The notes beneath the pieces are model-generated. The model was not told the origin of the DNA and searched no databases. It saw only the letters and a program-made list of their open reading frames with translations. A program made the position numbers and the translations under genes. Positions 1 through 41,498 of a DNA stretch of 41,498 nucleotides are shown piece after piece. Every line of letters starts with the position of its first letter. The stretch's first letter is position 1. This DNA is from an uncultured Verrucomicrobia subdivision 3 bacterium (GTDB lineage: Bacteria > Verrucomicrobiota > Verrucomicrobiia > Limisphaerales > UBA11358), in contig CAINLR010000122.1 in assembly GCA_903850425.1 (NCBI GenBank), forward strand, positions 1 to 41,498, written 5' to 3'.

Positions 1-1232
1 CGCGACACCGCGACGTAAGCCTGTCCCGGCTCACGCGCGGCGCGGATGTCCAGAAACGCCGCGTCCAACGTCAGCCCTTGCGCCTTGTGGATCGTCATCG
101 CCCACGCCAGCCGCAGCGGGAACTGGCTGAAGGTTGCCGAATCGTCGTCCTGCTGGTCATAGCGCCAGGTGAACCGCTCGACGTAAATCTCGGCACCGGT
201 CTTGGCCTTCACCAGCACCGCGCCCGGCGTGACGTCCAACACCGTGCCCAACTGCCCGTTGACGAAGAGCGGATTTTGCGACCCCGGCTCGGTCTTGTTG
301 ACGGTGAACATGACCAGCGCCCCCGGCTTGAGTTGCAGGGTTTGCGGCGTCAGCAGATTTTTTGTGAGAAATTCCCGCTGATGGTCAGGCCCGGATTGCT
401 GCGCCTCCAAAACCGTTTCGTCGCCCGGCAGATCGGAAAGCTGGAAATGATTCCACTTGTCCACTTGGACGTTGTGAGTAAAAAGCCGCGTCATCGCCGA
501 CGGCGGGTTGCTCCGCACCCGCGCTTGCAGAATGCGGGCCGTGTCGCCCCACACGCGACCGACACGAAAATCCGCCAGCGCACGGACAAAGCCCGGATCA
601 TCCTGACGCCGCACGCGTTCCAGGACGAACGTGCGAAACTCCGCCGCCGCCCACGCGGGCGATTGAAACGCCCAATCATAACGCTCCGTTTCAGATTTCC
701 GCACCGGTGGCAGTTGCAGGAAATCGCCGGTGGCGATGACTTGGCACCCGCCAAAAGGCACCTCGCGACCACGCAGCCGGCGAAACAGAAATTCGACAAA
801 CTCGAATTGCCGACCCGGCAGCATGGAGATTTCATCAATCACCAGCACTTCGCAGCGGCGCACGCGATTGAACCCGGCCTTGATGGACGGACGCGGGTCG
901 CGTTGCAGTTGCGCGAAGTAATCTTCGTTCGACTGTCCGGCAGCAGGACCAATCAGCATCCCGCAGAAACGGTGAATCGTCATGCCGCCTACGTTCAGCG
1001 CCGCCACGCCGGTCGGCGCGGTGACACTGACGCGGCGCGGACACTCCGCGATAAACTCGCGGAGTTGCGTGGACTTGCCGGTGCCGCCCGCGCCGGTGAG
1101 AAAAACATTCCCCCCGGCTTTTGCCGACGCATGGAATAAATTTTCCGGCGTCAGCACGGCGTCAGCCAGCTTTTCGTAATCCGCGTCCGACATCATCGGC
1201 AGCGGCGGTTCAGATAATGATTCCGAGTGCAT
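1..1232 (-). CDS. PIF1-like 5'-3' DNA helicase, C-terminus cut by window edge
   Basis: The minus-strand frame is open from 1232 to the window edge, about 410 codons. It shows the PIF1/RecD-like superfamily 1B pattern: Walker A GAGGTGKST near residue 48, then TAPTGVAA, Walker B VIDEISML, the GDFLQLPPV motif, and near the edge the TIHKAQG and AYVAVSR helicase motifs. Such enzymes unwind DNA 5' to 3' using ATP. The ATG at 1232 overlaps the end of the upstream exonuclease gene by 23 bases and has AAGG about 9 bases before it; an ATG at 1196 is the alternative. It is the last visible gene of a coupled minus-strand set (exonuclease, SSB-like, nuclease), which suggests replication or recombination of the mobile element. 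Family assignment is firm; the exact role is inferred. Confidence 0.9.
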   Translation of the reverse strand, partial: MHSESLSEPPLPMMSDADYEKLADAVLTPENLFHASAKAGGNVFLTGAGGTGKSTQLREFIAECPRRVSVTAPTGVAALNVGGMTIHRFCGMLIGPAAGQSNEDYFAQLQRDPRPSIKAGFNRVRRCEVLVIDEISMLPGRQFEFVEFLFRRLRGREVPFGGCQVIATGDFLQLPPVRKSETERYDWAFQSPAWAAAEFRTFVLERVRRQDDPGFVRALADFRVGRVWGDTARILQARVRSNPPSAMTRLFTHNVQVDKWNHFQLSDLPGDETVLEAQQSGPDHQREFLTKNLLTPQTLQLKPGALVMFTVNKTEPGSQNPLFVNGQLGTVLDVTPGAVLVKAKTGAEIYVERFTWRYDQQDDDSATFSQFPLRLAWAMTIHKAQGLTLDAAFLDIRAAREPGQAYVAVS

Positions 1233-1890
1233 CAGCAACCTTGGCGGTGAGTTGAATGTCGTTGTGCAGATACGCTTCCGCCTTCGGGCGGTCGTTAATC
1301 CACAGTTCCGCGAAGGCTTTGCCATCGCCGTTTTTCGCTCCCACGCCGAGGTGGCGCGCGATGGTGTCCAGACTCCCGCGCGCTTGGCGGTCGCCAAGCT
1401 GCCACGCGTCGCGGAGGTCAACCAACTGGTCGCCCCAATAACGGCCGCGCCGCAGCCCGAACGGCACCTTGATGCGATGCTTCCACGACCGCCGAAAAAG
1501 AAAGGGCAGATCAAAGTTAAAGATGTTGAATCCCAGCATTGGATTCATACGCCCCATCTCGCCCCGCGACGCCTCCCAAAATTCCGTCAGCGTCCGCGCC
1601 TCATCATCATGGCCGATGATGAAAAATTTATTCGTTTCCAAGTCGAGCATCCCGATGGCGACGACCCGGCCCGTGAGCGGGTCGAGCGCCGCCTTGTCGA
1701 AAAAGTCGCGGCGATGATTCGTCTCGGCTTCGGCAATCTTCTCCGCAATTTTCGCGGGATCTTTCAGGTTGCCCGTTTTAACTTCCGCCGGGTCGAACGG
1801 TGGGAGTAGCGCTGATAATTCGCTTTCCGCCAGAGGCCCGGTTTCCACGTCAAATACAATGGTCTGCATAAAATATTTTTTGGTTTGCAT
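1210..1890 (-). CDS. PolB-like 3'-5' exonuclease (DEDDy, RNase H fold)
   Basis: This 226-residue protein matches the predicted 3'-5' exonucleases related to the exonuclease domain of family B DNA polymerases. The motifs are FDVET near the N-terminus (D and E of motif I), FNIFNFDLPFL (motif II Asp) and YLHND near the C-terminus, the YxxxD of DEDDy enzymes. The length suits a stand-alone exonuclease domain. The ATG at 1890 is used here; a second Met eight codons later, just before the first beta strand, is equally possible. Its end overlaps the helicase start, so the two are probably translated together. Expected activity is metal-dependent removal of 3' nucleotides from DNA in the cytoplasm. 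The family is clear; the substrate is not. Confidence 0.85.
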   Translation of the reverse strand: MQTKKYFMQTIVFDVETGPLAESELSALLPPFDPAEVKTGNLKDPAKIAEKIAEAETNHRRDFFDKAALDPLTGRVVAIGMLDLETNKFFIIGHDDEARTLTEFWEASRGEMGRMNPMLGFNIFNFDLPFLFRRSWKHRIKVPFGLRRGRYWGDQLVDLRDAWQLGDRQARGSLDTIARHLGVGAKNGDGKAFAELWINDRPKAEAYLHNDIQLTAKVADALGIII

Positions 1891-1961
1891 GGAGGGACGA
1901 AATGCGTCCCTCCATGCGGTTGTTTTGGTTTCATTGCCTATGGGTGCAGGCTTCGCCTGCC

Positions 1962-2684
1962 TCAGTAGGGCACGTCGTCGTCCGCCGGTTTCGCCGCTTG
2001 CGCGGCCTGCCAGGATTCCAGCGCGGCAATGAGCCGCTTGTCATCCGCCGTCGGCTTGGCGTTCGCCTTCGCTGTCGGCAGCCAGTTCGCCACCAGCGCG
2101 CCAACCTGTTCCGGCGAGAGGTCGCGGACTTCCAGCCCCTTGCATTTGCCGACATGGATTTTCGTCGCGCCCAGATCGGCGCTCGTGTCGCTCGCCGGTT
2201 CAGCGCGGCGATAGCCGCCACCTTGCGCGCCGGCCCCGTCCTTCGGCGGACGGTCCTTCATGCGGACGAACTTGCCGGAGGGCTTCAACGGCTCCGCCGA
2301 CTTGTCCGGCGTGATCAACGCGATGTTGGCGTAAACTTCGCCTTCGCTGTGTTCGTGGATGACCGTGAGGTGCGCCGTGCGGCCCAGCATTTCCTCCGTG
2401 TCGAACGTGGCGGTTTCCGCCGCCGTCAGTTCGCGGCCCATCCATTTGCGGAGAAACGGCCGCAAGGCCGAGTTCTCGTGATACGACGGCGTGAACGGTG
2501 CCGACCACACGCACCAGCGCGAGCCGTCATCCTTCGTTTCGCCGATTTCAAACACGAACCGGAATTTTTCTTTCGGCCCGTATTGGGTCTGCACCGTTTT
2601 GAGGGGGGTGACATCCACGCAGACCGCCGACCCGGTGTATTCCGGGCAGGGTTGGAAGTTCCCGCTGTTGGTTTTGATTTTCAT
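1962..2684 (-). CDS. Phage-type ssDNA-binding-like protein with SSB-like acidic tail
   Basis: The protein has 240 residues counted from the ATG at 2684; the open frame extends further upstream, but that part is antisense to the nuclease gene and unlikely to be used. I do not recognise the body by a named family. The last residues are DDDVPY, very close to the DDDIPF tip by which bacterial SSB recruits partner proteins, preceded by an Ala/Lys-rich linker. The start codon overlaps the stop of the upstream nuclease in an ATGA, so the two are translationally coupled. With helicase, exonuclease and resolvase beside it, a single-strand-binding role is the best inference. A recombination mediator is an alternative. 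Confidence 0.65.
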   Translation of the reverse strand: MKIKTNSGNFQPCPEYTGSAVCVDVTPLKTVQTQYGPKEKFRFVFEIGETKDDGSRWCVWSAPFTPSYHENSALRPFLRKWMGRELTAAETATFDTEEMLGRTAHLTVIHEHSEGEVYANIALITPDKSAEPLKPSGKFVRMKDRPPKDGAGAQGGGYRRAEPASDTSADLGATKIHVGKCKGLEVRDLSPEQVGALVANWLPTAKANAKPTADDKRLIAALESWQAAQAAKPADDDVPY

Positions 2685-3100
2685 GATGATTGCTCTTGTT
2701 GCTCTGTTTTGTTGTTTGATTCCCCGTGTTCGGAACCGTGCGCCACCGGCGCATGGCCCTGGAGCGGAAGCTCCCCACGGAGAAAATTGAAGAAGGTTTC
2801 GGCGCGCATGGTGATCAGCCAGGGAGCGTGATTGCGGCGGTGGGCCACGACCCAAGGTTTCTTGTGGCCCGCCGGTGCTACCGGCCCGCAATCGCGTTCG
2901 GCTTGAGCGCAGGCATCGGCAAGATTCAGATTTTGCACCCGCTTCACCTCGACGTGCAGCCACGCCAGCGCGTCGCTGACCACGTCGGGAGAATCCGGCG
3001 AACCGCTGAATTGCTGCCCGCGACGGGCATCAAATCCATGCTCGCGCAGCAGCGCGGCAAATTCGCGTTCGCCCACCTTGCCTTTGCGCCGGGAGTTCAT
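2681..3100 (-). CDS. Holliday-junction-resolvase-like PDDEXK nuclease
   Basis: This 139-residue protein begins with KGKVGEREFAALLREHGF, followed by SPDVV and then LHVEVKRV. The order Glu, Asp, Glu-x-Lys is that of the PDDEXK nuclease fold as seen in archaeal Hjc and phage resolvase-like proteins. Later NHAPWLITM fits the conserved core strand of the same phage family. The C-terminal 25 residues are rich in Gln, Ser and Asn and look disordered. Its start overlaps the stop of the small membrane protein by ATGA and its stop overlaps the next start in the same way. Expected job: cutting branched DNA during element replication or recombination. The exact substrate is inferred. Confidence 0.75.
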   Translation of the reverse strand: MNSRRKGKVGEREFAALLREHGFDARRGQQFSGSPDSPDVVSDALAWLHVEVKRVQNLNLADACAQAERDCGPVAPAGHKKPWVVAHRRNHAPWLITMRAETFFNFLRGELPLQGHAPVAHGSEHGESNNKTEQQEQSS

Positions 3101-3276
3101 TTGGCGACTCCCCCCTGGTTATTTTTGGAATCCTTGTTTTTACGGGCCTGCTTGAACTGCTGATACCAGTCCGTAAACAGGTCCGTCAGGATGTAGGTGA
3201 TACCGATCAGGCCCATCCACAGCGCGTAGATAAAGACGACCGTGCCGGCCAGGTTGATGAGGTTGTGTAGTGTCAT
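3097..3276 (-). CDS. Small single-pass membrane protein
   Basis: A 59-residue frame starts at the ATG at 3276 and ends in a TGA that overlaps the nuclease start codon (ATGA). One hydrophobic stretch, about residues 10-33 (GTVVFIYALWMGLIGITYIL), is followed by an acidic/aromatic patch and a Lys/Asn-rich hydrophilic tail. It is probably an inner-membrane protein with a cytoplasmic C-terminus. I recognise no family. The tight coupling on its downstream side argues that it is real. Small membrane proteins at this position in phage-like operons sometimes anchor replication complexes, but nothing in the sequence shows that here. Confidence 0.6.
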   Translation of the reverse strand: MTLHNLINLAGTVVFIYALWMGLIGITYILTDLFTDWYQQFKQARKNKDSKNNQGGVAK

Positions 3277-3278
3277 AA

Positions 3279-3593
3279 CTATTTTTTTTGTTGGTTTGTT
3301 CTGCTGCTTTCCGGCGTTAATTCACCGGTCTGATTTGTAGTTTTCAGATTCTTGTTTTCCCCGTTGCCAGTGGTGCTGCCACTGGCCAGGTAGCGTTCGG
3401 CGTCCGAACGTAAAATCCGCACCACCTTGCCGCGCACGCGATGCACGGGGATTTCTTTGGCCGCGATAATCCGATCCACCGTCCGCACCGAGACGAGCAG
3501 CATGTCGGCGAATCCAGCGCGCGTGACGCAGGGCGGGGATTGGAAAAGGGCGGGAGTTTTCATTTTGATTTCAGGCTTTAGCCGCTTACGCAT
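3279..3593 (-). CDS. Helix-turn-helix protein, AlpA/excisionase-like
   Basis: About 104 residues from the ATG at 3593, which overlaps the stop of the preceding HTH gene by 8 bases; an internal Met eleven codons later is another possible start. The core VTRAGFADMLLVSVRTVDRIIAAKEIPVHRVRGKVVRI follows the winged HTH pattern of excisionase/AlpA regulators (HTH_17): helix, turn, recognition helix with RTVDR, then a basic wing. The Asp-Ala-Glu-Arg-Tyr-Leu following it is also typical. The C-terminal tail is polar and low-complexity. A role as excisionase or as regulator of the coupled replication genes downstream is inferred from position. Confidence 0.75.
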   Translation of the reverse strand: MRKRLKPEIKMKTPALFQSPPCVTRAGFADMLLVSVRTVDRIIAAKEIPVHRVRGKVVRILRSDAERYLASGSTTGNGENKNLKTTNQTGELTPESSRTNQQKK

Positions 3594-3864
3594 TGGCAAT
3601 TCCTTCCACGTCTTCCCGCCGCACGCGGACCGCCCCCAGCAGCGCCACCGGTTTGAGCCTGCCGGCCAGCATCAATCGGCGGATGGTTGCGCGGTGAACA
3701 CCGAGCAACGAGGCGGCATCACAAACCCGCATCAGTAACGGCCCGCGCCGTTCTGGTTGCGCTGGCTCCAGCGTTCCGGCCAACACGCGATCAATCGCGG
3801 TGAGCTGTTCCGGCGACGCCTGCAAAATCCGCATCAGCCGTTCATTGGAAGAATTTGGGTTCAT
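3586..3864 (-). CDS. Helix-turn-helix protein, paralogue of the 20.3 kb HTH protein
   Basis: The product has 92 residues. The C-terminal half is an excisionase-type HTH: DAASLLGVHRATIRRLMLAG, then a wing ending in RVRREDVE. The N-terminal half (ERLMRILQASPEQLTAIDR) is shared almost word for word with the protein at 20253-20573 (ERLMKILQASPAQLAAIDR), as are GPLLMRVCDAA versus GPFLLKMGDAA and AGRL. The two clearly derive from one ancestor and lie at opposite ends of the cargo region. Probable DNA-binding regulator or directionality factor. It is the first of a coupled chain running down to the helicase. Confidence 0.8.
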   Translation of the reverse strand: MNPNSSNERLMRILQASPEQLTAIDRVLAGTLEPAQPERRGPLLMRVCDAASLLGVHRATIRRLMLAGRLKPVALLGAVRVRREDVEGIANA

Positions 3865-3875
3865 GGTGAAAAAAT

Positions 3876-4049
3876 TCAGGAGTCAACCGACGAAGAGATT
3901 GTGTTGATGGCTGTTTGCAGCCGTGACCGCCACGACTCCAGATGCCAGGTGCAGGCGCTGGTGAACCGCAGGGGAAGGCGCACAGCGACCAGCGCCACGC
4001 GCAGTGCGGCGCGTTTCAGAAGTGTTATTGCCGGATAATTCGGTATCAC
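3876..4049 (-). CDS. Possible small hypothetical protein
   Basis: A 57-residue frame opens with a GTG at 4049 and stops 12 bases before the HTH gene start. The translation alternates basic and hydrophobic residues (LLKRAALRVALVAVRLPLRF), then a Trp-containing segment and a Ser-rich end, so it could form an amphipathic helix. It has no ATG start and I recognise no family. Close spacing to the HTH operon is the main support; it may be leader sequence instead. Confidence 0.3.
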   Translation of the reverse strand: MIPNYPAITLLKRAALRVALVAVRLPLRFTSACTWHLESWRSRLQTAINTISSSVDS

Positions 4050-4091
4050 GGCGCCAACTTTGCGCCGGTCCAGACGGACTTTCGAATGGTT

Positions 4092-4162
4092 ACGCCGTTA
4101 AACGAACAAGGCGCGTTTTACCCAATGTTCATAGGGTCAAAACGCGCCTTGTTAAACGGCGT
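4092..4162. repeat. Long inverted repeat after the QueC-like gene
   Basis: Two arms pair perfectly over 15 bases (AACAAGGCGCGTTTT at 4105-4119 with its complement at 4139-4153). An outer 8-base pair set (4092-4099 with 4155-4162) and a CCC/GGG near the loop add to it. It begins 14 bases after the stop of the QueC-like gene. There is no T-run on either side, so it is not a textbook intrinsic terminator. It could be a bidirectional terminator, an mRNA 3' stabiliser, or a cassette or element end. Confidence 0.75.
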
Positions 4163-4175
4163 TAAATGGAAATGA

Positions 4176-6029
4176 TTATTGCGTGGTCAGGTAATAATGC
4201 CCGTTTCCCGCCAACACGATCAATTCACTGCAAAGTTTCTCAAGGTTTTTATTTCCTAGAAAGTATTGTTGAATGCGGAGGTTGAACTTGGAAGATTCCG
4301 GCAATGCAGACATTCTCGCATTCGCCCGCACATACGGATCAATTTTTGTTTCCAAGTGCTGTGCTCGCGCTTCATCGTAGGCTTCAGTTGTCACCAGATA
4401 TTTAATGCAAAAACGGGCCTTCTTCCGTTTTTCAAGATTGTAGAGCACCTCCCCCAAACGGACTTCCTTGAAATCATTATGCCAGCGCAGTCGCCCATGG
4501 GAACCCGACAAAGACACTTGCGGTATTTTTGGTTTGCTGTCCCCGTTTTTTTTCTCCGGCGTTGCCACTGCCGGCAAAACCGTCGCGGAATTGGTGTCGT
4601 TAAGGATTCGCACCAGACAATCATCGGGCAGCGTTCGTCCGAGCAAATCGTCAGCGTGGCGTCGCAGAAGAATGACAGCAGCGTCGCGCACCTCGGCGGC
4701 ATGGCGTTGATAAAGACCGAGAATCTTGCTGAGGGCGCTGTCCGCATTGTCATCGGCATAGGGTAAGGCGTCCGCCACAACGTCATATTTTTCCAAAAGT
4801 TGGTCGGCAGTCTTGATGGTTCGAAATTCGTTGGCGCGTTCAAAATACGACACCATCATGATCCGCTCTTTTTCCTCCAGAATGGATTCAGTGACGATGT
4901 TCACTTCATATTGACCGACCGGGTCATGTTTCTCCGCCTCCGTCGCAATCATGGCAACGCGCCGGTCCACACACTGCGAACAAGTGCCGCAATGGGTCAA
5001 TTCGCTCGTTCGTTCCCAGGTGCTGGCGCAGCTACGAGAGGGTTTGATCATGCCTTCGCAACCGTGATCCACGATGATTTTGATGATTTCGCCTTTCGTC
5101 TTCCAACGGAAAGGATTTTCCACGGTGAATTTTTTCCCGCTGATTTCCGAAAAAAGGTCCTGAAAACCGCGCAGGACTTTGGGATGCGTCGTCCGGGTGG
5201 CGCGCGAACCGATGATTTGTTCGCAGGGTGGCAGGTTCAGGCTCACCACGCCGTTCTCGTAAAAGCGGATGCCATCCAAACCGACCATCTGGGCAACGGT
5301 TGCCGCCAGTGAAGCATAAAGAAACGAGCGGACCCGTTGCGTTGTCTCGGTCCCGATCTCGCTATCCTTGTGAATCCGAACCGGAACATACAGCGGTGCC
5401 AGTTCTTCCGCCCGTTTTGCAAGCTGTTGCGCGATGTCTTCCCGCAACGATTCGAATTTCAGGGTTGGCCGATGCCCCACTAGCACCGCCCGGTGCTTTT
5501 CATCCAGTGCTTCCGTGATGGCCCCGGCCAGCGAATCCAGTCCGCCGGAATAAAGCACCACCTGCTTGGGTTGGTAACTTTTGCCGGCTCCGTTGGTAAA
5601 ATGAAGATACTGCTGGTATTCCGGTGCCCCGTGCGCGGGGTAAAAGTGAAACTCGTAATAATCATCCGACAAATACGACACCGTGTCCGTCAGGAATTCT
5701 TTGACCTTCGGCGATTGCCATAATTCGGGCACCCGGACGGGTATGTGAAAAATGAGCGACCGGCGCCAGCCCGCACCAAAGGTTTCCACCTCCTTGCCGC
5801 CACGTCTCACGGCTTGATCCGCCGTATAAACATAGGAGGCAATTTCAATCAGGTCCAGATAGGTGGGGGTGATGTCCTGCCAGAATTTTTTGTCCAGATC
5901 ACTGACGGGCAGCGTCACGTTGATGCCATCTTTGGTTTTCCAGAGATTCAATTTCAAAATCTCTTTCGACTGATTCGGTATGCCGGGGGGATTGACCCCG
6001 CTGCAAAGGATGATGCGCTCGTGTCCCAT
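4176..6029 (-). CDS. QueC-like PP-loop ATPase, defence-type (QatC/Cap9-like)
   Basis: The product has 617 residues. The PP-loop SGGLDS at 161-166 and the zinc Cys set C334, C347, C350, C353 (CGTCSQC) are those of QueC, the enzyme that makes 7-cyano-7-deazaguanine. True QueC is about 230 residues. This protein has an extra N-terminal domain of about 150 residues and a C-terminal region of about 240 residues after the Cys cluster, so it is not a housekeeping QueC. Defence systems use such enlarged QueC relatives: QatC in QatABCD and Cap9 in some CBASS operons. No other queuosine gene is nearby. It follows its small partner gene by 3 bases, so they form one operon. A nucleobase or amidation chemistry is inferred from the family; the substrate is unknown. 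Confidence 0.75.
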   Translation of the reverse strand: MGHERIILCSGVNPPGIPNQSKEILKLNLWKTKDGINVTLPVSDLDKKFWQDITPTYLDLIEIASYVYTADQAVRRGGKEVETFGAGWRRSLIFHIPVRVPELWQSPKVKEFLTDTVSYLSDDYYEFHFYPAHGAPEYQQYLHFTNGAGKSYQPKQVVLYSGGLDSLAGAITEALDEKHRAVLVGHRPTLKFESLREDIAQQLAKRAEELAPLYVPVRIHKDSEIGTETTQRVRSFLYASLAATVAQMVGLDGIRFYENGVVSLNLPPCEQIIGSRATRTTHPKVLRGFQDLFSEISGKKFTVENPFRWKTKGEIIKIIVDHGCEGMIKPSRSCASTWERTSELTHCGTCSQCVDRRVAMIATEAEKHDPVGQYEVNIVTESILEEKERIMMVSYFERANEFRTIKTADQLLEKYDVVADALPYADDNADSALSKILGLYQRHAAEVRDAAVILLRRHADDLLGRTLPDDCLVRILNDTNSATVLPAVATPEKKNGDSKPKIPQVSLSGSHGRLRWHNDFKEVRLGEVLYNLEKRKKARFCIKYLVTTEAYDEARAQHLETKIDPYVRANARMSALPESSKFNLRIQQYFLGNKNLEKLCSELIVLAGNGHYYLTTQ

Positions 6030-6032
6030 AGT

Positions 6033-6812
6033 TTAATTCGCCCGCGCCCCCAGTTCCTTCCGCATTTTCTCCACCCCATACCACATGAACTTTTCGGCGG
6101 ATTCTCGGGTGATGTCCGGGCCATTCTCTCGGAATTGTTTTTTCAGCCACCCGGAAAAATAAGTATCCACCCGCTCGGATGCCTCTTGGCAATGCAGGTT
6201 CATGCCGGCTTTGAATTGGCCGAGGTTATTCAGCGTGGCGAAGGGCTTTCCCGTGCCCACTTGCCCGCCGATTTTCTTCGTCAGGAAATAATTCAGAAAC
6301 TTGTTGGTGAGGGTGCTGAAGTATTTCTGTCCCAACGCCGAGAAATTTTTTGGGCCTTTTAATTTGCGCAGCGTCGCCGCCAGATGGTCATGTGTCTTGG
6401 AAAAAAGTGATGGCCCGCCTTCTGTCGCCATGTAGTGAGTCACCGAGGCCACCAGTGCACCCTTCGCCATCTCGCCCCAATCACTGCGCTGGTTTTTCCC
6501 GGCCATCCGCCGGTTCACTGCCTGTGCGAGGGCGGATGATAATTCCGCCAGCGACCCGCTTTCCCCCAATTGAACCCCGACCGAAGCCAGATGTGCCACG
6601 GGATCCTTTTTGGTTCCGGCCACGGCCAGTTGCACCATCAAGTGCGCTGCCTCGCGAAAACCCGCGTCATCGGCCACCGTGGTCAGCGCCACATTCGCCG
6701 CTTTCCAGGTCCGCTCCGCTATCGTGGCGTTGTCGGCCTTCGCTTCAATCAGGCCGACCACGTCCGTCCACTTGCGCGTTTTCGGCAGTGTGTTCGGGTT
6801 TAAATGTCCCAT
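6033..6812 (-). CDS. Helical partner of the QueC-like protein (QatB-like candidate)
   Basis: About 259 residues from the ATG at 6812, which gives an N-terminus MGHLNPNTLPKTRKW; an upstream extension to 6977 is open but reads like noncoding sequence. The protein is rich in Ala, Leu and Lys and predicted helical by eye, with no signal peptide, membrane segment or catalytic motif that I recognise. It lies 3 bases before the QueC-like gene. In QatABCD a similar-sized helical protein, QatB, is encoded just before QatC. The Met-Gly start would leave an N-terminal glycine after Met removal, which matters if the QueC-like enzyme modifies its partner there. Homology to QatB is suggested by position and character only. 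Confidence 0.6.
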   Translation of the reverse strand: MGHLNPNTLPKTRKWTDVVGLIEAKADNATIAERTWKAANVALTTVADDAGFREAAHLMVQLAVAGTKKDPVAHLASVGVQLGESGSLAELSSALAQAVNRRMAGKNQRSDWGEMAKGALVASVTHYMATEGGPSLFSKTHDHLAATLRKLKGPKNFSALGQKYFSTLTNKFLNYFLTKKIGGQVGTGKPFATLNNLGQFKAGMNLHCQEASERVDTYFSGWLKKQFRENGPDITRESAEKFMWYGVEKMRKELGARAN

Positions 6813-7066
6813 AATTGCAGATAGTGATAATGGCTGACCAACGCCGGCAAACAGATTCCCGCCGGATGGCAGGCTGTTTTTCGGTGCAATATGAGCAAAA
6901 CTTAATGAATCCCCGCTCAAAACACAATCCCCACGAAATGAATGAGTTTTGTTACTGCCCAGAATGAATCCCGGCACTCCAAAAAAATGTTCTAGATTGT
7001 TTTTTCACTTGGACAACACCTGAGCTTGTCTGTCCAACATTTTTATAATGGGCGGTGTCATGGTTT

Positions 7067-8332
7067 TTAGGTGGTGACGGCGTTGGGGCTTTTGCGTTGG
7101 AGGAGTTGCTGGAGGTAGCGGCTCTCCTGATAGGGCACACGTGTCTGCCAACACTTCCAGAGCACCCGGATCCATTTGAAAGCGAGTGCTCGGAGGACAG
7201 CATGATGCTTCGTGCCTTTGGCGATCATGCGCTGGTAATAAACTTTGGCCCAGGCCGAGAAGACAACCGTCTGGCCAGCCCACTCGACAAAGGTTTGTCG
7301 CAGGAAGGTGGGTGCCAACCAGCGCCAGTGGGTCCAGACTTGGTTGCCGCTTTTCTCCCGCACCGGAGCCACCCCAGCGAGCTTCTGAAGGCTTGCTGGA
7401 TCAGCATGAAGGCCGCGCAAGGTTCCGAAGGCAACACACAGGCGGGGTGCCAACTGGGCACCAGCACCGGGCAGGTCACGAAAGAGATAGGCTTCGGGAT
7501 GGGCGGCGAAAACCGTTTTGATTTCTTCCTCAACCACAGGCAGGTGTTTGCGAAAGGCCCGCAATTGATCCACCAGCAAACGTAAGTGCAGCACCGACAC
7601 CTGGACCAGTTCATAATCCTGAAGCAATACCACCGCCTCTTTGATCCGTTTGATGCGCTCCTCAAGGATTTCAGGCCGGCGGAGGTGATGCGCGTAATAG
7701 AAGTGCTTGATGGTGCTGGGCCGGGCCGCCTTGAGCGTCACGAGGTCGGGCCAGCGATCCAGGAAATCAACGGCCAGATCACTGTTTAGTCCGCCCACCA
7801 GTTCCAGAGCCTGTGGATAATAGTCTTTGAGCAGGCTGGTCAACTGGTTGAGCAACTGCGTGCGCCGGTCCACCAGATGCCGGCGGACTTCCACCAAGCG
7901 AGCGAGTTTTTGCGTTTGCGGGTCTTGGGCTTCCAGCGGACGGAGTTTATGCGCGTGATCCCGCACCAGTTCCAGCAGCACATGAGCGTCCGGCAGATCA
8001 TCCTTGGCTCCGGAAGGCGTGAAGGCCGTCCGATAACGGGCGCTGGTGACGGGGTTGACGGGATAAATGGTCAACCAAGGGTATTGGAGCAGCCCGTGAA
8101 TCACGGCCCCACGACTGGCTTCAATCGCCAGTGAGACCGGACGTCCGCCATAGCGTTTGGCCAAATCATTCAGCCACTGATGGAGTGACTCCGCCGAGTG
8201 TTTCAACGTGCCATCCTCGGCATGACCGGAACGATCCTGCAAGGCAAAGGCGTGAGTTTCATGACCCCAATCCAGACCAATCCACGCTTGCGGGGTCACA
8301 GGCTGCCTGTCGTTGTTGGTGTTTTTATTCAT
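7067..8332 (-). CDS. IS110-family transposase (bridge-RNA-guided recombinase)
   Basis: The product has 421 residues. The N-terminal RuvC-like DEDD domain shows IGLDWG (D21), AIEAS (E71) and KDDLPDA (D111/D112, D115). After a coiled-coil middle region, the C-terminal Transposase_20 domain shows LPGAGAQLAPRL and KLAGVAPVREKSGN, where S328 sits in the position of the catalytic serine. Length and motif order are normal, so the gene appears intact. IS110 enzymes recombine DNA using a bridge RNA encoded in the element; the long noncoding stretch is upstream of this gene, as in the IS110 (not IS1111) group. Confidence 0.95.
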   Translation of the reverse strand: MNKNTNNDRQPVTPQAWIGLDWGHETHAFALQDRSGHAEDGTLKHSAESLHQWLNDLAKRYGGRPVSLAIEASRGAVIHGLLQYPWLTIYPVNPVTSARYRTAFTPSGAKDDLPDAHVLLELVRDHAHKLRPLEAQDPQTQKLARLVEVRRHLVDRRTQLLNQLTSLLKDYYPQALELVGGLNSDLAVDFLDRWPDLVTLKAARPSTIKHFYYAHHLRRPEILEERIKRIKEAVVLLQDYELVQVSVLHLRLLVDQLRAFRKHLPVVEEEIKTVFAAHPEAYLFRDLPGAGAQLAPRLCVAFGTLRGLHADPASLQKLAGVAPVREKSGNQVWTHWRWLAPTFLRQTFVEWAGQTVVFSAWAKVYYQRMIAKGTKHHAVLRALAFKWIRVLWKCWQTRVPYQESRYLQQLLQRKSPNAVTT

Positions 8333-8336
8333 GATG

Positions 8337-8500
8337 CGTTAGTTTAGTTGTGGACGCGGGGCGCAAGCCGTATAGACGAGACGTGAGTCGTCGGCACCTG
8401 AGTATGCGTATCCGAGTCCGGGTTCGAGCTCCGGTCGAAGACTTGTCCATAGCTCGTCCAGCGAGCGGCCAATGTTATTCGTGCCGGAGCCCGAACTAAA
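8337..8500 (-). ncRNA. Candidate IS110 bridge RNA
   Basis: The stretch upstream of the transposase has several pairings. A 13-base stem, 12 of 13 paired, joins 8422-8434 (GTTCGAGCTCCGG) to 8484-8496 (CCGGAGCCCGAAC). Within it lies a 5-base hairpin (8452-8456 with 8462-8466), and another hairpin (8375-8379 with 8388-8392) lies toward the transposase. Nested stems with unpaired internal loops are what a bridge RNA needs for target and donor recognition. Transcript ends and loop assignments cannot be fixed by eye. Confidence 0.45.
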
Positions 8501-8649
8501 TTTATCACTGGATTGCAATTCGGCCATTTTTCGCGACGGCGTTGCTCACCGTCTGTGGTCGAGTGACCTTGAAAGCTCTCCCCCAGCCGTTGAACAACGC
8601 CGGATAGGCTATACAGCCATTGTCCCACCCCCCATGTCAAGCTGGCCGC

Positions 8650-8931
8650 ATGAAAATAAAAAGAACCTGTCGGCTCTCGCTCTCCGCGTTCAACTTCCAA
8701 CCCACCACCATCGCGCGGTTCGGCCCCGCCCGGCTCGTGAAAAATTCCGATGGCCGTCACGAACTTATCGGCGGCACGGCGGAACACCACGCCGCCGCGC
8801 GCGAGTGGTGTTCGCTGTTTGCGCCGGAGGTGGTTTTCAAATCCGGTGGCACGTCCGGCACGCACGCCGCAAAAACCGCAGAATTTTACTCTCGCCGCGT
8901 CGGGCATTCTCGCGCATCTTTTTTCGCTTAA
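8650..8931 (+). CDS. Small hypothetical protein before hsdM
   Basis: A 93-residue frame from the ATG at 8650. The middle reads [30 protein letters not shown], then SLFAPEVVF, which has protein-like amino-acid usage. I seem to recognise the DG-HELIGGT..HHAAREW pattern from small hypothetical proteins of this phylum, but I cannot name a family. It is on the same strand as hsdM and ends about 70 bases before it. The larger frame that runs through this region into hsdM from 8472 is not needed. It could have lost upstream sequence when the IS110 element entered. Confidence 0.4.
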
Positions 8932-8999
8932 ATGATTTCACGCCGAACATCCACGCCACCGGCCACCGGTTCAAGTCCGTTTATCCAAAACCAATCCGC

Positions 9000-10742
9000 A
9001 TGAGCGACCCCAATCTTTCATCGTTCATCTGGTCGGTTGCCGATCTCCTGCGCGGCGATTACCGGCAATCAGAATATGGCAAGGTCATCTTGCCGTTCTG
9101 CGTCCTGCGCCGGCTCGATTGCGTGTTGGAAGCCACCAAGCCCGCCGTGCTTGCCGAACTCGCCAAGCGCACCGCCGCCAAGGTGAATCCCGAACCGTTT
9201 TTGCTCCGCAAGAGCGGCACGCTTTTTTACAACACGTCGCCGCTCGACTTGAAAAAGCTCATGGGCGATCAGGATCACATCGGCGAAAATCTGCGCGCCT
9301 ACCTCCAGGCATTTTCGCCGGCAGTGCGGGATATTTTTGAAAGTTTCGAGTTTCACATCCAGATTGACCGGCTCCAGAAAGCCAGCCTGCTATATCTCGT
9401 CACGGAAAAATTCGCCAACATTGACCTGCATCCCGAAGTTGTCAGCAACAACCAGATGGGCGCGGTGTTCGAGGAACTCATCCGCAAATTTGCCGAGCTT
9501 TCCAATGAAACAGCCGGGGAACATTTCACCCCGCGCGACGCCATCCGGCTCATGGTGAATCTCCTTTTCATTGAGGACGACGACGCCTTGACCAAGCCCG
9601 GCGTCGTGCGGTCGCTCTACGATCCCACTGCCGGCACGGGCGGTATGTTGAGCGTCGCGGGCGAACATCTTGCCAGCTTGAATCCCGGTGCCCGGCTCGT
9701 CATGTATGGGCAGGAGTTGAATCCAGAATCCTACGCCATTTGCAAGGCCGACATGCTCATCAAGGGGCAGGACATCGCCAACATTATTTTCGGCAACACG
9801 CTTTCCGCCGATGGTCTGCATGGGAAAACTTTTGACTACGGCCTCTCCAATCCGCCGTTCGGCGTGGAATGGAAAAAAATTGAAAAGGAAATCCGCAAGG
9901 AATTTGCCGAGCAGGGTTTCAATGGCCGGTTCGGTCCCGGCCTGCCGCGCGTCAGCGATGGCTCGCTGCTGTTTTTGCTGCATTTGATTTCCAAGATGCG
10001 CCCGGCCAAGGATGGCGGTAGCCGGTTCGGCATCGTGCTCAACGGCTCGCCGTTGTTCACCGGCGGCGCGGGCAGCGGCGAGAGTGAAATCCGCCGCTAC
10101 GTTTTGGAAAACGACTTGGTCGAAGCCATCATCGGCCTGCCGACCGATATGTTTTACAACACCGGCATCAGCACCTACGTCTGGATTGTCAGCAACCGGA
10201 AGCCGGAAGCGCGCAAGGGTAAAGTGCAGTTGATTGATGCCAGCGGTTTCTGGCAAAAGATGCGGAAAAGTCTAGGCAGCAAACGCAAGGAATTGAGTCC
10301 CGAACACATTGAGGAAATCACCCGGATTTTCGGCAGCTTCAAAAACGTGAAGAAGGCAGGCGTGCCGATCAGCCGCATTTTCAAGAACGAGGATTTCGGC
10401 TACCGCACCATCACCGTCGAGCGGCCAGAGCGCGACGCCAAGGGCAAAATCGTTCTCGGCACCAAGGGCAAGGGCAAAGACCAGCCGATGCCGGATTCAA
10501 AATTGCGCGACACCGAGGACGTGCCGTTGAACGAGGACGTGGAAACGTATTTCAAGCGCGAAGTGGTTCCCCACGCGCCGGATGCGTGGATTGACCACGA
10601 TAAAACCCAGGTCGGCTATGAAATTCCGTTCAACCGGCACTTCTACGTTTTCCAGCCGCCGCGCCCATTGAGCGAGATTGACGCCGAGTTGAAAGGCGTG
10701 ACCGACCGCATTTTGAAAATGATTGGAGGCCTGACGCAATGA
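9000..10742 (+). CDS. hsdM: Type I restriction-modification DNA methyltransferase subunit
   Basis: The product has 580 residues from the ATG at 9000. The N-terminal helical domain of HsdM (about 1-140) is followed by the methyltransferase domain: [10 protein letters not shown] and [13 protein letters not shown], then the SAM-binding motif [10 protein letters not shown] from residue 208 and the catalytic NPPF at 284-287. It makes N6-methyladenine at the site chosen by HsdS and is required for restriction too. The stop overlaps the hsdS start by ATGA. An in-frame extension to 8472 is ignored because homology begins at [15 protein letters not shown]. No frame defect is seen, so the subunit should be functional. 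Confidence 0.95.
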
Positions 10743-12040
10743 GCTTCCCACGCCATCCCAAATACAAGGACAGCGGCGTAGAATGGCTCGGCCAAGTGCC
10801 GGAGCATTGGGACGTGAAGCGCATCGGCTACTACTTCGTTGAACGGCGCGAAAAAGTCAGCGACAAGGATTTCCCGGCGCTGTCTGTCACCAAAAACGGA
10901 ATTGTTCCCCAGCTCGACACCGCCGCAAAATCAGATGACGGCGACAATCGGAAAAAAGTTCTCAAGGGCGACTTCGTAATTAACAGCCGTTCCGACAGGA
11001 AAGGTTCATCCGGCGCGTCCGACCTCGATGGTTCAGTCTCTTTGATTTGCACCGTCATGCGTCCGCAAGAGCAGGTTCACACACCGTTCGTGCATCATCT
11101 GCTACGCAGCCAGCCGTTTCAGGAGGAATTTTACCGCAACGGCAAGGGTATTGTCGCTGACCTTTGGAGCACGAATTATTCCGAAATGCGGAACATCCTG
11201 CTCGGTATGCCGCCGTTGCCAGAGCAAAGCCGCATCGCCGCATTTCTGGATCACGAGACGGCGAAGATTGATGCGTTGGTGGCGGAACAACAGCGACTGA
11301 TGGCGCTGCTGAAAGAGAAACGCCAGTCCATCATCGCCCACGCCGTCACCAAAGGCTTGAATCCCAAAGCCGCCTTGAAACCCTCTGGCATCGAATGGCT
11401 CGGCGATATCCCAGCGCATTGGAAGGTTGGCAAATGCGGATTTTATATTTCAATTCTTTCTGGCTTTGCATTTCCGTCCACAGGTTTCACGGACGACGAA
11501 AACGACACGAAATTACTGCGCGGAATCAACGTCGGTGTTCAGCAACTCAAATGGGATGAAACAGTTTATTGGCGGCGTGTTGAAGGCGACGGTTTGGATA
11601 TTTACGAAATGAAAGCGGGCGATCTGGTCATCGGCATGGACCGGCCATTGATTAGCGAAGGCATCCGAGTAGCGAAGGTTAAGGAAAGCGATTTGCCATG
11701 TCTCTTGTTGCAACGCGTCGCTTCGTTGAAAGCCGGCAAGCTGATGAATGCCGATTATTTGTTGGGGTTGCTATCGTCCGAAATGTTCGTGGCGCATTTT
11801 TCGCCTGACACAACCGGCGTGAGTGTTCCGCACATCAGCCCGGAGCAGATAAATAATTTTGTCATTCCAGTGCCGCCAATTTCCGAGCAGCAAGAAATCA
11901 CAAGTTTCGTCAGCACCGAAACCACCAAGTTCAACACGCTCACCGCCGAAGCCCAGCGCGCGATTGACCTGCTGCAAGAACGCCGGACCGCCTTAATTTC
12001 CGCCGCCGTCACCGGCCAAATTGATGTCCGCCACCAGTAG
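10739..12040 (+). CDS. hsdS: Type I restriction-modification specificity subunit
   Basis: The product has 433 residues. Two target-recognition domains are each introduced by the same phrase ([17 protein letters not shown] at 12-28 and [15 protein letters not shown] in the middle). Each is followed by a conserved coiled-coil spacer: [22 protein letters not shown] with a second helix ending TKGLNP, and [18 protein letters not shown] ending [11 protein letters not shown]. This is the full two-TRD layout, so it should read a bipartite DNA site. Translationally coupled to hsdM. The TRDs normally differ between strains, so the recognition sequence cannot be guessed. Confidence 0.95.
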
Positions 12041-12050
12041 AGGATTTGCC

Positions 12051-13496
12051 ATGTTTATCCAAAAAATCATTTTAACCAACGTCCGGCAATTCGCTGACGT
12101 TTCCTTTCCATTCCAACCCGGCTTCAATCTGATTGTAGGTGAAAATGGAGCCGGCAAAACCACGCTGCTGCGTTCGTTGCTGGCAGTTTTGGGCAGCACC
12201 AAGCAAACCGGTCGTCGCCCGGCAATGAGTGATGATGATATTCGTCTGCGCACCCAAGAGTTAAAGATTACAGCAGATATTTGGGATGATGCCTCAGGCA
12301 GACAAAATTTATTTTACGAAAAGCAAATTTTTCAGCGTGCCCGCCGCCCGCGCCACGGTCGCGATCCTATCGTAATTTATTTCGGTTCCAACGAAGCCGC
12401 CACTAGCAGCTTTATCACCCGCAAGATTAGGCGGTATGGTGCCGCAGCACCCGCGCGAGGCACGACGGCGGAGGAGTATTTGTTTAATGCGGAGCGCGCG
12501 ATGAGCATGGATGCCGCACCGGCGGAACGGTTTGGAAACAGTGATGGCATTCGGGAATTTGTCATCGCGGCGATTACAAATATCTCGGAAAGATTCAAAG
12601 ATTTCCATTGGCGTTTTGAGCCCTACGATTGTGTAATCAACTCCGAAATTGATTGGACGCCAACGAAGGATGCTCACGAAGATCATCGTCGAACACTTGC
12701 GGCTGCAATAATGCGTTATTGTCAGGAGACGCGAAATCCGTTTGAACGGATTGACCAGCGCAGTGTGACGCTCGAATCTGGCGGCACTATCTTCGGCGAG
12801 CAATCCTCGAAACCGGTTATGCCAAATTTTCGGGATTTATTGCAACGGACGGACATCAGTAGAGACGTTTTAGGCTTTCTGGACAAATGTAGGGCTGAAA
12901 TCCGTCTCACGCCCCGAATAGTTGTTCACAGCTTGGATGGAGAGTTTTTATTGGGGCAACTTTCGGATGGCGAGCAGCGGTTGTTTTCACTTTTTGTTGA
13001 TATTGCCCGTCGCCTTTCGCTTTTTGGAGAATCAAGGCAGATACGGGATGTTGCGGCCATCATCCTGATTGACGAAATTGACGTGCATTTGCATCCAAAA
13101 TGGCAGCGCAAGATTGTGCCAGCGTTGGAAGAATTATTTCCCGCCTGCCAGTTCATCGCCACAACTCATTCGCCGTTCGTAATTCAGGCCGTAGATCGCC
13201 GCAAGATTCTCCGACCAGACAAGCGAGGTGAATTTCGTTTAGATCAAGAGGCCAATACCATAGAAGACATCGTGGAGGACATCCAGGGTATTACCATGCC
13301 ACAGCGTAGCCAGCGCGCTGAAAAGTTGAGTCAAACTGCTCAACGATATTTCACGTTGCTCCGGCAAAAGGACGTTCCCAAGCAGGAATTGGCGGAAGCG
13401 GAAAAAGAATATCGGCTGGCGAGCGAGCCATTCACATCTAACCCGGCTCTCCACGCACTGCTAAAAGTGGAACAGATGGAGGCGCGAAAAATATGA
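12051..13496 (+). CDS. ptuA: PtuA-like ABC-type ATPase (Septu)
   Basis: About 481 residues from the ATG at 12051, just after hsdS. The ABC/SMC-like ATPase has Walker [10 protein letters not shown] at 30-38, a long helical middle, the signature LSDGEQ near 304, Walker [14 protein letters not shown] near 342 and the His switch ATTHSPF. The DEID/HLHP combination and the following HNH gene match PtuA of the Septu anti-phage system rather than an OLD nuclease, since no Toprim domain follows. The stop overlaps the HNH gene by ATGA. In Septu the ATPase forms a complex that controls the nuclease. Here the pair is embedded in a type I RM operon. Confidence 0.8.
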
Positions 13497-14179
13497 GGCC
13501 AGTGAAACGCGGAGACGCGCCAAACAGTTATTCAAGGTATCAGGAAGCCATAGGTGATTTGGAAGGTTGCCTTGGTCGCTATTGCAGTTATTGCGAGCGC
13601 AGGTTTCAAGTCAGTTTGGCCGTGGAGCATGTGGTTCCGAAAAGTTTGGATCGCACTCGCGAACTGGATTGGAATAATTTTTTGCTGGGTTGCGTAAATT
13701 GCAATTCGGTAAAAGGCGCGAAACCCACCAACGAGATGGATTTTTTCTGGCCTGACCGGGATAATACTTTGCTCGCTATTGACTACAAACCGGGCGGATT
13801 GGTCGAAGTTAAAGCCACCCTCACGGATGACCAGAAACAGAAAGCTGAAAGGCTGATTGATCTCGTCGGCTTGGATCGTCACCCCGGCCAGCCGGCTGCA
13901 AAGCAACCCGCTGAAAGGGATAAACGCTACATGGATCGTGAGGAGGTTTGGAAACTCGCACAGTCAAAACGCGAGGCTTTGGCTCGAAATAATAACGATG
14001 ATTTCCGAATAGTCATTGCCGACCTCGCCAAAGCCGAAGGTTTTTTTAGCGTTTGGATGACGGTATTTCATGACGAGCCCGATATGCGTCGTCGTTTTTT
14101 TGAGGGACTTATCGGAACGGCAAAAAATTGTTTTGATGCGAACTGGAATTGTGTTGCCCGGCCGGGAGGGCAACTTTAA
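13493..14179 (+). CDS. ptuB: PtuB-like HNH endonuclease (Septu)
   Basis: The product has 228 residues. The HNH zinc-finger nuclease core is C31-x2-C34 (YCSYCERR), VEHVVPKS with H46, an Asn in the WNNFLLGC segment, and C67-x2-C70 (CVNCNSVKG). This is the layout of PtuB and of the HNH proteins paired with ABC ATPases in retron-type and Septu systems. The C-terminal 110 residues are helical and charged, probably the ATPase-binding part. Start and ptuA stop share ATGA. Expected activity is DNA cleavage upon phage infection, held in check by PtuA. All nuclease residues are present. Confidence 0.8.
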
Positions 14180-14205
14180 CAAAACCGATTGCGAAGGGAT
14201 TTGAA

Positions 14206-17200
14206 ATGAGTCTGCATAAAGAAATCACGTTCGAGGCGGAGATTTGCCAGCACCTTGCGGCCAATGGCTGGCTGTATGCCGAGGGCGACGCGGCCACCTA
14301 CGACCGGGCGCTCGCGCTCTATCCCGCCGACGTGCTCGCCTGGGTGCAGGCCACCCAGCCGCAGGTATGGGAAATTCTGGTAAAAAACCACGGCGACAAG
14401 GCCGGTGAAACCTTGCTCGCTCGGTTGCGCGACCAGCTTGACCAGCGCGGCACGCTGGACGTGTTGCGGCATGGAATTGAACTGCTTGGCTTGAAACAGC
14501 CGTTGCCCATGGCGCAGTTCAAACCGGCGCTCGCCATCAATCCCGACATTCTCGCCCGCTACGCCGCGAACCGGCTGCGTGTCGTGCGGCAGGTGAAGTA
14601 TTCATTGCACAACGAGAACAGCATTGATGTCGTGCTGTTCCTCAATGGCATCCCGGTCGCCACGTCGGAACTGAAAACGGATTTCACTCAAAGCATCACC
14701 GACGCCGTTGATCAATATCGGTTTGACCGCAATCCCCGGCCCAAGGGACAGCCGCCGGAACCGCTGCTGTCGTTTCCCAACGGCGCGCTGGTGCATTTCG
14801 CCGTCAGCAACAGCGAGGTGCAAATGCTGACCAAGTTGGCCGGTGCGGCCTCGCACTTCCTGCCGTTCAACTTGGGCAACGACGGCGGCGCGGGCAATCC
14901 GGTGAACCCGGCGGGCGGCCACCGCACGGCATATCTTTGGGAACAAGTTTGGGCGCGCGAAAGCTGGCTGGAAATTTTAGGCCGCTATCTCGTCATCGTC
15001 CGCGACAAGAAAAAACAGATCACCGAGTATGTTTTCCCGCGTTACCATCAGCTCGACGTGACACGGAAACTTTTGTCCGCCGTGTTGCAAGACGGGCCGG
15101 GCGGCAAGTATCTCATCCAGCACTCCGCCGGTTCAGGCAAAACCAAATCCATCGCCTGGACCGCGCATTTTCTCGCGGAGTTGCACGACGCGCAAAAACA
15201 AAAAGTGTTCGACACGGTGCTCGTGGTATCAGATCGCACCGTGATTGATTCGCAGCTTCAGGAAGCACTGTTTGATTTTCAGCGCACGAGCGGCGTCGTG
15301 GCGACCATCACCGGCAATGATGGCAGCAAAAGCAAGGAATTGGCCGAGGCGTTGGACGGCACCAAAAAAATTGTGGTTTGCACAATCCAGACTTTCCCCT
15401 TTGCGCTGGATGCCGTGCGCAAACTGGCCGCAACGAAAGGCAAACGCTTTGCCGTGATTGCCGATGAAGCCCACAGTTCGCAGACCGGCGAGGCGGCGGC
15501 GAAATTGAAGGCGGTATTGACGCCCGAAGAATTGGCGGAGTTGAACGACGGCGGCGAGGTCAGCATGGACGATGTTCTAGCCGCTGAAATGACCGCTCGC
15601 GCCGAAGATCGCGGAATAACCTTCGTCGCGTTCACGGCCACGCCCAAAAACAAGACGATTGAGATTTTTGGCACGCGGCCCGACCCCAAGCGCAAACCGG
15701 CCAAGGATAACGTGCCGTTCCCGTTTCATGTGTATTCCATGCGGCAGGCCATCGAGGAAAAATTCATCCTCGACGTGCTGAAAAACTACACGCCCTACAA
15801 GCTGGCGTTCAAGCTGGCGCACAACGGCAAGGACTACGACGAGAAAACCGTCGAACGCGCTGCTGCCATGAAGGGCATCATGGGCTGGGTGCGGCTGCAT
15901 CCCTACAACATCGCGCAGAAGGTTGAGGTCGTGGTGGAACATTTCCGCGAATTTGTCGCCCCGCTGCTGTCCGGCCAAGCCAAGGCGATGGTGGTTGTCG
16001 GCAGCCGTCTCGAAGCCGTGCGCTGGCAGCTTGCGATGGATAAATACATCAAGGCACACGGCTACAAAATCGGCACGCTCGTCGCCTTTTCCGGCGAAGT
16101 GAACGACAAGGAATCCGGGCCGGATGGATTCACGGAGAACAGCAAGGTTTTGAATCCGAACCTCAAAGGCCGCGACATCCGCGAAGCGTTCAAAGGCGGT
16201 GAATATCAGATTTTGCTGGTCGCCAACAAATTTCAGACCGGCTTTGATCAGCCGTTGCTCTGCGGAATGTATGTGGACAAGCGGCTGGCGGGGATTCAGG
16301 CCGTGCAGACGCTTTCACGTTTGAACCGCGCCCATCCCGGCAAAGACACCACCTATGTCATTGATTTCGTGAATGACCCGGCGGAAGTTCTCGCTTCATT
16401 CAAGACGTATCACACCACGGCGGAGCTTTCGGCCACCACCGACCCGGATCTTGTCTATAATTTGCGTTCCAAGCTGGACGCCGCCGGCCATTACGACGAT
16501 TTCGAGGTTGATCGCGTCGTGGCGGTCGAATTGAAAGCGGACGCGACGCAGGCCGAACTTTTGAAGGCGCTTGAGCCGGTGGTTGACCGGCTGATGAAAG
16601 ATTACAAGGCGGCGCAGGCAGCGTTGAAGCTGGCGAAGGAAAAGAACGATGAAGCCGCCACCAAGACCGCCCAGGACGAGTTGAACGCCCTGATTTTGTT
16701 CAAGAGTGACATGGGCGCATTCATCCGGCTCTACACGTTCCTGTCGCAGATTTTTGACTACGGCAACACCGCACTGGAAAAGCGCGCCATTTTCTACAAA
16801 CGCCTGCTGCCGTTGCTGGAATTTGGCCGCGAACGCGAAGGCATAGACCTGTCGAAAGTCGTTCTCACGCATCACAACCTGAAAAACAAAGGTCGTCAGC
16901 CCATGCCGATTTATGCCGGCAAAACGCCCTTGCTGGAGCCGATCACCGAAGCGGGCAGCGGCGAGTTGCATGACAAGGAAAAAGCCATGCTGAATGAAAT
17001 CATTCAGAAGGTGAACGACCTTTTCCAAGGCGAACTCACCGACCAGGACAAGCTGGTTTATGTGAACAACGTAATTAAAGGCAAGTTGCTGGAATCGGAA
17101 ACACTCCGGCAGCAGGCGGCGAACAACAGCAAGGAGCAGTTCGCCAATTCGCCCGACCTGAAAAACGAATTGTTGAACGCCATCATGGGCGCGCTGGACG

Positions 17201-17331
17201 CCCACACCGCCATGAGCACGCAGGCGCTCAATTCACCCGCCGTGCAAAGCGGCATGAAAGACATCCTGCTAAACCATGCTGGCCTCTACGAAACATTGCG
17301 CGGCAAGCCCGCCGCACCGCCGGCAAAGTGA
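14206..17331 (+). CDS. hsdR: Type I restriction enzyme, R (motor/nuclease) subunit
   Basis: The product is 1041 residues from the ATG at 14206, preceded by AAGGGA about 8 bases upstream; the open frame goes back to 14149, inside ptuB. The N-terminal PD-(D/E)xK nuclease domain shows IDVVLFLNGIPVATSELK. The SF2 motor follows: Walker A HSAGSGKTKS near 307-316, DEAH near 420, FTATP for motif III, and later RLNRAHPGK for motif VI. The C-terminal helical domain docks on HsdM. It cuts unmodified DNA after ATP-driven translocation. All motifs are intact. It lies after ptuAB with 26 bases between, so the five genes probably form one transcript. Confidence 0.95.
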   Translation: MSLHKEITFEAEICQHLAANGWLYAEGDAATYDRALALYPADVLAWVQATQPQVWEILVKNHGDKAGETLLARLRDQLDQRGTLDVLRHGIELLGLKQPLPMAQFKPALAINPDILARYAANRLRVVRQVKYSLHNENSIDVVLFLNGIPVATSELKTDFTQSITDAVDQYRFDRNPRPKGQPPEPLLSFPNGALVHFAVSNSEVQMLTKLAGAASHFLPFNLGNDGGAGNPVNPAGGHRTAYLWEQVWARESWLEILGRYLVIVRDKKKQITEYVFPRYHQLDVTRKLLSAVLQDGPGGKYLIQHSAGSGKTKSIAWTAHFLAELHDAQKQKVFDTVLVVSDRTVIDSQLQEALFDFQRTSGVVATITGNDGSKSKELAEALDGTKKIVVCTIQTFPFALDAVRKLAATKGKRFAVIADEAHSSQTGEAAAKLKAVLTPEELAELNDGGEVSMDDVLAAEMTARAEDRGITFVAFTATPKNKTIEIFGTRPDPKRKPAKDNVPFPFHVYSMRQAIEEKFILDVLKNYTPYKLAFKLAHNGKDYDEKTVERAAAMKGIMGWVRLHPYNIAQKVEVVVEHFREFVAPLLSGQAKAMVVVGSRLEAVRWQLAMDKYIKAHGYKIGTLVAFSGEVNDKESGPDGFTENSKVLNPNLKGRDIREAFKGGEYQILLVANKFQTGFDQPLLCGMYVDKRLAGIQAVQTLSRLNRAHPGKDTTYVIDFVNDPAEVLASFKTYHTTAELSATTDPDLVYNLRSKLDAAGHYDDFEVDRVVAVELKADATQAELLKALEPVVDRLMKDYKAAQAALKLAKEKNDEAATKTAQDELNALILFKSDMGAFIRLYTFLSQIFDYGNTALEKRAIFYKRLLPLLEFGREREGIDLSKVVLTHHNLKNKGRQPMPIYAGKTPLLEPITEAGSGELHDKEKAMLNEIIQKVNDLFQGELTDQDKLVYVNNVIKGKLLESETLRQQAANNSKEQFANSPDLKNELLNAIMGALDAHTAMSTQALNSPAVQSGMKDILLNHAGLYETLRGKPAAPPAK

Positions 17332-17344
17332 AGGGGTTTGAGGC

Positions 17345-17749
17345 ATGAAAAGAGAAAAAAGCGCCCGCTGGACGCCGGGACTGAAAAAGTTGAAGGCTAT
17401 TTCCATCCGCCAGCCGTGGGCATGGCTCATCGTCAACGGCTACAAGGACGTTGAAAACCGGATTTGGGCGGCCAACCTGCGCGGCCCCGTCCTCATCCAC
17501 GCCGGCCAGAGCAAATCCGACACGACGCCGGAGGCATTGGCCTACATCAAACGCAAATACCACGTCGCCAATTTACCCGATAAATTCGACACCGGCGGCA
17601 TCGTCGGCATCGCGGAAATCACCAATTGCGTCGAGCACCACCGCTCTAAATGGTTTCAAGGCCCCTTCGGCTGGACGCTCGCCAACGCCCGCCGCCTGCC
17701 ATTCAAGCCCGTCAAAGGACAGCTCAAGTTTTTCAATCCCAAGCTTTGA
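17345..17749 (+). CDS. ASCH-domain protein
   Basis: A 134-residue protein that is essentially one ASCH domain: KAISIRQPWAWLIVNGYKDVENR, RGPVLIHAG, then GGIVGIAEI and, after FGWTLANARRLPF, the end KPVKGQLKFF. ASCH domains are PUA-like RNA- or nucleotide-binding folds; some members hydrolyse modified nucleosides. It starts 13 bases after hsdR and ends the plus-strand run, so it may be an accessory gene of the restriction operon. Modified-nucleoside recognition would make sense in a defence island but is inference. A decayed copy of its 3' end is at 40666-40725. Confidence 0.85.
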   Translation: MKREKSARWTPGLKKLKAISIRQPWAWLIVNGYKDVENRIWAANLRGPVLIHAGQSKSDTTPEALAYIKRKYHVANLPDKFDTGGIVGIAEITNCVEHHRSKWFQGPFGWTLANARRLPFKPVKGQLKFFNPKL

Positions 17750-17846
17750 TTCCCATGCAAAAGCCGGTCATGCATATGCCGAAAGAACACCAACAATCGA
17801 ATTAGAATTTTCGATTGGACAGGCACTGGCCAGGTCGTGTGATATT

Positions 17847-18959
17847 TCATCCGCCCTTTGGTGGAATGCACGCAACATTGCAAACAGTCCCATTTTGCAC
17901 TGAGACGTTGCCATTCATATCAACTTCAAAACTGACTACAGGATTGCATACAGGCGCAGGGTAAACAAATGTCGCACCCGGCAATTGTAATCCTAATGGA
18001 TTGCTATTTCCCATATTCGGTTTGCGACCGTTCGACAAACAAATTGTTTCTGCTTTTGAACTAATCTTGCTGAAAACATCGTCATCAGGATGTTTTGAGT
18101 CGCCGGCAAAAATAACAGCTTTAACTTTTGGCTCGTTAGAGCACGCGTCCAGATAAGTTTTTGCATTGCGCCCAAAATCAATTGCGTTCCTGGCCCCGTG
18201 GTGGGGAACTTTCAGAATTTTTGCCTTGGGTAAGTTCCGTTTATGATAATGTTTCAGGGCGCTTTCCCAATTCTCCCTAAGCGCGTCAGCCCCTAGCAGC
18301 ACGACGCTATCCGCAAACTTCAATGCAAGAATAGCAGAAAGCAAATTGGGATCTGGAAGTTTAATTTTCAGATTTTTCAATTTTTCCGTATAGGTTTTGG
18401 AAAAAGAATTCTGCAATTCTTCATCGGGACCGAGGCAGTGAATTTCGACTCCATCGATTTCATCAGCAACCAGATTGCTTCGTAATTCGTGCGTGGGAAT
18501 ATCTTTGTCGGCAACTGCTCCAATGATGTCCACAAAAAACTCTCCCCAATCTTGGTTCAATTTAGTCGCGTAATCACGCATCTCGCTAGGGAAATTCACG
18601 GTCTCTTCGATACAATAAATAAAAGCCGGAATATTATAAATGGTATGCCAGAATGATTTAATTCCCTTATGTTGCTCCAAAATGGGAACTAAATCCTTGC
18701 CGTGGTCTTTATGCGGATGCGAAAGGCAAACGAAATGAATTTCTTTCCCTTTAACTAAATCGAGAATCCCAGGCCGGTGGTGGTGGTTCGAGGGGTGTGC
18801 GTCAACAATGCCTAAGCCGCCCGAAGGAAATGTAATGACAATAGTTTCCCCCACCCCAGACTCATAAAAATCAAGTCTTAGCTTTGGCGAATTTTTTGAG
18901 GATGAGGTCACGTTTCCGCTTTCGTTCTTCGTCGAAATTAAGCGTTTCGGGATAGGCAT
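17847..18959 (-). CDS. MBL-fold hydrolase, last gene of an unrecognised three-gene operon
   Basis: Up to 370 residues. Metallo-beta-lactamase fold motifs are GLGIVDAHPSNHH near the N-terminus, the signature SHPHKDHGKD (HxHxDH), VVLLGAD (metal Asp), and KVPHHGA. The combination resembles the MBL domain of ComEC/Rec2-like proteins and other stand-alone MBL hydrolases. There is no signal peptide, so it should be cytoplasmic. The ATG at 18959 overlaps the upstream gene by 89 bases; a GTG at 18911, just before the first strand, is a likely alternative. The C-terminal segment after GLQLPGATFVYP is Cys-containing and low in similarity. The operon is more A+T-rich than the neighbouring restriction genes, which suggests a separate origin. 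Substrate unknown: nucleic acid, nucleotide or phosphodiester are all possible. Confidence 0.75.
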   Translation of the reverse strand: MPIPKRLISTKNESGNVTSSSKNSPKLRLDFYESGVGETIVITFPSGGLGIVDAHPSNHHHRPGILDLVKGKEIHFVCLSHPHKDHGKDLVPILEQHKGIKSFWHTIYNIPAFIYCIEETVNFPSEMRDYATKLNQDWGEFFVDIIGAVADKDIPTHELRSNLVADEIDGVEIHCLGPDEELQNSFSKTYTEKLKNLKIKLPDPNLLSAILALKFADSVVLLGADALRENWESALKHYHKRNLPKAKILKVPHHGARNAIDFGRNAKTYLDACSNEPKVKAVIFAGDSKHPDDDVFSKISSKAETICLSNGRKPNMGNSNPLGLQLPGATFVYPAPVCNPVVSFEVDMNGNVSVQNGTVCNVACIPPKGG

Positions 18960-19362
18960 CAGACACTTCTGCTAATGGACGGAAGCGATACCCGACGATC
19001 AACCCATCCGTCGTTTCGACTTCTATCTCATCCATTTGAAATGGCTGATTCACAACCTCAATTCCACATTTGCGAAATCGGTCAGCCGGCATGTCATATT
19101 GGAATGACTCTCCCTTTTCAACGATAGTAACAAGCGCATTTTTCCCCCGTATCTCCATTAAAAAACCGCTCATTCGGCGCAAGACACGCGACTTCTGCTT
19201 GTTTTCGGAATTTGTTACTCTTCGATTAACAGGCGCATAGCGGATTTCCGGCTCTGTTTCTCCTCCAAAATCTCCTGATGGCGGGTGAAATTGAAAACGG
19301 GAATTGGCCTGACCTTCCTCCGAAGCCCGGAGAAAGGAATTTGTTTCAATTGCTGTGCTCAT
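18871..19362 (-). CDS. Unknown protein, middle gene of the MBL operon
   Basis: The product has 163 residues. About 40 N-terminal residues are polar and probably disordered. From residue 55 a compact segment alternates strands (GFLMEIRGKNALVTIVEKGESFQYDMPADRFRKCG), continues with MDEIEVETTDGLIVGYRF, and ends with a highly basic helix EERKRKRDLILKKFAKAK. It resembles a small beta-barrel with a nucleic-acid-binding tail, but I recognise no family. It is coupled to the first gene by an ATGA overlap and overlaps the MBL gene, so all three must be made together. Function unknown; an adaptor or sensor role is speculation. Confidence 0.65.
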   Translation of the reverse strand: MSTAIETNSFLRASEEGQANSRFQFHPPSGDFGGETEPEIRYAPVNRRVTNSENKQKSRVLRRMSGFLMEIRGKNALVTIVEKGESFQYDMPADRFRKCGIEVVNQPFQMDEIEVETTDGLIVGYRFRPLAEVSDAYPETLNFDEERKRKRDLILKKFAKAKT

Positions 19363-20114
19363 AGGCCGACAAATTTTTTTAGCTGTTCGCTTTTTTGCCT
19401 TATATCAGCAAAGCTTTTCTCTAAGGAAGCATCCGCTGGTGGTTCGTTCTCCATTAAATCCAACTCCAGCATGAGTGCGTGCGACACGATAAAACTCTTG
19501 TTGATACGTTCAGCAAAAGTGTTACGCCTGTCAATTCGATTTTTTTCAACCTTATTGACCTGAGCACCTATATTTTGGCGCGTTAAACGGTTGTGCTCAA
19601 AAGTAACTGGTTGCAAAACCAAATGAAATTCTTTGCTCCCGGAAACAAAAGAGTAGTCTATTTTTTTATGCTCTGGAACCATCCCCACGATTTTTCCAAC
19701 CTCATTTTGCTGCTCGCCAGCTAATTTAAGGGTTGCGGCAAATAGTTCTTGAAGGGTTGCAAATGGCCAATACGCCTTCAAAGCAAAGCCGTTTTTTATA
19801 ATGCCTTGGGGTTTGAAAAATGACAGCGCCAATTCCACTGAACCACTGCATACGTTTACGAAATATTTATCGTCACCGGACGGGAGTTCCTGAGATAACG
19901 CAAGGGTGTTTACATCACATGCAAGATTCACCCCGTGTTCTGGGATTTCCATTTTAGCCCCAGTCGGTTTTGCGTCGCCTGGGATAAAATTCATTTTATC
20001 GCTCGCAGCAAGCATAAATTCCCCGCACTTGTCGAGAAAGCGATAACCGCCCTCGTAAGTTTGCTTAAAATGGAGACTTAATGTTTGCCACGCCATACTA
20101 AACGCAATACTCAT
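19359..20114 (-). CDS. Unknown protein, first gene of the MBL operon
   Basis: The product has 251 residues from the ATG at 20114, which has GAGAAG a few bases upstream; the longer frame starts with TTG at 20138 and is less likely. The N-terminus MSIAFSMAWQTLSLHFKQTYEGGYRFLDKCGEFM is aromatic-rich and helical. A beta-rich middle follows (VNLACDVNTLALSQEL, YFVNVCSGSVELALSFF), and the C-terminal 70 residues form charged helices (DLMENEPPADASLEKSF). No catalytic motif, signal or membrane segment is visible and I recognise no family. It is coupled by ATGA to the middle gene. The conserved-looking, full-length reading frame makes it a real gene. Confidence 0.65.
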   Translation of the reverse strand: MSIAFSMAWQTLSLHFKQTYEGGYRFLDKCGEFMLAASDKMNFIPGDAKPTGAKMEIPEHGVNLACDVNTLALSQELPSGDDKYFVNVCSGSVELALSFFKPQGIIKNGFALKAYWPFATLQELFAATLKLAGEQQNEVGKIVGMVPEHKKIDYSFVSGSKEFHLVLQPVTFEHNRLTRQNIGAQVNKVEKNRIDRRNTFAERINKSFIVSHALMLELDLMENEPPADASLEKSFADIRQKSEQLKKFVGL

Positions 20115-20252
20115 ATCGGCTTCTCGGGATAAACGCAAACAACAAAATGACGCAATTTGCCTAGATCTGGTGCATTAATTGTTGGCCGGGCTGGCAAATC
20201 CTGGTCAACCGGCTCGAAACGACCGTCGGCAGCAGCGATGGCTTCGAGGTGA

Positions 20253-20573
20253 TCAATCGAGGTGATCAATGATGTCTTTGGACCGTTTCGCTTTTCCAAA
20301 GACGATTTCCTCCACCTCTTCCCGCCGCACCCGATACGTTGACGGCAGAATCTCCACTCGCGCCAGTCGCCCGGCGTTGAGCATCCGCCAGAGCGTCGGT
20401 CGGCTCACACCCAGCAACGCCGCAGCGTCGCCCATCTTCAGCAGAAAAGGTCCCTTGCGCTCTGGACGCGGCGGTTCCGTGATGCCATCCAACACGCGGT
20501 CAATCGCCGCTAGTTGAGCTGGCGAAGCCTGTAAAATCTTCATCAAACGTTCCGTGGAATGAGTCTTTTCCAT
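20253..20573 (-). CDS. Helix-turn-helix protein next to integrase, paralogue of 3.6 kb HTH
   Basis: The product has 106 residues. The excisionase-type HTH DAAALLGVSRPTLWRMLNAG is followed by a wing ending RVRREEVEEIVFGK. The first half (ERLMKILQASPAQLAAIDR, PERKGPFLLKMG) matches the HTH protein at 3586-3864 nearly residue for residue. It lies about 140 bases downstream of the tyrosine recombinase, on the same strand. This is the usual place for a recombination directionality factor, but the three HTH proteins of this element could equally be regulators. Confidence 0.8.
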   Translation of the reverse strand: MEKTHSTERLMKILQASPAQLAAIDRVLDGITEPPRPERKGPFLLKMGDAAALLGVSRPTLWRMLNAGRLARVEILPSTYRVRREEVEEIVFGKAKRSKDIIDHLD

Positions 20574-20715
20574 AATCGTTGAAATCTTTTGCCGCCGTTA
20601 GACGCCCGCGCAGGCCACCAGATTATCACACGCCCCGGACAACGCCGATCCAACCGAAAATTTTCCGTTGGATTTTCTTTTTGTCCGGGCAACTGGTGGC
20701 CAGTCGGTTCGGATT

Positions 20716-22413
20716 TCAGCCTTTGACGGTGAGCATTTTCAGCACCCGCGCTTGGTCCTGTTTCCAGGTCTTCGCCGTGCTGCGCTCCAAAATCGCCCGA
20801 ATCTTCTTGTCCTGTTTTTCCACCACCGGTTTCAGCATTTCACCTTTCAGTTTTTTGCCGCCGCCATCTTCCATCTTCAAACTTCCATCTTCGCCCGTTT
20901 GACCGTTGGTCAAAAGTGCCGGCATGGCCTTATTCAGCGCCGACCGGAACGCCTCGCGGCCCGGCTGGAAATAATGTTTCAGCACAATGTCGGTCGTCTT
21001 GTGGCCCGTGACCTTTTGCACCAGTTCCAGCGGCACGCCGGCCGTCAGCGCCAGCGTAACCCACGTCACGCGGAAGCTGTGGAAATCGCGCACGCTCGCC
21101 CGCCGCAGGCCGTGTTTCCGCTCCAAAAGCAGGCCCGCGTCCTTCATGCCGTCCTTCAGACTGTCGCCCTTGTTCGTGTGACTGGTGCCGCGCACAATCC
21201 GGCAGCCAATCGCCGCTTCAATCTCATTTAGGTAGCCCGAAACGCTGCCCTTGCTCACGTTCGCGCCGGCCATCACCGCCGCGATGTTGTTCCCGTCCAT
21301 GTAGAGCTTGAACACCGTCGCCATGCGTGCGCGTTTCTCGCCTTCCGGCAACTTGGAGATAAAATCCTCGCCGCGCTTCCGCGCCTCGTCAGTTGAAATT
21401 TCCGGCAACGCCTTTGTTTCGTCGCCATCGGCCACCGCCTCACCCAGCCCGACCGCCAGAATTTTTTTCACCCGCCAGGTGATCCCGTCGGGATTTTCCA
21501 GATACATCCGCGCCTGCTCCGGGAAAACATAGCCGTCTCGTTTTGCTCCGGCATTTTTGGCTATGGCTTTCAATTCGTCTTGGAGCATCGGAAAAATCGG
21601 GATGCTCACCGTCTGGCCCGTCTTGGACGTTTTCACGGTGATAAACCGGTTTGCCAGATCCACATCCTTCCATTCCAGCAGGCAACAATCCCCGCGCCGC
21701 ATCGCCGTGCATATCCCCACGATGATGATGGGGCGGATAAATTCATCCGCCTTGGCTGCCTCGGAAATCGCCGCCAATTCTTCCGGCGAGAACGGGATGC
21801 GAAACACCGTCTCGGTTTCCTTCGTCGGCGTGCCGACAAACGGATTGATGCCGCCCGCCGGCAGAAGATACTTGAACGTCGCCCGCAGGAGCTTGAGTGT
21901 GTCATTCCAGGTTTTGCCCGTGACGCCGCGTTTGCCTTCCGCGTCCATGAAGTCCCGCGCGATCGTGCGGGTCACTTGGGCTATTTCCATCAACTTGGGA
22001 TTTTGCTCCCGCACGAACGCCGCAAAGCGGTTCAGCGTGGATTTGCATTGCCGTGAGTAACGGTCGTCCACCTGTCGGCGTCGCGCGATCTTCGCCCACT
22101 CATCCGCCAGCGCCGCCAGTTTCACCGACTTGATGATCTCGCCCGTTTTGCCCTCGTAGATGCGTTCCACCAGATGCGTTGCCGTCCGTTTCGACCGGAC
22201 CTCTTCGACGATGCTGTCCAGCTTCATTTGGGCGGCGGCGCGGGACATCTGAAATTCGGTGTCGCCCTGGTCGAGCAGGGAACCGGAGTCCGGGGGCGTG
22301 CCGGTGATCTTAACGTCCAGATTGACGGTGTAACGCTTGCCGTTCACCTCATAGCGGGCATACCAATCTTCGCGCAACCGCCCGTCGCGTTGCTTTCGTA
22401 GTTCCAGTGGCAT
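20716..22413 (-). CDS. Tyrosine recombinase (integrase) with an insertion in the catalytic domain
   Basis: The product has 565 residues. An N-terminal arm-binding region (1-100) and a SAM-like core-binding domain (about 100-200) precede the catalytic domain: Arg I in GICTAMRRGD (R239/R240), HSFR (H445, R448), GHKT (H471) and the nucleophile in KHYF (Y481). About 205 residues separate the first Arg from HxxR, roughly 100 more than usual. The extra part (about 325-440) contains NNIAAVMAGANVSKGSVSGYL, which reads like a helix-turn-helix. After Y481 about 85 Lys-rich residues follow. The gene starts 145 bases from the tRNA-derived core, as expected for the integrase of this element. Confidence 0.9.
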   Translation of the reverse strand: MPLELRKQRDGRLREDWYARYEVNGKRYTVNLDVKITGTPPDSGSLLDQGDTEFQMSRAAAQMKLDSIVEEVRSKRTATHLVERIYEGKTGEIIKSVKLAALADEWAKIARRRQVDDRYSRQCKSTLNRFAAFVREQNPKLMEIAQVTRTIARDFMDAEGKRGVTGKTWNDTLKLLRATFKYLLPAGGINPFVGTPTKETETVFRIPFSPEELAAISEAAKADEFIRPIIIVGICTAMRRGDCCLLEWKDVDLANRFITVKTSKTGQTVSIPIFPMLQDELKAIAKNAGAKRDGYVFPEQARMYLENPDGITWRVKKILAVGLGEAVADGDETKALPEISTDEARKRGEDFISKLPEGEKRARMATVFKLYMDGNNIAAVMAGANVSKGSVSGYLNEIEAAIGCRIVRGTSHTNKGDSLKDGMKDAGLLLERKHGLRRASVRDFHSFRVTWVTLALTAGVPLELVQKVTGHKTTDIVLKHYFQPGREAFRSALNKAMPALLTNGQTGEDGSLKMEDGGGKKLKGEMLKPVVEKQDKKIRAILERSTAKTWKQDQARVLKMLTVKG

Positions 22414-22471
22414 AAGCAGGTTCTTTCAGTTTGTAGCGCGGTGCAACCGGCTGCACCAAACCGCGCCTTGA

Positions 22472-22503
22472 CCCACTCATATTCCCACACAACCACCCAC
22501 ACA
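22472..22503. repeat. 12-bp-phased CCCAC repeats, candidate integrase arm sites
   Basis: CCCACTCA at 22472, CCCACACA at 22484 and CCCACACA at 22496 recur at exactly 12 bases. They lie between the integrase start and the tRNA-derived core, 55-86 bases from it. Tandem short repeats beside the core are typical arm-type binding sites of tyrosine recombinases; here they would belong to the left element. Three copies could be chance, but the exact phase argues against it. Confidence 0.5.
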
Positions 22504-22557
22504 TCAAGCAAAAAACGCATTAAAAGCTAATAAAATCCGATATAATGCAAGCGCCGT

Positions 22558-22611
22558 TCAGGCTCATAACCTGAAGGTCGTTGGTTCAAATCCAGCCCCC
22601 GCAACCATTTA
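22558..22611 (+). repeat. Attachment site: 3' part of initiator-type tRNA-Met(CAU), copy 1
   Basis: This 54-base stretch runs from the anticodon stem (AGGCTCATAACCT, anticodon CAT) through the T arm (GGTTCAAATCC) to CCCCCGCAACCA and ATTTA. The acceptor end with A at position 72 is the initiator type. The 5' half of the tRNA (acceptor 5' strand, D arm) is absent, so this is not a functional gene. An identical 54-base copy is at 29622-29675. The pair marks recombination cores of integrative elements inserted at the 3' end of the tRNA. Confidence 0.85.
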
Positions 22612-22612
22612 T

Positions 22613-22648
22613 AAACGGCCGTTTCCATTGTGAAACGGCCGTTTTCTG
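22613..22648 (+). terminator. Perfect 13-bp hairpin after att copy 1
   Basis: AAACGGCCGTTTC (22613-22625) pairs with GAAACGGCCGTTT (22632-22644) around a 6-base loop, followed by a short T-rich stretch. It lies directly after the tRNA 3' end, where a tRNA terminator is expected. Each arm is itself palindromic, so cruciform forms are also possible. Confidence 0.7.
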
Positions 22649-22714
22649 TTGTTTGGGTGTTTGGGCAGCCGCATTTTTCTGCCGCTTTGAAAAACTTAGG
22701 AAAAGGGAGAAAAA

Positions 22715-22743
22715 GTGATACTTCAGTGATACCTGAGTGATAC
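22715..22743. repeat. 11-bp-phased GTGATAC repeats, candidate integrase arm sites
   Basis: GTGATAC occurs at 22715, 22726 and 22737, exactly 11 bases apart, about 100 bases inside the second element from its left core. The same heptamer recurs near the right core (29510, 29521, 29597) and not on the other side of the left core. This fits P and P' arm sites of the second element. Confidence 0.6.
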
Positions 22744-22809
22744 CAAAAAAACCTTCACGGCCGATGACGAAATGGGAATCTGTGGTGAACCGACTTTGAT
22801 TACCTTTGC

Positions 22810-23736
22810 TTACTGCTGCGTCTTGGCGACCAGGTTGAGGATGTATTCGGGCGTCAGTTGGAGAAATTGTTTGGCTTCCGTGAGCGAGGCTGGCGCGATG
22901 TAATGTTTGCGGGAGACGTTATGGTGCTGGCCAAATGAAGTTTCTCGCTCGAACGGAACGCGCGATTGTTCAAGGAGCAAAGCGAAACGCTCGAGTTGGA
23001 GGGCATTGAAATAGCGATCCAATATGGTATTCCGCGTTCCTAGCACTAAACCCGTCCATTTGCTCACATAGTCTGCCCACGCTTTACGCAGCTTGGTAAC
23101 GGGGTTGGTCAACGGATCAACGCGGCATTTTATCTCAGAGCGTAATAAATTATAAAAATATGCGTCAATAAATCTGTCGGCTTTAACAGTGACAGCTTCA
23201 CGGCGGCCCCAGATACATGGGAATAGCACCGGATCAGTGGTGGATAGGGAAAGGATATCGTCAGAGCAAAGACCAACCCAAATTAGGGTTGGAACTTGGA
23301 GTGAACGGAACTGTTTTCCGGCCACTGGTGGAAGATGAATTTGTCTCCCATCCGTGCAGTTCCGGAGCAGATTAAGGAACGGCATGTGTTCCGAAGACGG
23401 TTTGTGCATTTGCCGGTAATCTCGGTCGGTTTCATAATGTAACAATTTTGTCCGGATATGATCTTTTATAACTAACGGTTCGCGGCCGAGCGATCCGTGC
23501 CAACACAAATCAACAACGCGATCAATAAACAAGCGCTTTCCTGATTGAAGATTAACCGACTGCTGTCGGAGCAAATCAGGGGATGGCTCCCGGGAAAGCT
23601 GGATCATCCAGCACGGGTCAATGAAGCGGAAGTCGCTGAAGGATGGTTTGGGTTGTGCCGTTACAAGGGTGATGACGCCAAACTTTTCAAAAAGTAATTT
23701 ATTGGCTGCAAGAAGATGTATTGGGGATGCCAACAT
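22810..23736 (-). CDS. Unknown protein at the left end of the second element
   Basis: The product has 308 residues. I do not recognise it. It has no signal peptide; it contains a Trp-rich N-terminal half and a helical C-terminal half. The last 30 residues (SRKHYIAPASLTEAKQF, LTPEYIL) resemble the tail of tyrosine recombinases, where HY carries the nucleophile and an Ala-x2-Phe segment follows. But the Arg and HxxR motifs are not visible upstream, so this is not an intact integrase. The gene sits next to the core and arm repeats, where the integrase of the second element would be expected. It is more A+T-rich than the backbone genes of the first element. Degenerate or very divergent recombinase versus unrelated accessory protein remains open. 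Confidence 0.55.
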   Translation of the reverse strand: MLASPIHLLAANKLLFEKFGVITLVTAQPKPSFSDFRFIDPCWMIQLSREPSPDLLRQQSVNLQSGKRLFIDRVVDLCWHGSLGREPLVIKDHIRTKLLHYETDRDYRQMHKPSSEHMPFLNLLRNCTDGRQIHLPPVAGKQFRSLQVPTLIWVGLCSDDILSLSTTDPVLFPCIWGRREAVTVKADRFIDAYFYNLLRSEIKCRVDPLTNPVTKLRKAWADYVSKWTGLVLGTRNTILDRYFNALQLERFALLLEQSRVPFERETSFGQHHNVSRKHYIAPASLTEAKQFLQLTPEYILNLVAKTQQ

Positions 23737-24187
23737 TTGCCAGCGGGCCGGTTGGTTTACACCGGTTGGGTTTTCGCCCGAGCCGGCTCACCAAATTACA
23801 CCGCCTGGCTTTTACACCATTTGGTCTCCCTTGATGTCCACCGTTGGGAAACTAACTCCCCAAGGTGAAATTTTACAAGCAATTGCGTTGCCAAAGTGCG
23901 CTCTAATGGCTTGCCTTTAGGTGTTAACACATTTCTGCTTCATTTTCCCAACAAATTCGAACTTCCTTGATTGGCTTCGCTTGTTTAGTAACTGGTTATA
24001 CAGAAAGTTTGTGATTATTTCTAAGAGGCCATGCCAACAATCAAGACAGTGTCTCGTGGGAATTCTTTATTGTGGCGAAATAATTTCGCCGCTTTGGCCT
24101 GGGTATCCATGCTCAAGCCAGAACAGGCTGAACGCCGTTCTTCCGTGACAGAGCAAAGCTGCATATGCGTGGCTAACAGAACCGGGT
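23737..24187. other. Noncoding stretch between divergent genes
   Basis: About 450 A+T-rich bases without a convincing gene separate the unknown minus-strand gene from the ParD-like/zeta operon. Short open frames here lack protein-like composition. The stretch probably holds the promoters of both; a TTGACA at 24188 borders the operator next to it. Confidence 0.5.
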
Positions 24188-24212
24188 TTGACAATGGGTA
24201 GCAAATTGCTAC
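24188..24212 (+). promoter_or_regulatory. -35-like box and palindromic operator of the ParD/zeta operon
   Basis: TTGACA at 24188-24193 is followed by the perfect 15-base palindrome GTAGCAAATTGCTAC at 24198-24212, ten bases before the antitoxin ATG. An operator overlapping the promoter is the normal arrangement for antitoxin autoregulation. A -10 box is not clear; TAGTAT at 24217 is too far from the -35 box. Confidence 0.55.
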
Positions 24213-24222
24213 CTTGTAGTAT

Positions 24223-24660
24223 ATGAGTCAACCCGTCAAAGTTTCGGATGCGCTGCTGCTGGACGCCCGGGTTGCGGGCGAGGCCGTGGAGCGCTCCATC
24301 GCCGGCCAGATCGAGTTCTGGGCAAAAATCGGCCGCGCGCTGGAACCCATCCTGCGCGGCGATTACGTCATGGCGCTCTGCCGGTCGGGCAACGTCAAGC
24401 CGCTTTCCGCCCTGCTGGCCACGGTTGATTCTCCGGCCGGACGGCAACGGGTGGTGGAGCATCTCAACTCCCGGCCCTTTCCCCATTACGAAGCGGCGCC
24501 GGCATCGCCCGGCATGCTCGTGCGCATCGAAGCGAACGGCAAGCGCACCGTGGGCCGCTTCGTGAACCGTCAGTTCCAGCCCGCGAAAACGTCAGTGCGG
24601 GTTTCGGCGAAGAAGCTGGCTGCGAAGAAAAAGACGAAGTTGATTCTGGCGCACGCTTAA
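24223..24660 (+). CDS. ParD-like antitoxin
   Basis: The product has 145 residues. The N-terminal half (VKVSDALLLDARVAGEAVERSIAGQIEFW, then IGRALEPILRG) is the ParD-like antitoxin pattern: a ribbon-helix-helix DNA-binding domain with the GQIEFWAKIGRALE helix. The C-terminal half contains a beta segment (PGMLVRIEANGKRTVGRFV) and a Lys/Ala-rich tail. It directly precedes the zeta-like toxin gene with 2 bases between stop and GTG. The upstream palindrome is its likely binding site. Expected role: neutralise the partner and repress the operon. Confidence 0.8.
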   Translation: MSQPVKVSDALLLDARVAGEAVERSIAGQIEFWAKIGRALEPILRGDYVMALCRSGNVKPLSALLATVDSPAGRQRVVEHLNSRPFPHYEAAPASPGMLVRIEANGKRTVGRFVNRQFQPAKTSVRVSAKKLAAKKKTKLILAHA

Positions 24661-24662
24661 AG

Positions 24663-25256
24663 GTGAAAAAATCCGCACCGAAAAATTCGGCTCCGTGGAA
24701 TATATCCGCGTTGGACAAACGGCCGGTGATTGTCGCCTTGGCCGGTCCCAACGGGGCCGGCAAATCCACTTTTTACGAAGCCCACCTCAAACCCGCTGGC
24801 CTGCGCTTCATCAATGCCGATGTTCTGGCTGGAGAGTTGGGTATCGCAGCGTATCCGGCGGCCGAAGTCGCAGCGAAGTTGCGGCAGGAATTGGTGAACC
24901 AGGGCGAGAGCTTTGTTTTCGAGACGGTGTTCTCCGATCCGGTGGGAGACAAGCTGGCATTTTTGAAAGACGCCGCTCGGCGTGGATATTCCGTGGTGCT
25001 CTGTTTCATCGGCATCGCCAGTGTGGACCGTTCCGAAGAGCGCGTGGCCATGCGGGTCAGCCAAGGCGGCCACGACGTGCCCACCGAGAAGCTGGCGGCG
25101 CGGTTTCCGCGCACCATGGCCAATCTCAAACAGGCGATCAAGGATCTGCCCTGCGTGGTAATTTTTAACAACGATGATTTAGCAGCACCGTTTCGCCTCG
25201 CGGCCATTTACCAGAATGGCCAATCTACATTTTTGGCATCTCCGAACCTGCGTTGA
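24663..25256 (+). CDS. Zeta-toxin-like kinase
   Basis: The product has 197 residues and starts with GTG at 24663. Walker A GPNGAGKST is at 28-36. NADVLAGELG, FVFETVFSD and RGYSVVLCFIGI follow the zeta-toxin/ATP-grasping kinase pattern, and RVAMRVSQGGHDVPTEKL carries the substrate-side Arg/His residues. Zeta toxins phosphorylate UDP-N-acetylglucosamine and so poison cell-wall synthesis; this subfamily, paired with ParD-like antitoxins, may use another substrate. The gene looks full-length and intact. Confidence 0.85.
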   Translation: MKKSAPKNSAPWNISALDKRPVIVALAGPNGAGKSTFYEAHLKPAGLRFINADVLAGELGIAAYPAAEVAAKLRQELVNQGESFVFETVFSDPVGDKLAFLKDAARRGYSVVLCFIGIASVDRSEERVAMRVSQGGHDVPTEKLAARFPRTMANLKQAIKDLPCVVIFNNDDLAAPFRLAAIYQNGQSTFLASPNLR

Positions 25257-25620
25257 TTCCCTTATAGCCTGTCTGACGATTGGCGCGGGGGTTACCGCAG
25301 TGCTCTTTGCAACTCTGGATCACTTGGGTGTCGAGCATTCTGAAACGTCTCGCGGCGAAAGCGAATTGAATCATGGATGGCTTCCTCAAAATGTCCTCGA
25401 AGGATCAACCGGCTCGCCCACCTTCAGGTCGAGGATCAGATGCACTTGCAGGCCGCGAGCGGCGAAAAAGATTTTTGGATTTGCTGGACGCTGCGCGCTG
25501 CCGGGAATTGGACCGCAGCTCACCTTCAAGGTCGGAACGTCGGTTTGAAAACCGCCGGAAGAGGCGTGGCTGGCCAAGCAAATGGCGAAACAGCGAGATT
25601 AAAATTAACCGGCCATTTAT
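25257..25620. other. Noncoding or decayed stretch
   Basis: No convincing gene in about 365 bases. Short frames on both strands exist, but none has a good start, a recognisable motif or coupling to a neighbour. It may hold remnants of an older gene. Confidence 0.4.
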
Positions 25621-25672
25621 AGTGTCTGCCATAAAAGACACTAATTGCCATAATGTCTGTTATAGGCGACAA
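25621..25672. promoter_or_regulatory. Tandem inverted repeats at the start of the XRE gene
   Basis: AGTGTCT (25621) and AGACACT (25636) form a perfect 7-base inverted repeat. The same pattern, TGTCTG...GACA, recurs about 32 bases on, overlapping the ATG at 25653. Two operator-like boxes across the start suggest autorepression by the encoded XRE protein. Confidence 0.5.
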
Positions 25673-26015
25673 TAAATTCATGCCGCCTCTGATTGACTCT
25701 ATGCCGCTGCCAGCCAAGCGCGCCCTTAAAAAGTTGGGACGGGATCTCGCGCTCGCGCGCCGTAAGCGCGGCATCGGCACCCTCGACATGGCAGCGCGTC
25801 TTTTTGTGAGCCGAGATACCCTGTGGCGGCTGGAGCGTGGCGACCCGGCGGTCGCGGTCGGAACTTTGGTGACGGCTGCTTTCATCCTTCAGTTGCATGA
25901 CCGTGTGGCCAATCTGGCGGCACCGGCTAGCGACGAACTGGGGCTGAGCTTGGATGAGCGCCGTCTCCCCCAACGGATTCACCGGCCCAAACCAAACCGC
26001 GCTAAGCGACATTGA
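25653..26015 (+). CDS. Orphan XRE-family HTH regulator (HipB-like)
   Basis: The product has 120 residues. The HTH lies at about 28-75: LGRDLALARRKRGIGTLDMAARLFVSRDTLWRLERGDPAVAVGTL, which follows the XRE/HipB antitoxin form rather than a phage repressor. A helical segment and a Pro/Arg/Lys-rich tail follow. No toxin gene follows it: about 250 bases of noncoding sequence separate it from the separate HipBA pair. It may be an orphan antitoxin left after loss of its HipA-like partner. Confidence 0.75.
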   Translation: MSVIGDNKFMPPLIDSMPLPAKRALKKLGRDLALARRKRGIGTLDMAARLFVSRDTLWRLERGDPAVAVGTLVTAAFILQLHDRVANLAAPASDELGLSLDERRLPQRIHRPKPNRAKRH

Positions 26016-26203
26016 AGATCATCTCTGCCGGCGTCAATCCGTCCGGCACCGTCCTTATTATCTCAGGTTTGCAGGCCGACTGGTTTGATATGTTATAAGC
26101 CTTGCCATCCGCCTTGCTGGGTTATTCGTCCAGCCATTCCATCCACGTCTATATGGAACTTGATATTTTTCATACTTATATTGAAAACGCTATAAAATAT
26201 AAA

Positions 26204-26250
26204 TATATCGAAATCAATATAGTTGACATTTATATCGAAATTGATATATT
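26204..26250 (+). promoter_or_regulatory. hipBA promoter with two operator boxes
   Basis: Box 1 TATATCGAAATCAATATA (26204-26221) and box 2 TATATCGAAATTGATATA (26231-26248) are near-identical, start 27 bases apart, and the second is a perfect palindrome with 6-base arms. TTGACA at 26223-26228 and TATATT at 26245-26250, 16 bases apart, form a good promoter inside them. The hipB ATG follows within 20 bases. HipB bound to both boxes would block the promoter. Confidence 0.7.
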
Positions 26251-26265
26251 ACTTACAGCAAGTGA

Positions 26266-26517
26266 ATGTATATGAATGATTTCACGATAAAAAATCCAAA
26301 GCAACTGGGGGCAGTGCTCCGGGGATACCGGACCTCGAAAAAGCTGAGTCAGCAGGGTGTCGGGATGAAGGCGGCTCTGCCGCAGCCGATTATCTCGAAT
26401 GTTGAATCCGGTTCTGGCCGGATTGCGCTGTCGCGACTTCTTAAGGTGTTAGCGGCCCTCGATCTTGAACTCGTCGTCCGACCGAAGAGTAAAAAGAACA
26501 CTTCGACAGAATGGTAA
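26266..26517 (+). CDS. hipB: HipB-type antitoxin
   Basis: An 83-residue XRE protein: LGAVLRGYRTSKKLSQQGVGMKAALPQPIISNVESGSGRIALSRLLKVLAALDLEL is the HipB-type HTH with the conserved ISNVE recognition helix. Starts are possible at 26266 and at the Met two codons later. It ends 3 bases before hipA. It should bind the two boxes upstream and neutralise HipA by complex formation. Confidence 0.9.
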   Translation: MYMNDFTIKNPKQLGAVLRGYRTSKKLSQQGVGMKAALPQPIISNVESGSGRIALSRLLKVLAALDLELVVRPKSKKNTSTEW

Positions 26518-26520
26518 TTT

Positions 26521-27852
26521 ATGGCTAGAGGACGAAAAATCAAAGCGCTGGAGGTTTGGATGAACGGGGAGCGGGTTGGCGACTGGCATCTGGCCCGTGG
26601 CCACGGACATGAATTTGTTTACGCCGAGTCGTGGCTCGCCTCTGCCAGTGCCAGGCCTATCTCGTTGTCGCTTCCGCTGCGCGTATCACAGGAGCCATAC
26701 CGCGAGGGGGTTCAAGAATTTTTTGATAATTTGCTGCCGGATAATCGGCAAATCCGGGAGCGAATCCAACGCCGGTTTGGTGCGCGGTCGGCAGATGCAT
26801 TTGACCTGCTGCTGGAAATTGGGCGCGATTGCGTGGGGGCGTTGCAGCTGGTGCCGGAGGGAAATCCGCCGCCGGATGTGCATCACATCACGGGAACCCC
26901 GCTGACAGAGGGCGATATCGAGAAACTCCTCATCAGCGCCGTCGGTCCACGGATCGGCCGTGAGGAGGAAAGTGAAGATTCGTTCCGAATTTCGATTGCC
27001 GGTGCTCAGGAAAAGACGGCCCTGTTGTGGCACAATGGCGGATGGTTGCGGCCCTCAGGCGCTACGCCAACCACGCATATACTAAAACTGCCGATCGGCA
27101 CAAACGGGCCTGGCATTGATTTGTCCACGTCGGTTGAAAATGAATGGCTCTGCGCCCAGATTACCGGACAGTTTGAGATTCCGGTCGCGAAATGCCGAAT
27201 GGAAACTTTCGGCGAGCAGAAGGCGTTGGTCGTGGATCGGTTTGACCGAAAACTGGCGAAAGATGGAACATGGTATCTTCGGCTGCCGCAGGAAGATTTC
27301 TGTCAGGCGACAGGAACATCTCCGGCTGAAAAGTATGAAAGCGATGGCGGCCCGGGAATCAATGCGATCATGGAAATCCTGCGCAGCTCAGAACGCGCCA
27401 CCGAAGATCAAGCGGATTTCATGCGGACGCAAGTGGTGTTTTGGTTGCTCGCGGCCATTGATGGGCATGCCAAAAATTTCAGCATCTTTCTATTGCCGAA
27501 AGGCGCATATCAGCTGACGCCAAGATATGACATTTTGTCAGCGTATCCGGTGCTCGGCCACGGTCGCGGCAAGCTCGCGCCGGAGCGCATCAAGATGGCC
27601 ATGTCGGTCAAAGGCAAAAGCCGTCATTATGTGTGGGCGGAAATTCATGCCCGTCATTGGATTGAAACCGCAAAACGGCACGGGATAACGAACATGAATT
27701 CAATCATCGAGGACTTGGTTGCCAAAACCCCGGCCGTCATCCAGCGGGTGCGAAGCCTTTTGCCGACAGATTTTCCGCCTCAAATTGCGGAAACGATTTT
27801 GGATGGCGTCCGCGCGCGAGCCGAGCAACTGAAAACTGAGTTGACTGCTTGA
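26521..27852 (+). CDS. hipA: HipA-type serine/threonine kinase toxin
   Basis: The product has 443 residues. The N-subdomain shows LEVWMNGERVGDW and EFFDNLLPDN. The phosphate-binding loop SIAGAQEKTAL contains S158, the position autophosphorylated in E. coli HipA. HILKLP and ENEWLCAQI follow. The catalytic loop is AIDGHAKNFS near 313, and the metal-binding YDILSAYP near 334 replaces DFG. All kinase residues are present, so it should be active. E. coli HipA phosphorylates glutamyl-tRNA synthetase; the target here is unknown. Confidence 0.93.
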   Translation: MARGRKIKALEVWMNGERVGDWHLARGHGHEFVYAESWLASASARPISLSLPLRVSQEPYREGVQEFFDNLLPDNRQIRERIQRRFGARSADAFDLLLEIGRDCVGALQLVPEGNPPPDVHHITGTPLTEGDIEKLLISAVGPRIGREEESEDSFRISIAGAQEKTALLWHNGGWLRPSGATPTTHILKLPIGTNGPGIDLSTSVENEWLCAQITGQFEIPVAKCRMETFGEQKALVVDRFDRKLAKDGTWYLRLPQEDFCQATGTSPAEKYESDGGPGINAIMEILRSSERATEDQADFMRTQVVFWLLAAIDGHAKNFSIFLLPKGAYQLTPRYDILSAYPVLGHGRGKLAPERIKMAMSVKGKSRHYVWAEIHARHWIETAKRHGITNMNSIIEDLVAKTPAVIQRVRSLLPTDFPPQIAETILDGVRARAEQLKTELTA

Positions 27853-28128
27853 TCATAACAACTTTTCCTTTGGGTTTAGTTGAAAGCCAATATGCGGATG
27901 CTTGGTAGCGGTGCCAACAGACTCGGTTAGTCCGTCAACGGTTCGGGAAACAACTGCCCCAAGTTGTTGTATGAATTAAATACTGTCCTCGCCGTCGAGC
28001 TTGTGTGAATATGATTTTCATAAACATTTTCACTTTATTGGAATAAAGGGGCGCATTTTTGAATTAAAAACATTGTTTTACAGTTGTTTTGTGATTGTTT
28101 AAGTTATTCATAAAGATTTTCGGAATAT

Positions 28129-29349
28129 ATGGAAGTTTACCGGCAAATCTGTGCGATGGAACCTTTGCTCCCCAAGGGACAGAGTGTCCGTCTGTCTGAA
28201 TTGACCTGTGAAATCCTGAAAGCGTCGGGCCGACTGACCGGCCAAGTTCATTCGCCGTTGGTGCTCCAGCGGGTGGCGGATCTCGTCCGCGAGATGAACT
28301 GCTATTATTCCAACCTGATCGAGGGACACAAAACCATCCCTCGCGACATCGAGCGAGCGATGAAGCGCGATTTTGCGCACGACCAAACCCAGCGCGACAG
28401 CCAGCAGCTCAGCCTGGCCCACATCGCAGTGGAAAAGCTCATGGAAGAACGGCTCGCCGGCGAGTCGGTGGATGTTTATTCTCCCGATTTTCTGTGCTGG
28501 CTTCACCGCGAATTTTATACCCGTCTCCCGGAACCGCTGCACTGGGCGACCACTCAGAGCGGCCAGCGTTACCAAATCCAACCCGGCGGCCTGCGCGATT
28601 TCATGGTGGAGGTCGGCAAACATACTCCGCCGGATTTTGCCGCCTTGCCCAAGTTCTTGGATCGGTTCCAATCCTTCTACGGCGACAAGCATATTTTGGA
28701 AACCGACCGTTTGGTAGCCATCGCCGCCGCGCACCATCGGCTCGCCTGGATTCACCCGTTTGGCGACGGCAACGGCCGCGTCATCCGGCTCCAATCCCAT
28801 GCGCAGATGATCCGCCACGGCATTGCCGGCCACGGCCTGTGGACTTTGTCCCGTGGATTGGCCCGCCATCGTCAACGCTACTTCGCCACCCTCGAAGCCG
28901 CCGACCAAGGGCGTCGCGGCGATCTCGATGGCCGGGGCAATCTCTCCGACGCAGCGCTGGCCGACTTCTGCGTGTTCTTCCTCGAAACCATGCTCGACCA
29001 GATTCAGTTCATGAGCGGACTACTCGGCCTGCCCGCGCTGCGCACGCGCGTGGAACGCTACTTCCAATTTCAAGCCCTGCATCTGGAACGCTATCGAGAA
29101 GAGATCATGCGCGTGACCCGCACGTTGGTGGATGAAGGCGAAATTCCGCGCGCCCGCGTGCAGGAAATCACCGGCAAAGCCGCCACCGTCTCCGTCGAAA
29201 TCATCAAGCTGGGATTGGAGCAAGGCTACTTTGAAACGCCGAGCCCCAAAGGCCCGCTGCGCGTCGCCTTCCCGGCGAAAATTCACGAGTTCTATTTTCC
29301 GCAACTCTTCCTTGATTTGCCGGTCGAGCCCGCTGGGAGGGCTGCATGA
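28129..29349 (+). CDS. Fic-domain protein with N-terminal inhibitory motif
   Basis: The product has 406 residues. A Fic_N-type region contains YYSNLIEGHKT, where S61-x3-E65-G66 matches the inhibitory (S/T)xxxE(G/N) motif. The catalytic motif HPFGDGNGR is at 209-217. The C-terminal part is a winged-helix-like segment (RVQEITGKAATVSVEIIKLGLEQGYF). Fic enzymes transfer AMP, or another phosphate-linked group, to protein targets. The built-in motif makes this a class II, self-inhibited enzyme, so no antitoxin gene is required, and none is seen. It is the last gene before the right core of the second element. Confidence 0.93.
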   Translation: MEVYRQICAMEPLLPKGQSVRLSELTCEILKASGRLTGQVHSPLVLQRVADLVREMNCYYSNLIEGHKTIPRDIERAMKRDFAHDQTQRDSQQLSLAHIAVEKLMEERLAGESVDVYSPDFLCWLHREFYTRLPEPLHWATTQSGQRYQIQPGGLRDFMVEVGKHTPPDFAALPKFLDRFQSFYGDKHILETDRLVAIAAAHHRLAWIHPFGDGNGRVIRLQSHAQMIRHGIAGHGLWTLSRGLARHRQRYFATLEAADQGRRGDLDGRGNLSDAALADFCVFFLETMLDQIQFMSGLLGLPALRTRVERYFQFQALHLERYREEIMRVTRTLVDEGEIPRARVQEITGKAATVSVEIIKLGLEQGYFETPSPKGPLRVAFPAKIHEFYFPQLFLDLPVEPAGRAA

Positions 29350-29509
29350 ACAACGCGGTAAAGCGCATCAGCGATGCAGCGGGCAATTGCCCAAGCTGCT
29401 CGATGAACTCAACGAGGTAATCGTGGATGAATTATGAAATCTGATCGGCAAATAGCATTTTTTCCGCTCGGAAAAGGTGCCTTTTTTTGGCGCGAAAATT
29501 TATGAGCAA

Positions 29510-29603
29510 GTGATACAAAAGTGATACCAAGCCGATTTTTAGAAAGGAATAATCCGAGTCGAATCGCGGGATATGCCCGTGGCTATTGGCGGTTGAGTGA
29601 TAC
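29510..29603. repeat. GTGATAC repeats near the right core, candidate arm sites
   Basis: GTGATAC at 29510 and 29521 (11 bases apart) and again at 29597, 18 bases before the right core. It matches the heptamer near the left core of the same element. About 160 bases of this region have no gene. Confidence 0.55.
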
Positions 29604-29621
29604 CACCTCGAATAAATTGCG

Positions 29622-29675
29622 TCAGGCTCATAACCTGAAGGTCGTTGGTTCAAATCCAGCCCCCGCAACCATTTA
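29622..29675 (+). repeat. Attachment site: 3' part of initiator-type tRNA-Met(CAU), copy 2
   Basis: Identical over 54 bases to 22558-22611. The base before it differs, and this copy keeps CGTCAGG, as in a complete tRNA. No 5' tRNA half is present here either. This is the right boundary of the second element against the chromosome. Confidence 0.85.
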
Positions 29676-29686
29676 AAATGACAGAC

Positions 29687-29711
29687 ACCCCTGTGAAAAC
29701 AGGGGTTTTTT
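29687..29711 (+). terminator. Intrinsic terminator after att copy 2
   Basis: ACCCCTG (29687-29693) pairs with CAGGGGT (29700-29706) around TGAAAA, followed by six T. It is probably the original terminator of the tRNA gene, now separated from it by the inserted elements. Confidence 0.85.
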
Positions 29712-30009
29712 GTTGTTTGCAATCATTCCGCTGCTTCCCGTCTGCACGGCTAAAAACATACCTCAGTTGCGGGAGTGCCAGTTTTGTTACTCAAACGTGT
29801 AATGGCATAACTCCGCTGATGAGCGGACGAAGTGAAATGCTGATTATCCAAATCAAAGAAACAATCGGGCTTTGGCAATAGTTGACTTGTCTTTGGCAAA
29901 AAAGGGGAAGGCCACCCGCCCATTTGCTGTGAAAGTTATCCCGAAACGATGGTGGACGACGACGCTGGAAAACATTTTTGAGTTCACCCAACACCAACCG
30001 ATTATTTAC

Positions 30010-33000
30010 ATGAAAAAAACGCCTGTTTTCAAGACCATTGACGGCTGCGAAGCCGCTGCCTATGTCGCCTACCGCTTGAACGAAGCGATGGCGATCTATC
30101 CCATCACACCCTCGTCCCCCATCGCCGAGTGGTGCGATCAATGGGCTTCGGAAGGCAAAAAAAATCTCTGGGGCACCATCCCCGGCATCGTGGAAATGCA
30201 AAGCGAAGGCGGTGCGGTCGGCGCGGTCCACGGCATGTTGCAGACGGGTTCGATGAGCACCACGTTCACTGCGTCGCAAGGGCTGCTGCTGATGATCCCG
30301 AACATGTTCAAGATCGCCGGCGAATTGCTGCCGACAGTGTTTCATGTGACGGCGCGCACGGTGGCCACGCATGCGCTTTCGATCTTCGGCGATCATTCCG
30401 ACATCATGGCCTGCCGCTCGACGGGCTGGGGCATGTTGGGCGCGGCATCCGTGCAGGAAACGATGGACATGGCACTGATCTCGCAGGCGGCGACGCTGCG
30501 GTCGCGGATTCCGTTCATTCATTTCTTCGACGGCTTCCGCACGTCGCATGAAGTTTCCAAGATTGAAATGCTCGACGAGGCGGTGTTGCGCGCGTTGATT
30601 GATGACAAGCTGATCACCGAGCATCGTTCCCGTGCGATGACGCCGGACAAACCGGTGCTGCGCGGCACGGCGCAGAATCCCGATGTGTTTTTCCAGGGTC
30701 GCGAGGCGGCGAATCATTTTTATTCCGCCTGCCCCGACATCGTCCAGAAAGTCATGGACGAATTCGCGGAGTTGACCGGACGCAAATACAAATTATTCGA
30801 TTACGTCGGCGCGCCGGACGCAGATCGCGTCATCGTGCTGATGGGCTCCGGCTGCGAAGCCGCAGATGAAGCGGTGGAATATCTGAACCTCCAGGGCGAA
30901 AAAGTCGGCATGATCAAAGTGCGGCTGTATCGCCCCTTCGACGGCAAACGCTTCGTTGAAGCGCTGCCGAAATCGGTGAAAAAAATCGCCGTGCTCGACC
31001 GCACGAAGGAACCGGGTGCGACGGGCGATCCGCTGTATCAAGACTGCCTCACAGCGCTGATGGAAGAAACCGCTGCGGGTCGCTCACACCTGAAATCAAT
31101 GCCCGCAGTTTTGACCGGCCGCTACGGTTTGTCCTCGAAAGAATTCACGCCCGCGATGGTCAAGGCAGTGTTTGACAATCTTTCCGTCGCCGCGCCGAAG
31201 AATCATTTCGTGGTCGGCATCAACGACGATGTTTCCAACACGAGTTTGGACTTTGATGCGAATTTTTCCACAGAATCCGACAAGGTGGTGCGCGCGCTGT
31301 TCTACGGCCTCGGCGCGGACGGCACGGTCGGCGCGAACAAAAACTCGATCAAGATCATTGGCGAGGAAACCAGCAATTACGCGCAGGGCTATTTTGTCTA
31401 TGACTCCAAGAAGTCTGGTTCGATGACGGTGTCGCATCTGCGCTTTGGACCACAACCGATTCGCTCAACCTATTTGATTTCCCGCGCCAATTTCATCGCG
31501 TGTCATCTGCCGGAATTTCTGAACCGCTACGAAATGTTGCGGAGCCTGGTGCCGGGCGGAACGTTCCTGCTCAACACGCCTTATTCCAAAGACGAGATTT
31601 GGGCCAAGCTACCCACGCCAGTGCAGGAAAGCTTGCTGGCTAAAAAAGTAAAATTCTATGTGATCAACGCCACCAAAGTTGCGCGCGAAAGCGGCATGGG
31701 CGGACGTATCAATACCATCATGCAAGTCTGTTTCTTCGCGTTGTCCGGCGTGCTGCCGAAAGACGAGGCGATTGAGGCGATCAAGTATTCGATCAAGAAA
31801 ACCTACGGCAAGAAGGGCGAGGAAGTCGTCCAGATGAATTTGAAGGCCGTGGACAATACGCTCGCGCATCTGCACGAAGTTGCGGTTGCCAACAACAAGT
31901 TGAACGGCACCGGCCCGCTGCTGCCGCCCATCACGCCGAATGCGCCTGCGTTTGTGCGCAACATCCTCGGCAAAATCGCCGGCGGCGACGGCGACGATCT
32001 GCCGGTCAGCGCGTTCCCGAAAGATGGTTCGTTCCCGACCGCGACGGCGCAATATGAAAAACGCAATCTCGCGCTGGAAATCCCGGTGTGGGACGAGAAG
32101 ACCTGTATTCAGTGCTTGAAGTGCGTCGCCATCTGCCCGCACGCCACGATCCGCGCCAAGGTTTATGACCCGGCGGAATTGGTCAATGTTCCCGACACAT
32201 TCAAGAGCTGCGACTCGCGCGTGCCGGAATTCAAAGGCCAGAAATTCTCGCTGCAAGTCGCCGCCGAAGATTGCACCGGCTGCAACATTTGCGTGGAAGT
32301 CTGCCCCGCGAAGAACAAGACCGAAGCCAAACTCAAGGCCATCAACATGCGCCCGCAACCGCCCTTGCGCGATGCGGAAGCATTGAACTGGGATTATTTC
32401 CTCAAGCTGCCGGAGTTCGACCGACGCAAGATCAAGTCCACTGCGTTGCGTCAGCAGCAGTTGTTGCAACCGCTGTTCGAGTTCAGCGGCGCGTGCTCCG
32501 GCTGCGGCGAAACGCCTTACATCAAGATGCTCACGCAATTGTTCGGCGACCGCATGGTCGTGGCGAATGCGACGGGCTGCTCTTCGATCTACGGCGGCAA
32601 TCTCCCGACGACACCTTACGCCACCGATGGCTGCGGTCGCGGCCCGACGTGGAACAACTCGCTGTTCGAGGATAACGCGGAATTCGGTCTTGGCTTTCGC
32701 GTTTCGATTGACAAGCAAAAGCAATTTGCCGAAGAGCTGGTGAAGAAAATCGCCCCTCAAATTGGTGATGACCTGGCCACGCAAATCTTGACCGCCGATC
32801 AAAGCGATGAAGCGGGCATTTACGACCAGCGCGAACGCGTGGAAGCGTTGAAACTGAAATTGCAAACGATGGATTCGCCGGAAGCGAAGCTTTTGATTCC
32901 GCTCGCCAATCAACTCGTGAAGAAGAGCGTGTGGATTTTCGGCGGCGACGGCTGGGCCTACGACATTGGCTACGGTGGCTTGGATCACGTCCTCGCCAGC

Positions 33001-33624
33001 GGCCACAAGGTCAACGTGCTCGTGATGGACACGGAAGTTTATTCCAACACCGGCGGCCAGATGAGCAAGTCCACCCCGCGTGGTGCGATTGCGAAATTCG
33101 CCGCCGGCGGCAAACCGGCGGGCAAGAAAGACCTCGGCCTCATCGCCATGAGCTACGGCAACATTTACGTCGCCAGCGTCGCGATGGGCGCGAAGGACGA
33201 GCACACGCTCAAGGCGTTCATGGAGGCGGAATCCTATCCGGGACCGTCGCTCATCATCGCTTACAGTCACTGCATCGCGCACGGCATCGCCTTGGATCAA
33301 GGCGTCGGCGCGAAACAGCAGAAGCTCGCGGTCGAGTCCGGCCAATGGCTGCTTTACCGCTACGACCCACGCCGGGCGGAACGCGGCGAGAATCCGCTGC
33401 AACTGGATTCGAGCGCGGCCAAATCCAAGGTCTCGGATTTCATGATGTCCGAAAACCGGTTTAAGATGCTCACGAAGAGCAAACCCGAAGATGCGAAGAA
33501 ATTTTTTGCCCAGGCGCAAGTGGATGCCGACCGGCGCTGGAAATTCTATCAATACATGGCGCAGCCCACGCCAAAACCGGCCACCGTTCCCACGATCGTT
33601 CCGGCCAGCAGCACCGAAGCTTGA
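30010..33624 (+). CDS. nifJ: Pyruvate:ferredoxin (flavodoxin) oxidoreductase
   Basis: About 1204 residues from the ATG at 30010; the upstream open extension to 29872 has no homology character. This is the fused single-chain enzyme: N-terminal pyrimidine-binding domain (AMAIYPITPSSPIAEW), domain II with a Rossmann-like region, gamma-like domain, two 4Fe-4S clusters (C699-x2-C-x2-C and C755-x2-C-x2-C), then the TPP-pyrophosphate domain with CSGCGETPY, GDGWAYDIGYGG and EVYSNTGGQ. It oxidises pyruvate with CoA to acetyl-CoA and CO2 and reduces ferredoxin or flavodoxin. All cofactor motifs are present. It implies oxygen-limited metabolism. Confidence 0.97.
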   Translation: MKKTPVFKTIDGCEAAAYVAYRLNEAMAIYPITPSSPIAEWCDQWASEGKKNLWGTIPGIVEMQSEGGAVGAVHGMLQTGSMSTTFTASQGLLLMIPNMFKIAGELLPTVFHVTARTVATHALSIFGDHSDIMACRSTGWGMLGAASVQETMDMALISQAATLRSRIPFIHFFDGFRTSHEVSKIEMLDEAVLRALIDDKLITEHRSRAMTPDKPVLRGTAQNPDVFFQGREAANHFYSACPDIVQKVMDEFAELTGRKYKLFDYVGAPDADRVIVLMGSGCEAADEAVEYLNLQGEKVGMIKVRLYRPFDGKRFVEALPKSVKKIAVLDRTKEPGATGDPLYQDCLTALMEETAAGRSHLKSMPAVLTGRYGLSSKEFTPAMVKAVFDNLSVAAPKNHFVVGINDDVSNTSLDFDANFSTESDKVVRALFYGLGADGTVGANKNSIKIIGEETSNYAQGYFVYDSKKSGSMTVSHLRFGPQPIRSTYLISRANFIACHLPEFLNRYEMLRSLVPGGTFLLNTPYSKDEIWAKLPTPVQESLLAKKVKFYVINATKVARESGMGGRINTIMQVCFFALSGVLPKDEAIEAIKYSIKKTYGKKGEEVVQMNLKAVDNTLAHLHEVAVANNKLNGTGPLLPPITPNAPAFVRNILGKIAGGDGDDLPVSAFPKDGSFPTATAQYEKRNLALEIPVWDEKTCIQCLKCVAICPHATIRAKVYDPAELVNVPDTFKSCDSRVPEFKGQKFSLQVAAEDCTGCNICVEVCPAKNKTEAKLKAINMRPQPPLRDAEALNWDYFLKLPEFDRRKIKSTALRQQQLLQPLFEFSGACSGCGETPYIKMLTQLFGDRMVVANATGCSSIYGGNLPTTPYATDGCGRGPTWNNSLFEDNAEFGLGFRVSIDKQKQFAEELVKKIAPQIGDDLATQILTADQSDEAGIYDQRERVEALKLKLQTMDSPEAKLLIPLANQLVKKSVWIFGGDGWAYDIGYGGLDHVLASGHKVNVLVMDTEVYSNTGGQMSKSTPRGAIAKFAAGGKPAGKKDLGLIAMSYGNIYVASVAMGAKDEHTLKAFMEAESYPGPSLIIAYSHCIAHGIALDQGVGAKQQKLAVESGQWLLYRYDPRRAERGENPLQLDSSAAKSKVSDFMMSENRFKMLTKSKPEDAKKFFAQAQVDADRRWKFYQYMAQPTPKPATVPTIVPASSTEA

Positions 33625-33650
33625 TTCAAAAAAATTAACGAAATCAAATT

Positions 33651-34649
33651 ATGGATCTCACCACAAATTATCTTGGATTGAAACTGCGTTCCCCGCTGGT
33701 CGTATCAGCCTCGCCGTTGTCGGAGGACGTGGACAATATCAAGCGCATGGCCGACGCCGGTGCTGCCGCCATCGTGCTGTATTCGCTGTTTGAAGAACAA
33801 TTGCGTCAGGACCGGCTGGAGCTGCATCGCAATCTGGAGAGTGGCACGAACAGTTTTGCCGAGGCGCTCACCTACTTCCCCGAACCAGAGGAATTCCGCC
33901 TCGGGCCGGAGGAATATTTGAAGCACATCGCCGCCGCGAAGAAAGCGACGCGCATTCCCATCATCGCCAGCCTGAACGGTTCGTCTAACGGCGGCTGGAC
34001 CTCCTACGCCAAACAAATTCAGCAAGCCGGCGCGGACGCTCTGGAACTGAACATTTATTACATTCCGACCGACATGGATTTGACCGGCGAAATGGTGGAA
34101 CTGACGTATCTGGAAATTTTGCGCGCGGTCAAAGCCGAAGTGACGATACCCGTCGCCGTGAAATTAAGCCCGTTCTTCAGCAACTTCGCGAACATGGCGA
34201 AGCGGCTCGACAAGGCCGGCGCCAACGGCTTGGTTTTGTTCAACCGCTTTTACCAGCCAGACATCGAACTGGAATCGCTCGAAGTGAAGCCGAACATCCT
34301 GTTGAGCACGCCGATGGCGATGCGCGTCCCACTGCGTTGGATTGCGCTGCTGCACGGCCGCATCAGCGCCAGTCTCGCGGCGACCAGCGGCATCCATCGC
34401 GCCTCCGATGCGCTCAAGATGCTCATGGCCGGTGCGGATGTGACCATGCTCTGCTCCACCCTGCTCCGCCACGGCATCCCGCAGATCGCGGCGATTGAGC
34501 GCGATTTGATTGACTGGATGGAAGAACACGATTACGAATCAGTCAAACAGCTCAAAGGCAGCCTCAGCCAGATCAAATGCCCGGAACCGGCGGCGTTTGA
34601 ACGCGCACAATACATGAAGGCGCTGACGAGCTATACCTCCGAGCGTTGA
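33651..34649 (+). CDS. Dihydroorotate-dehydrogenase-like flavoprotein
   Basis: The product has 332 residues and starts 26 bases after nifJ. It has the TIM-barrel of the DHOD/PreA family: GLKLRSPLVVSASPLSED, IPIIASLNGSS, DALELNIYYIP, VAVKLSPFF and MAGADVTMLCSTLLRHG, an FMN-binding layout. The conserved asparagines and Lys of the active site are present. In many anaerobic and facultative bacteria this gene follows nifJ, so it is probably not the pyrimidine-pathway enzyme but a partner in electron transfer or a related oxidoreductase. Confidence 0.85.
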   Translation: MDLTTNYLGLKLRSPLVVSASPLSEDVDNIKRMADAGAAAIVLYSLFEEQLRQDRLELHRNLESGTNSFAEALTYFPEPEEFRLGPEEYLKHIAAAKKATRIPIIASLNGSSNGGWTSYAKQIQQAGADALELNIYYIPTDMDLTGEMVELTYLEILRAVKAEVTIPVAVKLSPFFSNFANMAKRLDKAGANGLVLFNRFYQPDIELESLEVKPNILLSTPMAMRVPLRWIALLHGRISASLAATSGIHRASDALKMLMAGADVTMLCSTLLRHGIPQIAAIERDLIDWMEEHDYESVKQLKGSLSQIKCPEPAAFERAQYMKALTSYTSER

Positions 34650-34677
34650 TAAATCCGCCGCGAATTGAAATCACACA

Positions 34678-34708
34678 AACACCACGGCCAAAACCATGGT
34701 GTTTTTTA
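34678..34708 (+). terminator. Intrinsic terminator of the nifJ operon
   Basis: AACACCACGG (34678-34687) pairs with CCATGGTGTT (34694-34703), one mismatch, with a run of six T overlapping the end. It lies 28 bases after the DHOD-like stop. Confidence 0.85.
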
Positions 34709-34720
34709 TTTGAAGTAGTA

Positions 34721-34898
34721 TGAGCTTGTCCCCGAAATTCCGACCAGTGGCTAAGTAAGACTTTTTGGTGTCTGATGGACAATCGCCCGTGAGAGCGGTA
34801 GAAAAACAGACAACAAAATGAAAGCAACACGACAAAGACATCCATCGGCCTTCAAGGCCAAAGTGGGCTCTGGGAACGATGGCTTCGTCCACCGTTAA
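34721..34898 (+). pseudogene. Remnant of an IS3-family element (left end and orfA start)
   Basis: TGAGCTTGTCCCCGAAATTC at 34721 resembles the terminal repeat of IS3-group elements. A 26-codon frame at 34818-34898 reads MKATRQRHPSAFKAKVG, the typical start of an IS3 orfA protein, then leaves homology and stops. The rest of the transposase is gone. The stretch up to 35005 shows nothing else. Confidence 0.6.
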
Positions 34899-35005
34899 GC
34901 CGGAAGCTCAAATTGAGTTGACGGTTGCCGTCGAACCGCGACCCGTTTGACAATTGGGAATCAAATCTTGCTTGCCGCCGGGCAAACGACCTTTAAGCTC
35001 ATTTT

Positions 35006-35389
35006 GTGTTTGCGCGCTCCGGAAAATGCCTGGTGGTGATTGCACTCGTCCTCTCGACGGGTTTGCATTGGGCTGCGCTGCAAACGGTCGCTTGGACGAC
35101 GATGCTCGCGGCCAATCTTTCTAGCCAGCAATCGCTCACCGAGGCGGTGTCACAAACTTTTGATGGAGAGCATCCCTGTCCGCTGTGCAAAGCGATTGCC
35201 GCCGCCCAAAAATCTGAAAAGAAAAGTGACGCCCTCACGCTCAAATTGAAGATCGAATATCCTCCAGTCGCGGATAAACTAATGCTAGTTGCGCCGAGAA
35301 TTTTCAAGACCTTCCAAGCCGACTGCCGGTTCGCCGATTCCTTAGCCACGAAACCACCGGTGCCGCCTCCCCGCAGCTTCTTCGTCTGA
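35006..35389 (+). CDS. Small exported Cys-motif protein
   Basis: The product has 127 residues with a GTG start. A hydrophobic N-terminal segment (CLVVIALVLSTGLHWAAL) acts as signal or anchor. The motif HPCPLCKAI at about 55-63 is followed by a charged linker and a Pro-rich C-terminus. The CPxC-like pair in a small exported protein resembles DUF2946-type proteins found near copper genes. It leads a run of exported metal and redox proteins, so a metal role is plausible. Confidence 0.6.
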   Translation: MFARSGKCLVVIALVLSTGLHWAALQTVAWTTMLAANLSSQQSLTEAVSQTFDGEHPCPLCKAIAAAQKSEKKSDALTLKLKIEYPPVADKLMLVAPRIFKTFQADCRFADSLATKPPVPPPRSFFV

Positions 35390-35451
35390 TTCAAAGCAGT
35401 TGTTCCGGCCAACGTCGTGAGACGTCGGCGTAATTTTGTTTCTATTAACCT

Positions 35452-35473
35452 GAGGACGCCTTGTGGCGTTCTC
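35452..35473 (+). terminator. Hairpin between small exported protein and cytochrome gene
   Basis: GAGGACGCC pairs with GGCGTTCTC around TTGT (9 pairs, one G-U). Downstream sequence is A/T-rich but has no long T-run. It may be a weak terminator or a 5' leader structure of the cytochrome gene 20 bases on. Confidence 0.4.
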
Positions 35474-35493
35474 GCAATTTGAATTATTTCCAG

Positions 35494-36057
35494 ATGAAGA
35501 AAAATATTTTGTTGGCAGTAGTTTTATCTGCTACGGGCACGCTCGGCGTATCCGCGCAAGTTCCGATGCAGGGCATGTTGGCCATGCCGATGGTTTCATA
35601 TAGCGCCACGAGCGGCGCCATTAGTGTCATGATGCCGCCTGCGGTGCCGCAATTGACGCCGTTGCTGGTGAGCAATCCCACCAACAGTTTCGATCCAGCG
35701 GCACCGTGGTTCAGCCTGCTAGACCCCAGCGCACAGGGCTGGGCGTTCCTGCCCACGAATCGCAAAGCCATGATTGAGCTGGCCACCAAAGCCACCTGCA
35801 TGAGTTGCCACAATCCGGATACCAGGGTCTTGAATGGCACTCCGCTGATCGGGCCGGCTTATCGCGAAGTGGCCGCACAGTATCGCAATGATGCGGATGC
35901 CGCCTCCAAACTCGTCGCACAAATGAAGAATGGCGGGCAAGGCAAATGGGGACAGGTGCCGATGCCGCCACTGGCCTCCAGCGTGCAGCCAGATGACATG
36001 CAGAAACTGGCTGAATGGATTCTAAGTTACAAATGGGACGCGATTCTGGCCGAGTAA
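35494..36057 (+). CDS. Exported c-type cytochrome
   Basis: The product has 187 residues from the ATG at 35494. The signal peptide MKKNILLAVVLSATGTLGVSA is followed by a Met/Pro-rich segment (about 22-60), unusual for this family. One haem site is CMSCH at C102-C105-H106, with the probable axial Met in VPMPPLA near the C-terminus: a class I cytochrome c. LNGTPLIGPAYREVAAQY matches cytochrome c551/c552-like proteins. It should carry electrons in the periplasm. The Met-rich part could bind copper, which would fit the neighbours. Confidence 0.88.
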   Translation: MKKNILLAVVLSATGTLGVSAQVPMQGMLAMPMVSYSATSGAISVMMPPAVPQLTPLLVSNPTNSFDPAAPWFSLLDPSAQGWAFLPTNRKAMIELATKATCMSCHNPDTRVLNGTPLIGPAYREVAAQYRNDADAASKLVAQMKNGGQGKWGQVPMPPLASSVQPDDMQKLAEWILSYKWDAILAE

Positions 36058-36078
36058 AAATCAATTCATCATCACCCT

Positions 36079-36396
36079 ATGAAAAAAATATTTTCACTCG
36101 CCATCCTCGCGCTGTTGTTTTGCTCCGTCGTGAAGGCGGACAACACCAGGAATACATCAAGCTCCACCAACGCCGCGCCTGCCAAAGCCGTGGTTAAACC
36201 CTATCCGCTTGACCGCTGCGTCATCTGCGGGATGCTGGTCAAAGGCCGGGCTGACGCGTTCACGTTTGTTTACAAGGGCCAGGAAATCAAACTCTGCGAT
36301 AAATCCGAGCGCGAGGAATTTGAGCGCCAGCCGGAAAAATACTTGAAGAAAATGCTTCGTGCGGCCGAGAAGCAAACCAATTCCGTTAGCAAATAA
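36079..36396 (+). CDS. Exported YHS/TRASH-like metal-binding protein
   Basis: The product has 105 residues. Signal peptide MKKIFSLAILALLFCSVVKA, an Ala/Ser/Thr linker, then YPLDRCVICGMLVKG, FVYKGQEIKLCDKSEREEFERQPEKYLKK. The pattern C-x2-C-G, then a Cys about 30 residues later in KLCD, then FxxxPEKY is that of YHS/TRASH-type metal-binding domains. Probably periplasmic; a copper or other soft metal is likely. Confidence 0.8.
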   Translation: MKKIFSLAILALLFCSVVKADNTRNTSSSTNAAPAKAVVKPYPLDRCVICGMLVKGRADAFTFVYKGQEIKLCDKSEREEFERQPEKYLKKMLRAAEKQTNSVSK

Positions 36397-36453
36397 ACCA
36401 ACCACCAGCTAAAGTCCGGGCGGCCATCGCGCCGTCCGGCAGCCAACCAAAAA

Positions 36454-37398
36454 ATGAAAACCAAACAACTAAATCAAATGGCCAGTTCCGCCTGTGTGCT
36501 TGGACTGGTTTCAACGGCCGTGGTCGCGTTCACCCCGGCGAACGTCCACGCCTGCGCGTGCGGCTGCGGCGTCTTTGACGTGGCCACCAGTTCGATGTTT
36601 CCCGAAGGTTCGGGCGGCACGGCCTTCCTCAATTACGACTACCAGAACCAAAACCAGAACTGGAGCGGGACATCGTCCGCGCCGGGGGGCAACAATGACG
36701 ACAAGAAAATCGAGACCCACTTTGCCACCATTGGACTGCAATACATGTTCAACCGGAGCTGGGGTGCGCAGATTGAACTGCCGGTGGTGAATCGCACATT
36801 TGATTCGGCGGCGAATCCTGGTCCGGTCACTTGGACTGGCCTCGGGGACATCCGGCTCAAGGGAATTTACACCGGCTTCTCGGAGGATTTATCCGCGGGC
36901 ATTACGTTCGGATTGAAATTACCGACGGGAAGTCACACGCATCATCCCGACGAAATTGACCGCGACACGCAGATTGGCAGCGGCAGCACGGACTTTTTGT
37001 TCGGCGGATTTTACCGGCACGCGCTGGTCAGCAATACTCCGTGGCAATGGTTCGCGCAGGCGGAACTGGATGTGCCGTTTCTGAAACAGGGCGATTACCG
37101 GCCCGGACTGGAAGTGGATGCGGCGGCAGGCATTGATTATCGGGGCTGGAACTGGGGTCGCGCCAAGATCGCGCCGATTGCCCAAATGATCGGCTCCGTG
37201 CGCGGGCGTGACAATGGTGTCGCCGCTGCGCCGGACGATTCCGGCTACCAACGAATACTGCTCGCGCCGGGCATTGAAGTGAATCTGCATCCGTTCAAAT
37301 TCTATGCGGATGTGGAAATTCCGGTTTATCAAAACATGAAAGGCAACCAACTGGTGGCCCCGGCGCTGTTCAAGGTGAATTTGAGCTTTATGTTCTGA
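36454..37398 (+). CDS. Outer-membrane beta-barrel protein with CxCGCG motif
   Basis: The product has 314 residues. A signal region is followed by VHACACGCGVFDV, a Cys cluster right at the mature N-terminus. The rest alternates amphipathic strands with Gly and aromatic girdles (GLGDIRLKGIYTG, SAGITFGLKLPTG, FYADVEIPVYQ) and ends in Phe (NLSFMF), the usual outer-membrane barrel signature. It resembles transporter-like barrels of the MetA-pathway phenol-degradation family found with copper or cytochrome genes. Cargo unknown; the Cys cluster suggests a metal. Confidence 0.75.
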   Translation: MKTKQLNQMASSACVLGLVSTAVVAFTPANVHACACGCGVFDVATSSMFPEGSGGTAFLNYDYQNQNQNWSGTSSAPGGNNDDKKIETHFATIGLQYMFNRSWGAQIELPVVNRTFDSAANPGPVTWTGLGDIRLKGIYTGFSEDLSAGITFGLKLPTGSHTHHPDEIDRDTQIGSGSTDFLFGGFYRHALVSNTPWQWFAQAELDVPFLKQGDYRPGLEVDAAAGIDYRGWNWGRAKIAPIAQMIGSVRGRDNGVAAAPDDSGYQRILLAPGIEVNLHPFKFYADVEIPVYQNMKGNQLVAPALFKVNLSFMF

Positions 37399-37400
37399 TA

Positions 37401-38066
37401 ATGCCGCCGGCATTCAAAAGCACGAGATCACGCGGCCAGCGCAACGACGAAAAACTGTTCCTGGTTATTGTCATTGCGCTGGCGGTCGTCAGTGGCCTAG
37501 GCAGTTGGCTGGCGGCCGTCGCGCTGTCTCACCATGACCAACCGCGTGGCTTGCTGCCGGACAAGGTGCGGACGCTTGGCGAATTCACTTTGACTGACGC
37601 AACCGGTCAGACGCTGACGCGGAAGGAACTTGCTGGAAAAATTCTGGTGGTCAGCTTTCTGTTCACGAGCTGTTCGCTGACGTGCCCTGAAGTCACGAAG
37701 CGCATGGCGGAAATCCAGCGGCTCACCGCAAACGACGCCGACGTGCGGCTCATCTCGCTGACCGTGGATCCGCGCACCGACACGCCGTCCGTGCTGGCGA
37801 AATGGGGCATACGGTTTGGCGCGGACACAAACCGCTGGCATTTTCTGACCGGACAAAAGCCGATGCTGTATGATTTGATTGGCACCAGTTTTCTGGCGCA
37901 GGACAGCGGCGATCCGTTCAATTCCATGCCCGGCAATTTCACGGGCACCGAACGTATCGCGGTGGTGGACGCGCACGGGAGAACCCGGATGTATTTTGAC
38001 GGCTTGCGCAGTGACACGCCCGCCGCCGTCGTGGCGGAAATCGTGCAGTTGCGCCGTGAACCTTGA
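37401..38066 (+). CDS. SCO1/SenC-family protein lacking the usual His ligand
   Basis: The product has 221 residues. An N-terminal membrane anchor (LFLVIVIALAVVSGLGSWLAAVAL) is followed by a thioredoxin fold: FTLTDATGQ, VVSFLFTSCSLTCPEVTKRM with CxxxC, then LISLTVDPRTDTP. SCO proteins bind copper by the two Cys and a later His. Here the segment GNFTGTERIAVVD has no His at that place, so it may be a thiol oxidoreductase rather than a copper chaperone. It starts 2 bases after the barrel gene. Confidence 0.88.
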   Translation: MPPAFKSTRSRGQRNDEKLFLVIVIALAVVSGLGSWLAAVALSHHDQPRGLLPDKVRTLGEFTLTDATGQTLTRKELAGKILVVSFLFTSCSLTCPEVTKRMAEIQRLTANDADVRLISLTVDPRTDTPSVLAKWGIRFGADTNRWHFLTGQKPMLYDLIGTSFLAQDSGDPFNSMPGNFTGTERIAVVDAHGRTRMYFDGLRSDTPAAVVAEIVQLRREP

Positions 38067-38107
38067 ATTTTATGAAACGAATCATCCTTCTTGTCGCCGC
38101 CCTGGCC
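38052..38107 (+). repeat. 56-bp duplicated start region, copy 1
   Basis: Matches 38867-38922 at 48 of 56 positions without gaps. The unit covers the end of the upstream gene, the start codon and the first codons of the signal peptide of the phosphatase. The second copy is at the start of the CusF-SCO gene. Confidence 0.8.
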
Positions 38108-38809
38108 GGGCTGTTTTTGGCACCGGCAAGCCTGCGCGCGGCGGGAACCAATTATTATCTCGGCACCGGCCAACCGGATCCACTGGTTCTGCTCATGCCG
38201 CCGCCATTGCCTGATTCGAGCGAGCAGGTGGGCGACTTGGCGGAGGTCCGGTATGTCCATACGCATCACACCACCAACGAAGAGGCTGCCGCCGATGCAG
38301 AACGGAAAGGTGCGTCCCTGGTCTTTTTCAAACCCCTCATCGGGGATTTTTTCCAGCTTGATCAGTTACCCAAGACCAAGGCCTTTTTTCAACACGTCAT
38401 CGGCGACGCAGCGCGCACCGTGAACCTGGCCAAGGAGCACTGGAAACGCAAACGGCCGTATGTGGTGGACCCGAGCCTGGATGACGGACGACCGGTGAAG
38501 GAATTCAGCTACCCGAGCGGCCATTCGGCCGGGGGCATGACCTACGCGCTGGTGCTGGCGGAAATCTTTCCCGACAAACGGGACGCGCTGATCGCCGAGG
38601 GCCGTGACCTCGGCTGGCATCGCGTGGTGATTGCGAAACATTATCCGACGGATGTATTCGCCGGCTGCGTGCTGGCCCAGGCCGTGCTGCGTGAATTCAA
38701 AGCCAACCCCAATTTTCAACGCGATTTGGCGGAGGTGAAAGCCGAGATTGCCGCCGTTCAGTCAAACTGGCGCAAGCCAAGCCCGCCTTCATCCGGCGCG
38801 TCTAAATAA
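38072..38809 (+). CDS. Exported PAP2-family acid phosphatase (class A-like)
   Basis: The product has 245 residues from the ATG at 38072, 5 bases after the SCO stop. Signal peptide MKRIILLVAALAGLFLAPASLRA. The three PAP2 motifs are present: KEHWKRKRPY (motif 1), YPSGHSAGG (motif 2) and GWHRVVIAKHYPTDV (motif 3, His and Asp). Class A bacterial acid phosphatases (PhoN type) have this layout and act on phosphomonoesters in the periplasm. Why it sits among metal genes is unclear. Confidence 0.9.
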   Translation: MKRIILLVAALAGLFLAPASLRAAGTNYYLGTGQPDPLVLLMPPPLPDSSEQVGDLAEVRYVHTHHTTNEEAAADAERKGASLVFFKPLIGDFFQLDQLPKTKAFFQHVIGDAARTVNLAKEHWKRKRPYVVDPSLDDGRPVKEFSYPSGHSAGGMTYALVLAEIFPDKRDALIAEGRDLGWHRVVIAKHYPTDVFAGCVLAQAVLREFKANPNFQRDLAEVKAEIAAVQSNWRKPSPPSSGASK

Positions 38810-38866
38810 GACACGAAGAAGACCTCTGAAACCCGCATCCAAGGCATGCTTCTGCGAGCGCGATTA

Positions 38867-38922
38867 CGCCGTGAGCCTTGAATTTTATGAAGCACATCCT
38901 ACTCCTTGCCGCCGCCCTGGCC
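38867..38922 (+). repeat. 56-bp duplicated start region, copy 2
   Basis: Copy 2 of the start/signal-peptide duplication. The upstream part CGCCGTGAGCCTTGAATTTT lies in noncoding sequence here but is the 3' end of the SCO coding region in copy 1, so the copying direction was probably from 38.05 kb to 38.87 kb. Confidence 0.8.
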
Positions 38923-39759
38923 ATGTTGACCGGCTGCAAACGTGAAGCGTCTGCACCACCGGTTCCCACCGCGACGAATCAGACCTACGCGGTGCGCGGC
39001 GGCGTGAAGGCGGTTGCGCCCAACCTCCGCACGGCGACAATCCATCATCAAACCATCCCTGGATATATGATGGAAATGACGATGGATTTTCCGCTGCAAA
39101 ACACCAACGAATTGCGCGGGATTTCGCCGGGTGATGAAATCACTTTCACGCTGGTGGTCGGGGAGAATGATGATTGGATACAGAACATTCGTCGCGTTGG
39201 CCACGCGGCTGAAGTCATCACCAAGAGTAGCGCACCATTTCATTCGATGATGCCGGAACTCAAACCGGGCGACCGATTGCCGGATTATGAGCTGCTGGAT
39301 GAGGACGGAAAACACATTCACTTTTCCGACTTTCACGGGCGCGCCTTGGCCTTCACGTTCTTTTTTACGCGCTGTCCGCTGCCGGACTACTGTCCGCGCA
39401 TGAACAAGAACTTTGCGGAGACACAGAAATTGCTGGCAACCAACGCCACCACCAACTGGCAGTTGCTGTGCCTCTCGTTCGACCCGGATTTCGACCAACC
39501 GGAAATGCTGCGCAACTACGCCAGTTTTTATCGCGGCAACAGTGCGGACCGGTGGCTGTTTGCCGCCGCCGCCACAAATGTTCTGGCGGAACTGGCACCG
39601 CGCCTTGACTTGATGATCATGCACGAAGGCGCCACCATTTCGCACAACTTGCGCACCGTGGTGCTCGACACCAACGGAATCATCTTCCGCCAGTTTGACG
39701 GTAATGACTGGACGCCACAGCAACTATCCGATGCCTTGGTGCAAGCGGCGCGCCAGTGA
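38887..39759 (+). CDS. CusF-SCO fusion lipoprotein, copper handling
   Basis: The product has 290 residues from the ATG at 38887. A lipoprotein signal (MKHILLLAAALAMLTGC) anchors it. Residues about 30-115 form a CusF-type copper-binding OB fold: IHHQTIPGYMMEMTMDFPL and SPGDEITFTLVV. A SCO domain follows with TFFFTRCPLPDYCPRM (Cys-x5-Cys) and the His in ISHNLRTVVLD, so all SCO copper ligands are present, unlike in the SCO gene upstream. Such fusions are known beside cytochrome oxidase or copper genes. It probably delivers copper or reduces disulphides at the membrane. Confidence 0.88.
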   Translation: MKHILLLAAALAMLTGCKREASAPPVPTATNQTYAVRGGVKAVAPNLRTATIHHQTIPGYMMEMTMDFPLQNTNELRGISPGDEITFTLVVGENDDWIQNIRRVGHAAEVITKSSAPFHSMMPELKPGDRLPDYELLDEDGKHIHFSDFHGRALAFTFFFTRCPLPDYCPRMNKNFAETQKLLATNATTNWQLLCLSFDPDFDQPEMLRNYASFYRGNSADRWLFAAAATNVLAELAPRLDLMIMHEGATISHNLRTVVLDTNGIIFRQFDGNDWTPQQLSDALVQAARQ

Positions 39760-39924
39760 ACTTCCCAATGATGATTATCGCACAAACGAAGTTTGATATT
39801 AAATCCGAGCCTGACCGACCGCTTGCCGAATGCCAGTTGGAGGCTTATGGTGCTCGCGCCCTGCGCAACGCCAAGTTGTGCGCGGAAACCTTTTGAATAA
39901 ACAACAACCAACCAAATAAAAGAC

Positions 39925-40644
39925 ATGATGAACCGACGCCAAGCCATTAAAACCACCGCGCTCGCCAGCGTCGCGCTGGCCACGCTACCAGCCGCGCTGG
40001 CTCAAAACCCCGCCGCCGCCAGCACAACGATTGGGCCATTCACTCTGCCGCGGTTGCCCTACGCCACCGATGCGCTGGAACCTTTCATTGATGCCCGCAC
40101 GATGGAGATTCATCACGACAAACATCACGCGGCCTATGTGACCAATCTCAACAAGGCCGTTGCGGAATTTCCTGAATTGGGAATGCACTCCGTCGAGGAC
40201 CTGCTCAAGGATTTGAATGCGGTGCCGGAAACGATTCGCACTACGGTGCGCAACCAGGGCGGCGGGCACTACAACCACTCGCTATTCTGGCAGATGCTCA
40301 AAAAGGATGGCGGCGGACCCGCCGGCAAGCTGGCGCAGGCGATTGACGCCAGCTTTGGCAGCTTGAGCGCTTTCCAAGAGCATTTCACCAAAGCTGCGCT
40401 GGGACAATTTGGCAGCGGATGGGCATGGCTGGTTTTGAATGCCGACAAGAAATTGAACATCGAACCGACGGCCAATCAGGATTCACCCATCAGCCAGGGC
40501 AAGCAATCGCTGCTCGGCATTGACGTTTGGGAGCACGCCTATTATTTGAAATATCAAAACCGCCGGCCGGAATATGTGACCGCCTTCTTCCACGTCATCA
40601 ACTGGGATTTTGTTGCGGAGCGCTACGATAAATTTGCCGCGTGA
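39925..40644 (+). CDS. Tat-exported Fe/Mn superoxide dismutase
   Basis: The product has 239 residues. N-terminus [22 protein letters not shown] is a twin-arginine signal, so the enzyme is exported folded, unlike most Fe/Mn SODs. Metal ligands: the His in [11 protein letters not shown], the second His in [11 protein letters not shown], and Asp and His in [17 protein letters not shown] is the conserved core. It converts superoxide to oxygen and hydrogen peroxide, here outside the cytoplasm, consistent with the exported redox cluster. Mn versus Fe cannot be decided by eye. Confidence 0.93.
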
Positions 40645-40665
40645 AGCGCTGGTTGTCTGCGCCAA

Positions 40666-40725
40666 TCAGAATTTAGGTTTGAAGAATTTGAGCTGGCCTT
40701 TGATGGGTTTGAACGGCAGGCGGCT
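40666..40725 (-). pseudogene. Tail of an ASCH-domain gene
   Basis: The minus strand reads SRLPFKPIKGQLKFFKPKF then stop, nearly the same as the C-terminus of the ASCH protein at 17345-17749 (RRLPFKPVKGQLKFFNPKL). Upstream of it the frame loses similarity, so only about 19 codons survive. Confidence 0.65.
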
Positions 40726-41190
40726 TGTCTGGATAAGCTCCAAGCTGCCCCCCGAGGGTCTCCACGGTCAGCGAGTCGTCGCCTTTAAAGAGCTCCGCCT
40801 GCCGACCACGTAATTTCCGATTTTCGGTTGTGAAACCATGCCAGAATTGATTCTGCAAAAAACGTGAATTCGGGAGCGCAGAAGCAACCCCATCCTCTGG
40901 TTCATTGAACTTTCAAAGCAAAATCATGAATACATCACCTTAGTCAATATCGGCCTCATTATTTTCAATTGTCCATCTGCTGGTTCTGGTGATATTATTA
41001 TTATGCCTATGAAAGGCAGCCTCGACAAACTGGTCGGGTGGAACGCCCTCAATGTCTCAAGCCAAATTGTTCACAGGACGTGGCACGGGTGTGGGTTGGC
41101 TATGATTTTTTTTGGCGCTCCCTGCTTGCTCTTGCTGGCCGAAGGTCGCGGATTCAGCAAGCCCTTGCCGCCGGATAAGCTTGTAAACGG
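40726..41190. other. Intergenic debris
   Basis: About 465 bases without a convincing gene. A 64-codon plus-strand frame at 41003 has no recognisable features. The region probably consists of decayed mobile-element and gene pieces. Confidence 0.4.
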
Positions 41191-41194
41191 CGGC

Positions 41195-41246
41195 TGAAAA
41201 GTGCGGCGGGGGTCATGTGTGTGACGCGGCGGTTCAAAAGTGCGGC
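41195..41246. repeat. IS21-type terminal repeats
   Basis: TGAAAAGTGCGGC at 41195-41207 and TCAAAAGTGCGGC at 41234-41246 differ at one base. Repeated transposase-binding sites of this kind lie at the ends of IS21 elements, and a truncated istA follows. Confidence 0.55.
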
Positions 41247-41278
41247 ATCTTCAATAACCATGAAGCATGTATCACAAT

Positions 41279-41365
41279 ATGAACGACTGGGCCGAGATTC
41301 GCAGAAGAGTGTTGGTGGATGGAGTTAGCCGACGGCAGATTCTCCGGGAGACGGGGACGCATTGA
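41279..41365 (+). pseudogene. istA (IS21 transposase) start, truncated
   Basis: The frame reads MNDWAEIRRRVLVDGVSRRQ then ILRETGTH and stops, which is the N-terminal HTH start of IS21 IstA. Homology ends abruptly at the stop and a different transposase gene begins 66 bases later, so another element probably inserted here. Confidence 0.7.
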
Positions 41366-41431
41366 CTCATAGTTTTTGTTACCGAGTCGGGACCGTTGCC
41401 TCAGTAGAATGTTACCCAAAAAAGGCAACGT

Positions 41432-41498
41432 ATGAATACTGTCAGCAAGACGGCGCGGAAGGAAATTGTTGGAGCTTTACGAGCGCGGTATGAGAAAG
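41432..41498 (+). CDS. Start of a second transposase/integrase gene, cut by window edge
   Basis: The visible codons read MNTVSKTARKEIVGALRARY, which resembles the start of integrase-core (DDE) transposases whose N-terminus carries TARKE...RY before a VTGxHRKHA segment. Only 22 codons are present, so the family call is tentative. Confidence 0.5.
   Translation, partial: MNTVSKTARKEIVGALRARYEK

What the first reader, a model, noticed from the sequence alone, without database searches (positions are those of the whole stretch)
4176..6812. Two-gene QueC-like/QatB-like unit in which both proteins start Met-Gly
The enlarged QueC relative has an intact PP-loop and zinc Cys, no queuosine genes nearby, and a small helical partner 3 bases upstream. 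QatABCD also pairs QatB with QatC, but here no QatA ATPase or TatD nuclease is present: the left neighbours are the helicase set and the right neighbour is an IS110 element. I recall recent reports that defence QueC-like enzymes attach a deazaguanine to the N-terminal glycine of a partner; the partner here begins MGHLNP, which fits. It may be a minimal or truncated Qat system, or a new one with its own C-terminal domain of about 240 residues.
Basis: partly seen in the sequence, partly recalled or inferred. Interest (0 to 1): 0.8.

Follow-up and report, generated by a model that had tools for sequence, protein, structure and literature searches.

The report
Widespread two-gene relative of Qat defence
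This is a stand-alone, two-gene cousin of the core of the bacterial Qat anti-phage system, found on many mobile elements; some of its hosts seem unable to make the deazaguanine that such enzymes are thought to attach, which suggests that another chemical group is used.

Summary
The pair is real and intact: a 617-aa QueC-like enzyme (4176-6029, minus) and a 259-aa helical partner (6033-6812, minus). The enzyme is a QatC (residues 5-453, HHalign E 5.9e-48) plus an extra C-terminal module. No family model recognises the partner, but its predicted structure matches the QatB crystal structure (Z 12.4; next unrelated row 5.3) at 6% identity. It is not a truncated operon: of 168 related loci examined, 160 carry the partner directly upstream, none shows qatD, one a weak qatA-like match. 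All 155 partner ORFs with a readable start have Gly2 (152 MGH); the enzyme's own Met-Gly start is accidental. The catalytic site is nearly invariant, while the C-terminal module is swapped (winged helix, DpnII-type nuclease, others unassigned). Neighbours are phage or mobile-element genes; the window's helicase-like module is 85% identical in DNA to one beside a pair only 47%/37% identical in protein. Ten of 42 carrier genomes tested lack detectable QueC, QueD and QueE, so 7-carboxy-7-deazaguanine is unlikely to be the obligate donor. Verdict: a new, widespread subtype of QatBC, probably anti-phage, with an unidentified N-terminal glycine modification. Nothing was tested at the bench.

The parts
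6033..6812 (-). QatB-like partner, 259 aa, all-helical, MGHLNPNTLPKTRKW start
   Evidence: ORF; AF2 model pLDDT 91; VIA-align Z 12.4 to 9y01_A; HHalign P 3.6e-5 to a QatB profile
6768..6812 (-). conserved N-terminal motif, family form MGHxRLGxLPxTRxW (residues 1-15)
   Evidence: 155 of 155 readable partner ORFs have Gly2, 152 of them MGH; column counts over 132 distinct partners
4176..6029 (-). QatC-like enzyme, 617 aa
   Evidence: ORF; PADLOC QatC 2.5e-52; NCBIfam QatC 205.7 bits, cut-off 280; solved QatC 9vlk_A 9.9e-31
4665..6029 (-). QatC core, residues 1 to about 455
   Evidence: HHalign of A1 with a QatC profile, residues 5-453, E 5.9e-48
5532..5549 (-). PP-loop SGGLDS, residues 161-166
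   Evidence: S161, G162, D165, S166 in 166 of 166 aligned rows, G163 in 165 of 166
5181..5198 (-). TRTTHP, residues 278-283, holding the QatC-specific Thr278/Thr280 pair
   Evidence: alignment to solved QatC; conservation; role of the Thr pair from PMC13279940
4971..5030 (-). zinc-site cysteines C334, C347, C350, C353
   Evidence: each Cys in 167 of 167 aligned rows
4179..4583 (-). variable C-terminal module, residues 483-617 (linker, then a possible winged-helix fold)
   Evidence: module type shared only with L034 among 168 loci; AF2 block means of this part below pLDDT 70
7067..8332 (-). IS110 transposase upstream of the pair; not part of the system
   Evidence: PF01548 5.3e-27
1..3101 (-). 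conserved mobile-element backbone (helicase-like, exonuclease, small genes) beside the cassette
   Evidence: 85% DNA identity over 3126 bp to L037

Best explanation
A two-gene QatBC-type module, probably an anti-phage cassette carried by phages and other mobile elements. The enzyme is a full QatC: a PP-loop ATP-using enzyme with QatC's own active site. The partner is a remote QatB. Proposed working: the start methionine is removed, and the exposed Gly2 of the partner's short flexible tail enters the enzyme's active site. ATP activates the carboxylate of a small donor, which is joined to the glycine amine. The modified partner is then the active defence protein or its regulator. The exchangeable C-terminal module of the enzyme (winged helix, or a DpnII-type nuclease; the commonest type has no assigned fold) ties the complex to DNA or senses invading DNA. 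Shown here by computation: the homology of the enzyme, the partner's predicted QatB fold, Gly2 conservation, catalytic-site conservation, module exchange, absence of qatA/qatD in the DNA held. Inferred from QatABCD and type IV CBASS: complex formation, Gly2 as acceptor, defence. Inferred from host gene content: the donor is not obligately 7-carboxy-7-deazaguanine (CDG).
For: Enzyme: QatC profile E 5.9e-48 over residues 5-453; solved QatC 9vlk_A 9.9e-31; catalytic columns near invariant, with Thr278/Thr280 aligning to those of P. aeruginosa QatC. Partner: model pLDDT 91, ten helices; 9y01_A (QatB-QatC entry; chain numbering 64-287 fits QatB) Z 12.4, 210 residues aligned, rmsd 4.1, next unrelated row 5.3; HHalign P 3.6e-5 against 0.21 and 0.033 for two control comparisons; canonical QatBs are the first non-family rows, weak, when the family HMM is run on 21 reference proteins. 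Pairing in 160 of 168 loci, directly upstream and on the same strand. Gly2 in 155 of 155. qatD 0 of 168, qatA 1 weak of 168, while the same references find both in 6 of 8 QatC-type loci. Published: QatB plus QatC alone protect against lambda; QatB G2D and QatC active-site mutants lose defence (PMC13279940, Results read). Module exchange. Cassette divergent beside a conserved backbone.
Against: No functional data for any member. No Pfam, PADLOC, NCBIfam or PHROGs model gives the partner a significant match. Its match to QatB is structural, rests on a prediction, has a Z in a range the tool warns about for helical proteins, and was not significant in plain Foldseek or by sequence profile. All five long-form enzymes scanned with NCBIfam fall below the QatC cut-off. 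The partner's tail is about 10 residues against 65 in P. aeruginosa QatB, so it is not shown that Gly2 can reach the active site. The start is MGH, not MGTS. One weak qatA-like match exists (L078). Defence is inferred from kinship and mobile-element context only.
Confidence: 0.72

Rival explanations
1. CDG-dependent version: the enzyme attaches 7-carboxy-7-deazaguanine to the partner's Gly2, as Cap9 does in type IV CBASS, drawing CDG from the host queuosine pathway.
For: Cap9 precedent and the proposal for QatC in PMC13279940. The window's own genome has QueD (3.8e-34) and a QueE-like gene (9e-20). Most carriers tested (29 of 42) have a QueE-type match.
Against: 10 of 42 carrier genomes have no QueC over cut-off, no QueD and no QueE by three models, although TGT is found in all ten; five of these ten are isolates by record title. 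Enzymes of 12 QueE-less carriers keep the catalytic residues, apart from Ser for Thr at 278 or 280 in 2 rows at each site. The CDG-binding Tyr/Asp are Thr/Thr, as in QatC. CDG uptake, an unknown QueE, or CDG supplied by an infecting phage is not excluded.
Confidence: 0.3
2. A QatABCD operon that lost qatA and qatD in this genome, perhaps through the IS110 insertion.
For: An IS110 transposase ORF ends about 250 bp upstream of the partner. One relative is cut by an IS (L028).
Against: Relatives in several phyla have the same two-gene form. Long-form enzymes and QatABCD QatCs fall on two sides of a branch with SH-aLRT 96. Start motif, tail length and C-terminal module all differ.
Confidence: 0.04
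3. Not defence: a mobile-element regulator, in which the enzyme with its DNA-binding module controls element genes or modifies a protein for the element's own benefit.
For: Some C-terminal modules are or resemble winged helix or HTH, and the pair lies among recombinase-like and replication-like genes (named by eye). PHROGs files the enzyme family under 'moron, auxiliary metabolic gene and host takeover'.
Against: QatBC kin are defensive (PMC13279940). The cassette is divergent or replaced beside a conserved backbone, as is usual for defence genes. The module can be a DpnII-MboI-type nuclease (L029).
Confidence: 0.2

Closest known systems
QatB-QatC core of the qatABCD anti-phage system
   Same: QatC core aligned over nearly its whole length, PP-loop, Thr/Thr in place of Tyr/Asp, zinc Cys; partner with a QatB-like predicted fold, Gly2 and a Pro/Trp-containing start; enzyme gene directly after the partner gene.
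   Different: No qatA or qatD; MGH instead of MGTS; tail of about 10 residues instead of 65 in P. aeruginosa QatB; extra, exchangeable C-terminal module; below the NCBIfam QatC cut-off and unseen by the QatB model.
Type IV CBASS Cap9 with its CD-NTase
   Same: QueC-fold enzyme encoded beside a partner with N-terminal Met-Gly.
   Different: Partner is QatB-like, not a CD-NTase; enzyme is 617 aa rather than about 185 (PMC13329287); the CDG-recognising Tyr/Asp are missing.
Canonical QueC (TIGR00364)
   Same: Pfam PF06508 QueC is met (29.9 bits, cut-off 22); PP-loop and zinc site.
   Different: TIGR00364 score 16.9 against a cut-off of 150.3; Thr/Thr where QueC has Tyr/Asp.

Membership tests
qatABCD system | qatA (KAP ATPase) and qatD (TatD nuclease) in the operon | tested here: not met
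   Four reference QatA-position and four QatD proteins (L030-L033) against 168 loci: qatD 0, qatA 1 weak (L078, 25% over 261 aa); 106 loci have at least 3.3 kb upstream and 1.5 kb downstream of the enzyme. The same references find both genes in 6 of 8 QatC-type loci.
QatC (NF041925 equivalog) | score over the curated cut-off of 280 bits | tested here: not met
   Window 205.7; L044 223.6, L090 205.6, L034 214.6, L029 187.6; canonical L025 494.9.
QatC homology and active site | near full-length homology, SGGxDS, TxTTHP, zinc Cys | tested here: met
QatB (NF041924 equivalog) | score over the curated cut-off of 100 bits | tested here: not met
   No QatB match for the window partner at E up to 1 or for L044's at E up to 0.001; canonical L025 158.5.
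QatB fold | ten-helix QatB domain | tested here: met
   Predicted model with ten helices, Z 12.4 to 9y01_A, 210 residues aligned, next unrelated row 5.3; HHalign P 3.6e-5. A prediction, not a solved structure.
QatB N-terminus | MGTS start and long disordered tail | tested here: not met
   MGH start; tail of about 10 residues in the model. Gly2 itself is met.
N-terminal glycine conjugation (Cap9 type) | nucleobase adduct on Gly2 | not testable with these tools
   Needs intact mass; indirect gene-content test.
Type IV CBASS | CD-NTase partner and Tyr/Asp CDG pocket | tested here: not met
   Partner has a QatB-like predicted fold and no family match; Thr278/Thr280.
Canonical QueC | TIGR00364 over the cut-off | tested here: not met
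   16.9 against 150.3 bits; the broader Pfam PF06508 is met.

The most novel reading that the evidence does not exclude
The long-form QatC enzymes, and perhaps QatC enzymes in general, do not use deazaguanine. They attach a different, widely available carboxylate to the partner's N-terminal glycine: a new protein conjugation, in a two-gene defence module that takes its target specificity from an exchangeable DNA-binding or nuclease module.
Probability: 0.42. Interest if true: 0.85.

Novelty: new variant of a known kind. Interest (0 to 1): 0.66.

Why it matters
PMC13279940 states that what QatC catalyses, and how QatBC stops phages, are open questions (Discussion). This subtype is a minimal form already selected by nature (two genes, no QatA or QatD nearby), occurs in several phyla and in viral contigs, and keeps the catalytic site nearly invariant. 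Carriers without detectable CDG-making enzymes turn 'is the donor CDG?' into a simple genetic test. The exchangeable C-terminal modules suggest where specificity or output is encoded. The partner escapes every family model tried, so systems of this kind can be seen today only as an orphan QatC-like gene.

Tried and rejected
Single-sequence scan of genome contigs with the enzyme found no relative; an alignment query did. Partner against plasmids by tblastn: none. Phages by tblastn with the enzyme: 2 Listeria phage records, partial and distant, not followed. Plain Foldseek with the partner gave no match at E up to 0.001, and QatB is not among the 50 rows shown; VIA-align placed it first. A profile of the partner against PDB sequences did not find QatB; its best match was an SRP receptor at 0.0054, taken as chance. 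The C-terminal model's Foldseek search gave nothing usable, and its low-confidence half is not claimed as a fold. HHalign of the C-terminal fragment alone against QatC was negative (P 0.58), although the whole-enzyme profile aligns through residue 453; so the equivalence of residues 366-453 with QatC's extension is moderate. A PDB profile search with the largest module type gave only weak, scattered matches.

A recurrent third gene was sought among neighbours of 95 dereplicated loci. Apart from the partner, the recurring families looked like recombinase, replication and other mobile-element genes (named by eye); the commonest was in 35 loci and in mixed orientation. No obvious third component was seen. 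The first partner-start caller preferred MG-type starts. A reading by HMM alignment replaced it, but that HMM (A3) was itself built from starts called in the first way, so it is less biased rather than free of bias. It read 160 matches and 5 were set aside for unreadable starts (3 matched only beyond model position 20, 2 too short); 5 of the 152 MGH starts use GTG or TTG.

The unseen rest may include QatABCD-type enzymes. Three loci (L015, L016, L018) duplicate L035, L055, L077; 152 enzymes are distinct, and 7 of these could not be given a module type. The CDG test used 42 carriers: the five genomes from the phylum draw and 37 of the 80 genome-contig loci, picked by me. Four more (L086, L094, L097, L105) were searched with fewer models and are not in that count: TIGR04322 0 of 4, PTPS 3 of 4, TGT 4 of 4.
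Full report
Observation. The window carries two intact minus-strand genes. The partner runs from 6812 to 6033 (259 aa) and the enzyme from 6029 to 4176 (617 aa), with 3 bases between them. An IS110 transposase lies upstream. Downstream are an HTH_17 gene, small genes, a PolB-type 3'-5' exonuclease and a helicase-like ORF that runs off the contig (named by eye). In the window's genome (96% complete) the QueD, QueE-like and TGT matches lie on other contigs, and no QueC reaches its cut-off. The genome holds a second pair of the same kind on contig C103.

The enzyme is a QatC with an addition. PADLOC QatC matches at 2.5e-52 and two solved QatC sequences at 9.9e-31 and 2.7e-24. Pfam's broad QueC model is met (29.9 bits, cut-off 22). 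NCBIfam's QatC equivalog gives 205.7 bits, under its cut-off of 280. Profile against profile, residues 5-453 align with nearly all of QatC (E 5.9e-48). So the C-terminal extension of QatC, which binds QatB in the published structure, is probably present, and what is added is about 130-160 residues at the end. The C-terminal fragment alone did not align with QatC. The AF2 model of residues 366-617 is confident to about residue 475 and poor after that.

The partner is a remote QatB. Pfam, PADLOC, NCBIfam and PHROGs give nothing significant. The AF2 model, built on 78 rows, has pLDDT 91, ten helices and a low-confidence start, residues 1-8. PMC13279940 (Results read) describes QatB as ten helices with a disordered N-terminus. 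VIA-align puts the two QatB-QatC entries 9y01 and 9y02, chain A, first, at Z 12.4 and 12.1 over 210 and 204 residues, with the next row at 5.3. I take chain A as QatB from its numbering (64-287), which fits the paper's unresolved first 63 residues. The tool warns that helical proteins can reach such Z values by chance; the gap to the next row and the full coverage argue otherwise. HHalign gives P 3.6e-5 and probability 71 over 95 columns, against P 0.21 and 0.033 in two control comparisons. The aligned model range starts at residue 10 and the QatB range at 64. The partner therefore seems to lack most of QatB's long tail while keeping Gly2 and a Pro/Trp pattern (LPxTRxW here; Pro16 and Trp18 in QatB).

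Not a truncated operon. In a phylum-wide draw, 13 of 387 genomes matched. Five of these hold six long-form pairs, and none of the six loci shows qatA or qatD. Of the 8 QatC-type loci, 6 have qatA and qatD by the same references. Collection scans with an alignment reported 251 relatives in genome contigs and 128 in viral contigs, of which the best 80 of each were held. Over 168 loci (152 distinct enzymes), 160 have the partner on the same strand directly upstream. Of the 8 without, 5 end within 0.2 kb upstream of the enzyme, and 3 (L028, which an IS cuts, L050 and L091) have upstream DNA but no partner match. qatD: none of 168. qatA: one weak match. A pair on a Leptospira noguchii plasmid is among the 168.

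The glycine. Read by HMM alignment, 155 partner ORFs have a readable start and all 155 have Gly2: 152 MGH (5 of them with GTG or TTG as start codon), one each MGQ, MGN and MGT. The following residues are conserved as well (132 distinct partners). The enzyme's Met-Gly occurs only in the window (1 of 164 called starts) and is chance.

Catalytic site. In one search the SGGxDS positions, R232, R234, E258-N259-G260, R279, T281, H282, P283, T311 and the four Cys are nearly invariant. Position 278 is T in 150, S in 17 and A in 1 of 168 rows; position 280 is T in 163 and S in 5. The published work says that these residues replace the Tyr/Asp that hold CDG in Cap9 and QueC.

Exchangeable C-terminal module. 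After a core of about 480 residues the enzymes fall into one type with 102 loci, one with 38, and several small or single types (BLAST linkage); by distinct enzymes the two main types number 87 and 37. Over the Pfam cut-off are a DpnII-MboI nuclease in L029 (1.1e-10) and a Trans_reg_C winged helix in L166 (5.2e-07) and L178 (9.8e-11). Weak HTH matches occur in the second type, and its profile's best PDB matches include TcpP and response regulators beside designed proteins, all weak. The largest type has no assigned fold. The window's type is shared only with L034. On a tree of 68 rows the module labels need 8 changes when unrelated single types and outgroups are left out, and 17 with all ten labels (least possible 9; shuffled mean 39). 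The 10 QatABCD enzymes and 2 odd ones are separated from the 56 long forms by a branch with SH-aLRT 96. This was the quick method, with four long branches and nine rows of unusual composition flagged. Pairs with core identity up to about 55% can differ in module; none above 55% did.

Context. Eighty of the 168 loci come from viral contigs by construction. Recurrent neighbours look like serine recombinases, a DUF2924-like protein, helicases and other phage-type genes (families named by eye). The window's first 3.1 kb is 85% identical in DNA to L037, while the two pairs are 47% (enzyme, residues 4-501) and 37% (partner) identical in protein and differ in module type; against L034 the backbone pieces are 74-78% and the pair 45%/45%, with the same module type. 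The simplest reading is a cargo slot in which such cassettes are replaced.

The donor. In 42 carrier genomes, QueC is over its cut-off in 23 and a PTPS (QueD-type) protein occurs in 28 at E up to 1e-6. QueE is not found by TIGR04508 or TIGR03365 (E up to 1e-8) in 13, and TIGR04322 (E up to 1e-5) finds none in those 13. Ten genomes lack all three; all ten have TGT (in G407 as two pieces). Two of the ten are 94% and 88% complete (G206, G226); completeness of the other eight is not told. By record title five of the ten are isolates: Rubellimicrobium thermophilum, Roseisalinus antarcticus, Sneathiella sp. HT1-7, Aquamicrobium defluvii and Antarctobacter heliothermus; the Rubellimicrobium enzyme ends soon after the core. 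The active sites of 12 QueE-less carriers look like the rest, with Ser for Thr in 2 rows at 278 and 2 at 280. Lack of QueE is not rare in general: TIGR03365 rings in 8 of 14 control genomes. So the pair seems to spread regardless of CDG synthesis. Among the 8 QatC-type genomes, 7 have a PTPS and a TIGR03365 match (one marginal) and G095, with a full QatABCD operon, has neither. This argues that CDG is not an obligate donor. It does not show what the donor is, and the window's own host could make CDG.

Novelty. Searches of the held library for QatC+QatB, QueC with anti-phage and prophage, deazaguanylation, QatB/QatC with winged helix, qatABCD, QueC-like with serine recombinase, QueC/QatC/Cap9 with type IV CBASS, QatBC, and QatC or DUF2924 listed no paper whose title or abstract start points to this subtype; the last listing showed 30 of 38. 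In PMC13279940 I read Results, Discussion and one methods section, plus passages, and in PMC13329287 three results sections, plus passages; these parts do not describe it. The latter reports qatA near only 34.3% of its QatC cluster, so some of these proteins may lie unremarked in that cluster. bioRxiv and most subscription papers were not searchable, and supplements were not read.

Verdict. New, widespread variant of QatBC; probable anti-phage role; donor open, with indirect evidence against CDG.

Noticed in passing
window 8472-17331 +: A type I restriction-modification set (HsdM, HsdS, HsdR) with a Septu-like PtuA/PtuB pair (12021-13496, 13493-14179) nested between hsdS and hsdR.
   Followed up: partly
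window 17847-18959 -: Protein with weak PADLOC matches to LmuA and RTasMBL (2.7e-09, 1.4e-05) but no Pfam match at 0.001.
   Followed up: no
window 20716-22413 -: Phage-type integrase (PF00589, 1e-14), possibly of the same element.
   Followed up: no
L021 8059-10516: A third form: a 187-aa protein starting MGTS...PKTTSW, a 428-aa QatC-like enzyme and a 204-aa gene, with no qatA or qatD found.
   Followed up: partly
L020 6234-8344: QatC-like enzyme of 487 aa with a 216-aa upstream gene that has no Met-Gly start as called, and no qatA or qatD found.
   Followed up: no
L017 2236-5212: Second, divergent long-form pair in the window's own genome (43% enzyme identity, different C-terminal module type).
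   Followed up: partly
G000 (whole genome): QueD and QueE-like present, TGT present, but no QueC over its cut-off; how queuosine would be made is unclear.
   Followed up: no
L069 6989-7090: A second fragment resembling the first 34 residues of a partner, about 0.9 kb upstream of the enzyme gene.
   Followed up: no
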